From Halobacteriovorax sp. (lineage in GTDB: Bacteria; Bdellovibrionota; Bacteriovoracia; Bacteriovoracales; Bacteriovoracaceae), in NCBI GenBank assembly GCA_020048985.1, contig JAIFLR010000022.1:1-64000 (forward strand): DNA of 64,000 bases. Direction: 5' to 3'. Under the pieces are notes generated by a model. The model ran no database searches, was not told the DNA's origin, and was given only the letters and a program-made list of their open reading frames with translations. Positions 1 through 64,000 of the stretch are shown one piece after another. How positions within the stretch are numbered: position 1 is the first letter of the stretch; every line of letters begins with the position of its first letter. Made by a program: the position numbers and the translations under genes.

Positions 1-763
1 TGTCGACGTTCATATAAAAATCTTGTTCTACTCCAAATGGTGATGGATTATCGTTAACATCGCCGTAAGTGAAATTACGACCAGAAATTTTGTCGATGCA
101 ATCCATAAGCTCTCTTAGTGTCCAAGCATTTGGCGCGCTAATGTTAAATACTCCCTTTGGCTTTTTATTACATAACCATTCCAAGGCCCGGGCCGCATCT
201 TGCGCTTGTAGATATGAAAATTTAGCATCAGGGTTTGGGAAGAAGAGCTTTTTGTTTTCTTTTGAAGCTTTAACATGAGTGAGTAAACGCTGAGTGGGAT
301 CATCCGGCCCAACGATCAATGGAATTCTCATAATACTTACTCCGAATGGAGCTTGAGCTAAGGCATACTCAGCAGACCGTTTCCCTTGTTGGTAGGTTTC
401 GCCTGGATGAGTCGTAATGGCTTTAAAATCACTCTCACGTAAAGCTCCTGGTTTTGGGTCATATACAGATAAAGTAGAAGTCATAATGAAATGATCAATA
501 CGATCGCGCATGACCGAGATCATGTCGTTGGCCTCTTGGGCGTTCATGAGTATGTTATCAACTACGAGGTCATAATCCGTCGTCATTACATCTTTTAATT
601 GCTGTGCGCTTGTACGATCGGCAATTAGTCTTGAAACTTTGTCACCGAAATCATCTACTTTCTGACCTCGGGTTAGCAATGCCATTGAGTGACCTTGATC
701 CAGCATAAGCTGAACAAATCGTTTACCAAAAAAACGTGTGCCACCGATCATAAGAATTTTCAT
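1..763 (-). CDS. NAD-dependent epimerase/dehydratase family protein, partial (runs off window start)
   Basis: Reverse strand from ATG at 763 reads MKILMIGGTRFFGKRFVQLMLDQGHSMALLTRG; Rossmann GGTRFFG motif; open to window edge. Confidence 0.8.
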   Translation of the reverse strand, partial: MKILMIGGTRFFGKRFVQLMLDQGHSMALLTRGQKVDDFGDKVSRLIADRTSAQQLKDVMTTDYDLVVDNILMNAQEANDMISVMRDRIDHFIMTSTLSVYDPKPGALRESDFKAITTHPGETYQQGKRSAEYALAQAPFGVSIMRIPLIVGPDDPTQRLLTHVKASKENKKLFFPNPDAKFSYLQAQDAARALEWLCNKKPKGVFNISAPNAWTLRELMDCIDKISGRNFTYGDVNDNPSPFGVEQDFYMNVD

Positions 764-802
764 GAATTTAAGATAACTTAGTGTTAGTTCGAAATAAACT
801 TC

Positions 803-892
803 GGAAATAAAAAAAGCCCAGTGGGTTAAACTGGGCTTTAGTATAATTCACTCATTGCTGAGATCATCACTGAATTTAAAGATGGGGTCACC
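803..892. repeat. Direct repeat copy 1: tRNA-His 3' flank/terminator-like unit
   Basis: ataaaaaaagcccagtgggttaaactgggcttt...actgaatttaaagatggggtcacc; same unit near 3973 and 6343. Confidence 0.8.
813..839 (-). terminator. Hairpin terminator, copy 1
   Basis: AAAGCCCAGT-GGGTTAA-ACTGGGCTTT perfect 10-bp stem; A-rich on the + left side gives a U-tract on the minus strand. Confidence 0.7.
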
Positions 893-1340
893 AATCGACT
901 CTATCCCCAACTTTTTTCCGCCGACGAATATCTTAATGATTTCATGCCTTTCAGAAGATCCACTCTATAATAATAAGTCTTTCCTCCATCAAAAGTATGT
1001 CGTTGAAGGCTTATCTTGCGAGGAAATTGCAGCGCAGATTTTTTCCGCCAGAACGACTGTTTTGAAGTATCTCAAGATCCATGGAATCTCCGTCAGGGAG
1101 ACTGGAACCAACCAAAAAAGGGTAAGGGGATTAGCCTATGGGCAAAAGATCAAGGAAAGAGGTCGTGCAGAGCATAAGCGTGAACAGGATGCCATTCTTA
1201 AAATGCGTGAGTTGCGGAGCAAGGGATTTAGTTATTGGAAGATTGCAGACGTTCTGAACACAATGAAAGTGCCTACGAAGACTCGCAAAGGTAGGTGGTA
1301 TGCGAAAACAGTGCAGGCCATATTGTTAAAAAATGAATGA
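882..1340 (+). CDS. Small DNA-binding protein with two HTH-like segments; second resembles a serine-recombinase C-terminal region (paralog 1)
   Basis: EGLSCEEIAAQIFSARTTVLKYLKIHGI and LRSKGFSYWKIADVLNTMKVPTKTRKGRWYAKTVQAIL; no serine-recombinase catalytic domain; track start 855 is TTG, ATGs at 882 and 936. Confidence 0.7.
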   Translation: MGSPIDSIPNFFPPTNILMISCLSEDPLYNNKSFLHQKYVVEGLSCEEIAAQIFSARTTVLKYLKIHGISVRETGTNQKRVRGLAYGQKIKERGRAEHKREQDAILKMRELRSKGFSYWKIADVLNTMKVPTKTRKGRWYAKTVQAILLKNE

Positions 1341-1417
1341 CCATTTTTTAAATAAGAATTATAAGGGCTATTTGTTGGGATCGTGATTTATCAGGTGAGA
1401 TGTAAATGATATTTGGG

Positions 1418-1501
1418 CCAGAAACACCCTAAGAATTTAGGGAATGTTTCTGGTGGGGGAAACTCGTCGCTGGGTTTATTTTAACCCCCACCAGTTTTTT
1501 T
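1418..1501 (+). ncRNA. Conserved structured 3' region/terminator downstream of paralog 1
   Basis: CCAGAAACA(1418-1426)/TGTTTCTGG(1445-1453) with inner CCCTAA-GAAT-TTAGGG; CTGGTGGGGG(1450-1459)/CCCCCACCAG(1485-1494) then T7. Confidence 0.6.
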
Positions 1502-1596
1502 ATTGTAGCAAATGCATAAAAAAACACAAGTTGCTTCATACTTACCTCATCTGTCTGTTTCACTCAAACTCCAGAATCTATTTAATATCAATAATT

Positions 1597-2805
1597 TCAA
1601 TATGCTAGTTTCATTTTCATCGGATAACAACGTATTTTCTGACCGCTAATTTCAACGGTCATTTGAGGGCCGGAGTCTTCAAATCCCATTTTTAGATAAA
1701 AGTCATGAGCTGTGAGAGTTGCCTCAAGTGTAATCTCTTTCACATTTTTTCCTTTGGCTTCCGACAACATCAACTCAATGATTGATCGACCAAGATTTTT
1801 GCCTAAGACTTTTGGCGTAAGATAGAGCCCGAAAATATGTCCAACCTGAGCCCCATCTTTTTCAAAAGCCTTAAAATGCCCATAACCTTCAATATAACCA
1901 TGGTCTTCTACCACCCAGACTAAGTCGTCCTTTATCGAACTTTTCCTCTGATCTTCTTTGTAAGGACGATGACCCCAAGCTTTGATTTCTTCTGGGGTGT
2001 GATCTTTTGAACATACATCCTGAATAGATTTCATATGGGCATTATGAAGGGCTTCAGCGTCTTGCTGCGAAGCCCTTCTTATAAGTAATCCCATATCACC
2101 AAGATACCTTGGTTTATGTTCAAGTTCTGTAACTTCATTATTATTTATGGATACTGTGTAAGCTCGTTTATCAGGATGAGATGAAATGAACTCTGATATT
2201 TGTTCATTTATAAAGTGAGCAGCGACTCCATCTTCTGTGGCGATGCCGGGAAGGATTTCATTGTTGATCATTAATCTATGATAAGAAGGACGGCGTTCAA
2301 ACTCACCATCGTAATGTGGGCAGTTACTACCTTTGAGAATGCCGAGGCATTTGAGACTGGAAAGGCGGCCAGGTATAGGGTCAGTCACTCCCTGTTCGAA
2401 CCAACATATTGATCCTGCACTTATGCCGGCAAGGATAGTTCCTTTATCATATGCTTTACGAATGATTTTATCTAGCCCCCATTCTTTCCAGAGAGTGATC
2501 AGATTTCGAGTATTACCTCCACCAACATATAAAACATCTTGATCAAGAATAAAATTCTCGATGTCTGCAGTATGTCCGCTAAAGAGGCTGAGGTGTGAAG
2601 GAATACAAGCATGCTTACTAAAGTTTTTATAGAAGCGGTCAATGTAACCTTGCGAGTCGCCACTGGCGGTCGGAATAAAGCAAACCTTGGGCCTGTCCTT
2701 TCCTGTGACCTGCAAGATGTATAAATCAAGAAGTGGATTATGAGGTTCCATGGAAAAACCACCACCACCCATGGCAATTATATGTCTCATTTGAAGAATA
2801 TCCAC
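1597..2805 (-). CDS. Peptidase S51 (dipeptidase E-like) fused to a C-terminal GNAT acetyltransferase domain
   Basis: N-terminus MGGGGFSME..., YVGGGNTRNL, GISAGSICWF nucleophile motif; C-terminus LLIRRASQQDAEAL...LTPKVLGKNLGRSIIELML...LTAHDFYLKMGFED. Confidence 0.8.
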   Translation of the reverse strand: MDILQMRHIIAMGGGGFSMEPHNPLLDLYILQVTGKDRPKVCFIPTASGDSQGYIDRFYKNFSKHACIPSHLSLFSGHTADIENFILDQDVLYVGGGNTRNLITLWKEWGLDKIIRKAYDKGTILAGISAGSICWFEQGVTDPIPGRLSSLKCLGILKGSNCPHYDGEFERRPSYHRLMINNEILPGIATEDGVAAHFINEQISEFISSHPDKRAYTVSINNNEVTELEHKPRYLGDMGLLIRRASQQDAEALHNAHMKSIQDVCSKDHTPEEIKAWGHRPYKEDQRKSSIKDDLVWVVEDHGYIEGYGHFKAFEKDGAQVGHIFGLYLTPKVLGKNLGRSIIELMLSEAKGKNVKEITLEATLTAHDFYLKMGFEDSGPQMTVEISGQKIRCYPMKMKLAY

Positions 2806-3245
2806 ATAGGTCTTCTTAATGGATCCTGGTTATCATATTCGAAACTAATACCGACTTCTGGAATTTCGACTTTATGGATTTCTTCTGCATAGTCTAGATT
2901 ATTACGGGCCGGGAGTTCAGTTTCTTTCCAGGAGAAAGATTGGAATCTTTTCTTGAGAAAAGTATAAGCATCGTAATCAACCCAGAATGACATTGACGTA
3001 CCTACGATCTTTCCGTTTAGTTCGTTTACCGAAGTAGAAAAATCTTTATATTTGTATTCCGTGAGCTTTTTGTCTTCTTCAGGTATTTTTTCTACAGGGG
3101 ATCCAAATGTTTTTAACAATGCTTCCTTCGTGCCAATCTTTTGAACTTTAATAATTTTATCGAATATGTCTTCATTTTGATCATTTCTCTTATCATGTGA
3201 GCAAGAAGATGAGCACAGGAGTAGAATTAGAAAAAGCGATTTCAT
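2787..3245 (-). CDS. Hypothetical lipoprotein
   Basis: MKSLFLILLLCSSSCSHDK signal with lipobox-like Cys. Confidence 0.6.
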   Translation of the reverse strand: MKSLFLILLLCSSSCSHDKRNDQNEDIFDKIIKVQKIGTKEALLKTFGSPVEKIPEEDKKLTEYKYKDFSTSVNELNGKIVGTSMSFWVDYDAYTFLKKRFQSFSWKETELPARNNLDYAEEIHKVEIPEVGISFEYDNQDPLRRPMWIFFK

Positions 3246-3937
3246 TTATGGCCTCTCATCTTAAGAATTGCTTCAATTACAATAAAGCTTTTTGGGTTAA
3301 GACGTTTAAGTTCATTAGGTTTGTAATGGTACATTTCAACATGATTAGCATAATCCTCAACAACTGATTCATCGGAATCAGGCATGACAAGAACTTTCGG
3401 GGGCAGTTTAATACCTTTGGATCGATTGATGGTCCATCCTGAGGCTATGTAAAAGTCTTCAAGTTCTTTTTTAGTTAAGTCTAAAACGGTTAGATGGGCT
3501 ACTTCATGTGCAAGAATTTGTGTCTTATTAGGTGATTGAAAAAATCTATCAAAAAGAATCAGAGTTTTTGTAAGAGCTATGCTTGAAGCCGGATTTTCAG
3601 TACTGTCGGTATCAGCTCTAAGAGTCTCAGCAATGGTATATTTTTTTAACCATTCCGGGATCTTGTCAAGGTGGTTCTGGATTATATTCCTTTCCCCAGG
3701 TGACCATTTTTTAATATTCGTTTTAATGTCTTTAAATTTCTGGTTTGTAGAATCTTTAAAGTAATTAGTTCTACTAAGTTCTCTGCAATGTGATTTTCTA
3801 GTATGAGACGAAACCAGTGTTCCATCGGTTTTATGATAAGATTCAATATTTTGTTCACGAATATAAATCTGATGAGGGCCGCAAGGCTCAGCAAAAACAA
3901 GTGATGAAAATAGAATGAGGAAAATGAACGCCATCAA
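3242..3937 (-). CDS. Secreted zincin-like putative metallopeptidase
   Basis: Signal peptide; HEVAHLTV (HExxH) motif. Confidence 0.55.
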   Translation of the reverse strand: MMAFIFLILFSSLVFAEPCGPHQIYIREQNIESYHKTDGTLVSSHTRKSHCRELSRTNYFKDSTNQKFKDIKTNIKKWSPGERNIIQNHLDKIPEWLKKYTIAETLRADTDSTENPASSIALTKTLILFDRFFQSPNKTQILAHEVAHLTVLDLTKKELEDFYIASGWTINRSKGIKLPPKVLVMPDSDESVVEDYANHVEMYHYKPNELKRLNPKSFIVIEAILKMRGHK

Positions 3938-3972
3938 GAAATTCTAACAGCATCAGAGTGTGGGTCAACTTT

Positions 3973-4069
3973 AGAAATAAAAAAAGCCCAGTGGGTTAAA
4001 CTGGGCTTTTAGTATCTTTCACTTCTTTCGAAGATCAAAATTGGGGATAGGGAAAAGATGGGGTCACCA
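3973..4069. repeat. Direct repeat copy 2: tRNA-His 3' flank/terminator-like unit
   Basis: aaataaaaaaagcccagtgggttaaactgggcttttagtatctttcacttctttcgaagatc...gatggggtcacc. Confidence 0.8.
3983..4009 (-). terminator. Hairpin terminator, copy 2
   Basis: Identical AAAGCCCAGTGGGTTAAACTGGGCTTT hairpin. Confidence 0.7.
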
Positions 4070-4516
4070 TTCTACCCTATCCCCAACTATTTTCCGCCGG
4101 CCAATATCTTAATGATTTCATGCCTTTCAGAAGATCCACTCTATAAGAATAAGTTTTTCCTCCAGCAAAAATACGTCGAAGAAAGGCTCAGTTGTGAGGA
4201 AATTGCAGCACAGATTTTTTCCGCCAGAACCACAGTTTTAAAGTATCTCAAGCTTCATAACATCCCCATAAGAGAGGTTGGAAGTAATACCAAAAGGGTC
4301 AGGGGATTAGGCTATGGCAAGAAAATTAAGGCTCGAAACCTTGCTGAGCATCAAAGGGAAGTGGATGCTATCTTAAAAATGAAGGAGCTTAGGGAGAAGG
4401 GGTATAGTTACTGGAAGATCGCTGATGTCCTGAGCACGATGAAGGTGCCAACAAAGACTCGAAAGGGCAGGTGGCATGCGAGAACGGTGCAAGCCATTTT
4501 GTTAAAAAATGGATGA
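4058..4516 (+). CDS. Small DNA-binding protein, recombinase-tail-like (paralog 2)
   Basis: Near-colinear with the 882-1340 product: MGSPFYPIPNYFPPANILMISCLSEDPLY...RLSCEEIAAQIFSARTTVLKYLKLH...WKIADVLSTMKVPTKTRKGRWHARTVQAILLKNG. Confidence 0.7.
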   Translation: MGSPFYPIPNYFPPANILMISCLSEDPLYKNKFFLQQKYVEERLSCEEIAAQIFSARTTVLKYLKLHNIPIREVGSNTKRVRGLGYGKKIKARNLAEHQREVDAILKMKELREKGYSYWKIADVLSTMKVPTKTRKGRWHARTVQAILLKNG

Positions 4517-4592
4517 CACTTTTTCAAATAAGAATTCAAAAGCGACTAGGAGTCATCGTGATTTATTAAGTTAGATGTTAATGATATTTGGG

Positions 4593-4680
4593 CCAGAAAA
4601 CACCCTAAGAATTTAGGAAAGGTTTCTGCTGGGGGAAACTCGTCGCTGGGTTTATTTAAGCCCTCACCAGATTTTTATTT
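4593..4680 (+). ncRNA. Conserved structured 3' region/terminator downstream of paralog 2
   Basis: Same architecture as 1418-1501; GGGGGAAACTCGTCGCTGGGTTTATTT identical, stems partly diverged but still mostly pairing. Confidence 0.5.
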
Positions 4681-4929
4681 CTAGCAAAGTTAAACGTTTT
4701 CACAACCAATGATTTCTTCGCATTAAATCTAATGAGAAGGCTAGTTCAACTTACTGATATTTAGTGCTTTTTCTTAATTGTAAATTCTATTTATATCATT
4801 CAAGAATTTACATCTTTCCAATCCTGTTTCTCATTGATTTTTTAGTCCAGACACACGTCAAATAATCTTTGCATTAGGGTCAAAAAAAACTAGGATTAAT
4901 GGAAATTAATTTTTGTTTTCAGGACCACC

Positions 4930-5574
4930 ATGAAATTTAAAATTCTCCTTTCGATGCTCGTCATGTTTTCAAGTTTAAATTCTTTTGCCGTATGGAATGG
5001 ACTAGGACTGAGTGACCTAGGTTCAGGTCGTGGATCATCGGGCAAGGGATTCTATTTCTCTCTCTCTGCTAAAGGCATGCTCGGTACAACCGCAAGTGCA
5101 GACAATGAAACCGTCGAATCTCGCAGCTCTTACGTTTATGGCGGAGAAACTGTAATTGGTATGACATTCTCATCTTTTTTAGTTGGAGTTGCTGGCGAAT
5201 ACAATCTCTGGAAACAAAAAACAAACCCTCCAGAAGTCAGTAACACAAATGCTTCTGGGACTCAAATCAACGTTGCACCTGTGCTTGGTATGGCATTAGG
5301 CGGGTTCCTTTTGACATTTAAGCCTTATCTCCATTCTACCTTTGCTTTCAGCAAAGAAGATGCCAATGGGAATGCATTATCCTACAAATCCCCCAGCTTT
5401 CCTTCATATGGGATTCAACTCAGTTACCGTCTTGGAAAAAATACTTTCATTGGTGTTGAGTACTCTAAAGTCGAATATAAAACAGCTATTAGTGACGGAG
5501 ACGAGACAACTTTGTCAGATGATGCAAAAACGACATTGAGTGGAATGGGATTAGTTTATGGCTTTAAATTTTAA
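4930..5574 (+). CDS. Outer-membrane beta-barrel protein
   Basis: Signal peptide MKFKILLSMLVMFSSLNSFA; alternating aromatic/hydrophobic strands; C-terminal GLVYGFKF. Confidence 0.65.
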   Translation: MKFKILLSMLVMFSSLNSFAVWNGLGLSDLGSGRGSSGKGFYFSLSAKGMLGTTASADNETVESRSSYVYGGETVIGMTFSSFLVGVAGEYNLWKQKTNPPEVSNTNASGTQINVAPVLGMALGGFLLTFKPYLHSTFAFSKEDANGNALSYKSPSFPSYGIQLSYRLGKNTFIGVEYSKVEYKTAISDGDETTLSDDAKTTLSGMGLVYGFKF

Positions 5575-5584
5575 GGTGAATCAA

Positions 5585-6286
5585 ATGAAACAAAATATTC
5601 TTTTTGTCTTTTTGCTTTTTATCGCTATTTCATGTGGGGAAAACGGAGGCGTGGCACCGCTTCTGACTTCCTCATGTTCAATTCCGTCCAATGGAGAAGT
5701 TCAGACGACTCTCGGCTTTACTGGGCTCAATTTGCCCTATGGAGTTGCCGTTGACAGTTCGGGATCGGTTTATGTTGTAGATTATTCCAATAATCGAGTA
5801 AAAAAACTTACTAGCAATTATGTTGTAGATTATTCCAATAATCGAGTAAAAAAACTTACTAGCAATGGAGTAGAGAGCGTTCTTGGCTTTACTGGGCTCA
5901 ACGGAGCTTCGGAGGTTGCCGTTGATAGTTCTGGATCGGTTTATGTTACAGATTATAACAATAATCGAGTAAAAAAACTTACTAGCAATGGAGTAGAGAG
6001 TGTTCTTGGCTTTACTGGGCTTTCCGGACCTATTGGAGTAGCAGTTGATAGTTCTGGATCGGTTTATGTTTCAGAATTTAACAATGATCGAGTAAAAAAA
6101 CTTACTAGCAATGGAGTAGAGAGCGTTCTTGGCTTTACTGGGCTTTCCGTAAAAAAACTTACTAGCAATGGAGTAGAGAGCGTTCTTGGCTTTACTGGAC
6201 TTTCTCTTAGTCGAGGCGTTGCTGTTGACTGTATAGGTAATGTTTATGTTTCATCTACTGGTAACAATCTAGTTGAAAAACTCTGA
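5585..6286 (+). CDS. NHL-type beta-propeller repeat lipoprotein
   Basis: MKQNILFVFLLFIAISCGENGG lipobox; repeated GVAVDSSGSVYVxDYNNNRVKKLTSNGVESVLGFTGL; ATG 5585 with upstream aaggtga. Confidence 0.75.
   Translation: MKQNILFVFLLFIAISCGENGGVAPLLTSSCSIPSNGEVQTTLGFTGLNLPYGVAVDSSGSVYVVDYSNNRVKKLTSNYVVDYSNNRVKKLTSNGVESVLGFTGLNGASEVAVDSSGSVYVTDYNNNRVKKLTSNGVESVLGFTGLSGPIGVAVDSSGSVYVSEFNNDRVKKLTSNGVESVLGFTGLSVKKLTSNGVESVLGFTGLSLSRGVAVDCIGNVYVSSTGNNLVEKL
5771..5866 (+). repeat. 48-bp perfect in-frame tandem duplication
   Basis: tatgttgtagattattccaataatcgagtaaaaaaacttactagcaat at 5771-5818 and 5819-5866. Confidence 0.95.
6092..6205 (+). repeat. 57-bp near-perfect in-frame tandem duplication
   Basis: gtaaaaaaacttactagcaatggagtagagagcgttcttggctttactgggctttcc at 6092-6148; near-identical copy at 6149-6205. 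Confidence 0.9.
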
Positions 6287-6342
6287 TTACTCAAAAACAA
6301 GTTCCATCTTGAAGTAACTTATACATACTTAGTAATTGTCTA

Positions 6343-6419
6343 AAATAAAAAAAGCCCAGTGGGTTAAACTGGGCTTTAGTATCTTTCACTTCTTTCGAAG
6401 ATCGAAACTGAATTTAAAA
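6343..6419. repeat. Direct repeat copy 3: native 3' flank of tRNA-His
   Basis: aaataaaaaaagcccagtgggttaaactgggctttagtatctttcacttctttcgaagatcgaaactgaatttaaaa, abutting the encoded CCA of tRNA-His. Confidence 0.8.
6351..6377 (-). terminator. Terminator of tRNA-His
   Basis: AAAGCCCAGT-GGGTTAA-ACTGGGCTTT followed on the minus strand by a T-rich tract. Confidence 0.8.
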
Positions 6420-6496
6420 TGGGGTGGATGACGGGACTCGAACCCGCGACAACCAGAATCACAATCTAGCGCTCTACCAACTGAACTACATCCACC
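6420..6496 (-). tRNA. tRNA-His (GTG)
   Basis: Reverse complement GGTGGATGTAGTTCAGTTGGTAGAGCGCTAGATTGTGATTCTAGTTGTCGCGGGTTCGAGTCCCGTCATCCACCCCA; anticodon GTG, G-1:C73, encoded CCA. Confidence 0.95.
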
Positions 6497-6615
6497 ACAA
6501 AGAAAAACCAATTTATAGGACACACCATACCAAAGTCAAGTCTGACGCAGCGCCCTTTTTACTGTTTATTTCTAAGTAATTGCACTTTTTTTGAATGACA
6601 CTGATAATTAAAGTC

Positions 6616-7218
6616 ATGAAATACATTCTACTTGGCCTTCTCTGCTTAAGCTTTAACTCCCACGCCTCGGTAGTGGGAATCTCCACCCACCCACTCAATG
6701 ATGAGGCGAGGGTGTTGTCGGCCGAAATGACCGGTTATATGAGTCAGAGGCACGAAGTGGGAATGGGGCTTCGGTACACCCAAGAAGTTAATCGGGGTCA
6801 GCTTTTAGATCTCGCTGCTAGCGGTGGCCAGGATTCTCGTGGCTTATTTCTGGGCACAGGTATGGACTTTGAAATTCTCCATGAAGACGTAAGTCAGCCG
6901 CGCCTTTCAATGAAGCCTTATTATCAGCACCAAAAATTTGAGAACGATAAAATGAATTTAATCGGTGCTGCCCCAACGATGAGAAAAGGTTTTAGCGTAA
7001 ATGGAAATGAATTTTTTCCTTACCTTGCCGTCCCAACGGGGATCAAAATTGATAGCTCAAATGACAAGTTTGATTATTATGCGTCTCTTACTCTAGGTGC
7101 GAGTATGCCATTGCCCGCTGCAGGTGGGGATAAGCTTCTCGTCTCAGTAGAAACGAATAAAGATTTGGGTGCATCTTCGGATTACGTTGGAGTTCTTCTA
7201 TCGTGGATTTGGAAATAA
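6616..7218 (+). CDS. Small secreted/outer-membrane beta-barrel-like protein
   Basis: MKYILLGLLCLSFNSHAS signal; C-terminal YVGVLLSWIWK. Confidence 0.55.
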   Translation: MKYILLGLLCLSFNSHASVVGISTHPLNDEARVLSAEMTGYMSQRHEVGMGLRYTQEVNRGQLLDLAASGGQDSRGLFLGTGMDFEILHEDVSQPRLSMKPYYQHQKFENDKMNLIGAAPTMRKGFSVNGNEFFPYLAVPTGIKIDSSNDKFDYYASLTLGASMPLPAAGGDKLLVSVETNKDLGASSDYVGVLLSWIWK

Positions 7219-7219
7219 T

Positions 7220-7933
7220 ATGATTTTTTTTTCTGATTTTGACGGAACTCTGACGAAAGAAGGCCGCGAGCTGACTCGTGACTTCTTTGATATTTTGGAT
7301 CAGATCAAAAAAGAAAAGCATGAGTTAGTCATCGTTTCTGGTCGCTCTCTTTCCTGGGGACATTTCTTCCTGACCCATTTTCCCCTGAGTGTCTGCATTA
7401 TGGAGGGCGGCGGGGTGATATTGTACGTCGACGATAACGGGGAAATCGTTCAGGAGCCTTTAATTTCTCAGGCCGAGATTGACCGACTGGCCAACTTTAC
7501 AACAAAACTAAAAAACCATTTTCCAGGTCTTCCTATGTCTGCCGATAGTTATGGTCGTCTGACGGATCGAGCGATTGAGTTTCATTTGATGAATGCTGAG
7601 TGGATCAAAGAAGTTGAAGACTTCATGTATAAAGAAAATATCAATTATTCAAAATCCAATGTTCACATCAACTTTTGGGCCGGTGAAATTTCAAAATATC
7701 TTGGAGTTGTTCAATTTATGAAGAAATTTCGACCTGAAGTAAAAGAAGAAGATTGCTGGTTTTTTGGGGACGCTGCAAACGATCAGAGCATGTTTGAATC
7801 TTTCTATAATTCAGTGGGCGTAAGTAACATCCATCATTGTTTGCATCTTTTGACCCATAAGCCTCGAATCATCCTTGAGGGAATCGATAATGCGGGCCCC
7901 AAAGGTGTTCTCAATTTTATCCGTAAGTTCTAG
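7220..7933 (+). CDS. HAD superfamily phosphatase
   Basis: MIFFSDFDGTLT motif I; FFGDAANDQSMF motif IV. Confidence 0.75.
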   Translation: MIFFSDFDGTLTKEGRELTRDFFDILDQIKKEKHELVIVSGRSLSWGHFFLTHFPLSVCIMEGGGVILYVDDNGEIVQEPLISQAEIDRLANFTTKLKNHFPGLPMSADSYGRLTDRAIEFHLMNAEWIKEVEDFMYKENINYSKSNVHINFWAGEISKYLGVVQFMKKFRPEVKEEDCWFFGDAANDQSMFESFYNSVGVSNIHHCLHLLTHKPRIILEGIDNAGPKGVLNFIRKF

Positions 7934-8583
7934 CTTAGAGTTCCGTCAACTAAGGTGATTTGTCTTCTGGCCTTGGCGGCAAATTCTTTGTCGTGGGTCA
8001 CATAAATAATCGTTGTGCCCTTCTCTTTATTTATTTTTTCAAATAATTCAATAATCATAAGGCCATTGATGGAATCAAGGTTTCCGGTAGGCTCATCAGC
8101 GAAAATATAAGTTGGCTCCATGATGAGCGCTCTGGCGATGGCCACTCGCTGCTGCTCACCCCCAGAGAGTTCTGAAGGATATCTATTCTCTAATCCCTCA
8201 AGGCCGACTTCTTTGAGAAGTTGCATGGCGAGGGGTCTTCTTTTTTCTAATTCGCGGGCCTTCCTTGCAGGGAGAAGCACATTTTCAGCTGCTGAGAGCT
8301 CTTGAATTAAGTAGTGAAACTGAAAAACAAAACCGATATTTTTATTTCTTAAAGTATAAATCTCTTCTTTGGGGATTTCGGTGACGTTGTGTTTATCATA
8401 AAAAACATCACCCGAAGTCGCTCGATCAAGAGTGGAGATAATGTAGAGGAGGGTACTCTTACCAGAACCAGATCTTCCGACTAATGAAACAAACTCCCCG
8501 TTCTCGATTTTGAGATTGATACTTTTGAGAACAGGATTTTTTGAATTGGGAAAAGTTTTTACCAAGTTTATTGTTTGGATCAT
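7930..8583 (-). CDS. ABC transporter ATP-binding protein (LolD/MacB-like)
   Basis: Walker A GRSGSGKST, LSGGEQQRVAIARAL, Walker B YIFADEPTGNLD. Confidence 0.9.
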   Translation of the reverse strand: MIQTINLVKTFPNSKNPVLKSINLKIENGEFVSLVGRSGSGKSTLLYIISTLDRATSGDVFYDKHNVTEIPKEEIYTLRNKNIGFVFQFHYLIQELSAAENVLLPARKARELEKRRPLAMQLLKEVGLEGLENRYPSELSGGEQQRVAIARALIMEPTYIFADEPTGNLDSINGLMIIELFEKINKEKGTTIIYVTHDKEFAAKARRQITLVDGTLS

Positions 8584-9830
8584 TATTGACCACCTGATCT
8601 GATAATTTCCATCGGTTCCATTTTTCCTGCTTCCCTCGCCGGAATAATAGAGGAGAATACTGAGGAAAGCATGGCAATCCCAAATGCTTTAACATAGATA
8701 ATTGAGTCAAAGGAGATAATCATGGTATTTCCTGGGCCACTCATCCTGCCAGGAACAACTTCAATCTGCGCCATAATGTGACAGATCAGATTGCCGGCAA
8801 ATAATCCAATTACCCCACCAATCAGCCCTAGAACGAGGCCTTGGTTAAAAAAAAGTTTCACAATATCATTTGGTGTAAAACCCATGGATCTCAAAATGGC
8901 GATGTCTCTTTTCTTTTGATTCACGAGAATACTCAAGATGTTATAGATCCCAAAACCTGCAACAACGATAATTGCGATGGTCATTGAGTTTCGGACAATA
9001 TCCTGAGTCTTGAAAACTGATAGTATTGAAGCGGATGACTCTTGCCATGCCAGCACTTTATCGCGCGCTGTAATCTTCCAATCATCGGCTTTAATTTGCG
9101 CTAGATCCGGATTGTATAATTTAACGGCAATATCAGTAATTTCACTTGGGGTTCCCCGCAATTTCTGAGCATCCACCAAGGACATAAAGGCGGTGCCTTC
9201 ATCGATCGGTCTAATCCCCGTTTCAAACGCTCCCACAATCTTGAAGGCTTGAGGGGCCTCGCTGCCTGTGGAAATCAGGATTGTCTCGGATAGCCTTGTT
9301 CCAAGTTGCTCCATGAGTTTGGTGCCAATGATGATTCTGTTGCCAGAATTTCCCATATCTTTAAATGAACCTTGCTTCATGTAGTTTTGAATATTGGTAA
9401 CTTTTATCTGGCGCTCATATTGAGAGCCAATAATTCGTCCGGCTTTAGTCACCTTGGCCTGAGCGAAAATGACTTGTGAAACAACCTGGGGAGAGTAGGC
9501 AGCAACGTCCGGGTCTCGGTCTAATTTATTAAACCATCCAAGTGGATATTCAATTCTTGAAGAGTCCTTTCGTCCTGAAGGAGGAATGAGCCAGAAGACA
9601 TGCTTGGAAGATGGATAAGCGCTCATTTCCTCAGCTGTTAAAATGTCTTCTCGTGAAGAAATTCTAATATGGGCTTCGTTGTTAACGAGTTGCTCTAACA
9701 TGTAAGACTGAAAGCCAAGCATCATGCCGGAAATTGCAACATAAGCCGCGGTACCGATGGTGATACCCAAGAGGATAAGAATGCTTTGTTTTTTTCTCGC
9801 CAATAAATGGCGGAGGCTTAAAAACATCAT
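8583..9830 (-). CDS. ABC transporter permease (FtsX/LolC/MacB-like)
   Basis: N-terminal TM, periplasmic domain, three C-terminal TMs; ILVNQKKRDIAILRSMGFTPNDI motif. Confidence 0.85.
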   Translation of the reverse strand: MMFLSLRHLLARKKQSILILLGITIGTAAYVAISGMMLGFQSYMLEQLVNNEAHIRISSREDILTAEEMSAYPSSKHVFWLIPPSGRKDSSRIEYPLGWFNKLDRDPDVAAYSPQVVSQVIFAQAKVTKAGRIIGSQYERQIKVTNIQNYMKQGSFKDMGNSGNRIIIGTKLMEQLGTRLSETILISTGSEAPQAFKIVGAFETGIRPIDEGTAFMSLVDAQKLRGTPSEITDIAVKLYNPDLAQIKADDWKITARDKVLAWQESSASILSVFKTQDIVRNSMTIAIIVVAGFGIYNILSILVNQKKRDIAILRSMGFTPNDIVKLFFNQGLVLGLIGGVIGLFAGNLICHIMAQIEVVPGRMSGPGNTMIISFDSIIYVKAFGIAMLSSVFSSIIPAREAGKMEPMEIIRSGGQ

Positions 9831-10549
9831 GGTAAAACTATTTCATCTTCAAGAGATAGGGCGGGAGATAAAATCTCAGCTTTTTCCTGATCAACTAAAC
9901 CTAGCTGAACCATCACTTTTTCTTTTTTCTTGTTTCTCACAACTACGATATGACCATTAGCAATGGCTTTGACGGGTAAGAGTGTGACATCTTTTTTCCT
10001 CGCCACTTCAAAAGCAACATCTGCAGACATTCCAGGTAAAACACCCTTGGGCCACTCCTCTATCAATACTTTGGCGATGAATTGATCGTTTTTTGGATAA
10101 ATGGTAGAAATTGTTCCAATCAGTTTTTTATTTCTAAAAAATTCAAAACTGATTTCAGCCTTCATTCCTTTGGATAATTTCATTGCCCCTTGCTGCTCCA
10201 AGGAAACTTCGAGATACAAATGATTAAGGTCAACGAGACTTAAAATAATAGTTTGGGGAAATAGGTTCTCACTAATAACCACGGGAATATCGGTGATCTT
10301 TCCAGAGAAGGGAGCCCCATAGACTGAGCCTTGATCAGTTAAAAAAAGTTTCTGACCTTTCTTCACGTCCTGACCTTCAACAACATAAAATTCTTTTACT
10401 GATGAGAGAATCGCTGCTTTCGCGTCATAGGTATATTCGGATTTGATAATGCCCAAACCGTATACTGCTTCTATGACTTCACCCTTCACGGGATGCACGG
10501 TCGTCTTGTTGCATGAAATAAAAAGTAAGAGAATTAAGAACTTGAACAT
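9827..10549 (-). CDS. HlyD/MacA-like periplasmic adaptor lipoprotein
   Basis: Lipobox LLLFISCNK; biotinyl-lipoyl-like VVEGQDVKKGQKLFLTD; adjacent to ABC permease. Confidence 0.75.
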   Translation of the reverse strand: MFKFLILLLFISCNKTTVHPVKGEVIEAVYGLGIIKSEYTYDAKAAILSSVKEFYVVEGQDVKKGQKLFLTDQGSVYGAPFSGKITDIPVVISENLFPQTIILSLVDLNHLYLEVSLEQQGAMKLSKGMKAEISFEFFRNKKLIGTISTIYPKNDQFIAKVLIEEWPKGVLPGMSADVAFEVARKKDVTLLPVKAIANGHIVVVRNKKKEKVMVQLGLVDQEKAEILSPALSLEDEIVLP

Positions 10550-10612
10550 GACCGTCTCCTGAGGGTGTAGAGGCAGGTCAATTTATACAATATAATTGTT
10601 AACTATATAATC

Positions 10613-11677
10613 TCAAAATAGCTTAAGTTTCTCACGAATGAGGTTTTCAACATCTGACACGCCTAAATGAAGAGTTGTTTCTATCCATTGGGTCAAATCC
10701 AGAGGAAGAGGGGCAATGAAGTGCATAAGATCGTCTGCGGGGTAGGATAATTTTAGCGCCACTGCGTGAAGCGCCTGCCGAGGTATCTGCATCTTGGCGT
10801 GGTCGTCTTGGGTTGCAGTAAAATCTTTGAAGCGCATAAAAATGCTAGAGTCACCATTGTAGAGTTTGTCTCCCAGTAAGGGATAGCCATTACAGGCAGC
10901 GTGGACACGAATTTGGTGCTGGCGGCCACTCAAAGGAAAGGCCAGGGCCAGGACATAATTATCTTTTTCCAGTACCAGTTCAAAATGAGTTTCAGCATCC
11001 TTCCCCTCCTCTGACAATTCATCATAGGAGCTGATTAAGCCGCGAGGAATAGCGTTTTCATCTCTTCCAAGTCGCTCCTTAGCAGTGAATGGAAAGGCTT
11101 TGGCGTTTGGATTTTTGTGAGCAACCAGAAAGTAGCATTTCTTAACCTTATCTTCTTCAAAGAGAAGACTCACTTTTTGTGAGACCTTGGGATTTTTTCC
11201 GAGCATCAAAATTCCAGAAGTTTCTCGGTCAAGGCGATGAATCGAATGCATGGTGTGCTTATAAATGGTTTCATAAAAAACAGTGGCGCAGTAAAAAAGG
11301 TTTTTGCCCGCTGGGTGAGTAATCATAAAAGGAGGTTTATTAATCACCAACAGGCCCGCGTCTTCAAAAATGATGCTTGGCTCTTGATCACGAGGAACAA
11401 CCTCGCCATGCCAGTATTCATCTTCGATCATGCCATCATTGTGAGTTGTAACAGTTACTCGTTCACCAAAATGGACTTTTACACTGGATTTATGTGGAGG
11501 GGTTCTTCCGCTAATAACGACTTCACCCTTTTCAATTTTCTTCTTTAGAAACTGCCTTGAAAGGGTCGGCATCTGAGTCATGACAAACTGATCAAGTCGT
11601 AAATTATCATGCTCATTGAGAACAGGATAACTTACGACATATTTTTCAGTGGTAAAGGATTTTTCTATTTCACTCAT
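10613..11677 (-). CDS. RluA-family pseudouridine synthase
   Basis: S4-like N-terminus; SIHRLDRETSGILMLGKN; SGRQHQIRVH. Confidence 0.9.
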   Translation of the reverse strand: MSEIEKSFTTEKYVVSYPVLNEHDNLRLDQFVMTQMPTLSRQFLKKKIEKGEVVISGRTPPHKSSVKVHFGERVTVTTHNDGMIEDEYWHGEVVPRDQEPSIIFEDAGLLVINKPPFMITHPAGKNLFYCATVFYETIYKHTMHSIHRLDRETSGILMLGKNPKVSQKVSLLFEEDKVKKCYFLVAHKNPNAKAFPFTAKERLGRDENAIPRGLISSYDELSEEGKDAETHFELVLEKDNYVLALAFPLSGRQHQIRVHAACNGYPLLGDKLYNGDSSIFMRFKDFTATQDDHAKMQIPRQALHAVALKLSYPADDLMHFIAPLPLDLTQWIETTLHLGVSDVENLIREKLKLF

Positions 11678-13950
11678 CTCTGAGTGTCATAGCGCATTTT
11701 TAACAGATGTTGAAGTGATGAAATCGCCCCGTTCTCAGAATAATGGTACTTTTTCTGAAGAGTATCAATAATTCCTGTAATTTGGTCTTTAACTGTTATT
11801 TCCAGACCATTTCGAGTGCCCTCATGCTTTTCAGCAAGGTAAAGCACGAGATTCTTACCAATTTTATCGATCACCTTCTTCTGTTCCTTTCGATAAGACT
11901 CTTGAAGTAAGTGGACTAGGTCTTCAAAGACCTCACTGTAAACGATAGGTTTTCCACGATTGTCCAAAGCATAAGCACCAAGGCGGGCTATGAGGTTAGA
12001 GCGGAATTTTTCCGGAGCCTCAGACATATGAACGTTGGACTCAAATTCATTGATAAAATATGAATCCGGCGTTTCAAACTTTCCGGTTACTGTATTCTTG
12101 GTTTTCTCGCCCTTTATAACAGCATTAATGCTCATTATGTATTTTGAAACATAATCTTCATAAGAGCGATCATCAACTAATCCCAAAGATTCTCTGACTT
12201 CTGTATCTAACAGATTGAGGCAATAGGCTTCAATCATGTCTAGGGCCTTCGATGGGTGATGATATTCACCCTGAGGCGAAATATTGAGGAAATCAAATTC
12301 GGCTTTTTTCTCATTCAGGTTTCTGAGGTACTCGACAACTTCAATAAAAGTTACACTCTTGTGAGAGTAAGCCAGATCATAAATGAATTGTTTTACTTCA
12401 CGGGGAGAAATACCAAATTTACCTTCATACATGGAGTCGTTGTCGTATTCGTTTTGAATCTCATCAATGCTCATTTTAAGCAGCTGTCTGGATTCAGAAT
12501 CAAAGGAATCAGGTGTCTCTTTATCAGAATAAAGCAGACACTTTTCGAGCGGTGATAAGGCTTCTGCAATTTTGCCAAGCTTTTCGTCTTTGTAGTTTTT
12601 GCCAATTGGAGCACGCATCCTTGTCATGACAGACCATAAACAGAGGGCCGACAGGGAATGTGGTTCAAAGGAAGCTTGTTCTTTTAATTTGTTTATTTGA
12701 TCGTGGTAAATCTTCTCTTCCTCTTTGTGACTCATGAGGTAGGGGACTTTGAGGAAATTAAACCGACCCTTAAATGAGTTAAAATCCGGGTGTTGCTTGA
12801 AGGCAGCAAAATGGATTTCGTTGGATGATCCAATGAAGAAAATATCTAGTTCTGTTAAAATTCCATGGAGGTTGATGGTTTTTGATTCCATCGTCATTAA
12901 GAGATATTTAAATGTATCGAGTGGTCTCTTTAGAAGGTCGGAGAATTCAAGAATTCCTCTATTGGCCAGAACGACTTCTCCTGTAATTGAAAACAGGTTG
13001 AGCGATTGAAGGCTGGGCGGAAGCGAGGCAAGCCTTCTGTCCATGGTGATTTGCTGCAAATTTGCGTCGACATGGAGCTGAGGCTCAATGGTAGTTGCAC
13101 CTATTGAATAACGTCGGTTGATAAAAAGTCTCTCAACTCTGATGTGTTTAAATACCTCACGGTAATCACCCTTATAGTTTTTCAAGAGTGCATCAAAAAT
13201 GAGTCTATTCCTCTGAGAAAGGTCACCGTTATAGAGATAGCTCTTTTTAACTTCCTCTAAGCGGTTTTGATCTTTTTTAAAGGCATCTTCTATTAGCTTT
13301 TGGCGTGTTTTAATCGGTATCAGTAGAAGCGGATGATCTTTCAGCTCTGACGTGATGATGGCGCTGATATCTTTATCTTCAAGGAATGCGTAAGAATTGA
13401 GATTTTTATCTGAAGTTCCTCCACCTAGTCCGAGTGATCCTTTTACAAACTGATCAATCGGAAAAATCCAGTTAAATGAAAAGAGTGACCCCTCATCAGA
13501 TGCTGCGTAATCTTCGGTCGAGAGCATGATCTTTTTAATTAGACTAGATTTTGATGAGCCATTTGGGCCGATGAGAAGAATGAACTTATTGTTAAATCCT
13601 TCTTCCATAAAGTTTTGAAGAAATTGATAAATTCTATTTTGGGTTTTGATTTGACCGTGGACCGGAGGAGCATCTGAATGCTCTCTGGTGAAAAGCTTAA
13701 AGCTTCCATTCGGATTTTTTCCGAAATAGTCGAACATATCTCGTAGGTAGATATTTGTTGGTCGTAACTCTTTTTGAGGGTGCTTCTCAAAGAGGTTCAT
13801 GTAGTCATCAAACGCTAAGAGATTAACGTAACGACCTTCTTCTTTATTTACTTCTTCCATCCATTTCATATAACCTGATCCTGTGAATAGGGATTCTTCC
13901 ATTATACCAAAGATCATCGTGATCTTGGGTTTTCTTACTGTTATAGGCAT
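11674..13950 (-). CDS. prkA: PrkA-family serine protein kinase/AAA protein
   Basis: ILLIGPNGSSKSSLIKKI; overall PrkA-like organisation; alternative starts at 13902 or 13869. Confidence 0.75.
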   Translation of the reverse strand: MPITVRKPKITMIFGIMEESLFTGSGYMKWMEEVNKEEGRYVNLLAFDDYMNLFEKHPQKELRPTNIYLRDMFDYFGKNPNGSFKLFTREHSDAPPVHGQIKTQNRIYQFLQNFMEEGFNNKFILLIGPNGSSKSSLIKKIMLSTEDYAASDEGSLFSFNWIFPIDQFVKGSLGLGGGTSDKNLNSYAFLEDKDISAIITSELKDHPLLLIPIKTRQKLIEDAFKKDQNRLEEVKKSYLYNGDLSQRNRLIFDALLKNYKGDYREVFKHIRVERLFINRRYSIGATTIEPQLHVDANLQQITMDRRLASLPPSLQSLNLFSITGEVVLANRGILEFSDLLKRPLDTFKYLLMTMESKTINLHGILTELDIFFIGSSNEIHFAAFKQHPDFNSFKGRFNFLKVPYLMSHKEEEKIYHDQINKLKEQASFEPHSLSALCLWSVMTRMRAPIGKNYKDEKLGKIAEALSPLEKCLLYSDKETPDSFDSESRQLLKMSIDEIQNEYDNDSMYEGKFGISPREVKQFIYDLAYSHKSVTFIEVVEYLRNLNEKKAEFDFLNISPQGEYHHPSKALDMIEAYCLNLLDTEVRESLGLVDDRSYEDYVSKYIMSINAVIKGEKTKNTVTGKFETPDSYFINEFESNVHMSEAPEKFRSNLIARLGAYALDNRGKPIVYSEVFEDLVHLLQESYRKEQKKVIDKIGKNLVLYLAEKHEGTRNGLEITVKDQITGIIDTLQKKYHYSENGAISSLQHLLKMRYDTQR

Positions 13951-15112
13951 AATTTTGCTTTTCTTTCGGCCTAGACCGGAAACTCGTCGACAATCTCAGC
14001 GCCCTATAACCTCTGAAAAGCTTTTTGCTCAGGTGATCCAAGCCGCTCAGCCACAAATTCAAAAACTTTGGGAAGAAGGAGACCGCTTCATAGGCAATCA
14101 TGGTCTAAAATGTGATTCTGACATACTTTTTAAACAAAATGTTGGCCGCAGTTACTACCAGTGTCAGCCTCATTTTTGGCAATGTTATTGGTCCGGAGGA
14201 GTCAAAAAAGATCCGGCTTTAAAAATAGAGATGTTTGGTCAAACTTTCCATATTCGCGCTAAGGCCAGCTTCCAACCCATTGAGGCCTATTCACCTGCAC
14301 CCCGTTATTACGAAATCCTCAGAGGTCCATACCAGGGCCTGAATTTTCATTATGGAGCTCTCATCGAGCTTAGCATGGATGAAGTCCCAGATATGACATG
14401 GCCGGTGGTTTTAACTGACACTTGTCGGGATGTGTATTTGCCTGAGCGTATCTATGGTTATGGAAAAAATGACAGTAAAAAAAATAAAGATTTTATCTGG
14501 GATAACTTTGATCGTAAGATTTTTATCGATAAATTCTATGTCTCAAATCAACAAGCGAATGAATGGCGAATTTTAACGGGTCTCCCTAATAAAATTGTTA
14601 CTGATAAATCAAAGTGGGCCTTGCCTTCTCTTTTGAATTCTCAAGATCAAAAAAAGTATTGTTCGTTTTGGGGTAAAAGAGTTTTAGAGGCGAAACTTTT
14701 TGATGCCGCCACCATGACCCCTTCTGACCTTAAAAATCCCTTAGCGGATAGAGTTCAGCGACCTCAAACTCCTTGGCAAAGGGACATTGGTAAAAGTTTT
14801 TTAGGTATGGCGCGGATAAATTCTGACTATCAACTCACACCTCTGGATTGTCAGCTCGCTCAAGTCAAAGGATGCCAGGAGAAATATTTCTCAACTGACT
14901 CAGTTACATGGATGGGAATTAATTATGCTCTGGGATTTTATCCGGAAGCCCTAATCAATTTTATCGAACCAAATAAGAACCTTAAACTCTCATCAAAATT
15001 TCATCCACCAGAGGCGGGCGTGCATGAATTGGGGATTCGAGGTAAGTGGGATGGCAAGCTTGATCCAAGTTTGCCTGTAGCTTTTAGATGCTACGAAGAG
15101 GTCTCATTATGA
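13883..15112 (+). CDS. Membrane-anchored divergent formylglycine-generating-enzyme (SUMF1)-like protein
   Basis: N-terminal TM; FYVSNQQANEWR...YCSFWGKRVLEAKLFDAATM and terminal VAFRCYEE resemble degenerate FGE motifs. Confidence 0.5.
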   Translation: MNRDSSIIPKIIVILGFLTVIGIILLFFRPRPETRRQSQRPITSEKLFAQVIQAAQPQIQKLWEEGDRFIGNHGLKCDSDILFKQNVGRSYYQCQPHFWQCYWSGGVKKDPALKIEMFGQTFHIRAKASFQPIEAYSPAPRYYEILRGPYQGLNFHYGALIELSMDEVPDMTWPVVLTDTCRDVYLPERIYGYGKNDSKKNKDFIWDNFDRKIFIDKFYVSNQQANEWRILTGLPNKIVTDKSKWALPSLLNSQDQKKYCSFWGKRVLEAKLFDAATMTPSDLKNPLADRVQRPQTPWQRDIGKSFLGMARINSDYQLTPLDCQLAQVKGCQEKYFSTDSVTWMGINYALGFYPEALINFIEPNKNLKLSSKFHPPEAGVHELGIRGKWDGKLDPSLPVAFRCYEEVSL

Positions 15113-15930
15113 TTCTTTATCTGTGCTTGATTTTTGCTAATCTGGTTTACGCAGACCCAACATGGAAATGGTCTAACGCGATCAAAGTTGTGGAGAAACA
15201 CGAATTTTACAAAGATAATGAAATTATCATCAAACCGAAAAACTCCTGGCAAACCTTGTTTGCTGTTCTTTACCATGATTCAAATTTAAAAACGCTTAAA
15301 GATTGCGTTTATTATTTGGTTCCAGGTGAGGAAACTGGAAAACTAAAAATTAAAACCATGGTGGCAGAGAACAAATGTGAAACTCATCTCTATCAACCGG
15401 GGGATCAGGAGTGGGAAGGAGTTAAGGCGCTTCAATACTCTATTAATCATAATTCCTTAAGTCTTAGTTTAACCAATGCGAAGTACCAGATTGAGAAATG
15501 GGATGTTCCTTTATTTAATGTATTTGAAAATCCTACGCCCAAAGGTTTGATGTCCTCGGCTGAATACCGCTCACCTAAAATAATATATTTAACACCCTAT
15601 AAAGGTGAGTTAAAAGTAAGACCAATAAGAGGTGTTGCCTTAGCTGATAAACAACTTTGTCATGATATTGGCGAAAATTGCCAAGAGAAGTCTCCCTCCG
15701 TTTGTGGCCAATGTTCAGAAGGGTGGTACGAAACTCCCAACGGATGTTCTCAGGGTCCTAAGTATTGCGGCTCGCTTGAATGTGGAAAGAAAAATCAGAT
15801 TGCTTGCCGCAGAGGCATGAAGTATCAGGGTACTATAACAGAAAATATTTGTGTGAATAATTCCGGTTTTGCTTACTGCGCGAAGGGATTTACCCTACAT
15901 TGTCAGGGGGATTTACCTTACTGCCTGTGA
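15109..15930 (+). CDS. Secreted Cys-rich hypothetical protein
   Basis: Signal peptide MILYLCLIFANLVYA; C-terminal Cys-rich CGQCSEGWYETPNGCSQGPKYCGSLECGKK. Confidence 0.55.
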   Translation: MILYLCLIFANLVYADPTWKWSNAIKVVEKHEFYKDNEIIIKPKNSWQTLFAVLYHDSNLKTLKDCVYYLVPGEETGKLKIKTMVAENKCETHLYQPGDQEWEGVKALQYSINHNSLSLSLTNAKYQIEKWDVPLFNVFENPTPKGLMSSAEYRSPKIIYLTPYKGELKVRPIRGVALADKQLCHDIGENCQEKSPSVCGQCSEGWYETPNGCSQGPKYCGSLECGKKNQIACRRGMKYQGTITENICVNNSGFAYCAKGFTLHCQGDLPYCL

Positions 15931-17559
15931 AGCGGACATCGAAGTTGATACACCGTCCTTCATCATCTCCGGCTCGCTCCATGAAGCATTATTCAAAGTA
16001 ATATTCCCAGATCTCTGTATCATTTTTCTGAGACTAGGATGTCTCTGGGCGACGTCGATATCAGTCAATATTTTATAGTCTTTTCCAACTTCAATTGGTG
16101 AGCCTTGGATGCTTATTTCAAGGCCTCTTTCATTCAGTTTAAAGGGTGAGGGCTTCCAGTTAGCTGCCTGACCCTGATTATACTCATCTTCCAGGATTTC
16201 TAGGACCTCAGATCCTTTTAATGAAATGAGAACTAACTTGGTATTTCCTGACCCCGAATTAGTATAAGAAATATCCCCACTGTAGAAATCAATAATCGAT
16301 TGTATGTTTTTGGGGACAGTGAATGTTTGATTTGAATTGCCTTTGAGGAAAGAGTGAAACTTTTGCTGAACCGAGGCATCAGGCTCAACTTTTTCACCAA
16401 GGAAAAATGCCGGCATTCTTGCCTTGTGATCAACAGAGGAATCTTCTGTGTAACAGTCATTTGTCTCTTTGAAAAATTCCTGACAAAACGAAACTGGCTG
16501 GTGAACAATCGTTTTATCCCGACGAAGTTTTCTCGTGTTTATGTCTACAAAAAGCTCTGCATAAGAAAAACTCTTACCATCCTCAAATCCACTTAATACG
16601 AGATTGGTATTTATAATGTTGGCGTTTTTTTGGTGAGTGCGGCCGCCAATAACAACATCCACCAGCCCTGGTGGGAGTCTGTTGAGATATTCACCCATTT
16701 GGCCGGAGAGATCACAAATACCTTTTCTTTCAGGTTCAAAATTCACTTTAGAAAGAGGAAGTTTTAAATCTTGTGCTATTTCCTCTCCACATTTTAAGCC
16801 CTGGTGAGTGAGTACGACGATGATCTCGGCCCCTAAGGATCTTAGTAGACGCGAATGCCTAAGAGTGGACCTGAGCATTCCTTCAAAATAAAATCCGACT
16901 CGATTATCTAGGGGAGTAAATTCAATAATGTCGTCCGGAATGAGACCCAGGATGCCCACTTTAACTCCGTTCACTTCACGAATCAGGTAGGGTAAAGTCC
17001 CTGGCCATTCAACAACCCGGGATGTTTTAAGATCATAGAGGTTGCTGAGTATGAGAGGGACCTTTGATTTAACCGCAAAGCTTTTAAAGAAATCCGAACT
17101 AGAATGATATTTAGAAGGAAGTTTCAAGTTAAAATCATTGAGACCAACAGTGATAGCGTCGTAGCCCAAGGTGGAGTAAAAATCAGAGATAAAATTAATT
17201 TCCTTCGTTTTGCTAGAAAAAATATCACCTGAATCAAGTAGTAAAATCTGACCATACTGCTGACGAAGAATTTTAAAATAGCTGCTGATAAAGTCGACTC
17301 CGCCTAAACGAATGGACTGCTTTTCTTTTTGATGATTATCCTTGAAGGAAAATTCACTGGATTCATAATGACCATGGATATCGTTTGTCGCTGCAATAAT
17401 AACTCTTTTGAAATCCTTGGAATTACTGTTTTTCGGAGAATCTGGTTCAGAGTAGAGTTCAGTATGACCACTTTTGGTTTGGTTCTCTAATTGGCTTTTT
17501 TTAAAAGAACATGACGAGAAAGCGACTAGCAGTATTAAAAAGATGGGTTTCATATCCAA
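15913..17559 (-). CDS. 5'-nucleotidase/UshA-like metallophosphatase lipoprotein
   Basis: Lipobox AFSSCSF; ATNDIHGHYE; LLLDSGDIFSS; VVLTHQG. Confidence 0.8.
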   Translation of the reverse strand: MDMKPIFLILLVAFSSCSFKKSQLENQTKSGHTELYSEPDSPKNSNSKDFKRVIIAATNDIHGHYESSEFSFKDNHQKEKQSIRLGGVDFISSYFKILRQQYGQILLLDSGDIFSSKTKEINFISDFYSTLGYDAITVGLNDFNLKLPSKYHSSSDFFKSFAVKSKVPLILSNLYDLKTSRVVEWPGTLPYLIREVNGVKVGILGLIPDDIIEFTPLDNRVGFYFEGMLRSTLRHSRLLRSLGAEIIVVLTHQGLKCGEEIAQDLKLPLSKVNFEPERKGICDLSGQMGEYLNRLPPGLVDVVIGGRTHQKNANIINTNLVLSGFEDGKSFSYAELFVDINTRKLRRDKTIVHQPVSFCQEFFKETNDCYTEDSSVDHKARMPAFFLGEKVEPDASVQQKFHSFLKGNSNQTFTVPKNIQSIIDFYSGDISYTNSGSGNTKLVLISLKGSEVLEILEDEYNQGQAANWKPSPFKLNERGLEISIQGSPIEVGKDYKILTDIDVAQRHPSLRKMIQRSGNITLNNASWSEPEMMKDGVSTSMSASQAVR

Positions 17560-17666
17560 TTATTATAAGTCCACTTCGTGACCGCTACTATCTTAAAAAT
17601 ATAATTCCGTGTAAAAAACTCGGACGTTTGGTAGGATAGGTAAAATTCTTACAAAGTGAGCAATCG

Positions 17667-18512
17667 ATGAGGAAAGTTTTAATTACGGGAGCAACTTCAG
17701 GTTTTGGAAAGCTTTTGGTTGATGCCTTCTTAGCTAATGGGGACTTTGTCATTGCAACAGGCAGGAATTTAAACTCGCGGAAAGAATTATTTGAAATCGA
17801 AAGAGTAAAGTACTCCAGACATTTTCTTGAAATAGACTTGGATGTAACTAAACCCGATGAAATTCAAAGCGCTGCCACTTTGGTCCTGGAGAAATTGGGC
17901 CAGCTGGATATTGTTATCAATAATGCGGGCTTTGGTCTATTCGGTGCGCTGGAGGACATCAAAGAAGAAGAAATTCGCTATCAGATGGAAGTTAATTTCT
18001 TTGGAACTGTCGCTGTGACCAGAGCCTTTTTGCCAATGCTTAGAATTGCAAAGGGTAAAATTTTTAACTTTTCCTCAGTCTTCGGTTTTATGGGATTTCC
18101 ACTCACTAGTCTATATTGTGCCAGTAAATTTGCTGTCGAGGGACTCACCGAATCTTTACGAGGAGAACTAGCTCCCCACGGAGTGCAGGTTTGTTTAATT
18201 GAGCCTGGGGGGTACCGCACTAATTTTGGTAAAAACCTGAGCTGGAGTTTATCTGATCCCTCTTCAATTTATGCCCTTCAAATGAAAAACTATCAAATGG
18301 TTCACGAGATGTTTTCTAAGAAAAAGCCTCAGGAGCCGGATGAAGTCTCGAGAGGAGTTCTCAAGTTATCCAAGCTGAAAAGGTTGCCGATGAGAAAGGT
18401 TTTTGGACAGGATGGAGTTCTGAGTTATCTCATGAGAACCTTCATACCTAGTTCTCTCTATTTTTCCATTCTGGATTTTTATTATAAGAAAACCTTTCTT
18501 AGAAAGATTTGA
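17667..18512 (+). CDS. Short-chain dehydrogenase/reductase
   Basis: ITGATSGFGK, NNAGFG, YCASKFAVEG. Confidence 0.9.
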   Translation: MRKVLITGATSGFGKLLVDAFLANGDFVIATGRNLNSRKELFEIERVKYSRHFLEIDLDVTKPDEIQSAATLVLEKLGQLDIVINNAGFGLFGALEDIKEEEIRYQMEVNFFGTVAVTRAFLPMLRIAKGKIFNFSSVFGFMGFPLTSLYCASKFAVEGLTESLRGELAPHGVQVCLIEPGGYRTNFGKNLSWSLSDPSSIYALQMKNYQMVHEMFSKKKPQEPDEVSRGVLKLSKLKRLPMRKVFGQDGVLSYLMRTFIPSSLYFSILDFYYKKTFLRKI

Positions 18513-19656
18513 TCTTTTTAAGTTTGGAATAGGCCGCTTTTAATGCCAATTCAAGCTTAAGGTAATCTTTCTCACTTTGAGTATAACTGAGAGAAATTCG
18601 AATCACCCCTCTTCCCACATCATCATGAACGCCCATGGCCTTAAGGACAGCTGAAGTTTCAGGTTGATTGTCTGAGCAAGCTGCTGAAGTGGTTACAAAG
18701 ATATCGTGAGACTCAAGTTCAATTTGAACTGCTTGTCCGTGGATCCCTGGATAACTGATGAGTGTCGTACCTGCGAGGCGTGAAACGTTTTCCCCAACGA
18801 TGACTACTTCCGGGAAAGCTTGTTTCATTTCAGCTTCAAATTTCTCTCTCGCCTGACCCAGCTCCTTAAGTCGATTTTTATTCTCATTAAAGTCAGATAG
18901 TGCAACAGCCAGTGTTTCAATTCCAATGTAATTTTGTGTTCCGCCCCTCAGACCTTTTTCCTGAGAACTTCCAAAGATATGGGGCTTAAGTTTAGTTGGC
19001 TCTTTTGCAATTAAAAAACCCGTTCCTGTTAAGGCACCCACTTTGTGGCCTGAACAAATGGCGTAATCAATTCCAGAATCATTAAAATTAAATTCACCTT
19101 TGCCTATGAGTTGAGTGGTATCACAAAAGAAATCGACTCCATATTTCTGACAGAGTTCAGCCATCTTCGCATAAGGCTGGATGACACCTGTTTCATTGTT
19201 GACGGCCATAATTGTAACGAGTGCCAGGGAGGCTGAATGTAATTTGAGGAGCTTTTCAAGGCTCTCTATTTGAATCACGCCTTGAGAATCAATTTCTACT
19301 TTCTCAATTTTATAGTTTCTCCGGTCCTGATAAAAACTCAGTGCCTTTGGGATTACCACGTGTTCAAGCGGACTAGTGATAACAACGTTTTTAGTCTTTG
19401 GGGCGTATTCCAGAATTGAAAAGATGATGTGGGAGACCCCTTCAGATGATCCTGAATTAAAATAGAGTTGATCTGGGTAGCAACCAACTATTTGAGAAAT
19501 AACTTCGCGGCACTTTTCAATGCCGTGGGAAACTTTCTGACCTAAAGAATGAATGGCATTTGGGTTGGCATAGATCTCAGAATCCATTCTTTTTTTGAGA
19601 TATTCTCTCACGACCGGGAGAAGGGGAGCTGAACCGTTATAATCTGCATATATCAT
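18499..19656 (-). CDS. Cysteine desulfurase (NifS/IscS-like)
   Basis: SGHKVGALTGTGFL PLP Lys; TSAACSDNQPETSAVLKAMG catalytic Cys loop. Confidence 0.85.
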   Translation of the reverse strand: MIYADYNGSAPLLPVVREYLKKRMDSEIYANPNAIHSLGQKVSHGIEKCREVISQIVGCYPDQLYFNSGSSEGVSHIIFSILEYAPKTKNVVITSPLEHVVIPKALSFYQDRRNYKIEKVEIDSQGVIQIESLEKLLKLHSASLALVTIMAVNNETGVIQPYAKMAELCQKYGVDFFCDTTQLIGKGEFNFNDSGIDYAICSGHKVGALTGTGFLIAKEPTKLKPHIFGSSQEKGLRGGTQNYIGIETLAVALSDFNENKNRLKELGQAREKFEAEMKQAFPEVVIVGENVSRLAGTTLISYPGIHGQAVQIELESHDIFVTTSAACSDNQPETSAVLKAMGVHDDVGRGVIRISLSYTQSEKDYLKLELALKAAYSKLKKIKSF

Positions 19657-19665
19657 ATTTTATTC

Positions 19666-20778
19666 CTAAGAGATTTTGAGCATCTGATCAAGTGCTTTGA
19701 GGGCAAACTTTTTTGTCACTTCATCCACTTTCACAACATTTATAGGCTGACCTCTATCAATGGCGCGGAAGCTTTCTAACAACCAGCGGGGACGAATGCG
19801 GTACATGGTTGTACAGAGGCACTGATAGGGCGAGAGTGAAGTGATATCAAGATCTGGGTACTGGGCCGCGAGTCGATTCACAAGATTAATTTCAGTGCCA
19901 ATGGCGAACTTAGTGCCTTTAGGAGCAGCTTTGATTTGATTGACGATAAAGGAAGTCGATCCGGCCAAATCCGCACCCTGAACTACTTCAAAGCTGCACT
20001 CAGGGTGAACAATCAAGATTCGTTCAGGATCTTTGGCCCGCCACATTTTGATGTGCTCTTCAGTGAATCCCTGATGAACGGAACAAAAGCCGTACCACAA
20101 GATGACTTTGGCTTTTTGGATTTGCTCAGGAGTTAAACCACCGAAACGTTTGCGGGGATCATACACCACCATATCCTCGAGTTTTATCCCTAATTTATAA
20201 CAAGTATTTCTTCCTAGATGTTGATCCGGAAAGAAGAGGAGTTTTTCTCCCTGCCCAAGCCCCCATGTAATAACTTTTTCGGCATTAGAGGAGGTACAGA
20301 TGGAGCCATTATTTTCACCGACAAAACTTTTAAGAGCTGCAGTACAATTGATATAAGTGATAGGTACGATCTTCTCTTGAGTGCATTCGGTAAGATATTT
20401 CCAGGCGACATCAATTTCGCGGCGATTGGCCATGTCTGCCATAGAGCAACCCGCTCGCATGTCCGGCAAAATAACTTTCTGATTGGCAGTGGCAAGCATG
20501 TCTGCCGTCTCTGCCATGAAGTGCACACCACAGAACATGATGTACTCAGCTGTTTTGATTTCAGCTGCTTTTCGTGCGAGTTCCAAGGAATCACCCGTGA
20601 TGTCAGCAAATGCGATGACATCATCTTGTTGATAGTGGTGACCAAGTACTACGACTCTATCGCCCAATCGTTTTTTGATTTTTGTCAGTTCCTCTAAAAC
20701 TTCTTCATCACTAAGTTCAGATTCTGGAATTTGGGGAAGGTGATCTTTGTTTTTTCCATCGCCATAAATATCGATCAT
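19666..20778 (-). CDS. nadA: Quinolinate synthase A
   Basis: VVLGHHYQQDDVIAFADITGDSLELA; GCSMADM; GSICTSSNA; HPECSFEVV. Confidence 0.95.
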   Translation of the reverse strand: MIDIYGDGKNKDHLPQIPESELSDEEVLEELTKIKKRLGDRVVVLGHHYQQDDVIAFADITGDSLELARKAAEIKTAEYIMFCGVHFMAETADMLATANQKVILPDMRAGCSMADMANRREIDVAWKYLTECTQEKIVPITYINCTAALKSFVGENNGSICTSSNAEKVITWGLGQGEKLLFFPDQHLGRNTCYKLGIKLEDMVVYDPRKRFGGLTPEQIQKAKVILWYGFCSVHQGFTEEHIKMWRAKDPERILIVHPECSFEVVQGADLAGSTSFIVNQIKAAPKGTKFAIGTEINLVNRLAAQYPDLDITSLSPYQCLCTTMYRIRPRWLLESFRAIDRGQPINVVKVDEVTKKFALKALDQMLKIS

Positions 20779-20999
20779 AAAAGCCTCTTGAATTTGGTCC
20801 TTACATTACTCTTCTAAACAAAAAGGGGCAAGGAAGGGGCAATTTTATTGATGCGCGTCGGGCCAAACAACTCTTTTTGGGCCGCGCAGCATAAATCTTT
20901 TTATTTTTAATCACTTGGCCCTTTGACGAAGTGTGACCAGTTCCCTAAACTTTTATTAATAGGACCATTAACGAACCACTCTTTTTAGGAGATCGGGTT

Positions 21000-21776
21000 A
21001 TGAAAATTATCACAATCGGTAATAACAAAGGTGGCGTGGGTAAAACCATGCAATGCTTTCAACTTGTTTGTCATTTGGCCAACCAAGGGCACAGAGTGCT
21101 CGCAATTGACCTTGATTCACAGGCAAATTTGAGTTCTACACTTGGAGTGAATATCCAAAGAACTCTTATCCCTGAATGGTTAATTGGAGACGTTAAGGTA
21201 GATGAAATCGTAGTAGATGCAGTCGGTGATTTTGATTTCTATAAGAATATAAAACTGATTGCTTCAAGTCGGCATATGGCCAATCTTGCTAAGCTTCTGA
21301 TTCTTTCTGAAAATGAAGTCAGAAGATCTGCCGGACGCAAAGAGCGCCTTTTAAAAATGCGCCTCAAAGAAGTTGAAGATCAATTTGATTATGTTGTGAT
21401 TGATACTCCACCAATGCTTGGTGACGAATTGATCATGTCATTAGTTGCCTCGAATTTGATTTTGATCCCTACTCAAGCTCAGGATTATTCAATCGATGGA
21501 CTTGAAGAATTGATGGATACTTTCGAAATCATCAAAGAAACTGAAAATCCTTCTCTAGAGTTCAACATCATTCCTTCTATGGTAAACCCAAGAAGAAAAA
21601 TAGAGCGAACTCGTCTAGAAGAGTTGTCACAGTCGTTCAATGTCACTCCAACGATTAGAAATTTGGTGGACATGCAGGAATCGGTTGCAATGAAAAAGCC
21701 GGTTTTCATGTTTGGCAGTAATTCTAAGGGCAAAAATGACTATAAGGCTCTTTGGGATTCTTTAGGATTGAATTAA
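21000..21776 (+). CDS. parA: ParA-family ATPase
   Basis: NNKGGVGKTMQ deviant Walker A; LAIDLDSQANLSSTLGV; VVIDTPP. Confidence 0.85.
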   Translation: MKIITIGNNKGGVGKTMQCFQLVCHLANQGHRVLAIDLDSQANLSSTLGVNIQRTLIPEWLIGDVKVDEIVVDAVGDFDFYKNIKLIASSRHMANLAKLLILSENEVRRSAGRKERLLKMRLKEVEDQFDYVVIDTPPMLGDELIMSLVASNLILIPTQAQDYSIDGLEELMDTFEIIKETENPSLEFNIIPSMVNPRRKIERTRLEELSQSFNVTPTIRNLVDMQESVAMKKPVFMFGSNSKGKNDYKALWDSLGLN

Positions 21777-21815
21777 TAATTAAAAATTTAAACATATAAA
21801 TTGTAAGGAGAGGGC

Positions 21816-22658
21816 ATGGCCAAGGAATTTTCCGCACGCGTTTCAAAGCGTGAGCGCAAGGTCACCGACATTACTTCAGGGATTGACGAAAAGATTCTAC
21901 GTGCAAATGATTTAAAGCTTCTCAAGGGAGCTCAGCTTGCCAATATCCGCCTAAAGGATATTGAAGTAAGAGATCAGGTAAGAACTAAGTTTAATGATGA
22001 ATCACTTCGTGAATTGGGCGAAAACATCAAGATCAACGGACTTATTCAGCCATTGGTTCTACACCGCGAAGGTCATAAGTTCGTTCTCATTTGTGGAGAG
22101 CGCCGATTCCGCGCAATGACTCTCATTGAAATGCAAGAAGCTCCATGCTTCATTCTTGAGAATAAATCTAAAGAAGAGCTCATGGCGATTCAGTTCTCTG
22201 AGAACCAGGCCAGAGAGGATCTTCATTATATTGATCAGGCTGATTCGATTTATGGATATCAGAAGCTTACTGGAACATCTGAGCGAAAAATCACAGCAGC
22301 CCTGGGAATTTCAAAATCTGAAGTTCACCGTTGTTTGATGATTGCTAAACTTCCCAAAGACATCAAGGAAGCCGCTAAAAAGTTCAACACTGAGAAGTAT
22401 GTACTCCTTGAATGGGATGAGCTTCCTCGCAACGAATTTAAGGACGAGATTAAGACTCGTATCCTTAATGGCGAAATAAATAAAAGATTGCAGTTGAAAA
22501 GGATAATTTCTCAACTTAAGATTGAGAAACCTAAAAAGAAAAAAGAAGATTCGGTTGAGAAACTCATGAAGGTCATTAAGACACAAATGAAGGATCCCAA
22601 ACTTCAGGCTCGCGCCAAGGAAATGATGAAGGAATTAGTAGGTGAACGGATTCACTAA
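21816..22658 (+). CDS. parB: ParB/Spo0J-family partition protein
   Basis: NGLIQPLVLH, GERRFRAM, ENQAREDL, HTH EVHRCLMIAKLP; follows parA. Confidence 0.85.
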   Translation: MAKEFSARVSKRERKVTDITSGIDEKILRANDLKLLKGAQLANIRLKDIEVRDQVRTKFNDESLRELGENIKINGLIQPLVLHREGHKFVLICGERRFRAMTLIEMQEAPCFILENKSKEELMAIQFSENQAREDLHYIDQADSIYGYQKLTGTSERKITAALGISKSEVHRCLMIAKLPKDIKEAAKKFNTEKYVLLEWDELPRNEFKDEIKTRILNGEINKRLQLKRIISQLKIEKPKKKKEDSVEKLMKVIKTQMKDPKLQARAKEMMKELVGERIH

Positions 22659-22660
22659 AA

Positions 22661-22684
22661 AAAAGCCCTCGCAAGAGGGCTTTT
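22661..22684. terminator. Bidirectional terminator between parB and 22690-23262
   Basis: AAAAGCCCTC-GCAA-GAGGGCTTTT. Confidence 0.85.
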
Positions 22685-22689
22685 TTATT

Positions 22690-23262
22690 TCATTCGTCGA
22701 TGAGTCTCACAGAATCTTCGTCAACAAAACTTCGATAAGTACCCCAACCATCATTAGATTTTAATACCAGCTCTCCTGAAGAGTGAAGCCCTATGATGGT
22801 CATCACGTCACCAGTGAAGTCCTTAACCTTTTCTCCTACGCATAATTTTCTTAGACAGTTCGGAAGACACCCGGAGGTCGCGGCAAGGTTATTTTTTATA
22901 GGCCGATAATAGCCGGCCCAATCCTTAGAAGCCTCAACAATATACTCACCGTCATATGTAATTCCCTCAATGGTTACGTATCTGAGATAACCAACATCAA
23001 AGGCCACTTCATGCACGCACATTTTATCTAAACAGCCATCCATGACTGACAATTCGCTTCGCTCTACCGCTGCAATAGAATTTGAATGAAGTAAATTTCT
23101 GATTAAATAAGTATTCTGGTTTATTTCCAAAACTTCATGAATGGTTGTTCCATGAATCACCAACTCACCAGTCTTGAGTTCACGGCGATGATCTTCAGAA
23201 TACGCGTGAGCCTTTAAGTAAATGGACCAAAATGTTACCAAGAGAATGAAAACTTTGAACAT
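22690..23262 (-). CDS. Secreted hypothetical protein with Cys-bounded repeats
   Basis: Signal peptide; two CLxxxC/C-containing segments. Confidence 0.5.
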   Translation of the reverse strand: MFKVFILLVTFWSIYLKAHAYSEDHRRELKTGELVIHGTTIHEVLEINQNTYLIRNLLHSNSIAAVERSELSVMDGCLDKMCVHEVAFDVGYLRYVTIEGITYDGEYIVEASKDWAGYYRPIKNNLAATSGCLPNCLRKLCVGEKVKDFTGDVMTIIGLHSSGELVLKSNDGWGTYRSFVDEDSVRLIDE

Positions 23263-23341
23263 GTATCCTCCGTTTCAAGACAAGGGGGAGGAGAATTAAC
23301 ACGTGCGAGAGTCAATGGCACATTAAGGGAACCTAAAAAAA

Positions 23342-23363
23342 AAAGGGCCCTTGAGGGCCCTTT
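23342..23363 (-). terminator. Terminator downstream of 23377-24186
   Basis: AAAGGGCCC-TTGA-GGGCCCTTT, A-rich on the + left side. Confidence 0.75.
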
Positions 23364-23376
23364 GTGAGAAATCGTC

Positions 23377-24186
23377 TTATCGAATTATTGCATCAATATT
23401 CTGAATCATCGCCTTACAAGCTCTGGCGGGAGTATTCCACCATCCAGAAGTTGTAATTCTCTGAAATGGAGCACCGTTCAGAGAGAAAGTAAGCTCATCT
23501 GTTGAACCCTGTCTAGTTGCAGTAAAAGCTGCAATACAGTTGTTAAGAAGTGTTGCACGATCAAAAGCTTCCATTTGGAATGGAGCGCGCTCAAGACTAC
23601 CAACAATTCTCATAGGAGCTGTGTAGTTAGTCATGACTGATCTGCGTGCTTCTTGCTCAATGATTGAACAAATTTGAGTATCGTTATACCAACCAGAAGT
23701 CTGAGCATTAACGAAGCGATTGTTGTTCGCAGAGAAGAAAAGTTCATCTGATGAACCGTAGATAACTCTGCGGATATCAGTTAAACAATTCACATAAAGC
23801 TCTGAAGCGTCGCGAGCTGTGAACGTGAACGCATTATCTTCAACAATACCACTAACCGTTACGCCGTAAGTTGGGTAAGGATTAGGATTTGGATTCGGGT
23901 ATGGATTTGGATTCGGATTCGGGTACGGATTTGGATTCGGAGTTGGGTTATATCCTCCCGCACGTACGCAATCCAGGCTGCCATTTGGATAATGAGGATT
24001 ACTTGAATAATCCAGACGAATGGATTTGCGACATTGTTTCATCCCTTCAATGCACGAATCGTCGTTGCCGTAAGCTCTGAAAGTACGAACAACACGGTTA
24101 TAACGATCAACCATATCTACTTCGCAAGTTTGACTGAACGCCTGAGCAGATAAACTTAAAAGTCCAAGTACTAAAAGTTTTTTCAT
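23377..24186 (-). CDS. Secreted hypothetical protein with Asn-Pro-Tyr-rich linker
   Basis: MKKLLVLGLLSLSAQAFS signal; ATG at 24186 with gggagga RBS; NPTPNPNPYPNPNPNPYPNPNPNPYP linker. Confidence 0.65.
   Translation of the reverse strand: MKKLLVLGLLSLSAQAFSQTCEVDMVDRYNRVVRTFRAYGNDDSCIEGMKQCRKSIRLDYSSNPHYPNGSLDCVRAGGYNPTPNPNPYPNPNPNPYPNPNPNPYPTYGVTVSGIVEDNAFTFTARDASELYVNCLTDIRRVIYGSSDELFFSANNNRFVNAQTSGWYNDTQICSIIEQEARRSVMTNYTAPMRIVGSLERAPFQMEAFDRATLLNNCIAAFTATRQGSTDELTFSLNGAPFQRITTSGWWNTPARACKAMIQNIDAIIR
23877..23946 (-). repeat. Hexanucleotide-type low-complexity repeat encoding (NP)n/YP linker
   Basis: ggattaggatttggattcgggtatggatttggattcggattcgggtacggatttggattcgga. Confidence 0.85.
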
Positions 24187-24271
24187 TTTTTCTCCTCCCG
24201 GGGGATGTAAGTTGACGCCTTGTAGCATAGGAAGGCCCAACCTGGAGAGGGTGTGTGTAAACGTTACAGAA

Positions 24272-24288
24272 TTGGCATAGCCCTTGCT
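24272..24288 (+). promoter_or_regulatory. Possible sigma-54 -24/-12 element upstream of 24371
   Basis: TTGGCATAGCCCTTGCT: GG-N10-GC spacing (24274-24287). Confidence 0.35.
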
Positions 24289-24370
24289 CTAATAAGACTA
24301 AGAGAAGCCTATTTTTGCCAATAGAATCATGTAATTACAGGCAGATATATGTTTCGAGGGGTAGCAGGAA

Positions 24371-25243
24371 ATGTACAAAATTTGGTCAAAGTTCTCAAAC
24401 TTACTAGGATTTAGACACCTAGGCCTGATTTTAGGTCTTATGGTTACCGGTGTGTGCCTTGGTCAAACTGCCCCTCACGCTAAGCCAGTTACGCGTCTTC
24501 CTGCTAGTTATATTCCTGACGATGACGTGATTGTGAAGCCGGAAATTAATGAAGTCTCTTTCTATCAAAAACATGTTGCTGAAGATGAAAGTAGAGATGT
24601 TGTTCAAGTACGTAACCAAATCAAAGTATGGAACGACAATGAAGTATTTGCTCAGCAGTATGGTTTAAAAACTACATTAACAGGTTCGCCTTATTTCATC
24701 CCAAGTCCGGAAGAGAAGTGGGAGTATTTCAAAGATAAATACCTTCGTTATATGAGACGTAAGGGCGAGCAGCCGCTTAAGGACGCTCCAAAAAACTGGT
24801 ACCAGGACTACAGAGCTTCAAATGAAGTTGATACAATTGATGAGTTAGAGGCACGCTTTGCTAAAACAAATAAAACTGCAACTAGCGGTTCGGTACTTCC
24901 AAAGTCTCTCCAGGCCAAAGAAGTGAGTTTGTGGAAAGATACTAAATTTATTTTCCAACCTCGCGTAGATCAAGGTTTGGTTATTGTAGGACTTAAAACT
25001 TCTTTTGCAGTGGCCAGAGCTTGGGTTGGCGTTAACGGACAGACAGAAGTGAACGTTCAACAAACTTATGATTCAATTGGCCTTCGCGCTATGTTCAACT
25101 ACTATGCTCATACTGGAAAATACTTTACCTCGGTTGATCAGCGAATCATTCAAAATGTTTATGCGCGATACACCGCAAGTAAGGATCCATTGACCGAAGT
25201 AAATGATAATACGTTAATGCTGCTCTACGCAAAATCATTCTAA
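24371..25243 (+). CDS. Exported hypothetical protein
   Basis: N-terminal hydrophobic segment LGLILGLMVTGVCLGQTA; long ORF. Confidence 0.6.
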   Translation: MYKIWSKFSNLLGFRHLGLILGLMVTGVCLGQTAPHAKPVTRLPASYIPDDDVIVKPEINEVSFYQKHVAEDESRDVVQVRNQIKVWNDNEVFAQQYGLKTTLTGSPYFIPSPEEKWEYFKDKYLRYMRRKGEQPLKDAPKNWYQDYRASNEVDTIDELEARFAKTNKTATSGSVLPKSLQAKEVSLWKDTKFIFQPRVDQGLVIVGLKTSFAVARAWVGVNGQTEVNVQQTYDSIGLRAMFNYYAHTGKYFTSVDQRIIQNVYARYTASKDPLTEVNDNTLMLLYAKSF

Positions 25244-25323
25244 AATTGTTCATTTTTATGGCCGGAAAATACCTCCAAGAGTAGACTGGGGCCACTTTAT
25301 TTTCACCCTACATTGGAGTTGTC

Positions 25324-26580
25324 ATGAGTCTCTTCGAGAGTCCATTTTTCCAAGATGCGTTCTCACAGCTTGAATCAGCTGGAGCAACAATGAATATGGA
25401 TCCAAACGTTCTTGAACGTTTGAAATATCCAAAACGCGCACTACAAGTTTCAGTCCCTGTTCGTCTTGATGACGGTACAGTTAAAGTGTTTGAAGGTTAC
25501 CGCGTTCAGCACAATATGACTTTAGGCCCAGGTAAAGGGGGCGTTCGTTTTCACCCTCATGTGAGTCTTTCTGAAACAGCTGCTCTTGCCATGCTAATGA
25601 CATTTAAGTGTGCGCTAGTTGGTCTACCACTTGGTGGAGCTAAGGGTGGGATTAAAGTTGATCCAAACGATTTATCTCGCGCAGAACTTCAAGCGCTTAC
25701 TCGTCGATACACGACTGAGATTTCGATGATGATCGGTCCTGATAAAGATATTCCTGCTCCAGATATCGGTACTGATGGCCAGACGATGGCATGGATGATG
25801 GATACTTATTCACAGCTTGGCGGTTATGCAGTTCCAGGTGTGGTAACAGGAAAGCCAATCGCAATTGGTGGATCTCTAGGACGTGCAGAATCAACCGGTA
25901 AAGGTGTTGTATTCTGTATTAATTTTGCTTACGAAAAATTAGGCAAGAAAGTGGGAACTTCTACAACTGTGGCCATCCACGGTTTTGGAAAAGTGGGCAT
26001 GCCTGCTGCTCAAGATCTTGATGCTCAGGGAGCAAAAATTGTGGCCATCTCTGACGTTTCTGGAGCGATCTATAATCCAAAAGGTCTTGATATTCCTGCC
26101 TGTGTTGAATGGGTAAGAAGTCGAAAATATCTAAAAGATATGCCAGGAGCTGAGCTCATCACAAACGAACAACTCCTTGAATTGGACGTGGATGTCTTAA
26201 TTCCAGCAGCGATTGATGGTGTTGTAACAAAAGATAATGCTCATAGAGTAAAAGCTAAAATGATTGCAGAAGGTGCTAACGGACCACTTACGCATGAAGC
26301 TGTTGATATCATCTCTGCTCGTGGTGGACTCATTATCCCAGATATTCTATGTAATGCCGGTGGTGTGATCGTGTCTTACTTTGAGTGGGTACAAGGTCTT
26401 CAGATGTTCTTCTGGGATCTTGAAACTGTTAATAAGAAGCTTCACGATATCATGAAACTTGCTTTTGATAAGGTTTGGGAGTGTTCTCAAAAGTACAAGG
26501 TCAACATGAAGCAAGCAGCTTTTATCGCTTCGCTTGACCGCATACAGGGTGCCATGAGACTTCGTGGTATGTGGCCATAA
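25324..26580 (+). CDS. Glu/Leu/Phe/Val dehydrogenase
   Basis: VPVRLDDGTVKVFEGYRVQHN; GPGKGGVRFHP; GLPLGGAKGGI; VAIHGFGKVG; EGANGP. Confidence 0.95.
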   Translation: MSLFESPFFQDAFSQLESAGATMNMDPNVLERLKYPKRALQVSVPVRLDDGTVKVFEGYRVQHNMTLGPGKGGVRFHPHVSLSETAALAMLMTFKCALVGLPLGGAKGGIKVDPNDLSRAELQALTRRYTTEISMMIGPDKDIPAPDIGTDGQTMAWMMDTYSQLGGYAVPGVVTGKPIAIGGSLGRAESTGKGVVFCINFAYEKLGKKVGTSTTVAIHGFGKVGMPAAQDLDAQGAKIVAISDVSGAIYNPKGLDIPACVEWVRSRKYLKDMPGAELITNEQLLELDVDVLIPAAIDGVVTKDNAHRVKAKMIAEGANGPLTHEAVDIISARGGLIIPDILCNAGGVIVSYFEWVQGLQMFFWDLETVNKKLHDIMKLAFDKVWECSQKYKVNMKQAAFIASLDRIQGAMRLRGMWP

Positions 26581-26630
26581 TAGTTAAATAATCCTTGCGA
26601 AGATCAGTACCTCTCCTACAATAGAGGTAT

Positions 26631-27113
26631 ATGGTCTTCGCAATTTTCTTGTTCCCTCTGTTCGTTTTTTCTCATGTCATCCAAGACGATGTATCAACTA
26701 CTGATAAACTTCGATTTCCCTTCAAAACCGTTTGCCAGAGGATGGTCACTCACGAAAGTCCCTTGATAGAAATAGTCTCTGGTACTGAACTCGACTGTAT
26801 GGGAAAGAAAGTCGATGTGGGCCAGTTTTGCGATAAAGAAACGGCTGCGGATCCTTACTACTTAAGAGCGTATGTTGATCGAGACACTAAAGAAGTCGTC
26901 TGTCATAGCGGAAAAAAAGTCTTATTTAAATATCAGTGCGTAAAACTCAAAGACAGAAGACTGTGTGAGTCTTCTGCCAGGGCCAGTTGCGAACAAATGA
27001 AAATGAAACTCGCCAAGCGCCTGGATATTGTTCACTCGTCGATCACTAAAAATGAAAAAGGAATTAAGGAGCTTAATTGCTACTTTGAATCCTTGCCTCT
27101 GAAAGAACTTTGA
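26631..27113 (+). CDS. Secreted hypothetical protein
   Basis: Signal-like N-terminus MVFAIFLFPLFVFSHV; Cys-containing. Confidence 0.5.
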   Translation: MVFAIFLFPLFVFSHVIQDDVSTTDKLRFPFKTVCQRMVTHESPLIEIVSGTELDCMGKKVDVGQFCDKETAADPYYLRAYVDRDTKEVVCHSGKKVLFKYQCVKLKDRRLCESSARASCEQMKMKLAKRLDIVHSSITKNEKGIKELNCYFESLPLKEL

Positions 27114-27114
27114 A

Positions 27115-28224
27115 ATGATTAAAAAGATTGTTTTTTGTTTTATATTGCTATCACCCCTGCTGAGCTTGGCGAATACACTTATGGAAAACTTATCCAATCG
27201 TGGAGAGGAAGTCCTAATGAGTGGTGTCGGACAGGCCCGATTAGGCTCAGATGGTTCTGTGACAGGTAATGCCTCCCTTTTAGCGTGGTTATCGGAAGAG
27301 AAAAGATTTCTCACGACCAATACTTACAACATGTATCGGATTAGAAGCAGCTCTAACGAAGATTTTAATATTGCTCCGGAGATTGTTCCTATTTATGCCG
27401 TCACGACTGAAGGCTTTGGTAACTGGGGACATGGTTACGGGCTAAACATTGAAAAATCAAAACTTCAATACTCGGCCAATAATTTGAACGGATTTTCCAC
27501 TCAAGCCAGGGCCGAGCAAGAGAAAATTAGTTTAAATTACGGAATCGGAAAAAAGATAACGAGCAACTTTGCGATTGGATCGAGTGTTTATGTGGCCCGT
27601 TTTTATAACGAATCATTTGCCAGTTATTCCGGAGTCGTTGGAGGGGATGAATTTTTTGGATCTGTTGAATCATTTAATAAAGAATGGACGGCGGGTTCAT
27701 CCATAGGAATGTCCTACAAACTTGAAGAGTGGTCATTTGGATTGAGCTCAAAATTTAATCTGATTAAGTTTGATCAAACGAATACATCTAAGCAAGTGGA
27801 TTACAACGAGGTCACCGATGAACGAACCGAAAAGAAGACAAATGAAAAAGAGCCGTCGGAGAGTGTTCCCGTCTTTGCAATTGGAATTGAAAAAAGACTG
27901 GAAAGCGCACGTCTTGCATTTGATATAGGATACGTTCCGTCCTATGTGGTGAGTGATGTTAAGGTAGAAAGATTTTTTCACTATGGCCTAGGTTTAGAAT
28001 TATCTATGCTCGAGAGTTGGAAGTATTACACTGGTATGACTTTTTTTCCTGCCTCCCAAGATGAAGATGGTGATCAGGGCAAAGATGCTGGATCGGTGAG
28101 TATGGGGTTCTCTAGGCGAGGAAAAAACTCCAGAGGCTTCGGCGGAATTTCTTGGAACCGAGAAATTCTGGTCGCTCAAAATGAAGTAATATCCCTTATA
28201 TTTGGCACTTCTTTCAGTTACTAG
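27115..28224 (+). CDS. Outer-membrane protein, beta-barrel-like
   Basis: Signal peptide MIKKIVFCFILLSPLLSLA; barrel-like strands; C-terminal Phe/Tyr pattern GTSFSY. Confidence 0.65.
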   Translation: MIKKIVFCFILLSPLLSLANTLMENLSNRGEEVLMSGVGQARLGSDGSVTGNASLLAWLSEEKRFLTTNTYNMYRIRSSSNEDFNIAPEIVPIYAVTTEGFGNWGHGYGLNIEKSKLQYSANNLNGFSTQARAEQEKISLNYGIGKKITSNFAIGSSVYVARFYNESFASYSGVVGGDEFFGSVESFNKEWTAGSSIGMSYKLEEWSFGLSSKFNLIKFDQTNTSKQVDYNEVTDERTEKKTNEKEPSESVPVFAIGIEKRLESARLAFDIGYVPSYVVSDVKVERFFHYGLGLELSMLESWKYYTGMTFFPASQDEDGDQGKDAGSVSMGFSRRGKNSRGFGGISWNREILVAQNEVISLIFGTSFSY

Positions 28225-28329
28225 GCAGTAGAAAATATTAAGCCTAGTGTCGTAGTCTCTTTTATAATCACTACTTATTAAAAAGTTAACTGGCACCATT
28301 TGTGTAACTACCTCCCATGGAGGTCACCA

Positions 28330-28857
28330 ATGGAAACTCAGCTGCAATCTTGTTATTTTACAAAAAAAGGTCCGTCTCTTGTTACTCTTTTTGGTTATGC
28401 CACCAAGAGTGTGCCCGGGCTTGAGATCAATGGTCTTGGTAAGTACGGTAAAGCAATTAAAGAAAAAATTGTTTTTGTGACTCGTTCACGGCAACTTCAA
28501 ATCCCTCTGAAACGCTTCGTTTTAAATGTCGAAATCACAGATGACTTGGGCGACTTGGAGGGATCTTCAGTGAAGTGGTTAGAATACCCACTCTTACTTC
28601 ACTATTGGTATCTGGCCGGTCTTCTTCCCATTTCAAAACTTGATAATTGTCTGGCGATTGGCTCTCTCACTCCCAGTGGCGAAGTGGTGGAACCGATTAA
28701 TGCGTCCGTGGTGGAATTATGTGAAGAGCATGATCTGCACCTGATTGCCTCCAGCGATGTTGAGACTCCCAATGGAGTCATCGATGGGAAAGATCTGTTT
28801 GGTTCTATTGCAGAGCTTTCATTCATGAGCAACAACCCAACTGCGGTCATGGCATAA
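28330..28857 (+). CDS. Stand-alone ChlI/ComM N-terminal-like domain protein
   Basis: PGLEINGLGKYGKAIKEK...LQIPLKRFVLNVEI...LAIGSLTPSGEVVEPINASV resembles the Mg-chelatase subunit ChlI/ComM N-domain; no AAA domain. Confidence 0.5.
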   Translation: METQLQSCYFTKKGPSLVTLFGYATKSVPGLEINGLGKYGKAIKEKIVFVTRSRQLQIPLKRFVLNVEITDDLGDLEGSSVKWLEYPLLLHYWYLAGLLPISKLDNCLAIGSLTPSGEVVEPINASVVELCEEHDLHLIASSDVETPNGVIDGKDLFGSIAELSFMSNNPTAVMA

Positions 28858-28885
28858 TTGACAATGTGTATAATATGTGTATAAT
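28858..28885 (+). promoter_or_regulatory. Sigma-70-type promoter overlapping a perfect tandem 11-bp repeat
   Basis: TTGACA(28858-28863)-N16-TATAAT(28880-28885); ATGTGTATAAT at 28864-28874 and 28875-28885. Confidence 0.8.
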
Positions 28886-28893
28886 GCGGGAGA

Positions 28894-29130
28894 GTGCTTG
28901 TGCCGACTGTGATGATTCTTTATGGATTTCGATTTTATTTCTACTCAAATGAAGAAAGCCGAAAACACATTCATATTCAACAACATCATCGTCGTGCAAA
29001 AATCTGGCTCGATACGCTCGAGTTTGCCAGTAATGATGGCTTTCCTGAACATGATCTTTTTAAGATCAAAAGACTGGTGAGGAAACATGAAGAAAAGTTC
29101 AAAAAAGCCTGGAAAGCGCATTTCGGATGA
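28894..29130 (+). CDS. DUF4160-like protein (putative toxin of TA pair)
   Basis: YGFRFYFYSNEESRKHIHIQQHHRRAKIWLDTLEFASNDGFPEHDLFKIKRLVRKHEEKFKKAW; starts GTG 28894 or ATG 28912. Confidence 0.7.
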   Translation: MLVPTVMILYGFRFYFYSNEESRKHIHIQQHHRRAKIWLDTLEFASNDGFPEHDLFKIKRLVRKHEEKFKKAWKAHFG

Positions 29131-29359
29131 AGAATTATCTCGAGAAATTGATAAGGCCCTCGAGGCTCCCGATAGGGATATAAAGGTTCGTATTAATACG
29201 TTCATTGATTATGACATCTATGAAGCCCTCAATGAGGAAGCTGAGCGCACAGGACAAAAGTATCAGACCCTGCTGAACAAATATCTTCGCGCGGCTGTTC
29301 TTAAAGAAGTTAATGAGTCAGACATCAAGGCGATTAAAATTGCTTTAGGCGCTAAATAG
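29087..29359 (+). CDS. RHH/BrnA-like putative antitoxin
   Basis: VRINTFIDYDIYEALNEEAERTGQKYQTLLNKYLRAAV; overlaps the preceding ORF. Confidence 0.65.
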   Translation: MKKSSKKPGKRISDEELSREIDKALEAPDRDIKVRINTFIDYDIYEALNEEAERTGQKYQTLLNKYLRAAVLKEVNESDIKAIKIALGAK

Positions 29360-30344
29360 AAAGCGTCTCAGCAAGCTTTTGATACTCGATAAAGTTGTGG
29401 TCAGCCTTGGTGATGCAATCACTTAAAGGGGCCATTAAAACTTTACCGGCTCGTACTACTGTCACTGTTGGGAATTCCCCATCAATCAAGGTCTGAACCG
29501 CCATATTGCCCATTTGTGAGGCGATAAAGCGGTCATTGGAAGTAGGAGAGCCGCCACGCTGGATGTGGCCAAGAATCGCTACGTGCGCATCTAAATGGAA
29601 CATATCTTTGAGCACATGCTGAATGTCATAGCTGCGACCAGCAGTTGGACCTTCGGCGACGATGATGATTGAAGAATCTTTTCCACGGGCCATGCCTCGT
29701 TGAATATCATCAGCGAGTTTTTGGTGACTGACTTTATCATGCGGCAGAAGAATATTCTCTGCCCCTGTACACACACCCACTTTAAGTGCGATGGATGAAG
29801 AATTTCTCCCCATCACTTCAACCAGAAATGTTCTAGCGTGTGAATGGGCAGTATCACGAATTCTATCCACGGCTTCAATGCCTGTTTGAACGGCCGTATC
29901 AAAACCAATAGTATATTCAGTGCCTGAAATGTCGTTATCAATGGTTCCGGGAATCCCGACGACGGGGAACTGATGTTCATCCCAAAGTGCTTTCGCCCCA
30001 TTAAAGGAGCCGTCCCCACCAATCACAATAAGGGCTTCGATCCCTTGGTGCTTAAGTATATCTATGGCCTTTGCTCTAAATTCTTTTTTTTGCCATTCAG
30101 CACAGCGAGACGTCTGAAGAATCGTTCCTCCACGCTGAATGATATTACCGACGCTTGAGAGATTCATAGGCATGAATTCCCCGCGAAGAAGTCCAGCGTA
30201 TCCGCGCTTTATACCGGTGACTTTTATCCCATTATAGATAGCAGTTCTCACCACGGCCCTTATGGCACAGTTCATTCCCGGTGCATCTCCACCTGAGCAT
30301 AATAATCCAATGTGGGTAAAACTCATGAGTCGTTCCTTAGACAA
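29352..30344 (-). CDS. pfkA: 6-phosphofructokinase
   Basis: GLLCSGGDAPGMNCAIRAVV; GGDGSFNGA; GIPGTIDNDISGTEYTIGFDTA. Confidence 0.95.
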   Translation of the reverse strand: MSKERLMSFTHIGLLCSGGDAPGMNCAIRAVVRTAIYNGIKVTGIKRGYAGLLRGEFMPMNLSSVGNIIQRGGTILQTSRCAEWQKKEFRAKAIDILKHQGIEALIVIGGDGSFNGAKALWDEHQFPVVGIPGTIDNDISGTEYTIGFDTAVQTGIEAVDRIRDTAHSHARTFLVEVMGRNSSSIALKVGVCTGAENILLPHDKVSHQKLADDIQRGMARGKDSSIIIVAEGPTAGRSYDIQHVLKDMFHLDAHVAILGHIQRGGSPTSNDRFIASQMGNMAVQTLIDGEFPTVTVVRAGKVLMAPLSDCITKADHNFIEYQKLAETLSI

Positions 30345-31881
30345 AAATCGGCTGTCCTGTAAAATCTTTCGGTTTAGGTAAGTTTAATATCTTGAGCACT
30401 GTTGGAGCAACATCTTTAAGTGCTACAACTTTGTTTTCATTGTTTGGCATGATGTCGACATTTTTTAGTTTTGGATGGACAACACAGAAGGGGACTTCTG
30501 AATCCGAGTGGGAAGTGTGTACTCCCTCGTCATCATAGGCCATCTGGTCGGCATTTCCGTGATCGGCAGTGATTATCATGGTGATGTTTTCGGCTTCACA
30601 CTTGGCCTGTAATTTTCCTACACAGATATCCAGGGCTTCAACTGCTTTCACTGCAGCATTGAAGTTTCCAGTGTGGCCAACCATATCAGCGTTGGCAAAA
30701 TTAACGAGGTAAAAGGAAAAAGATTTGTCACCTAATGCAGCCACCAATTTATCAGCGACTTCAAAGGCACTCATTTCTGGTTTTTGATCATAAGTAGCCA
30801 CTTCTCTTGGAGATTGAACAAGGCAGCGCTCTTCACCGGCGAAAGGCTTCTCCTCTCCACCGTTGAAAAAGTATGTCACGTGGGCGTATTTTTCTGTCTC
30901 GGCAATTTTAAATTGTTTTTTTCCTAGAGAAGAGAGGTATTCAGAAAGAGTGCCTTTTACTTTTTCTTTATCGAAAAGGATAGGAAGTTCAGGGCATTCG
31001 TCCTGCACGTAAGGCGACATACAAAGGTAATATCCAGGCTTAACTGGAACAGGGAATTCATTAAACGTTTTATCATTCATCGCCAAAGTTATTTGACGAG
31101 CGCGATCGGGACGGTAATTGAAAAAGAAAATGGCGTCGCCGTTTTTAATGGCCCCATCTTCTACAAAAAGTGCGGGAGTAATGAATTCATCAAAATTTCC
31201 CTTTTTGTATTCATCTAACACATAAGCTTCAGGTTTAAGGTGAGTTTTTTCACCTGTCCCAGTCATCATCTTATAGGCGCGTTCAATTTTTTCCCAACGG
31301 CGATCACGATCCATACCAATCGAGCGACCTTGCATGCTTGCAAAAATAAAACCGGGGCACTGAAGAATATCCTTAATGTACTGAACACCCTTGTCTTTAG
31401 CGGTATCCCGTCCATCCATAAAAGCGTGGAGATAAATTCTTAAATCAGGGTACTGGCCAAGGATTTTCAAGATTTCTTTCAAGTGATTGATGTGAGAGTG
31501 AACGCCGCCATCAGAAAGTAGGCCCATGAGATGAATGCGCTTTGTCCCTGCCTGAGCTTTTTCAATCAGCTCTTTCATCTTTGGCATATCTTTAAATGTT
31601 TTATTCTCGATCGCTTCATTGATTCGCACTAGATCCTGACGAACCGGACGGCCTGCACCTAAATTGATATGCCCCACTTCAGAATTTCCCGCCACACCTT
31701 TAGGAAGACCAACAGCTTCGCCACCAGGTTGAATAGTGGTCAGAGGGTAGTGAGAAAAAAGATTATCGATGTTTGGTTTCTGGGCCGCTTTGATGGCGTT
31801 CTTGTGCTCATTAGGACTCATACCAAAGCCATCGAGGATAACGAGTAAAACCCGTGGACTTAATCCTTGTATCGAATGCAT
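30337..31881 (-). CDS. gpmI: 2,3-bisphosphoglycerate-independent phosphoglycerate mutase
   Basis: LVILDGFGMSPNEHKNAI; GNSEVGHINLGAGR; TADHGNADQM. Confidence 0.95.
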   Translation of the reverse strand: MHSIQGLSPRVLLVILDGFGMSPNEHKNAIKAAQKPNIDNLFSHYPLTTIQPGGEAVGLPKGVAGNSEVGHINLGAGRPVRQDLVRINEAIENKTFKDMPKMKELIEKAQAGTKRIHLMGLLSDGGVHSHINHLKEILKILGQYPDLRIYLHAFMDGRDTAKDKGVQYIKDILQCPGFIFASMQGRSIGMDRDRRWEKIERAYKMMTGTGEKTHLKPEAYVLDEYKKGNFDEFITPALFVEDGAIKNGDAIFFFNYRPDRARQITLAMNDKTFNEFPVPVKPGYYLCMSPYVQDECPELPILFDKEKVKGTLSEYLSSLGKKQFKIAETEKYAHVTYFFNGGEEKPFAGEERCLVQSPREVATYDQKPEMSAFEVADKLVAALGDKSFSFYLVNFANADMVGHTGNFNAAVKAVEALDICVGKLQAKCEAENITMIITADHGNADQMAYDDEGVHTSHSDSEVPFCVVHPKLKNVDIMPNNENKVVALKDVAPTVLKILNLPKPKDFTGQPIFV

Positions 31882-31890
31882 GCTTTTTCC

Positions 31891-32343
31891 CTAGTTATGG
31901 TAAGGGTGACCGGTGCGTATTGTTTGGGCCCGGTATAGTTGTTCTACCAGTAGTATTCTGGCCAACTTATGAGGGAAAGTCAGCTCGGAAAGGGAGAGAC
32001 GCTCTTGGCAAAGACTGAGAACTTCGCTCGCAAAACCTTCAGCGCCTGCAATAATGAAGATGAGTTTATTAGATTTTTCCAGATGGCCCTGACTCCACTC
32101 AGCAAAAGCCACTGAGTTGTAACGTTTGCCCCATTCTGAGAGGGCCACCATGTGACCGCCGCCCAGGTCTTTGACCTTTTTAACAATCGCTTCGCCTTCG
32201 GCCTCTTTATTTTCAGCCGATGCTTTTAATTCGTGAATGATGAGTTCGGGGTTGGTAATGCGCTTGAGGTAGTCTTTTTCAATAGCTTCAAGATGAGAGT
32301 CTTTAAGTTTGCCCACCACGATCAAATGAATCTGGCGGGCCAT
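31891..32343 (-). CDS. rlmH: 23S rRNA pseudouridine methyltransferase RlmH
   Basis: FIIAGAEGF, LSELTFPHKLARILLVEQLYRAQTI, GHPYHN terminus. Confidence 0.95.
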   Translation of the reverse strand: MARQIHLIVVGKLKDSHLEAIEKDYLKRITNPELIIHELKASAENKEAEGEAIVKKVKDLGGGHMVALSEWGKRYNSVAFAEWSQGHLEKSNKLIFIIAGAEGFASEVLSLCQERLSLSELTFPHKLARILLVEQLYRAQTIRTGHPYHN

Positions 32344-32346
32344 GGC

Positions 32347-32814
32347 TTAGAAGTAACCTTTAAGATCCGCTTTCTCAGTCGCAACTGAAGTCGCTTTACC
32401 GAAATAGAATTCATCCGGAATTTTAACCTGAGCGTTTTTCATAAGAACCATATCCAGATCATAAACGTCACGGGCCGGACCATTGAATATATGAATAATG
32501 ATGTCCCCAGTATCCAGAAGGATCCAGTTAGCTGATTCATAACCTTCATAACTTACAATTGAGGCACCGTTTTCTTTTAGGTTCGCAGAAATTTCATCGA
32601 CCATGGCACGGGCCTGAGTCGTATTCTGAGCCGTGGCAATAATAGCGTAGTCACATAGTGCACTGGAATTACGAAGGTCAAATATCTTAAGGTTGTCACC
32701 TTTATAGTTGGCCACGATCCAGGCAGAAGCCATGGCATGGTTCAAAGGGAATTCAAATCCCGTGTTTGATATAACTTTTTTAACTTCGTTTTGTACGTAT
32801 TCGTTAATCGCCAT
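32347..32814 (-). CDS. rsfS: Ribosomal silencing factor RsfS
   Basis: ALCDYAIIATAQNTTQARAMVDEI; GDIIIHIFNGPARDVYDLDMV. Confidence 0.9.
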   Translation of the reverse strand: MAINEYVQNEVKKVISNTGFEFPLNHAMASAWIVANYKGDNLKIFDLRNSSALCDYAIIATAQNTTQARAMVDEISANLKENGASIVSYEGYESANWILLDTGDIIIHIFNGPARDVYDLDMVLMKNAQVKIPDEFYFGKATSVATEKADLKGYF

Positions 32815-32816
32815 GC

Positions 32817-33842
32817 TTATTTCTCTTTTTTAAGTTCTTCTTGGATAATTTCTTTGGTTCTTAGCATAAGTTGCTTTAGTAATTCAATATTTCGCCCAGA
32901 GATTCCTGAGATAGGAAGCACCTTTCTGTCCAATTGAAGCTCCATAGACGATCGAAATTTCTCAATTTCTTCCTCAGTCATGGCATCAATCTTAGTTAAA
33001 CAGACGATTTCTTTTTTATTCAATAGTTCAGGGTTAAACTTTTCAAGCTCATCTCTAATCGTTGAATAGGCTTCAATGGCTTCAAATTCGTCTAAAAACA
33101 TAGAACAATCAACCAGGTGAACAAGGGCCGAGGTTCTTTCAATATGCTTTAAAAACTTAACTCCGAGGCCTTTGCCTTCAGCAGCGCCTTCAATCAACCC
33201 GGGGATATCTGTTACGACGATTGTTTTATCGCCTAATTCCACCACACCTAGGTTTGGTTCAAGTGTTGTAAAAGGGTAATCAGCAATCTTAGGACGTGCT
33301 GAACTGATGGCACTAATAAGTGTCGATTTCCCAGCATTAGGAAGTCCAATAAGAGCAATATCAGCTAGCAGCTTGAGCTCGAGGTGAATCAGGAGTTTTT
33401 TTCCTTCTTCGCCGTTTTGTGCAAAATTTGGAGTTTGTTTGACTGAGGTTTTGAAGTGAGCGTTTCCTTTGCCCCCTCGTCCGCCTTCACAAGCTTTATA
33501 GAGCTGTCCATGTTCAGTGATGTCGGTAATGAGATTTCCAGTCTCTCTATCAATCAACATTGTTCCCACTGGGACCTTAAGAAACAAATCTACCCCACAA
33601 GCTCCCTGCATGTTAGATCCACCACCATTGCCGCCAGCTTCAGCGACAAATGTCTTGAGTCCTCTAAAATGTAGGAGAGTATTGAGACCTTCGTCACCTT
33701 GGAAATAGACGTTTCCGCCCTCTCCACCGTCACCACCGTCGGGACCACCTAAAGGCACATATTTTTCGCGGCGATAACCCACGAAGCCTTTGCCGCCTTC
33801 GCCTGAGATAACTTCTATGTCTACTTCATCGATGAATTTCAT
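32817..33842 (-). CDS. obgE: GTPase ObgE/CgtA
   Basis: FIDEVDIEVISGEGGKGFVGYRREKYVPLGGPDGGDGG; GLPNAGKSTL; DIPGLIEGAAEGKGLG. Confidence 0.97.
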   Translation of the reverse strand: MKFIDEVDIEVISGEGGKGFVGYRREKYVPLGGPDGGDGGEGGNVYFQGDEGLNTLLHFRGLKTFVAEAGGNGGGSNMQGACGVDLFLKVPVGTMLIDRETGNLITDITEHGQLYKACEGGRGGKGNAHFKTSVKQTPNFAQNGEEGKKLLIHLELKLLADIALIGLPNAGKSTLISAISSARPKIADYPFTTLEPNLGVVELGDKTIVVTDIPGLIEGAAEGKGLGVKFLKHIERTSALVHLVDCSMFLDEFEAIEAYSTIRDELEKFNPELLNKKEIVCLTKIDAMTEEEIEKFRSSMELQLDRKVLPISGISGRNIELLKQLMLRTKEIIQEELKKEK

Positions 33843-33875
33843 AAAAACCTGACCGTCTCGCGACGGAAAAAAAAA

Positions 33876-33898
33876 GAGGGAGCCGTTTAAGCTCCCTC
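33876..33898 (-). terminator. Terminator/hairpin between rpmA and obgE
   Basis: GAGGGAGC-CGTTTAA-GCTCCCTC with A-tract at left (U-tract on minus strand). Confidence 0.7.
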
Positions 33899-33925
33899 AG
33901 TATCTTAAAAATCTTTAAAGAGCAA

Positions 33926-34180
33926 TTAAGCAGGAATAACTGAAATGATTTTCTTGGTTTTGTTATAGAAACCAAATTTCACAGTTCCAGGAACCATTGA
34001 ATAAATCGTGAAATCACGACCCATTTTAACGTTAACGCCAGGGTGGAACTTAGTTCCTTTCTGACGAACGATGATCATACCTGTTTCAACAGCTTCACCA
34101 CCGAATTTTTTTACACCGCGCATTTTTGGGTTAGAGTCACGTCCGTTAGATGTACTACCACCCGATTTCTTATGTGCCAT
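33926..34180 (-). CDS. rpmA: 50S ribosomal protein L27
   Basis: [42 protein letters not shown]. Confidence 0.97.
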
Positions 34181-34213
34181 ATATCGTATCTCCTAAAATT
34201 GAATTCTTATTAA

Positions 34214-34564
34214 TTACTTCTTAGCTTTTTTTGCTTCAGCCTTACTTACTCCGCCCTGACCATCGCTGATTTCAGTGATCAAAAGACCAGTGTAACACTG
34301 ACGGTGACCATTCTTACGACGGTAAGCACCTGGCTTACGCTTAAGAACCAAAATCTTGCGAGTACGACCCTGTCTTACAACAGTAGCAGTAACTTTAGCG
34401 CCAGCAATAACTGGAGCACCAACGATAGTTTTTGTTCCACCAACGAAAAGAACCTGATCGAAAGATACAGTGGCTCCTTCTTCAGCATCTATTTTTTCAA
34501 CATCAATAAGATCGCCAGCTTTCAGTTTATACTGGTGACCTTTGATTTCCACAACCGTGTACAT
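34214..34564 (-). CDS. rplU: 50S ribosomal protein L21
   Basis: MYTVVEIKGHQYKLKAGDLIDVEKI; YRRKNGHRQCYTGLLI. Confidence 0.95.
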   Translation of the reverse strand: MYTVVEIKGHQYKLKAGDLIDVEKIDAEEGATVSFDQVLFVGGTKTIVGAPVIAGAKVTATVVRQGRTRKILVLKRKPGAYRRKNGHRQCYTGLLITEISDGQGGVSKAEAKKAKK

Positions 34565-34639
34565 GAAGACTCCTTCGAGAATACCACCTGGCGGGGAGGA
34601 ACTTGATTCCTGCTTTAAGCCCTAGGTGAGTTAATTTGA

Positions 34640-36353
34640 TCATAGGGTTTTAAACGGGATGGGCGCATTTGTCAATTTCCGTCTCTTCTCGGCCACAAGT
34701 ATCAAGAGAGAAAAAGGGGCAAATATCCATAAAGGGTACTGGTATTTAAACAGACCGGCCGGCGCGGTCATTATCACGAGTATAATGCGGCAAAGTAAAA
34801 CAAAGCAAACTGAGTTAAAGAGGAACGAGCGAGGGTAATAAAATAAAGCTATTAAAATTGATAAGATAGGAATCAGGTAATTTGAAAAGATGTGGGAGTA
34901 CTGACTCTTGAGGCGCATTAATTTGTTGAGGAATTTGCGGGCCGAATCAGGGCGATGGTAGCGGCTCGCCGAGATTTGCTGCTCCACACTGGAAAAGAAA
35001 GTTTTACTGTCTGGGGATTGCCATTTTCGATGCAGCGAGTCCAGATAGAGATCTGAGGCAATGTAAGCAAAGTCCATGGGGTATCCAAAGTGATAGCCGG
35101 CGATTTTAAGGCGGTTTACTAAGAAGAGGTTCCAGTTTTGCAAAATAATTTCAAATGATGCCTTCCTAAATTTTAAATAATCATCATGAGAGACTCCGTT
35201 ATTAACTCCACCTCTATGAAAAGGAGTGATTTCAAAATCTGTTTGGTGATTGATGAGGTATTCGTTTTTAAAATAAGGACCCAATTTTTGATCGATTTCT
35301 GAAGGGAGTCCCCCAGAATATTTCTCTTTTAGAATATAGCTCAAGGGATTAATTAAAAGAGTCACTTCATAGTTGTCATGGTGACGTTGATTTGTGTTGT
35401 TCAATTGGATGAGCCAAATAAACATGATTGTTAAAATTGAAGTAATGGCGAAACTTCTAAGTAAAAATCTAAACCTGAATAAAATCAAAAGTGATAATAA
35501 AGGAAGCATCACCCACGCTGCTTCTTTTCGTAAAAAGCAGCAAGCCCCAAAGGCGATACCAAAATTTAAGTTCGCCTTTAAAGAAGTGTTTTCAGATAGG
35601 CACAGATCATAAAACTTAATTAAGACGTAAGCCATTAACCAACTGGCAGAGATATCTCTCACTGAATAAAGAGAAAGCAGAATATTGACCGGATAAGCGA
35701 AGAAGATTAGAAGACCCAAAATGTAGTATTTTAATGTCCCCATTCTGATCGCAATGTTAGAAAAACTTGTCAGACAAAAAAAGATGGTAAGGAAATTAAT
35801 GATAGAAAGCGCCGAGACTTCCGGCCAGATCTGAAAAAAAATCATGTTAAGAGAAAAATAAAAGTCACCAAGGAAAATGGAAGGAGTCACGGCGGCAATG
35901 GCCCTTAATGCTTCAAAAGAATCAAATCCCAAAAAACCGGGATACCCCCCATAAAAGATCATGCTCAATAGGGACAAGTTTCCTAAAGCGACGTAAGAAT
36001 AAAAAAGCTGAGAAAATCAGGGTTGCTTCGAACACATTTTTTTGTTTTATGGGTTCATTTGATTGAACTTTTTCGAGAAGAATCGGCTGGTCAGATGGAT
36101 TCTTGGATTCAATAGATAAGACCTTGCTCGCTAGGAATCTGTAAGTGGATTTTTCCGCAGTTGGAATCAGATTATGAATAACGATATCATCGTTGCTCTT
36201 CTGGACTTTTAACACGATCTCAAGACCGATCTGATCTTTTAAATCAAGGACGACAGGAGGATTCCATGGAAGGTTCCAGATTCCCAGTCCGGCGGCGAAG
36301 GAAAACCATAGGGCGAATACGATTTTAAGTATTCTGTCGGATGAGTTCTGCAA
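34640..36353 (-). pseudogene. Polytopic glycosyltransferase-like membrane protein split by apparent frameshift (ORFs 36353-35922 and 35977-34640)
   Basis: Overlapping ORFs in different frames; +1 shift at a T6 run restores ...LIFSAF-YSYVALGNLSLLSMIFYGGYPGFLGFDSF... Confidence 0.55.
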
Positions 36354-37044
36354 AAGAAATTCCCCAATATTTTTCTACCTGGTCAATAGTCCCAAAAGGT
36401 AAAAACTGTTCAACCCTTGCGAGTTTAATTTTAAATCCTGCCAAAAGAAATTCATTATATAAAGGGGCCACATAAGACTCAGAGGTCTTAAACTTAAGGC
36501 ATTCTTCCTGTGCCAGCCTTTGAAGTCTTTCTTTGCCATGAAAATAATAATATCCAACGGAAGCCCAATCGGAAATTCTCTTTTTTTCAGCTACCTCGGT
36601 GACATTATCATCATCATCAATTTTACAGAACGACCAACTTGTTCCTGGTTGAATAGAGCAGGGTATAATTCCTTGATATTTACCTGAATCAATTAATAGC
36701 CTGAGACCTGGGCAGGTAAAGAAGGTATCACAATTAAATATAACAATGTCTTCATGGACCACGATATTGGCCGCTTTGAGGTACGTTTCAAGTTGCCCGC
36801 CGGTCGGGTGATCTAATTCATGCCATTCAATTCTGGGGTTGTCGCGAAAATGAGAAGGTAACTGATCCTTTCTCTGACATATAACGATCAATTGATCGGA
36901 GGGTTGAAGTTCCAGGGCTTCAATTGATCTTTCCAACATTGATTTGTTGTTAAGCTTGATCAGGGGTTTTGAAATATCAAGACCATTTTCACGAAAGCGC
37001 GCTCCACTTCCAGCGGCACAAATAACAAAAGAGACGGGTCTCAT
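36325..37044 (-). CDS. Sugar-phosphate/NTP nucleotidyltransferase
   Basis: VICAAGSGARFRENG...KPLIKLNNKSMLERSIEAL; IVIFNCDTFF. Confidence 0.8.
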   Translation of the reverse strand: MRPVSFVICAAGSGARFRENGLDISKPLIKLNNKSMLERSIEALELQPSDQLIVICQRKDQLPSHFRDNPRIEWHELDHPTGGQLETYLKAANIVVHEDIVIFNCDTFFTCPGLRLLIDSGKYQGIIPCSIQPGTSWSFCKIDDDDNVTEVAEKKRISDWASVGYYYFHGKERLQRLAQEECLKFKTSESYVAPLYNEFLLAGFKIKLARVEQFLPFGTIDQVEKYWGISFAELIRQNT

Positions 37045-37952
37045 TTTATTTCCCGGAATAAATTAAGGGAGGTTAGTAAGAAGGCTTTCATCCTTTCATC
37101 AGAGTCCTGGTGGAAGGGAAGGAGTGAGGCAAGGAGAGAGGCTTCGACTAATCTCACGCTGCGAAGACTCGTATTCAGACTTTTAATCAGTGCGGTGAAT
37201 TTGTTTCTACTGTTTTGTAAATCCAATGTTTTTTTTACTGTGACATTATGGTCGGGATCAACCGTAAATAGGCCATGAGTAATTAAATCATAGTTACCCA
37301 TTAAAGACTGGGAGATCTTGGCAAGCTCATAATGTACCGGCCGAAAATTATGGTTGGGATTCAGGGATCCTTTTGGATCAATCAGAAATAAGTGATTGTC
37401 GTCCAAAAGCATATTGGAAAAACATAAATCACCGTGTGAGAAAAAGAGATGATTCTGCTTCTCTTGATTTAAAGCATCTAAAATAGACACATTTAAAGTC
37501 GTGATGTATTGGCGGATATCTTTATAACCAAAAAAACTGCAATAGTCGTCAAATGTGTTTTTGATGGAGATGCTTTCGATCATCTCAATTCGATCTAAGT
37601 TCTTATTTAAAATTTCTCGTTCAACTGACTGAAGGAAGTCATTATGGTTACATTTTTGTTTTGGTACTTGAGTCAGATAGTGATCCAGGTTTTCTAATAA
37701 AACGCTGACCTGCCCATCAGGGTTGGTAGGATTGAGTAAAGTGAAGCTCGCATCCTGGACGCTGATCTTTTTAATAAAATATCGACTGTACTCGCCTAAT
37801 TCCTCATATGAATGAACGGCTGGAAAGTAAGACTTTATTTCAGCTGGTGGAGAGTTTAAAAAAAGAAACTCAAGCCTTAATTTCTCTTTATGCACTGATC
37901 GCTTTTCAAGGAATTCTCCATGATCAATTAGTTCATTAAAGTAGCGACTCAT
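37041..37952 (-). CDS. Aminoglycoside/choline-kinase-fold phosphotransferase
   Basis: FFSHGDLCFSNMLLDDNHLFLIDPKGS (HGDxxxxN...D motif). Confidence 0.75.
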   Translation of the reverse strand: MSRYFNELIDHGEFLEKRSVHKEKLRLEFLFLNSPPAEIKSYFPAVHSYEELGEYSRYFIKKISVQDASFTLLNPTNPDGQVSVLLENLDHYLTQVPKQKCNHNDFLQSVEREILNKNLDRIEMIESISIKNTFDDYCSFFGYKDIRQYITTLNVSILDALNQEKQNHLFFSHGDLCFSNMLLDDNHLFLIDPKGSLNPNHNFRPVHYELAKISQSLMGNYDLITHGLFTVDPDHNVTVKKTLDLQNSRNKFTALIKSLNTSLRSVRLVEASLLASLLPFHQDSDERMKAFLLTSLNLFREIK

Positions 37953-37956
37953 GATT

Positions 37957-38724
37957 TTATTTTTTATAAATAACCTCTGAGTCGTAATTCATTAAAGTAC
38001 CGTTATAAAGACTTAATGGATCCTGTAATGATTTTAAAACACGTTTTACGATAATGGTTGTTTGTTTAAACAGTTTCGCATTACTCAATTGATCCTCTTC
38101 TCTCCATGTGATCGGGAAGAAGGCTACTTTAGCATGATTTAAGTAGGCGTGAAAAAGCAGGAAAACATTAAAGGTTAAATCGTTAGGGAAATTCAAGTAT
38201 CTTTCATCTTTTAAGAATTTAGTTTGATAGACATTAAGTCCAGATCCCATGTCTGAAATAGAATCTCCGCATACCACGGAGCAGAATAAGTTTAACACTT
38301 TATTTCCAAAAATTCGGAAGTAAGAATAACCTTTTAAAGTCGAGAGGGCATGAAATCTTGATCCCAGAAGACAATCGTATTTATTATCATCTCCTCTTTC
38401 TAGAAAAGGAATTAGGTCTGCAATGTCGGCTTGATCATCACCGTGCAAAACGATGACGTGAGTGTATTCATTTTTAATGGCGTATTGAAAGGCTATTTTA
38501 TGCGAACCACCCAGACTATAATTGGACTTGTTTCTCAAAATGGTCACATTTTTCAAGTCTTGTTTCTTGGCCGCCTCGATGGCATTTTCGAGTGTATGGT
38601 CGGGACTCAAATTATCAATTATTAGTGTGTCGGCTTCTATGGCGGAAGCTTTGATTTTAGTAATCACTCTTCCTATCTGATTTTCGCAGCGGAAAGCGGG
38701 TATGAATATGAGTCGTTTTGACAT
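37957..38724 (-). CDS. Family-2-type glycosyltransferase (DPM1-like)
   Basis: IFIPAFRCENQIGRVI...DTLIIDNLSPDHT...VIVLHGDDQADI. Confidence 0.85.
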   Translation of the reverse strand: MSKRLIFIPAFRCENQIGRVITKIKASAIEADTLIIDNLSPDHTLENAIEAAKKQDLKNVTILRNKSNYSLGGSHKIAFQYAIKNEYTHVIVLHGDDQADIADLIPFLERGDDNKYDCLLGSRFHALSTLKGYSYFRIFGNKVLNLFCSVVCGDSISDMGSGLNVYQTKFLKDERYLNFPNDLTFNVFLLFHAYLNHAKVAFFPITWREEDQLSNAKLFKQTTIIVKRVLKSLQDPLSLYNGTLMNYDSEVIYKK

Positions 38725-38849
38725 GGGTTGATAGTATCAAGTGAAGAAAGAAATAGAAATAAAAGTATCGGGATTAATTGTCTCTTTTAGTCAGAAATTA
38801 ATTTGAGAATATTATTTATTCCGCCCCTCCAAATGTCCGTTAAGTAGGA

Positions 38850-41162
38850 ATGAAAAATCATTTTTTAGGTCACGCGTCTCTAACGGCTGAACAGCTCGCG
38901 TCTTTGGGTGGCAAGGCCCGCAATCTTCATGTGCTTAAATTGAATGGTTTTCAGGTTCCGGCCGGGTTTATTCTGCACGGGCCTGCCAGTAGTCTGGTAG
39001 AAGCAGTCAATGAGATTGGAGGCTTTCCCGTTGCTGTTCGTTCTAGTTGCTCAATGGAGGATTTGCCCAACGCAAGTTTTGCTGGTCTGTATGAAACATT
39101 TTTATTTGTAAAAGATCTTTCGGAACTTCAGAAAACAATAGAGCTATGTTTTGAATCAAAAAAATCATCCCGAGTGAAGGACTATCTGGAAACTAAAGGC
39201 ATAAGCGCTTCTCCTGAGTCTTTATCCATGAGCGTTTTAGTTCAGAAAATGATTGATCCATTAATGGCTGGTGTGCTTTTTACACTAAATCCAATCAATG
39301 GATTTGAAGAAGAGTTTTACCTTGAATATTGCCAGGGTGTGGGCGAAAGACTTGTTTCTGGTCATGTGACGCCTTCATCTTGTTCTTTTAATATTCAGAA
39401 AAACGCCATTGAATCAGAGTTCATCAATACAGAGAAAACAAAGATTGAACCACATCTTTTATCACAACTCATTCAAGAGTCTAAAAAAATTCAGGCTTTT
39501 TTTGGAACTCCACAGGATATAGAATGGGCGATTGATAAAAATAATCAATTGCATATTCTTCAATCCAGGCCTATTACAACATTTTCCTATCGAACTGATG
39601 TCCCAGAGATGACTAATGCGGATCTGAAAGATGGTGGTATCTCTGCCAGGGTTTGTACTCGATTTATGTATTCAGCTTACCGAAATGCGATGCAGGTCTC
39701 GATGGGGGAATATTTTAAAAAAATAAATCTTATTAAATCATCAGCAGATATAACATGGATTTATAACTATTATGGACGAGTCTATTGGAACGCTGGCGCA
39801 GTTAAAGAAGGTTTGAAGCGCATTCCAGGATTTAATGAAGAGGATTTTGACCGTGATCTAGGTATTCAAAAAGATTATGGTGCTCAAGGCCCACACAAAA
39901 CGAAGCTCTCAGCTTCTACTCTGCTAAATGCTATCCCTGTGGTCATTGGACTTCATAGAGAATTCAGCGATTGTGAAAAAATGGTCGAGCATTTTAAAGA
40001 TTTGTTTGAATTTAGGGACGAGCTATTTAAAGAGAGATTAAAAAGTATTCCTAGCATGAGTCGTGAGGCATTCCATGACTGGCTACTAGGCGTGATTCAA
40101 CTCCAGATTGTGACAGAACAGAATTACTTTCGTACCATTTATAATAATTCAAATTTTCAAACAGAATTTAAAACGGCATTAAAAAAAATCAAGACCTATC
40201 AAGCCGGGGATGAACTTGAATTAATGGGAAGTCTGGCAGCCGTTTCTCATTTAAATGTCCAGGAAGATTTGTCCGTGCTCGCGCAAAAAGCGGAACTCTT
40301 TGGCATTGGTTCTGATGCGTACTTAAAGCAAAGAGATATATTTCTTTCAATTCACTACCATCATGGTCCCGCCGAACTTGATATTACTGTTCCAAGGTGG
40401 GGAGAAAATAAAGAGTGGGTCGATGAGCTTGTTCGCTCTTTTACTCCCTCGCCCCATAAAAACAGTGTTGAATTTGATAAGACTGTCGCGCGGCTAGTGG
40501 GTGGGGCAAATTTTTTCACACGAAATCGATTCAAAAAAAATCTGAGCCGATCACGAAATTTTTTAATCATCAGAGAAGAGATGCGTGCGTTCTCTACCAG
40601 GGCCTATTATCTACTTCGGTTAGGTATGCTTGAACTTGGCAAACGCCTGCAGATCCCAGATGAAGAACTTTTTATGCTTGATCTTAATGAAGTGGCGCAA
40701 ATCATAAGCTCAAATAAATTCGAGTTACCTGATTTGAAAGAGCGCCTAACTCACTACAACGCTTATCGTGGGTTCGTGTCGCCCAATGATTTTGGAGGGA
40801 CTATACTTCAGTCAACCGGCGCTATGGAGGCAGGAGCCTTTAAAGGAATTGGTTGCAGTTCAGGGGAGTTCACAGGACGGGCACGAGTCATTCTTGATAT
40901 CCATAAAACGGGTGCATTAACTAAAAATGAAATCCTCGTAACGCTATTTACTGATCCTGGTTGGACTCCCGTTCTGGCGCGGGTAGGTGGAGTGATAACT
41001 GAAGTAGGGGGTCTTCTTTCCCATGCAGCAGTGATCGGCAGAGAGTATGGGATACCAGCAATTTTAAACGTTAATGGCGCCACCAGGCTCATCAAAGATG
41101 GCAGCCTTATCAGAATAAATGGAAAAACGGGACTGATTGAAATTCTAGAAGAAAGTCCTTAA
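38850..41162 (+). CDS. PEP synthase/rifampin-phosphotransferase-like dikinase (copy A)
   Basis: LGGKARNLHVLKLNGFQVPAGF; VAVRSSCSMEDLPNASFAGLYET; swivelling His GGLLSHAAVIGREYGIPAIL. Confidence 0.8.
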   Translation: MKNHFLGHASLTAEQLASLGGKARNLHVLKLNGFQVPAGFILHGPASSLVEAVNEIGGFPVAVRSSCSMEDLPNASFAGLYETFLFVKDLSELQKTIELCFESKKSSRVKDYLETKGISASPESLSMSVLVQKMIDPLMAGVLFTLNPINGFEEEFYLEYCQGVGERLVSGHVTPSSCSFNIQKNAIESEFINTEKTKIEPHLLSQLIQESKKIQAFFGTPQDIEWAIDKNNQLHILQSRPITTFSYRTDVPEMTNADLKDGGISARVCTRFMYSAYRNAMQVSMGEYFKKINLIKSSADITWIYNYYGRVYWNAGAVKEGLKRIPGFNEEDFDRDLGIQKDYGAQGPHKTKLSASTLLNAIPVVIGLHREFSDCEKMVEHFKDLFEFRDELFKERLKSIPSMSREAFHDWLLGVIQLQIVTEQNYFRTIYNNSNFQTEFKTALKKIKTYQAGDELELMGSLAAVSHLNVQEDLSVLAQKAELFGIGSDAYLKQRDIFLSIHYHHGPAELDITVPRWGENKEWVDELVRSFTPSPHKNSVEFDKTVARLVGGANFFTRNRFKKNLSRSRNFLIIREEMRAFSTRAYYLLRLGMLELGKRLQIPDEELFMLDLNEVAQIISSNKFELPDLKERLTHYNAYRGFVSPNDFGGTILQSTGAMEAGAFKGIGCSSGEFTGRARVILDIHKTGALTKNEILVTLFTDPGWTPVLARVGGVITEVGGLLSHAAVIGREYGIPAILNVNGATRLIKDGSLIRINGKTGLIEILEESP

Positions 41163-42335
41163 GGCCATACCAACGTCAGTTGTGACTAACTTCTGGGCCG
41201 GGTTTTCAATCGTGTCACCCTTGGCCAGAGGAATATAGGCAAAAATCTCGAATTCAGTACTGTGCCCAAGATCTATTTTATTTTTGGTAATGAAATAGGT
41301 AAATCCAGATTTAAGATCATTAACAACTGTTCCACCTAATTGCACCAGAGGGTGGATGTCATATTGTGCGGCGATTGCCAGAAAATATTCAATTGGAAGG
41401 AAGCGATCATTAATTGAACCTGCGGTTACGTACCGATTTTGTTTTTGGTAACCTGATTCACCTCTTAGATGAAAAGTGTTACTTAATTGCTGGTCATAGC
41501 CCAGCAGTACATCCCATAAAGGATGTGATTCTGTATCATCAGTATAATCTGTTTGGTAAAGTGTCTGCATAAAGAGCATTGCTTCAGAGAAACTGTACTC
41601 TAATTGACCACCAAGTTTATGTCGGTTTTGGTCTTCTCCGATAACGAAATCTGCCTGGAAATCATTCGTCACTTGATATTCACCATGGGCCCAAAGAGTT
41701 CGATCTATTTGCCCCTCATAACCTTCTAGGCTTTTATCACCAAGAAAATAAAAATCTACAGTGTATTTATCGTTAACAAAAAAAGTGAAATTAAGTCCAT
41801 CATTCCCCTGTGCCACCTGAGAAATAGAGGTCAAGGCAGTTGGCTGATTAAATGGATTGATGGGATTGAAGACTTCACCCAAACCATAATTAATATAGAT
41901 TCTTCCTGCCATGAAACGATTTTCATCATAGTCCCATTCGTAATACAGTTTATTCAAAATGTATTCAGTTCGGTAGTTTTCACCTTCCTCAATGTGTTGG
42001 AGCTTGAAAACATCTCTTGCCACTAACTTGTTGGGATATGTATAGATAATTGGCGCCAGGTATGGAGCCTCATAAAGATCTGATCTGCTGTGTCTGCCAA
42101 AAAGATTGGCCTCTAATTTTGAATTTTTAAATTTAACTTTTCCATTTAAATTACCATAGACGAGGTAAAAATCTTCTTCGTCCCAATTCTGGGCTAGATC
42201 TTCTTTTGCCAACTCATTGTTCCAGGAATGCCTGCCCTGGACTTCCATGTTACCTGAAACTTCGCTGTCAATTTTCGATTGTGACCAGCCCTGAAGACTT
42301 TGCAAAAGAATAAATAAGCAAAAAAATGATTTCAT
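41145..42335 (-). CDS. Outer-membrane beta-barrel-like protein
   Basis: Signal peptide; alternating strands; terminal VGMALRTFF. Confidence 0.6.
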   Translation of the reverse strand: MKSFFCLFILLQSLQGWSQSKIDSEVSGNMEVQGRHSWNNELAKEDLAQNWDEEDFYLVYGNLNGKVKFKNSKLEANLFGRHSRSDLYEAPYLAPIIYTYPNKLVARDVFKLQHIEEGENYRTEYILNKLYYEWDYDENRFMAGRIYINYGLGEVFNPINPFNQPTALTSISQVAQGNDGLNFTFFVNDKYTVDFYFLGDKSLEGYEGQIDRTLWAHGEYQVTNDFQADFVIGEDQNRHKLGGQLEYSFSEAMLFMQTLYQTDYTDDTESHPLWDVLLGYDQQLSNTFHLRGESGYQKQNRYVTAGSINDRFLPIEYFLAIAAQYDIHPLVQLGGTVVNDLKSGFTYFITKNKIDLGHSTEFEIFAYIPLAKGDTIENPAQKLVTTDVGMALRTFF

Positions 42336-43078
42336 TAATAGTCCGTTAAGTTCTTATGGGTGAAGTGGTCAGATTTAAAGTTCGTTTTAAATGACAAGTT
42401 TTTGTAATGAATGGTGGTCTTTTTATTTTTGTCATCCTGGGGTTGCATCACCCAATTGGTGGGCACCTTGTGGCCATCAAACGTTTTGATATCATCGAGA
42501 AATAAAATCCGCTTTAACTTATTTTGTTTGTCAAAGTAGTGATACTCCCTAGGAAGACAATCCACTGGGGATGCGTAGGTAATAATTTTAGGCCACATAA
42601 CCTTGGCGTCACTCTTGGCAGTGTTTTCGATCACTCGATAGGTAGTTGCACCTTTCTTTAGGTCGGCCAGAAATTTATGACTATAATCTTCTGCCATAGA
42701 TGAGGCTTTTAAAATATCATCGTTCGTAAAATCAGATCCCATCCAACTGGCCAGGAGCATAGAGGATGAAACAGCTACTTTACGTTTAAGTTTAGGAAAG
42801 TAATTCCACATATTATTTTCTATGCGTAAAGTTCGGATGCCCTTTTCTTTTGCAGGGGACTTAATTGTGCTTAAGGCGAGTTTTTTTCCCTCTACATCAG
42901 ATTCAATCTCAAGAGTTCTCTCCCAGTTAGGTGTCTTAATAGACATAACGATTTCAGCACGAGACCTATCACCGCGCATTTGTTTTTCAGCAAATTTCGC
43001 CCATTCCTCAGCATTATTAGAGTTCGAGCCGATTGCCAGACATAAGACAATATCTTTTCTGAAAAGTTTTTTAAACAT
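42335..43078 (-). CDS. LolA-like outer-membrane lipoprotein-sorting protein
   Basis: NWERTLEIES...MWNYFPKLKRKVAVSSSMLLASWMGSDFTNDD pattern typical of the family. Confidence 0.75.
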   Translation of the reverse strand: MFKKLFRKDIVLCLAIGSNSNNAEEWAKFAEKQMRGDRSRAEIVMSIKTPNWERTLEIESDVEGKKLALSTIKSPAKEKGIRTLRIENNMWNYFPKLKRKVAVSSSMLLASWMGSDFTNDDILKASSMAEDYSHKFLADLKKGATTYRVIENTAKSDAKVMWPKIITYASPVDCLPREYHYFDKQNKLKRILFLDDIKTFDGHKVPTNWVMQPQDDKNKKTTIHYKNLSFKTNFKSDHFTHKNLTDY

Positions 43079-43760
43079 TATGCACCCTCGATTCACTGAT
43101 TTGACCGTCCTTAACGTAAAGGACAGTGCGAACTTGATCTATTAAACGCTGATCATGAGTTGAAAAGATAAACGTTAATTTAAATTCTTTATTTAATTTC
43201 AAAAAGAGTTCTATGATTTCTTGAGCTGTTTTTGAGTCCAGGTTTGCTGTTGGCTCATCTGCCAGAATCAGCTGTGGCCTTCCTGCGATGGCGCGGGCAA
43301 TTGAAACCCGCTGTTGTTGTCCTCCAGAGAGTTGGCTCGGAAATCGATTTCCCAACTTCTCCAAACCAACCTGAGTAAGGGCCCATTCGACTCTTTCTTT
43401 TATTTCTTTTTTACTGAACCCCTTCAGTTGGAGGGGAAATTCTATATTTTCAGCAGCAGTCAAAATAGGCAGAAGTTGGTAGTCCTGAAATACAAATCCC
43501 ATATAGTCAAGTCGATGCTTTGTCCTCTCTTCAAGAGACATTGAAGTAATATCCTCTCCCCCGTGCTTTAGAGAACCCGCCGTGGGAAGTATTAAGCCTG
43601 CAATTAAATTGAGAATAGTGGTCTTTCCCGAACCTGAAGGACCAACCAATGCCATAAATTCAGCTTCTGGAATTTTAATGTTTACGTTTTTTGCTCCGTA
43701 GACCTTAATCTCCTCGGAGCTTTCGTAGACTTTATCTACATGTGAAAGTTCAAACTGCAT
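43071..43760 (-). CDS. ABC transporter ATP-binding protein (LolD/MacB-like)
   Basis: [39 protein letters not shown]. Confidence 0.92.
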
Positions 43761-44958
43761 TCTTGCTCCTGCGAATCACTCTGATTAAAGGGTAAATCAT
43801 GGTGAGTATAAGAAAAAAATAAATCATCAAAGGTACTTGCCAATAATATTGTGGAACTGAGTAGATCCTGACTAGTGGGGCTATGGTTATCCCCCCCATT
43901 ATGATGGGTTTGCCGCCAGTGAAGATCTCAATATTGATTGGGTAGTAGTTGAAATAGGTCGTTGCTGCGAAGCCAAGGAGGGCGCCTATGAAGACAGCAA
44001 TAGTTCCCATCACAAAGACTTCAACCATGAGTGAGGCCGTAATCCAGCTTGTCTGAGCACCTATGATGTTCAGACTTGTAAATTCCTGTTCTCTTTCAAA
44101 AAAAGTAATCATCAGCGTATTGGATAGACCAAGACTGACTACTACTACAATGATAATACTTACTATCCACGTGAAATTATCAATAAACCTCACTGAAACA
44201 CCAATCTCAGGAAGAAGTTCTGTCCATTTAGATATTTCATGATTTTTTAGGGATAAAGGGATCTCAGAATCCATATCAAAGCTGACCCGTTGGTGGTATT
44301 TCTCCAATGGCATTGCCAGTAATTCCTGCGCTGATTGTAATTGGGTAAAGGCCAGGGATTCTTCCAGATCGCCCCCACCAAAATCAAGGACACCGACGAC
44401 TGTGAAGAGGTCATTGGCAATTGATCCGTCAATTGCCTGGCCAACTGTTGCGACTTGTTCTCCGACTTTGACGTTTATTCTTTTCGCAAATTTTTTACCT
44501 AAAATAATTTCTTTGTCGCCGGCTTCAGCTAAAAAACGGCCTTCTGATATTGCTTTATAAAGAGTAGAGATTTTCTTTTCTTTCACAACATCGAGACCTG
44601 TTAGAAGCACTCCAAGAGTTTTTTTCTCTCCTGAAATGAAGACTGGGGCATTCACTCTTTTTGTAGAAAGTTGAATAAGGTCTTTTTCTTCAAGTTCAGC
44701 ATCGGACATAGTCTTATAGAGGTTAAATTCTTTCTTGTTGTGATCATCATAAAAGTCAGGATGAGTGATGTGGTAATTTCCTGCATACTGCGAAAGGAAT
44801 TCCTTCATCATTTCTTTAGAGCCGGAGTTTGCGAAGTTTAAATCCCAAATAATGAATCCACAGCCCAGGCTTAAACTCAAAATCATTATGAGCGTGCGCC
44901 TTGGAACTCTAAAAAGATTTCGGTAACTGAATTTTACAAGGTAAGCAAAACCACTCAT
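43750..44958 (-). CDS. FtsX/LolC-like ABC permease
   Basis: N-terminal TM, large periplasmic domain, LGLSNTLMITFFEREQEFTSLNIIGAQ motif. Confidence 0.85.
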   Translation of the reverse strand: MSGFAYLVKFSYRNLFRVPRRTLIMILSLSLGCGFIIWDLNFANSGSKEMMKEFLSQYAGNYHITHPDFYDDHNKKEFNLYKTMSDAELEEKDLIQLSTKRVNAPVFISGEKKTLGVLLTGLDVVKEKKISTLYKAISEGRFLAEAGDKEIILGKKFAKRINVKVGEQVATVGQAIDGSIANDLFTVVGVLDFGGGDLEESLAFTQLQSAQELLAMPLEKYHQRVSFDMDSEIPLSLKNHEISKWTELLPEIGVSVRFIDNFTWIVSIIIVVVVSLGLSNTLMITFFEREQEFTSLNIIGAQTSWITASLMVEVFVMGTIAVFIGALLGFAATTYFNYYPINIEIFTGGKPIIMGGITIAPLVRIYSVPQYYWQVPLMIYFFLILTMIYPLIRVIRRSKNAV

Positions 44959-46187
44959 GGTGCAACCTCAAGCTTTTTTAATGTTCGATGAATTGCCCAG
45001 AGGTAGCTAATGGTCAGAACAATAATTACAAAAATAAAGGTAACGAGGAGTTGTTCGACGGTTAATTGTGGGAAAATTACGTTTGGAAGTTTAATTCCTG
45101 CCCTTTCAATTGAAACACCCTTGTTTAGAAATCTAAAATCGACTCCTGTATAAGACTGAATTCCAATGATGACAATTAAGAACACGCTGGAGAGGACCCC
45201 GGAAGATATGATCATTTGAATTAACTCAAAAATACCTATTTTCCAAAACTTTCGACTGGAAACTCCCAGGATGTTTAACATTTTGAGTTCTTTTAAGCGC
45301 TCCTGCCAAAGCATCTGAACTGGAGTCAGAATTGTCATAGTGATGGTCATACCAATAATCAGAAAAAAGAATCTGATCATTCCATCGTGGAATTCAAGAA
45401 CTACCGCCATTTCAGGATTGAGATTTTTCCAGGTTTTAAAATCGAGGTTAGTCGTTTTTATCCTCTGCGAAATTACCGGCCCGTCTTTTAGACCGTTTGC
45501 CATGATTACAATACGATTGAATAAGATTGAGTTTTTATCTTCATTAAAGAAAAGTTTTTGCCACGTTTTTTGGTTGATGTAGACGTATCTTTTTTCAAAA
45601 GCATTACTGCTGAATTTGTAGATACCCTTTATGAGCAGTAACTCCGACCTCAGCTCGCCTTTCACGTCCTGGTAGTTTAAAACGATTTGGTCACCGACTT
45701 TAAATAAAAAAAGCTTCGCTAGCTCCTGCCCAATAAGAACCGTCCCCTCATCATTAGTTTCAATGAAGCTTCCCTCTTTAATCCTCTTATGAATAGGTAG
45801 AAAGGTTTGATGCAGGGGAGGATGTATGCCAATGACTGTCAGGCCAGTAGACCCCTCAGGAGTGGATATATTTCCATCCAAAACGAGTTCCGGTGAATAA
45901 CTTTTTATAGGTGGGGTCAAAAGTTTCGAATAGGAATCAAAAGCTAAAGGTGTCGAACTATCTGTAGACTTTGAATAGTTCAACTCTTGAAGTTGAAAAT
46001 AACCAGTGTTTGTGCTTACAACGGCTTTTTCTATTTGATGGTTGAGGCCATCAAAAAATGCGACTACCCAGACAGCAATAAAAACCGCTAAAGAAACGGA
46101 AAAGCCGATAAAAAAACTTCGACCAGAATTTCGTCGAATGCTTTTCCAGGCAAATTTGAAAAGATATGAATTTTCGTCATTCAGCAT
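44955..46187 (-). CDS. FtsX/LolC-like ABC permease
   Basis: Same topology; QERLKELKMLNILGVSSRKFWKIGIFEL. Confidence 0.85.
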   Translation of the reverse strand: MLNDENSYLFKFAWKSIRRNSGRSFFIGFSVSLAVFIAVWVVAFFDGLNHQIEKAVVSTNTGYFQLQELNYSKSTDSSTPLAFDSYSKLLTPPIKSYSPELVLDGNISTPEGSTGLTVIGIHPPLHQTFLPIHKRIKEGSFIETNDEGTVLIGQELAKLFLFKVGDQIVLNYQDVKGELRSELLLIKGIYKFSSNAFEKRYVYINQKTWQKLFFNEDKNSILFNRIVIMANGLKDGPVISQRIKTTNLDFKTWKNLNPEMAVVLEFHDGMIRFFFLIIGMTITMTILTPVQMLWQERLKELKMLNILGVSSRKFWKIGIFELIQMIISSGVLSSVFLIVIIGIQSYTGVDFRFLNKGVSIERAGIKLPNVIFPQLTVEQLLVTFIFVIIVLTISYLWAIHRTLKKLEVAP

Positions 46188-46198
46188 ATAATCTTCTT

Positions 46199-46759
46199 AT
46201 GGCTTCCACTTTAATTAGTATAGATGACATTCAACGGATTTTGCTTTTGGCATTGCCCCTCGTAATTGGAGGCATTTCCCATATGATTGTCGTAAAGACT
46301 GATATCTTATCTTACTTTAAGAAACCGATTCATCATAGATGGTTTGGGACGAACAAAACTTGGCGTGGATTTTTGATCATGCCTGTGGCGACCTGGCCGG
46401 GCATTCACGTTGCACAGAGCATCGAGAAATTGTTAGATTTAAGTACTCCACTATTTGTTGGAAGCTCCAGTTTATTTTTGGCCTTCATTTTGGGGACAGC
46501 CTATTGCCTGGCCGAGCTCCCCAATTCCTTCCTTAAAAGACGACTAGGCATAAAAGAAGGGATGACCTCAGATAAATTCAAAATATTATTTATCATTTTA
46601 GACCAGGCCGATTCCGCTATTGGGTGCCTAATCGCCTACAAATTGTACTTGAATATCCCCTGGAATATCTTTTGGGGCACAATTGTCTTTGGGACTGGCA
46701 TTCATCTTTTTTTTAACGTCCTTCTTTATGGCCTCAAAATTAGAAAAAACCCCTTTTAG
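46199..46759 (+). CDS. CDP-archaeol synthase-like/CDP-alcohol cytidylyltransferase-like membrane protein
   Basis: HHRWFGTNKTWRGFLIMP; SFLKRRLGIKEGMTSD; LDQADSAIG; ATG 46199. Confidence 0.7.
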   Translation: MASTLISIDDIQRILLLALPLVIGGISHMIVVKTDILSYFKKPIHHRWFGTNKTWRGFLIMPVATWPGIHVAQSIEKLLDLSTPLFVGSSSLFLAFILGTAYCLAELPNSFLKRRLGIKEGMTSDKFKILFIILDQADSAIGCLIAYKLYLNIPWNIFWGTIVFGTGIHLFFNVLLYGLKIRKNPF

Positions 46760-46767
46760 GAAAACCT

Positions 46768-47643
46768 ATGCTAAAGCGGCTTGCAATTTATTTAAATGAA
46801 ATGTTTCCAATCACGTCGTTTATTGGAACACTCCTAACAGCTTTTGCTATACAGCTTTCCTACCTTCGACTATTTTCCAATCCAACCAAATTCCATTACC
46901 AAATGTTACTGTCTGGGATCGTCATCACTGCCGTGACTCTACTGATTCGAATAATGGATGAATTCAAAGATTTTGAGGACGATAAGAGAAATTTCCCTAA
47001 TCGACCATTGCCCTCCGGCAAGGTTCACAGTTCAGACTTGAAAGTATTGGCCTTTGTATGTGTAGCCCTAATACTCTTGCTTAGTCTGACGAGCATAAAT
47101 CTTTTTATCTTTTCGCTTATAACTCTTGGGTATACGCTCCTCATGCTCAAATGGTTTTTTATAGAAAATAAAATGCGCCAGAGCCTTCCTCTTGCTTTTT
47201 TATCTCACCACCCGATTGTTATTTTTAATGTGGTCTATTTACTACTGGGAATGATTGAAACTTTTAGTGATCTAGATTGGAGTAAAGCGTACCTAGTTCT
47301 TCCAGTTGCTCTCATTTTTACTAACTGGGAAATCGCCAGAAAAATTCGATCTCCAAAGGATGAGACGGCCTATACAACCTATTCAAAAATCTGGGGACCG
47401 AGAGTCGCTATAGCTGTCAGTATCCTATTGCAAATGGCCTATACGACGTCGGTGAGTTTGATTTTTATTCATTTAGGAACTCCGGTATTTCTTAGGACGG
47501 TCTTTCTCGTTTTTATGCTCATCATGATGATTCCTTCTGCCCGTTTTCTTATAGACCTGAAGTTTAAGGCACCACTTAAGACCAATGCTGAAAGCCAGAT
47601 ACTGTTAATTCTAGGGTTTTTGGTTGCAGCATGCTTTTTATGA
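46768..47643 (+). CDS. UbiA-family prenyltransferase
   Basis: IRIMDEFKDFEDDKRNFPNRPLPSGKV Asp-rich motif; multi-TM. Confidence 0.75.
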   Translation: MLKRLAIYLNEMFPITSFIGTLLTAFAIQLSYLRLFSNPTKFHYQMLLSGIVITAVTLLIRIMDEFKDFEDDKRNFPNRPLPSGKVHSSDLKVLAFVCVALILLLSLTSINLFIFSLITLGYTLLMLKWFFIENKMRQSLPLAFLSHHPIVIFNVVYLLLGMIETFSDLDWSKAYLVLPVALIFTNWEIARKIRSPKDETAYTTYSKIWGPRVAIAVSILLQMAYTTSVSLIFIHLGTPVFLRTVFLVFMLIMMIPSARFLIDLKFKAPLKTNAESQILLILGFLVAACFL

Positions 47644-50009
47644 AAGTCATATATCAGGCCCATGAATTGGCGCCAGTTGCGGAAGTTGGTGGTAAAGGTC
47701 ACCATCTTCAAAAGCTTGTTGGTTGGGGAGCTCAGGTCGCTCCATTTTTTGTTATTGGTACTCGTTCCGAGGGGATAATAGATTCTGCTATTAAAAATGA
47801 AATTGAAAAATTTTTAAAGATCTACCCGCGAATTGTTTTAAGAAGTTCAATGATTGGTGAAGACCACCTGGATGCCAGCTTTGCTGGACTATTTGAAACG
47901 ATCTTAGGGGTGGAAATACATAATTGGGAAGAATGTTTAAAGAAAATTTATTCATCTTTGAATTCTCCCCGTGTTCAAAACTACATTACTCAAAAGAATA
48001 TTCAGCACCAACTAAAAATGGCCGTGGTCGTTCAGCAAGAGATTCAAGTTGAAAAGAGCGGCGTGCTATTTACCAGGGCCCCAGTCCCTCCGACCTCGGC
48101 CATTGCCATTGATGCAGCATGGGGAATGGGGGAAGGTGTTGTCTCGGGTTTGGTTGATATTGACCATTATCTTTTGACCCGCTTAGGGGAGATGATCGAA
48201 GGTTCAGAAAACAAGGTCCTTAAACAAGGTGAATTAGACGAGTTGGTTAAAGAAAGTCTCCGACTTGAGGCACACTTCAAGAGTCCAGCCGATATAGAGT
48301 GGGGAATTAAGGATGAGAAACTCTACATCTTTCAGATAAGACCCATAACAAGATCATTTTCCCCAATTAAAGTATTGGCCGACACCAATCTATCCGAATC
48401 CTACCCGGGCTCAGTCAGCCCCTTTACAGCTGGCTTTGTTATTCGTGCCTATGAAAATGTATTCATGGAAGCCGCTCATATTCTGGGTTTTAGTAGAGAC
48501 CGTTTAAGTTTATTGAGAAACCATTGTGGGCATTTAATTTCCTGTGTTGATGATCATCTCTATTACCACCTGGAGCACTATTATGCCGTTCTTCGGGGCT
48601 TACCTGGAGGAGAGAAGAATATTGAGAACTGGCATAAAATGATAGGAGGCAAAGTGGAAGGAGCGACAGTTCCTTATCATGAAACTCGACTTTCTGCTTT
48701 TGATTTTGTGAATTCAGTTTTTCGTCTAATCTCATACGCCATAAAGAAAAAACGGATTTATCCCCGTTTTATAAAAGATCTGGAGTCCCTTTCAAGTTCA
48801 ATAACCCATGATATGGGAGGCTTGAAAACGTCACACCAGACCATTCAGTATCTGTGTCAACTGATGGATAGGCCCCTGGGATTTGGTCTCACAATCATAA
48901 ATGATTTTTTTATCATGGTCGGCCTGGGACTTTTAACTTCTCGGTTTAAAAAAAGAGGTTTAAAAGAAGACATAATTATAGATCTGCTTAAAACTTCTAA
49001 CAGTTTAGATTCAGTTAAACCCCTGGAAGCGTTCAATCACCTTGTTCAAGAGTTACCCGAGAGCTTTATGGATGAGTTTGATAAAATGCTAACTCCTACA
49101 GGGTTCTCACCATACGAGCATGCTTTCTCTCAGTTGTCTCAAAAGGGTTGGAGTAAGGAAGTCAAATCCTTAGAGGGATTTTTAAATCTTTACGGAGACA
49201 GATCGTTTGAAGAACTCAAACTAGAAAGTTTGCCCCTCAAAAATGATCCCGATCTTTTTAAGAAGTTAGTTCGTTGGGGAAAACAAAATAGAACAATAGA
49301 TAATCCTCATATAAAGAATCCGGTTCAGATCGAATTAAATGTTATTGATTCAATAGTATTGAAATTTACGAGGGACTGCATTGAATTCAGGGAAACAACA
49401 CGGCTATGGCGTGGAAAATTCTATCATTTTTTACGAATTCTGCTGATAAAACTCGCCGATCAACTAATTAAAGAAAATCCTGTGTTTCATAAATATAACC
49501 TGAGAGATTTTTTTTCCATTAATCATCATGAATGGAAACGTTTCGCCGAAAATAAATTAACTTCAGTGGAAGTTTGTTCATTGATTGAATCAAGGCATCG
49601 GGAAAACAAACACCAGAATTATCCGGAATTTGTATGCTGGAGTGATGATGAGAAACTGCCACGGTTTCATACCCCTTCCATTTCAGGTGAATATCTCAAA
49701 GGCCAAGGAGTTTCTCCTGGAGTTGTGGAAGCTTTAGCCTTGGTGCTGGAAAATCCTACAGAGATTCTGGGCCAAGAGATGGATAGTTTTATTCTTGTGA
49801 CCAAAAACACTGATCCTGCTTGGATTTATATTATGTCGAGAAGCAAGGGATTGATCTCAGAAAAAGGATCAATGCTAAGTCATACGGCTATAATTGGCAG
49901 AGAGCTTGGTATCCCCACACTTGTTGGAGTAAAATCTGCCACTCAACAAATAAAAACCGGAGATCGATTGCGTATTGATGGGTCAACTGGAAAAGTAGAG
50001 ATTTTATGA
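47631..50009 (+). CDS. PEP synthase/rifampin-phosphotransferase-like dikinase (copy B)
   Basis: VGGKGHHLQKL; VLRSSMIGEDHLDASFAGLFET; GSMLSHTAIIGRELGIPTLVGV. Confidence 0.8.
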   Translation: MLFMKVIYQAHELAPVAEVGGKGHHLQKLVGWGAQVAPFFVIGTRSEGIIDSAIKNEIEKFLKIYPRIVLRSSMIGEDHLDASFAGLFETILGVEIHNWEECLKKIYSSLNSPRVQNYITQKNIQHQLKMAVVVQQEIQVEKSGVLFTRAPVPPTSAIAIDAAWGMGEGVVSGLVDIDHYLLTRLGEMIEGSENKVLKQGELDELVKESLRLEAHFKSPADIEWGIKDEKLYIFQIRPITRSFSPIKVLADTNLSESYPGSVSPFTAGFVIRAYENVFMEAAHILGFSRDRLSLLRNHCGHLISCVDDHLYYHLEHYYAVLRGLPGGEKNIENWHKMIGGKVEGATVPYHETRLSAFDFVNSVFRLISYAIKKKRIYPRFIKDLESLSSSITHDMGGLKTSHQTIQYLCQLMDRPLGFGLTIINDFFIMVGLGLLTSRFKKRGLKEDIIIDLLKTSNSLDSVKPLEAFNHLVQELPESFMDEFDKMLTPTGFSPYEHAFSQLSQKGWSKEVKSLEGFLNLYGDRSFEELKLESLPLKNDPDLFKKLVRWGKQNRTIDNPHIKNPVQIELNVIDSIVLKFTRDCIEFRETTRLWRGKFYHFLRILLIKLADQLIKENPVFHKYNLRDFFSINHHEWKRFAENKLTSVEVCSLIESRHRENKHQNYPEFVCWSDDEKLPRFHTPSISGEYLKGQGVSPGVVEALALVLENPTEILGQEMDSFILVTKNTDPAWIYIMSRSKGLISEKGSMLSHTAIIGRELGIPTLVGVKSATQQIKTGDRLRIDGSTGKVEIL

Positions 50010-51124
50010 GCCTGTCAATAAGTCAATTCACAACTTGGGATGATGTGAAAATAGAAGTTTTTATTAAGTTTAAAGAAAAGATGCAAAGCAATTTGCCTAC
50101 ATACTTTCCCGAAACGATAGAAGACTATAAAAAATTTCTCCATCCTAGTTCTGCCTTTGCCAATGATTACCAATGGAGTGGATTCCTTGTTCATGAAAAT
50201 AATGTGGTAGTTGGTAAAGCCATCCTGACATGGCGAAATGGATCGAGGGTAGGTAATCTTGGTTTTATTGATTGGGAAAACAAACCTTCGGTTGCGTTGT
50301 TGCTGACGAATAAGATCGAGGCTTATGCCAAAACAATGAATCTGAGAGAAATTAAAACGCCAGTTGATATGAACTTTTTTGTCCGCTACAGGATCAAATG
50401 CAAGGGCGGCGGTGCTCCTTATTATGGTGAACCTATTTACCCTGATTATTACCACGATTTATTTAAAGTGGCGGGTTATAAAGTTGTTGGAACATGGGAT
50501 ACTTACCTGGTGAAAAGATTTAGTACCTTCACTAATCTCATGAAAAAAAGAAAAAAGCTTAAAGAGCGCCACCATCCATTTTATGATCAGGTTAAAGTTC
50601 GATTTATCAAAGTTTCTGACTGGGATAATGAAATCAGGATTGTACATCGTTTGTTTATGGAGTCTTTTTCCGGCATGCCTGAGTTTGAGCCTATCACTTT
50701 TGAGCAGTTTAAACTTGTCTATGATGACTTTAAATATTTAATTCATCCCCTCCTTTCTTATATTGTTGAACTTGATGGAGTGCCTGTAGGTTTTAGCATT
50801 AACTATCCAGATCCCCTGGAAATACTTTCTAAAATTAAATATAAAAAAGTATCAAAACTTGGAAAACTTTTGCTTCTCGCAAAACTAAGATTGAATTTTA
50901 AGACGCTCCTCATGCCTTATATGGGAAAGACCAAGGGTCCTCGTGGTGAAGAAGTTAAAGGAGTATTTCTTAAAATATCGAAAATGTTGACCTGTGGCGT
51001 GGTGGTGGCCAATAGGGGACTCATCTGTTATCAGAGCCCAGATTCTCCATCAAAAAGACCTATGGATCCCGAATTGGTTGAGGAATATGCCAAATATGTT
51101 TTGTATGGAAAAAACCTAGAGTGA
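50006..51124 (+). CDS. GNAT-like acyltransferase-fold protein
   Basis: FLVHENNVVVGKAILTW and YIVELDGVPVGFSINYPD GNAT-like segments; translationally coupled to 47631-50009. Confidence 0.45.
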   Translation: MSLSISQFTTWDDVKIEVFIKFKEKMQSNLPTYFPETIEDYKKFLHPSSAFANDYQWSGFLVHENNVVVGKAILTWRNGSRVGNLGFIDWENKPSVALLLTNKIEAYAKTMNLREIKTPVDMNFFVRYRIKCKGGGAPYYGEPIYPDYYHDLFKVAGYKVVGTWDTYLVKRFSTFTNLMKKRKKLKERHHPFYDQVKVRFIKVSDWDNEIRIVHRLFMESFSGMPEFEPITFEQFKLVYDDFKYLIHPLLSYIVELDGVPVGFSINYPDPLEILSKIKYKKVSKLGKLLLLAKLRLNFKTLLMPYMGKTKGPRGEEVKGVFLKISKMLTCGVVVANRGLICYQSPDSPSKRPMDPELVEEYAKYVLYGKNLE

Positions 51125-54034
51125 AATAGCAGTTTTATTTTTGCCAAGGATAAAACCTGCTTCTCCAGCGATGCCTTCAACCTCTAAAACGATGTCTTTG
51201 TTTAGGTCACCGATGTTAAGAAAGTTTTTCTTTCCGCTGAAGCCGATTGAAAATGTTTCTGCCATACATGCATAACTTTCATTTTTCCCTAAAGGAAAAA
51301 GTATGCAGTTAAGGGACTGGTCCTTAGGAAACTGTGCAATTCCACCCAGGTGATACGTAAGATCAGATCTGGTTAAAGCGATCTGATTTAAAAGTTCTTT
51401 TTTGATCGTTGGTGGGACCGCAATATCAACTATAACGGCATTTTGCTTAAACAAATCCAGAGTTAAAAATCCTGTAGAAGAACTAGTGCCACTCAAAACG
51501 ACGTCGGCTTCTGCTATTGATGTGAGATCAGAGGTTGCAACGAGAACTTCTTTTACCACCGGAATTTCCATGAAGCTAAGTAGATTCATGTCTTTTTTCC
51601 AGTAAGTTTTAATAACATCCACGACTTTGGAAGTAGCGGAAGAATTTGCTATCTCGTTTAATATTCTTTTCATCGCCTCTTGAAATTTGTTGCTGGTCTC
51701 TAGTGGAGAATGATGAATAAGAATCACCTTGCCAACCTTGTCTGCCATCATACTTGTGGCAACAGACATAATATTTCCGGCAGCACCAATGAGGGCCACC
51801 GTTGAATTTGGCAGGTTGGTCCCTTTTTCTTCAACAGATCTTAGGGCCGCTTGAATGGTCAGTGATATGGTATAGGCGTTTCCGGTCGTTAGATTCATTC
51901 CGCGTGGATCCAGGTAAAGTCCGTTACCTGAAACAATCGAAGTGAATTGACCAAGGCCTACAGTCGTTGCACCCAATTCTTTGGCGTAATCAATGGCATT
52001 TTGGACTTTCTTAACGACCTTATATTTATTTTTACTTACGAAGGTTTTCTTTAATTCCTCAGAGGTCATTGGTACTCCCAGCATGATGAAGTCCATCTCC
52101 TGGTTATTTTTATCACAAAATACTTGATGATGATAAATTTCAAATTCAGCAAGATCCTTTGTGAGTGTCAGTTTTTCAACCAGCTTATGATCTGGAAGTT
52201 GTTTGAGGGCCTTAGTTGTATTTCGAATATGCCCTTCATTAATCATATGACACAAAAAGACAGTGAGTGGTCTTTTTCCCAAATCTGCTTTTTCAACTAA
52301 ATCGGCTGTTCTGGTATTCTGGATGGTTTCGCCTGGGTAAATGGCAGAGAGGAAGTATTTTACGTCCTGGTTTTGAAGGGCCGTGCACATTCTAAAAAGT
52401 CCACCGATCATCTCTTCAGCTTGAACAATATTGAAATAAAGACTTGGCTGAATTCTTAAGGTGAGGTTATTTGATAACGATGGGTTCATGCGAAGATTTT
52501 CGTGATTTAAGAGTCCGGCAGCAACCAGGTACCCTTGCATCTTACTGTCACATATCAATTTAAACTCAAATCCCATATCGCGAAAGATAGTCGCTTCAAA
52601 TTCCATCGCAAGAAATAGACCTTTGCCTCGTATTTCTTTTATGATTTCGGGAAATTGTGATTTTAACCATTCAAGTCGGCCTCGTAAGAACTCAGCTGTT
52701 TCCATGCCTGATTTTAATGGTGACTCTTCTGATTCAAGAATATTCAGTACTTCAAGGGCAATGAGTGATGAGAAATCATCTTCTGCAAAAGTCGAACTAT
52801 GAAGAAACCCAAAGTCATCAATGTATTTTCTTTTAAGTATGGTAGTTGCAGCAATTTTGGCGATCCCGCCGCCAAGTGATTTTGAAAAAGTGTATACATC
52901 TGCGGTTATATGGCTGTGATTTCCAGCCGCCATCAGTCCAGTGCGAAACATTCCCGATTGAATTTCATCGAAAATAAGCAGGAAACTTTCTTGAAGGGAG
53001 AATTTTTTTAAGATAGCGAGCGTTTGAGATGGGACTTCAATTACACCAGCCTCGCCCTGAATTGGCTCTGCAAATGCTCCCGCAACCAGCGAGAACGCGT
53101 GCTTCGTTACGACGATTCCTTGCGGGCCTCCAGCGATAAAAATGAGGTCTTGTCTGGTGTCCTCGATTACTTTTTCTAGTGTTTCCAGGTCATCATGTGC
53201 TGAAATGAAAATAGTTTGAGTATTAAACTCGTCACCTAGAAAAAAATCATTTCGAAAATTCTCATTGCTGGTTATTGAAAGGGCTCCCAAGGTTTTGCCG
53301 TGGTAAGCTTTTTTAAGTGAAATAAACTTTGGCCGCTGACTTATTTGAAGGCTATTAATTTCACGCAAGAGACTTACCAGGCTATCTATTTCATGAGTAT
53401 TGGCGAGTTGATGAAGAAGGTAGCTTCTTCGCTCCTCACTCATTCTTAATTCATCCGTTTTATTTATAATTTCAGTTTTGAGTTTGAGAAGAATCTTTCT
53501 TTGAAGGGCAGGCTCAGATCTGCGAACTTTAATCAGGGCCTGATTCATTTCTTTTTCAATTTCTTGGGATATATCTGTCAACTTATGCTTGAAGTGAAGT
53601 TGCGAGTGCTTAATCGCCGCTTCTACTGCTTCTGTGCCTGAGTTAGAGAAATTCGTTACCCAAGGCCCTTCCGAGGTTTCACGTTGCAATATTTCTGATA
53701 GTCTTTTCGCAAGCTCACCAGACGCTTTTCTTTGACTCCCCTGAGTCATTGAAGGGGCGCCATTGGCATTCCATTCGCTCAAAGCATTAAGTAATCGCGG
53801 GTGACGGTGACCAAGTAGGTTTGAGCCGTAGCCACCCGTTAAGTCCAATACCCTTTGTGTCTTTTGATTTTGATCATAATAAAGATAGTCACCCTGGCCT
53901 CTTGTGTATGCCTTGGCCAAGTTCATAGCTTCCAGAAGTCTGGCCGTTAGGGGGCGAGCATACACAGCATAGTCATCTGTTGCATTTTCATGCTTCTTTT
54001 TAAGATGTTCGTTTAACCCTGGCAATATGCTCAT
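51116..54034 (-). CDS. Class III aminotransferase fused to acyl-ACP-reductase (AAR)-like domain, 972 aa
   Basis: N-terminus LDLTGGYGSNLLGHRHP, FSNSGTEAVEAAIK, LIFDEIQSG, TFSKSLGGG; C-terminus LGQFTSIV, LTTGNAYT, VALIGAAGNIMSVATSMM, ESYACMAETFSIGFSG. Confidence 0.75.
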   Translation of the reverse strand: MSILPGLNEHLKKKHENATDDYAVYARPLTARLLEAMNLAKAYTRGQGDYLYYDQNQKTQRVLDLTGGYGSNLLGHRHPRLLNALSEWNANGAPSMTQGSQRKASGELAKRLSEILQRETSEGPWVTNFSNSGTEAVEAAIKHSQLHFKHKLTDISQEIEKEMNQALIKVRRSEPALQRKILLKLKTEIINKTDELRMSEERRSYLLHQLANTHEIDSLVSLLREINSLQISQRPKFISLKKAYHGKTLGALSITSNENFRNDFFLGDEFNTQTIFISAHDDLETLEKVIEDTRQDLIFIAGGPQGIVVTKHAFSLVAGAFAEPIQGEAGVIEVPSQTLAILKKFSLQESFLLIFDEIQSGMFRTGLMAAGNHSHITADVYTFSKSLGGGIAKIAATTILKRKYIDDFGFLHSSTFAEDDFSSLIALEVLNILESEESPLKSGMETAEFLRGRLEWLKSQFPEIIKEIRGKGLFLAMEFEATIFRDMGFEFKLICDSKMQGYLVAAGLLNHENLRMNPSLSNNLTLRIQPSLYFNIVQAEEMIGGLFRMCTALQNQDVKYFLSAIYPGETIQNTRTADLVEKADLGKRPLTVFLCHMINEGHIRNTTKALKQLPDHKLVEKLTLTKDLAEFEIYHHQVFCDKNNQEMDFIMLGVPMTSEELKKTFVSKNKYKVVKKVQNAIDYAKELGATTVGLGQFTSIVSGNGLYLDPRGMNLTTGNAYTISLTIQAALRSVEEKGTNLPNSTVALIGAAGNIMSVATSMMADKVGKVILIHHSPLETSNKFQEAMKRILNEIANSSATSKVVDVIKTYWKKDMNLLSFMEIPVVKEVLVATSDLTSIAEADVVLSGTSSSTGFLTLDLFKQNAVIVDIAVPPTIKKELLNQIALTRSDLTYHLGGIAQFPKDQSLNCILFPLGKNESYACMAETFSIGFSGKKNFLNIGDLNKDIVLEVEGIAGEAGFILGKNKTAISL

Positions 54035-54215
54035 AGGTGTTTATGAGCAAGTCCCAGGCCAAGGCCGGTTCTCTAAGAGCCTGTGCCTACGGCTTCCAGT
54101 GGCTAAATCCTCCTTTTAGTGTCAAAAAACTAGACACTTTTATTCATGTTACATTGTGAAACTTTTGCTACAAATTGGCCTATGGTTTGCTTTATAAACG
54201 GCAAAGGATTTTTTT

Positions 54216-55220
54216 ATGCAAATGGTATTAACTCTTTTATTTGTGCTTATGGCGTCCCAATCCTACGCCGAGGTTTGCGAAAACAAGGGGCCAAACGTTA
54301 TCCTCTTTACCTGGGACGGCGTTAGATCAGATGAATTCTTTAAGGGCACAGGACTTCTTCACTCTCATCAACTTCCGCGCTCAGAAAGAGGAAAAATTTT
54401 TTCAAGTCTGTGGTCAAAGCACGCAAAGGAAGGAATGGTCCTTGGCGGAAAAGATCGATATAAAATTGCCAGTTCCATTGCGATCAGTCTGCCTTCTTAT
54501 CAGGCACTCATGGTTGGTCACGCTACTGCTTGCAAGAATAACAGTTGCGGTGCTCTTAACGAGGTTTCAGTTCTCGAGAGCGTTCGAAGTTCACTAGACC
54601 TTCCTAAAAAAGATGTCGCCGTTTTTGCCTCATGGGAAGGATTATCTTCTGCTGTGGCAAAAGATTTAAATCAAATTACCCACGGCATATACCCGGGCCT
54701 ATTAACTGATTCAACATCTGATGAACAAATGTCAGATATCCAAAAAAGAGCAATGGAAGATTTACCTAAGTGGAAAGGATCTAGAAAGGATAAATATACT
54801 TTTGAATTAGGTATGCATTACCTGAAGAAACATTGTCCTCGCGTGCTTTATATTTCTCTTGTTGATTCTGATGAATTTGGCCACGAGGGTGATTACCCTA
54901 ATTATGTTAGAACTTTGAGGCAGTATGATGAATACCTTGATCACTTGATAAAAACATTGCGCGAAATGGGCGAATATGGACGCCAAACAACCTTGATTGT
55001 AACAACAGACCATTCAAGGGGGGCAGGTCCCTTATGGGTTGGCCACGCCAACACCCCTGATTCAGAAAAAAACGTTTTTCTTTATGCCGGAGGTAGAGGG
55101 GTTAAACCAACCGGTCGTTCTAAAGAAACTGGAGACCACTCTAATATCAGGCCAACTATTGAGTACTTACTTGGACTAAGACCAACAGAAAAGATTCTCC
55201 CCAATATTAGCGTAGATTAG
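54216..55220 (+). CDS. Secreted alkaline-phosphatase/phosphodiesterase-superfamily protein
   Basis: Signal; NVILFTWDGVRSDEFF; LVDSDEFGHEGDYPNYVRTLRQYDEYLDHL; TTDHSRGAGPLWVGHAN. Confidence 0.75.
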   Translation: MQMVLTLLFVLMASQSYAEVCENKGPNVILFTWDGVRSDEFFKGTGLLHSHQLPRSERGKIFSSLWSKHAKEGMVLGGKDRYKIASSIAISLPSYQALMVGHATACKNNSCGALNEVSVLESVRSSLDLPKKDVAVFASWEGLSSAVAKDLNQITHGIYPGLLTDSTSDEQMSDIQKRAMEDLPKWKGSRKDKYTFELGMHYLKKHCPRVLYISLVDSDEFGHEGDYPNYVRTLRQYDEYLDHLIKTLREMGEYGRQTTLIVTTDHSRGAGPLWVGHANTPDSEKNVFLYAGGRGVKPTGRSKETGDHSNIRPTIEYLLGLRPTEKILPNISVD

Positions 55221-55292
55221 TCAGTTAATTTGACTGCAAATCCTATCTCATAAGAATCTCCCAATCTTCCGAAGAGAAGGCAGGAGATTCTT

Positions 55293-56075
55293 ATGCAAGT
55301 TCAAAAATGGAATTATTTTCAGTTTAGAAAACAACACGACTACCCAGTCTATTTGAGATTTAAACAGGAAGAGCTAAATCCCAAATTTTCTCATCTCTTG
55401 TCTGAGCTTGGTTTCAGTGAATTAACTGAACCGGAATCAAAGAAGATACCTCTTCAAAGAGCTCATACCAGAATGTTAACGGTTCAGTCTGCAAGCACTC
55501 GATTGGATCAGCAGCTTAATGGTTCTGATCTCCTCGATAAATATGGTTCTGAAATTCTTTCTATTCAGGCAGGCACGCCCGTTTATACTTACCGCAAGGT
55601 TGGTATAATGGCGCTCCCAACCAATAAGACACTTTGGGATCTCGCCCTTCATTCTGAAATATCTCATACAGATCAGATGATTGGTTTAAGAGTTATTCTG
55701 GTGCGTTTTATTTCTCAGGCCTTGGCAGAGCAAGGAGTTCTATGTTACTGGGGAACTGTAAGGGACGAGACTGTTATTGTCATGAAGCAGGCCCAATCTT
55801 TTGGTGAAGCCGTCTTCATCGACTGGAATAAAAAAGTAATTTTCTCCAACGGTGGAGAGATGAAATTTAATTCTCATTTAAAGATTCTTCGTAAAGACAA
55901 GGAATCCAAATCTGCAGGTTCACTGAGCAGGGAAGAAGTGATTAGCTTTTTGAGTGTGAGCACCTGTCTGCTGAGTTTCAGTGGAATCACTAATCCTATG
56001 AAACGGGCGATTGTAGAGATGAGCGCCAAAGTCACCACTACTTATTCTGTTTATGAAGGCTCGGCCAATCTCTAG
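55293..56075 (+). CDS. Hypothetical protein
   Basis: Long ORF with upstream agaaggcagg; no recognised motif. Confidence 0.5.
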   Translation: MQVQKWNYFQFRKQHDYPVYLRFKQEELNPKFSHLLSELGFSELTEPESKKIPLQRAHTRMLTVQSASTRLDQQLNGSDLLDKYGSEILSIQAGTPVYTYRKVGIMALPTNKTLWDLALHSEISHTDQMIGLRVILVRFISQALAEQGVLCYWGTVRDETVIVMKQAQSFGEAVFIDWNKKVIFSNGGEMKFNSHLKILRKDKESKSAGSLSREEVISFLSVSTCLLSFSGITNPMKRAIVEMSAKVTTTYSVYEGSANL

Positions 56076-56111
56076 TTGTCTTCAGCTTTTTCGTCCTATA
56101 AGATTTAGACC

Positions 56112-56909
56112 ATGAATCAAGAATGGATTGATCCCGTCATTTTCTCGTTAGGCCCTTTTCAAGTACGTTGGTATGGCGCAATGTACGTTGCGGGCTTTCT
56201 GGTTGGTGGATACATTCTCAAATATCTTGCAGATAAAAAGTTCTGGCCTCTCTCTAAAGAGCATATCGATAAATATATAACCCAGTTAATCATTGGAATG
56301 TTTTTAGGAGCTCGTCTCTTTTACGTTTTGCTTTATAACTGGGAATACTATTCAGTGAACCTTCTGGACATTTTTGCTGTCTGGAAAGGTGGACTGAGTT
56401 TTCATGGCGCCGTCGTTGGTATGTGCCTGGCCACGTGGAATCTTGCTCGAAAAAACAATCTTCATTTTTTTCAGATAGCCGACTGTATGGCGATTGCCGG
56501 AAGTCCTGGATTATTTTTTGGTCGCATGGGGAACTTCATCAACGGTGAACTTTATGGCCGTGTCACTGACTCTTGGGCAGGAGTTGTTTTCCCTGGAGCT
56601 GGTCCTTTTCCTCGCCACGCCTCTCAACTTTATGAAGGTATACTTGAAGGAATCGTTCTCTTTCTTGTTTTATTTGCGATCCATAAACGTCAACGGTTTT
56701 ATGGAGTTTGTAGTTCAACTTTCTTATTAGGTTATGGAGTCTTTCGTTTTATAGTGGAATTCTTTCGTGAACCAGATGCCCAGCTTGGTTATTATCTTGG
56801 ATATTTCACCATGGGCCAAATCCTATGTTTCTTCATGATAATAGCTTCATACTTCATGCTGATGTATGCAAAAAAACTCAACATCAAAAACCCGCTCATC
56901 CCGCGTTAA
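56112..56909 (+). CDS. lgt: Prolipoprotein diacylglyceryl transferase
   Basis: VRWYGAMYVAGFLVG; WKGGLSFHGAVVG; GRMGNFINGELYGRVT; HASQLYEG. Confidence 0.95.
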   Translation: MNQEWIDPVIFSLGPFQVRWYGAMYVAGFLVGGYILKYLADKKFWPLSKEHIDKYITQLIIGMFLGARLFYVLLYNWEYYSVNLLDIFAVWKGGLSFHGAVVGMCLATWNLARKNNLHFFQIADCMAIAGSPGLFFGRMGNFINGELYGRVTDSWAGVVFPGAGPFPRHASQLYEGILEGIVLFLVLFAIHKRQRFYGVCSSTFLLGYGVFRFIVEFFREPDAQLGYYLGYFTMGQILCFFMIIASYFMLMYAKKLNIKNPLIPR

Positions 56910-57433
56910 TTTTTTTGAACAGATTCTTTCATGGCCTCAATCAGTGGTTTAAAGCCACTCTGTTTTTGAGTCGGGAAAACAGTGTAAAAAATTGGAAAAC
57001 AAGTGATTGTGCAAGCCGCTGAGTAAACGTGTTTGAGATTGTTTTTTTCCCATTGATAAACAGCTTCCTCTCCTACTTTTTTATAAGAATTCTGTTTGCC
57101 CATGCGGTTCACCAAAGATTGAAAAAAGATATCATGCAGAAAATAGCTCGGAAGCTTTGCAAAAAAGTCTAAGACTTTACCCTCTTTAGCTTGAACAATA
57201 ACTGGAAATTTGTAGCGTATGTGTGCGACATAGTATTTTTGAGTCTCGGTCCCATTTTTAGTGCTCATGACTTCTGCCTTGCCATATTTCTTCACAATCT
57301 CATCTATTTTCTTTTCAGGAAAAAAATCCGCTAGGGTGTCGAGACTGAAATTATAATTAGGCGCTTCAACTTTTGCGTTTAAAGGTTGAAACATCATCAT
57401 GAGGCATGGCAAAATGGTCAGGAGTTTAAACAT
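56906..57433 (-). CDS. Exported hypothetical protein
   Basis: Signal peptide MFKLLTILPCLMMMFQPLNA. Confidence 0.5.
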   Translation of the reverse strand: MFKLLTILPCLMMMFQPLNAKVEAPNYNFSLDTLADFFPEKKIDEIVKKYGKAEVMSTKNGTETQKYYVAHIRYKFPVIVQAKEGKVLDFFAKLPSYFLHDIFFQSLVNRMGKQNSYKKVGEEAVYQWEKNNLKHVYSAACTITCFPIFYTVFPTQKQSGFKPLIEAMKESVQKN

Positions 57434-57660
57434 AATGAGATTTTATCACAGCTTTAAAGTTGACTGTTTTGCTTTTTGCAAAAAAGTGTAAAGACGCAAG
57501 TGGTCCGATGAGATGTGCCTTTTAAGTTGTTGATTCTATAAATATGTTACCCCGTAGGGACAAACATATTTTGCCCCCATCTTTGTTTGGGAGCCTAGAT
57601 CCATTATGCTTTTAAAGTGGAAGCGTAATTCATGCTTCTGGTTTGATTAAGGATGATTAG

Positions 57661-59160
57661 ATGATTAAAAAATTGGCGCTAACGCCTCTTGTTTTGGTGC
57701 TTTTTCTTACTGCTTGTACTACGACAAAGAAAAAGTCTTCTAAGCAAACTTATAATCCGTCTGTTGCTGAACAAGCTGAGTACTACCGCGTTCAAGAACA
57801 TCTTATAGAGAAAGATCTTCCTAACTGTCAGGGATGTATCCACGGAAGTTCACACACTAAAACTTTTACGGCGCCTTTAAACGTCTATCAAATTGAATCC
57901 AGTGCCGTAGCTGAGTTAGGTCTAAGAAATACTAAATTTGATATCCCTGTAACTTGGAATAAACAAGTAGCTATGTGGGTTAAGTTTTTCACTGGTAAGG
58001 GCCGCAAACATTTCGTTAATTACACTCAGAGAGCTGGCCGCTATGCTCCTGTTCTTTCAAAAATCATGGCGGACAATGGTTTACCAAGAGATTTAATCTA
58101 TCTTGCGATGGCAGAGTCTGGTTTTACGAATCATGCGCGTTCTTGGGCCAAGGCCGTGGGTCCTTGGCAATTCATGCCATACACGGGCAGAAAATTTGGT
58201 CTTAACATTGACTGGTACGTTGATGAAAGAAGAGATCCTCTAAAAGCATCAATTGCGGCAGCAAATTATCTTAAAACGCTCCATAACCTTTTTGGATCAT
58301 GGGAGCTTGCGACTGCCGGATACAATGCAGGAGAAGGGAAGATCGGACGCGCGGTTAGAATGTATAAAACCAAAGATTTTTGGCAGATTACTAAGGGGCG
58401 CTACCTTCGTCCTGAAACAAAAAACTACGTTCCAAAAATCATGGCCCTCGCTATTATTGGGAAAAATCTGGATGTCTTCGGGTTTAATGAAATTAATTTT
58501 GAAAAAGCACTGGATTACGAAGAGATCATGGTTAAAGGTAACTCAGATCTTTACGAAGTTGCAGAAGCCCTTGAGCTAGATTTCGAAGAAGTAAAACGCT
58601 ACAACCCAGAGATCGTCCGCTGGCAAACACCACCTTACGTTGAAGGTTACCCTTTAAGAATTCCTGTTGGGGCTAAAGATGCTTGGGATGACTTCAAAGA
58701 TAAGGATAGCGTTGTTGCTGATAACTTCAAAACTTATGTGACTTCTGGCCAATCTTCGCTGCAGCAGATTTCAAAAAAGTTTAAAGTTCCAGTCAATGTT
58801 CTGGCCGATTTAAATCCAGATCTTTCTGGATCTCACCTCAGTCCTAAAACAGTAGTGCATTTACCGTTTCGTGAAGACCATTCTCTCCAAGCTAGCATGT
58901 ATTCTGATATCTACGAAAAATCTAAACCTAAGAAGATGGCCCGTAGCAAGCGCGGTGGATATAGCCGCTCTATTAGTGCTTACATGAAAAAAGGTAGAAG
59001 AATAAAAAACCCATCTATCTATTACACTGTTAAGCGTGGGGATACTCTTTGGAGAGTCGCTCAAAGAACAGGCGTTCCCATGAGCACCATTATCAGAACC
59101 AATGCTCATATCATTAAGCGTCGTCAAATCCTTCCGGGCGATAAGCTAGCGATAAAATAG
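57661..59160 (+). CDS. Membrane-bound lytic transglycosylase (MltD-like) with LysM domains
   Basis: Lipobox FLTACTTT; MAESGFTNHARSWAKAVGPWQFMPYTGRKFGL; LysM YYTVKRGDTLWRVAQRTGVPMSTIIRTN. Confidence 0.9.
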   Translation: MIKKLALTPLVLVLFLTACTTTKKKSSKQTYNPSVAEQAEYYRVQEHLIEKDLPNCQGCIHGSSHTKTFTAPLNVYQIESSAVAELGLRNTKFDIPVTWNKQVAMWVKFFTGKGRKHFVNYTQRAGRYAPVLSKIMADNGLPRDLIYLAMAESGFTNHARSWAKAVGPWQFMPYTGRKFGLNIDWYVDERRDPLKASIAAANYLKTLHNLFGSWELATAGYNAGEGKIGRAVRMYKTKDFWQITKGRYLRPETKNYVPKIMALAIIGKNLDVFGFNEINFEKALDYEEIMVKGNSDLYEVAEALELDFEEVKRYNPEIVRWQTPPYVEGYPLRIPVGAKDAWDDFKDKDSVVADNFKTYVTSGQSSLQQISKKFKVPVNVLADLNPDLSGSHLSPKTVVHLPFREDHSLQASMYSDIYEKSKPKKMARSKRGGYSRSISAYMKKGRRIKNPSIYYTVKRGDTLWRVAQRTGVPMSTIIRTNAHIIKRRQILPGDKLAIK

Positions 59161-59202
59161 TGATCTCTAGATCCCGTAAATAAAAACTTGATAAAAATAA
59201 TC

Positions 59203-59230
59203 AAAAACCCACTCGCCAGAGTGGGTTTTT
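59203..59230 (+). terminator. Terminator after MltD-like gene
   Basis: AAAAACCCACTC-GCCA-GAGTGGGTTTTT. Confidence 0.85.
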
Positions 59231-59247
59231 GATTTTATGCTTTGATT

Positions 59248-60351
59248 ATGAGTTTTGGATTATTAAAGCACTTTAAAGACCATAAGAAGGGTTTCCATGC
59301 AGGGCATGAAGCAAAATTTGTTGCTCATGTCATTATGGGGTCAGACCTGGGTTCAGTTTTAAAACTGATGGAGCTTCGAAAAAATTATCCTGCTGAATCA
59401 ATTCGTCTAATCACGCCTCGTCTTGTAAATAAAAAACTCCTGATTGAGAATTATCAATTTGGTGTCTCACAAATGCGCTCGCAGGAAGCTGTGAGTGAGA
59501 TTTATAAGAGCCATTTTGATGCAAAAATCCTTCCTCAAAAGTTTCTTCCACATTTTTACAAAGATGGTAAATTTCACGAGTTTTCTGGAAGAGCTAAATC
59601 GATGGAACTCTTAGAGGGGGAGCATTTCTTCCTGAATAAAGGTTACCGTCTAGATATCTCATCACTTTTCACGACCGAGGACTGGGAGAATTTAGACACC
59701 ATTATTTCTCAGTTCATTGATATCAGAATTGTTGAAGGGATTGAGAAGACCGAAGTTAAGGACCTGGTAGAGAAGGGTGAGTGGCTCATCACTTTTAAAG
59801 ATTTTAATAAAGTAAGTTGTGAGAACCTCTATTCATCACTATCGCCTAAGAAGTTCCTCGGTTTTTTAAAAAATAAAGACCAGATGACTCCCGATGTAAT
59901 TGATTTCTGTACTTCGACAAATATCCAAGCAGCGATCTCACTTACTTGGCTGATGAAAAAAGAATATTCAAGTGAAGAGCGAACGCTGTTTATTCCTCAG
60001 AGTATGACTCATGAGTGGGGCCACTTTATAGTTGAATTTGAAAACACTCCTGAAGGGCAACTATGCCACGGTTTGTTCCTGATTCACGAAGAAGAACCAC
60101 AGACTGAAGATCTTGCTGGTAAAATTAAGCTTATGAAGCGAGTGATTGAAAGAGTGTTTCCAGATTTCGAGAATAATATCTATAAAGAATACATTCGTTT
60201 TGATGAAGAGATGTTTATTAGTGACGTAAAGGACAGCCTCATCGAACAAATCAGTTTTGATTATCCAACGTTGAAATTCGTAGGGCAGTCAGCGCAAATG
60301 AAACCCCAGTTTTCCAACGAAAAGTTTTTGTCCAGAGTTCTTCTAAGTTAG
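59248..60351 (+). CDS. Conserved-type hypothetical protein
   Basis: Long ORF; MSFGLLKHFKDHKKGFHAGHEAKFVAHVIMGSDLGSV; no recognised motif. Confidence 0.5.
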   Translation: MSFGLLKHFKDHKKGFHAGHEAKFVAHVIMGSDLGSVLKLMELRKNYPAESIRLITPRLVNKKLLIENYQFGVSQMRSQEAVSEIYKSHFDAKILPQKFLPHFYKDGKFHEFSGRAKSMELLEGEHFFLNKGYRLDISSLFTTEDWENLDTIISQFIDIRIVEGIEKTEVKDLVEKGEWLITFKDFNKVSCENLYSSLSPKKFLGFLKNKDQMTPDVIDFCTSTNIQAAISLTWLMKKEYSSEERTLFIPQSMTHEWGHFIVEFENTPEGQLCHGLFLIHEEEPQTEDLAGKIKLMKRVIERVFPDFENNIYKEYIRFDEEMFISDVKDSLIEQISFDYPTLKFVGQSAQMKPQFSNEKFLSRVLLS

Positions 60352-60389
60352 TTAACCAATCCACAAATATATTATTTTAAGGAGATCAC

Positions 60390-60986
60390 ATGAAGTTGTT
60401 AGTTGTTCTACTTGTATCCCTGTTTTCTTTTATGTCTTTTGCCCAGACAAGAATCGTATCTATAGATGCATTCGATTATTCGTATACTGGCGGACTTTCT
60501 TTCAGACATGAAGAAGGCAAAGATGACGACCGTGACACCACAACGTTCAAATTTAACCTTAACTACGCTCAGAACCTTGAGCAATACGAAGGCTTAATGT
60601 GGAAAGCTCAGGCCTACTGGAACCGCGTGGATGAAGATTTTGGATCAAACGATACACTAAGCTCAACTTTCGGCGCTGGCGGAGGAATACTTTATAACTT
60701 CAATGCAGCTGATATTAAAAATTCCATCATGGCCGGAGCTATGGTTGGCATTGAAAGACAAACAATTGAACTCGCTGGTGGTGATGACGAGTCTGGTTTT
60801 AACTTCTTTTTGAACCTTGAAGCAGGTAAACGTTGGGATATGGGCACGTATTCAGCTGCCAACATCTCTTATGCCCCTACAGTTTCTTTGAACTTAAAAA
60901 GATATGGGGGCGATATTCGCGATGAATACTTCACAACCAGTCGTGACATCAGATTTAATTTCTTAAAATTTGATATTCTCTTCTAA
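60390..60986 (+). CDS. Small outer-membrane beta-barrel (DUF481-like)
   Basis: Signal MKLLVVLLVSLFSFMSFAQ; barrel strands; RBS aaggaga. Confidence 0.65.
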   Translation: MKLLVVLLVSLFSFMSFAQTRIVSIDAFDYSYTGGLSFRHEEGKDDDRDTTTFKFNLNYAQNLEQYEGLMWKAQAYWNRVDEDFGSNDTLSSTFGAGGGILYNFNAADIKNSIMAGAMVGIERQTIELAGGDDESGFNFFLNLEAGKRWDMGTYSAANISYAPTVSLNLKRYGGDIRDEYFTTSRDIRFNFLKFDILF

Positions 60987-61011
60987 TTTTTCCTGACATC
61001 AGTATTAAGAG

Positions 61012-61035
61012 AAGGCCACTTTCGAGTGGCCTTTT
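61012..61035 (+). terminator. Terminator
   Basis: AAGGCCACT-TTCG-AGTGGCCTTTTT. Confidence 0.85.
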
Positions 61036-61234
61036 TCATTCTCATGGGGGCAATTAACGTCAATCTTTTGTCACTCATCGGACCTTGAAAAACCTTCAGA
61101 AAATTCCAATCAGAAAAAAAGCTATTGCCAAAAGAAACGAGTTTCGTGACACTTTTAGTAACACATTTTTAGTTTTGCTTAAGTTCCAAACATGAATACG
61201 AATGACTTGATGTCATTTTTTTAAAGGAGATTTC

Positions 61235-62329
61235 ATGAAAAAACAGTTAATCGTTGCTCTAGGACTTGCCGTTCTTGCAACACCTGCATTCGCTTCAAAA
61301 GCTCGTTTGCAAGCTCTTGGTGAAGACACAAACGGTTCATTTTACATCAATGACAACCGTAACATCTTCCTTAACGCTGCTCACGTTAACAACCACAAGG
61401 ATTTCGTAACTTTCGAAACTGGTAACACTACTGCTGACGCTACTGATGATTCAGCTGTAGCTCCACGTCCAGAAGGCGGAGTTTTCTTTGGTCAAGGTAA
61501 TCTAGTTTACGGTGTTCAACTTGGTAACGAGTCAAACACTTCTAACACTCTTAGAAACTGGGCTGGCTCTGCAACTGAACAGAACAACGTTGACCTTTTC
61601 GTAGCTGGTGACGCTGGCGTTAAATGGGGTGCAAACCTTACTTACGGTAAAGTAACTGAAACTGCTACTGTAGACAGCTCTGATGTTATGCGCACTCGTC
61701 TTGGTGTAGTTGCTGGCGATATCGAAGGTTTCGCTAACATCTCTCTTAAGAATGAAGTTAAGGATAAAGATGGTTCAGAGTTCGAAGGTAAACTTGGCTA
61801 CCAGATCGGTGGATCTTATGCTATGAATGCTTACAAGTTCTTTGCTGAATACCGTAACATTGAAGGTGAAGATAAGACTGCTAACGCTGATGGTTCTGTA
61901 AAACTTTTAAGAGTTGGTGCTGGACGTACAGACAAGCTTAACGACAAAGCTTCTCTTTTCACTAAGCTAGAAGTTTCTCAGACAACTATCAATGCTGAAG
62001 CTGCTACAGGCGCACTAACAACTGGTGGAGAAGATCAAAAAACAACAAATCTTCCATTAACTGTTGGTCTTGAGTACGATGCTGCTTCTTGGTTAACTCT
62101 TCGCAGCTCAGTTTCTCAGTCTCTTTACTCTGATGTATCTCTTAAAGCTACATCAAACCAAAATCTTGCTAACACAACTGTTGTAAACGCTGGTGCTTCA
62201 CTTAAGTTCGGCGAAATGTCAGTTGATGGCGTGATCGGTAACGGTGATGCTGCTCTAGCTTCTGGTACAAACGGTTCTCTACGTACAGACAACCTTATGT
62301 CTCGCGTTTCTTTCAACTACAACTGGTAA
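61235..62329 (+). CDS. Porin-like major outer-membrane protein
   Basis: Signal MKKQLIVALGLAVLATPAFAS; barrel strands; C-terminal VSFNYNW; strong uniform codon bias; RBS aaaggaga. Confidence 0.8.
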   Translation: MKKQLIVALGLAVLATPAFASKARLQALGEDTNGSFYINDNRNIFLNAAHVNNHKDFVTFETGNTTADATDDSAVAPRPEGGVFFGQGNLVYGVQLGNESNTSNTLRNWAGSATEQNNVDLFVAGDAGVKWGANLTYGKVTETATVDSSDVMRTRLGVVAGDIEGFANISLKNEVKDKDGSEFEGKLGYQIGGSYAMNAYKFFAEYRNIEGEDKTANADGSVKLLRVGAGRTDKLNDKASLFTKLEVSQTTINAEAATGALTTGGEDQKTTNLPLTVGLEYDAASWLTLRSSVSQSLYSDVSLKATSNQNLANTTVVNAGASLKFGEMSVDGVIGNGDAALASGTNGSLRTDNLMSRVSFNYNW

Positions 62330-62358
62330 TTTGTTAACTCAAAAAACTTAAAGTGTTG

Positions 62359-62382
62359 GGCCCGGAGAAATCCGGGCCTTTT
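62359..62382 (+). terminator. Terminator after porin-like gene
   Basis: GGCCCGGA-GAAA-TCCGGGCC-TTTT. Confidence 0.85.
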
Positions 62383-62513
62383 TATTTTCTGCCCTAAGTC
62401 ATCCTTGCTAGTCCCATTCCGAACCATCTAAATACCACTCAATGTCAGTAAAATCCTCTAGGAATCCTCCGAGTCTATAAGTACAATTTCTAGCAAACAT
62501 AAGGAGTCTCTCA

Positions 62514-63437
62514 ATGAAAAAGTTTCTAGCTGTTGCAGCTGTACTTGCTGTCACTTCAGTTAACGCTGAAGAAGTTAAGTTTGGTGATTTGAACTATTTC
62601 CTTAAGCAGGGTCAATTTAATGTTGGCGTTGATGCGATCGCAAATAATGAACCTTCGAGAGTTGGTGGAGCTGATACTGAAGTCGATGGGTACCAATTGA
62701 ATACTCAGTTTGGTTACGCTTTGACAGATTCCTTGAATGTGACTGCTGGTCTGAATTATCTTTATGATGGGGAAACTGAGGTTAACGGAGGCGCAAGTGC
62801 TGACGACTCAGGAATTCAGAATCCTAAGTTTGGTGCGAATTACCGATTAATGAAACAAAGTGATGCTGGTCTTAACTTTGATGTTGGAGCAGTTGCCACT
62901 CTCAATGTAATTGACCGCGAAGTAGGAACAAAAGATAAAGAAGGGAATAACCAAAACCCGATTTATTCTAATTATGCTGATCCAAGAACCAGTCTTGAAG
63001 TGAATGCCCGTCTTGGTAATAAGTGGAATGAAGCCAATGAATACTACTTCCTAGCTGCTGCCACTTATCGCATGGATGGCGAGTATGAGCAGTTAGAAGG
63101 AGACATGATCGATATGGATTCTTCAGTTGATTTCAAGCTAGGCGCTTTTTATCAATACCGCCCAGTTAATGAGTTCATGATGACTTTTGGTTTAACAGGT
63201 ACTCGCGTTGGTGAAGTTGATGGGAATGATGAGTCAGAAGATTTTACGATCACGGACCACTTAGATTATCAGTTTAGCTTCAACGCTAAATATCTTGTTA
63301 CTGATTCTATGATCGCTAAATTTATCTTCACCCAAGACAACAGAAGCGACTTTGATTACGAAGCAAATTCAGGGGATTCTGAAGTTGATAAACGCCATGC
63401 TCTTCAGTACGGCCTTGGCGTCGATTTGTTATTTTAA
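62514..63437 (+). CDS. Outer-membrane beta-barrel protein
   Basis: Signal MKKFLAVAAVLAVTSVNAEE; terminal LQYGLGVDLLF. Confidence 0.75.
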   Translation: MKKFLAVAAVLAVTSVNAEEVKFGDLNYFLKQGQFNVGVDAIANNEPSRVGGADTEVDGYQLNTQFGYALTDSLNVTAGLNYLYDGETEVNGGASADDSGIQNPKFGANYRLMKQSDAGLNFDVGAVATLNVIDREVGTKDKEGNNQNPIYSNYADPRTSLEVNARLGNKWNEANEYYFLAAATYRMDGEYEQLEGDMIDMDSSVDFKLGAFYQYRPVNEFMMTFGLTGTRVGEVDGNDESEDFTITDHLDYQFSFNAKYLVTDSMIAKFIFTQDNRSDFDYEANSGDSEVDKRHALQYGLGVDLLF

Positions 63438-63447
63438 TTTTTTAGTT

Positions 63448-63630
63448 TTACTGGCCTGAGGGGATTCCATATCTTTTGGCCAGTAAGCTTTTAATTAGCC
63501 CTTCCCTGTCACAATCAATTTTTAATTCATCCATTAAGCGCTCCAAGAGCTGGATCTTTTCCTCCACTTCACTCAATTCCTCTAGCAGTTGTTTGGAATG
63601 ATGTATGACCATAGTTTTTATCCCCTTCAT
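63448..63630 (-). CDS. Small coiled-coil hypothetical protein (possible)
   Basis: HHSKQLLEELSEVEEKIQLLERLMDELKIDC; alternative start at 63612. Confidence 0.35.
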   Translation of the reverse strand: MKGIKTMVIHHSKQLLEELSEVEEKIQLLERLMDELKIDCDREGLIKSLLAKRYGIPSGQ

Positions 63631-63733
63631 TGAGCCATTATATAGTCATTGTTTGATATGCCAAACAAGAACTTGGTGGTTCAAACAATTATATGGCTTT
63701 TCAGGTACTTAACATGTTGTATAAACTAGTCCC

Positions 63734-64000
63734 ATGAATAAAAGATCCTTCGCCCTCTCTTGGGGCCGTAAAATGTTTTTCGGCATAGGCTGGGCCTTAA
63801 CCAGTCTGGTCGCACTCAATTATTTGCAAAGTATGATCATCCCGCAGACCATTGTTGGTTGGATGTATTTTCTCACGACATTTATTGGCCACTACGGATT
63901 GCTTTTATCACTGGTTTATTTTTTCATCTATTGTCCCGTCGTTTATATTTTTCCTTCTTATTACGTCTCAAGAATTTGGTCGATCACATTACTTTTAGCG
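63734..64000 (+). CDS. Polytopic membrane protein, partial; resembles N-terminus of DUF3413/YejM-type proteins
   Basis: ATG 63734: MNKRSFALSWGRKMFFGIGWALTSLVALNYLQSMIIPQTIVGWMYFLTTFIGHYGLLLSLVYFF; runs off window end. Confidence 0.5.
   Translation, partial: MNKRSFALSWGRKMFFGIGWALTSLVALNYLQSMIIPQTIVGWMYFLTTFIGHYGLLLSLVYFFIYCPVVYIFPSYYVSRIWSITLLLA

Follow-up and report, generated by a model that had tools for sequence, protein, structure and literature searches.

There are few natural fatty-amine synthases, and such enzymes are sought as biocatalysts. One of them is PtTamH from the tambjamine YP1 system of Pseudoalteromonas tunicata; working in vitro together with PtTamA, which loads the ACP, it turns a C12 acid into the corresponding aldehyde and then into the C12 amine (PMC9594044). 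PtTamH is a protein of ~950 aa combining an N-terminal class III aminotransferase (TA) with a C-terminal acyl-ACP reductase (AAR) domain that bears a catalytic cysteine; we located it in the P. tunicata genome as a 941 aa protein with K340 and C887, matching the published values. KecF, from the koreenceine system, and the PpKTFusion/Tm/Ts/Tf proteins are likewise TA-AAR fusions with a mapped AAR cysteine (PMC6498172, PMC10829540), and PigE of the prodigiosin system joins an AAR and a TA with conserved cysteine in one chain (PMC8341465).

The window, a stretch of 64,000 nucleotides from a Halobacteriovorax sp. contig, codes for a further, divergent member of this enzyme kind, which is known from antibiotic pathways. 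A sequence-only reading had described the gene as a possible fatty-amine synthase, and its observations were borne out. The ORF is present and intact (Table 1), with the class III PLP motifs FDEIQSG and SKSLGGG at residues 355-361 and 384-390, and all the C-terminal motifs that it had listed are found (LGQFTSIV, LTTGN, VALIGAAGNIMS and ESYACMAETFSIGFSG). The cyanobacterial AAR motifs that it had quoted (LGGFTSII, FTTGN, VAVVGATGDIGS and MFACFAEAMLLEFEG) are those in PDB 6jzu/6jzq, and the cysteine that it had picked out, Cys923, aligns with chain residue 294 of AAR (PDB 6jzu); PDB 6jzz, which has a serine at the Cys294 position, scores lower. The proposed activity also finds support, in that a TA followed by an AAR with the catalytic cysteine is the architecture of PtTamH. 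What falls away is its presentation as a possible discovery, as the enzyme belongs to the published kind that includes PtTamH, KecF, PpKTFusion and PigE.

The likeness of the fusion to the TA and AAR families is far beyond chance: the TA domain matches PF00202 (Pfam, E=1.4e-54), and the C-terminal domain matches AAR with E=4.6e-5 in a single-sequence phmmer search and 2.6e-26 with a profile, and the N-terminal half of PigE with 6.5e-34 (profile). CrmG is the best PDB match of the full-length AlphaFold2 model (Foldseek, TMt 0.83), in which the TA domain has a CrmG-like fold; because aminotransferases dominated this search, the AAR part was assigned from the sequence profile. A scan for promoters and terminators around the gene was uninformative.

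The gene-cluster context of the fusion was absent from the sequence-only reading. The fusion gene closes a conserved cluster of 11-12 genes, syntenic in the genus (Bacteriovoracaceae) and in genome G029. The tandem GNAT protein has no Pfam match; its AlphaFold2 model (mean pLDDT 85.7) finds as best Foldseek matches the tandem GNATs 2wpw (4.7e-12) and 7q3a (5.6e-12). PPDK2 displays an ATP-grasp, a middle domain and a C-terminal phospho-His domain, with SMLSHTAIIGRE as the catalytic His motif, and PPDK1 has the three-domain architecture and the His. Motifs are conserved in the UbiA homologue (the Asp motif DEFKDFEDD) and in the CarS-like protein (NKTWRG, ELPNSFLKR and DQADS). The P450 usual in the genus cluster is cleanly absent from that of the window, which also contains no PSD (phosphatidylserine-decarboxylase) gene.

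Table 1. Features of the fusion protein and its gene cluster in the window
Feature	Position	Strand	Description
TA-AAR fusion, TamH/KecF type	51116..54034	-	972 aa, intact ORF
Fusion, TA part	residues ~20-545		class III aminotransferase, PLP-Lys385
Fusion, linker	residues ~546-578		
Fusion, C-terminal part	residues ~579-972		acyl-ACP-reductase-like, Cys923 (codon 51266-51268, minus strand)
Tandem GNAT-fold protein	50006..51124	+	372 aa; candidate N-acyl/aminoacyl transferase
PPDK2, Rph/PigC-type phosphotransferase	47631..50009	+	PF01326 8e-41, PF00391 8e-24
UbiA-family prenyltransferase homologue	46768..47643	+	PF01040 1.1e-8, NCBIfam PRK13592 1.4e-40
CDP-archaeol-synthase (CarS)-like membrane protein	46166..46759	+	PF01864 2.1e-9
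FtsX/LolC-like ABC permease	44955..46187	-	PF12704 7e-12
FtsX/LolE-like ABC permease	43750..44958	-	PF12704 + PF02687; TIGR02212 LolCE 2.6e-19
LolD-like ABC ATPase	43071..43760	-	TIGR02211 3.6e-60, under curated cut-off
LolA-like periplasmic protein	42335..43096	-	PF17131 3.6e-43
Putative outer-membrane protein	41145..42335	-	no family match; conserved in synteny
PPDK1, Rph/PigC-type phosphotransferase	38850..41162	+	PF01326 4e-47, PF00391 1e-22

Parts of a core made up of fusion, PPDK, UbiA, CarS and GNAT turn up again in no fewer than four further Bdellovibrionota families and in one Riflebacteria genome, there as UbiA-PPDK1-fusion. Among 14 loci chosen by the presence of the fusion alone (L147-L160), a PPDK-type gene lies near it in 10, UbiA in five, and CarS and GNAT in two each. 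PPDK1 is the commonest fusion neighbor across the phylum; in the tree its clade takes in Riflebacteria and four non-Bacteriovoracaceae families, and PPDK2 forms its own clade across families. A PSD-like gene adjoins the module in five loci, and the gene by the module is a second genomic copy in G502, G583 and G607; the three cluster-bearing Bacteriovoracaceae genomes examined (G000, G016 and G029) have one PSD each, located elsewhere. DAGK_cat lipid kinases occur at L152 and L156, and an AurF-type N-oxygenase at L157.

These recurring partners mark a conserved and apparently undescribed gene set, of which we found no report in the open-access literature. The repeated association of the fusion with UbiA, CarS-like, two PPDK-type, GNAT and PSD-like genes suggests that predatory-type bacteria have a so far unreported pathway to an amine-containing lipid, and we propose that the fusion is the fatty-amine branch of this polar-lipid pathway. 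Judged from sequence, it is probable that the protein is a fatty-amine synthase of the TamH kind feeding a conserved pathway, with an amine-containing polar lipid as the likeliest product. Gene content and co-occurrence suggest the steps after the amine: as an intermediate, it could be N-acylated by the tandem GNAT; the two PPDK-like phosphotransferases and the CarS-like CTP-dependent enzyme would supply activated phosphate/CDP intermediates; the UbiA homologue would attach a further lipid chain; and the LolCDE/LolA-like system would carry the product to the outer membrane. We put forward more tentatively, as a possibility that we hold somewhat doubtful, that these activities (fatty-amine formation, GNAT N-acylation, UbiA-dependent chain attachment and PPDK/CarS-like activation), together with a dedicated PSD-like finish in some lineages and outer-membrane export in Bacteriovorax, give Bdellovibrionota and certain other bacteria an undescribed class of phospholipid derived from an amine. 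Sphingophosphonolipids are known for Bacteriovorax stolpii, and we considered such a product; the window cluster contains no recognizable gene for a serine palmitoyltransferase or for phosphonate. Identity with the myxobacterial elb-type ether-lipid cluster was rejected because the gene content differs.

The window and tam clusters have in common a PPDK-type enzyme (PPDK1 versus TamQ, 24%, 1.4e-53), two FtsX permeases, an ABC ATPase (42%) and a LolA-like protein (29%, 1.4e-33), besides the fusion itself (a low identity to PtTamH, 31% over the TA and 25% over the AAR domain) and the putative outer-membrane protein, whose similarity to its tam equivalent is weak (E=0.001). The cluster is also patchy and decaying in relatives, with fusion remnants in G020 and G001, as secondary-metabolite clusters are. 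The product could hence be a tambjamine-like small molecule, formed by a TamQ/PigC-like PPDK condensing the amine with a UbiA/P450-made carbonyl partner, that leaves the cell as an antibiotic or pigment instead of becoming part of a lipid; we regard this outcome as rather unlikely. The tam proteins with window-cluster matches are only TamQ, the exporter, TamH and a second ABC transporter; the bipyrrole (MBC) genes, the prolyl-AMP ligase and its carrier protein, TamA and TamT find no match among the window-cluster proteins. Moreover, exporters of the LolCDE/LolA type are generic, the PPDK tree does not group TamQ with PPDK1 with support, leaving its placement unsure, and PPDK1, which reaches 236 bits on the PigC model against a cut-off of 1300, obtains equally high scores with the Rph and PEP-synthase-like models. 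Conversely, the window cluster has components that tam does not: UbiA, the CarS-like protein, a second PPDK, the tandem GNAT and, among its relatives, a P450. The CarS-like and PSD neighbors point to lipids.

As to the reaction feeding the proposed lipid pathway, it is very probable that the window protein makes a fatty amine from an activated fatty acid, and homology supports a two-domain mechanism. In the AAR domain, the fatty acyl group would move from acyl-ACP onto Cys923, and NAD(P)H would reduce the resulting thioester to the aldehyde; the PLP domain at the N-terminus (Lys385) would receive this aldehyde and, with L-Glu for example as amino donor, convert it to a primary long-chain amine. 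Housekeeping acyl-ACP is assumed as the acyl donor because no ACP, adenylation domain or ketosynthase is encoded within the window cluster itself. An AAR domain that has lost its reductase activity or uses another thioester (e.g., a cluster-specific acyl chain), which would make the protein mainly an aldehyde transaminase, appears improbable. The nucleotide-binding (Rossmann) motif GxxGxxG, kept by PtTamH, reads G750AAG753NIM756 in the window fusion, with Met756 for the third glycine; the reductase activity of KecF/PpKTFusion was inferred rather than measured (PMC10829540), and acyl-CoA is not accepted by PtTamH (PMC9594044). However, the third glycine is a variable feature within the TA-AAR fusion kind. 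We searched genome contigs with an AAR-domain profile; in 35 fusions from many phyla, the position is occupied by G, C, I, M, V or L. Many Bdellovibrionota fusions have the glycine replaced (C, I, V or L in those other than the window fusion), and the Riflebacteria one has C. D356, Q359, K385, S699 (the FTSI Ser), N719 (the TTGN Asn), G750, G753, C923 and E926 are invariant in 35/35, and several of these fusions also lack the third glycine. Within the genus, the AAR domain is conserved over its full length, as is the TA domain.

We give very little credence to unrelated neighbors around a stand-alone fatty-amine synthase, with the genus synteny merely due to descent: Rhodobacterales fusions do lie outside any such cluster, and Bdellovibrionota loci L149, L152, L158 and L160 have no PPDK or UbiA within the stretch fetched, but the same gene types adjoin the fusion in several families and the Riflebacteria genome in varying order and orientation, so shared descent of one local order fails as an explanation, and the recurring PPDK1 and PPDK2 neighbors fall in orthologous clades.

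The fusion family thus adds dozens of divergent putative fatty-amine synthases and shows which residues are truly invariant, and the natural losses in G020 and G001 offer ready-made comparisons for cluster-positive relatives. Among known systems, the window CarS-like and UbiA proteins belong to the superfamilies of archaeal CarS and DGGGP synthase and keep their motifs, but score far below the curated equivalog cut-offs for the archaeal ether-lipid enzymes (the CarS-like protein has 57.5 bits against 148 for PRK04032). The Pseudomonas KecF/PpKTFusion proteins sit in ketosynthase/ACP clusters making tetrahydropyridine alkaloids, and such genes also adjoin the fusion in Photobacterium, UBA3532, Desulfobacterales and Xenorhabdus; in the fusion tree, proteins from these clusters branch separately, and a koreenceine-type pathway was rejected because the window cluster has no ketosynthase/ACP genes. 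The PigE model is the best NCBIfam match for the whole fusion (NF053554, 250.7 bits, under the curated cut-off of 850), but PigE has the reverse domain order and makes the MAP precursor. The cyanobacterial long-chain acyl-ACP reductase (PDB 6jzu/6jzy) is a homologue of the C-terminal domain, its Cys294 corresponding to Cys923, with the window fusion scoring 36.2 bits on the AAR equivalog TIGR04058, under the cut-off of 449.7; unlike the fusion, it is a stand-alone enzyme coupled to an aldehyde-deformylating oxygenase.

The ORF called in the sequence-only reading is intact and carries every motif quoted there. As that reading had it, the N-terminus (~545 residues) is a class III aminotransferase (TA) domain (PF00202, E=1.4e-54), with CrmG, putrescine aminotransferase and PigE as its closest solved relatives, and the final ~394 residues match cyanobacterial acyl-ACP reductase (AAR), with E=4.6e-5 in a single-sequence search and E=2.6e-26 with a 12-row profile. 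The latter also recovers the N-terminal half of PigE (E=6.5e-34). The proposed equivalence of Cys923 with the AAR catalytic cysteine holds, this residue aligning with chain residue 294 of the AAR entry PDB 6jzu; a second AAR entry, PDB 6jzz, has a serine there and scores lower. The AlphaFold2 model of the whole fusion (17 sequences; mean pLDDT 82.7) has CrmG as its top PDB match (TMt 0.83). We aligned 35 fusions with this TA-AAR architecture, drawn from Bdellovibrionota, Pseudomonadota, Gemmatimonadota, Nitrospirota, Planctomycetota, Riflebacteria, Myxococcota, Verrucomicrobiota and other groups. All share D356, Q359, K385, T415, S699, N719, G750, G753, C923 and E926, and variation in the GxxGxxG motif is limited to the third glycine (Met756 in the window protein). 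Given this invariance of the catalytic residues, an inactive reductase domain is unlikely, and homology supports a predicted conversion of acyl thioester to aldehyde and then amine.

Coordinates of the fusion, its related loci and other features of the window
Feature	Location	Strand	Remarks
TA-AAR fusion	window 51116-54034	-	972 aa
Cys923 codon	window 51266-51268	-
PPDK2 stop/GNAT start overlap	window 50006-50009
Peptidase S51 (dipeptidase E type) joined to GNAT domain	window 1597-2805	-	402-aa ORF
Two short near-duplicate proteins	window 855-1340 and 4058-4516	+	3 kb apart; weak Recombinase-domain match
NHL-repeat protein	window 5558-6286	+	repeats almost identical; apparent internal duplications
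Second, paralogous lipid-type cluster, window genome (G000:C98)	L130:650-17867
Fusion remnant, G020	L133:9327-9557		aa 156-232
N-terminal fusion fragment, G001	L042:8325-9323
AurF-type N-oxygenase gene	L157:2910-3845		between PSD-like gene and PPDK2
Rhodobacterales fusions	L048:14935-17523; L049:11641-14346		~860-900 aa

Some ten genomes from the genus, plus one (G029) from a different genus, keep the synteny around the fusion as far as contigs extend; their named records are Bacteriovoracaceae, some labelled Bacteriovorax stolpii. The order is PPDK1, a putative outer-membrane protein, a LolA-like protein, an ABC ATPase, two FtsX permeases, a CarS-like protein, a UbiA homologue, PPDK2, a P450, a tandem GNAT and the fusion. 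The P450 is absent without a scar from the window and genomes G007, G024 and G020, and there the PPDK2 stop overlaps the GNAT start. G020 keeps the cluster with its fusion reduced to a remnant, and G001 keeps the exporter and a fusion fragment—natural knock-outs in which much of the remaining cluster survives. The UbiA Asp motifs, PPDK catalytic His and CarS-like motifs are all conserved; hence, these proteins are probably active enzymes. The GNAT has no Pfam match; its AlphaFold2 model (pLDDT 85.7) matches tandem GNATs, with N-myristoyltransferases ranking lower.

In a search across the phylum, 37 of the 369 Bdellovibrionota genomes proved to carry the fusion. Among 14 divergent loci retrieved with the fusion as sole criterion, 10 have a PPDK-type gene in the vicinity (L147, L148, L150, L151, L153-L157, L159), five have UbiA (L150, L151, L155, L157, L159), two a CarS-like gene (L151, L159) and two the GNAT (L150, L157). 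As the window genome has six PPDK-type genes in 3.25 Mb, we estimate that a randomly chosen site has about a 4% chance of lying within 10 kb of one, with the caveat that lineages are not independent. PPDK1 and PPDK2 form distinct, well-supported clades, each spanning families; the former takes in a sequence from Riflebacteria, encoded in a trio of UbiA, PPDK1 and the fusion. A phosphatidylserine decarboxylase (PSD)-like gene adjoins the module in L151, L153, L155, L157 and L159; it is a second genomic copy in G502, G583 and G607, and in G500 another such copy lies ~15 kb from the fusion. DAGK_cat lipid kinases occur in L152 and L156, and the AurF-type gene of L157 suggests N-oxidation of an amine. 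Rhodobacterales fusions are shorter and lie outside such a cluster, near VPLPA-CTERM sorting-domain genes, with exosortase genes also in L048.

The window genome's second, related cluster has its own ABC/FtsX/LolA exporter and putative outer-membrane protein, a BtaA-like DUF3419 protein, a GNAT, a PPDK2-like protein, an AMP-binding-UbiA fusion (760 aa), a P450, a 677-aa AAR-like protein, a thioester-reductase-type SDR and a DAGK. It has reductases and lacks a transaminase, so that one cluster may yield an amine-based and the other a non-amine version of a single product class. Beyond the observed domains, residues, synteny and co-occurrence, we consider it likely that the fusion is a fatty-amine synthase feeding the window cluster. 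By inference, the GNAT would N-acylate, PPDK/CarS would activate the lipid, UbiA would add a chain, and the product, exported to the outer membrane, would be a polar lipid and not an alkaloid of the tambjamine kind. That the whole is an amine-phospholipid pathway is possible but less likely than not.

The tambjamine (tam) cluster of Pseudoalteromonas tunicata (gene names as in PMC6667630) has counterparts of PPDK1 (TamQ, PPDK type), the fusion (TamH) and the exporter's LolA-like protein, ABC ATPase and two permeases, and its putative outer-membrane protein is weakly similar to that of the window; LolCDE-type exporters being widespread, this resemblance is weak on its own. Compared with the tam locus, the window cluster has no counterpart of the bipyrrole genes, TamA or TamT. 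With ACP-loading PtTamA, PtTamH converts C12 acid via the aldehyde to C12 amine and does not accept acyl-CoA (PMC9594044). We located the locus in genome G303, its fusion being 941 aa with K340 and C887 at the published positions. In a quick tree, the fusions of Bdellovibrionota form their own branch (support 91), which also holds that of a single MAG labelled Proteobacteria and outside which TamH and koreenceine-type fusions fall. PtTamH and the window fusion share the order TA then AAR, which is reversed in PigE (PMC8341465). Given these precedents, together with KecF (PMC6498172) and PpKTFusion with three thermophilic fusions (PMC10829540), all TA-AAR fusions of the PtTamH kind, the window fusion is, as an enzyme, one more member of an already known kind.
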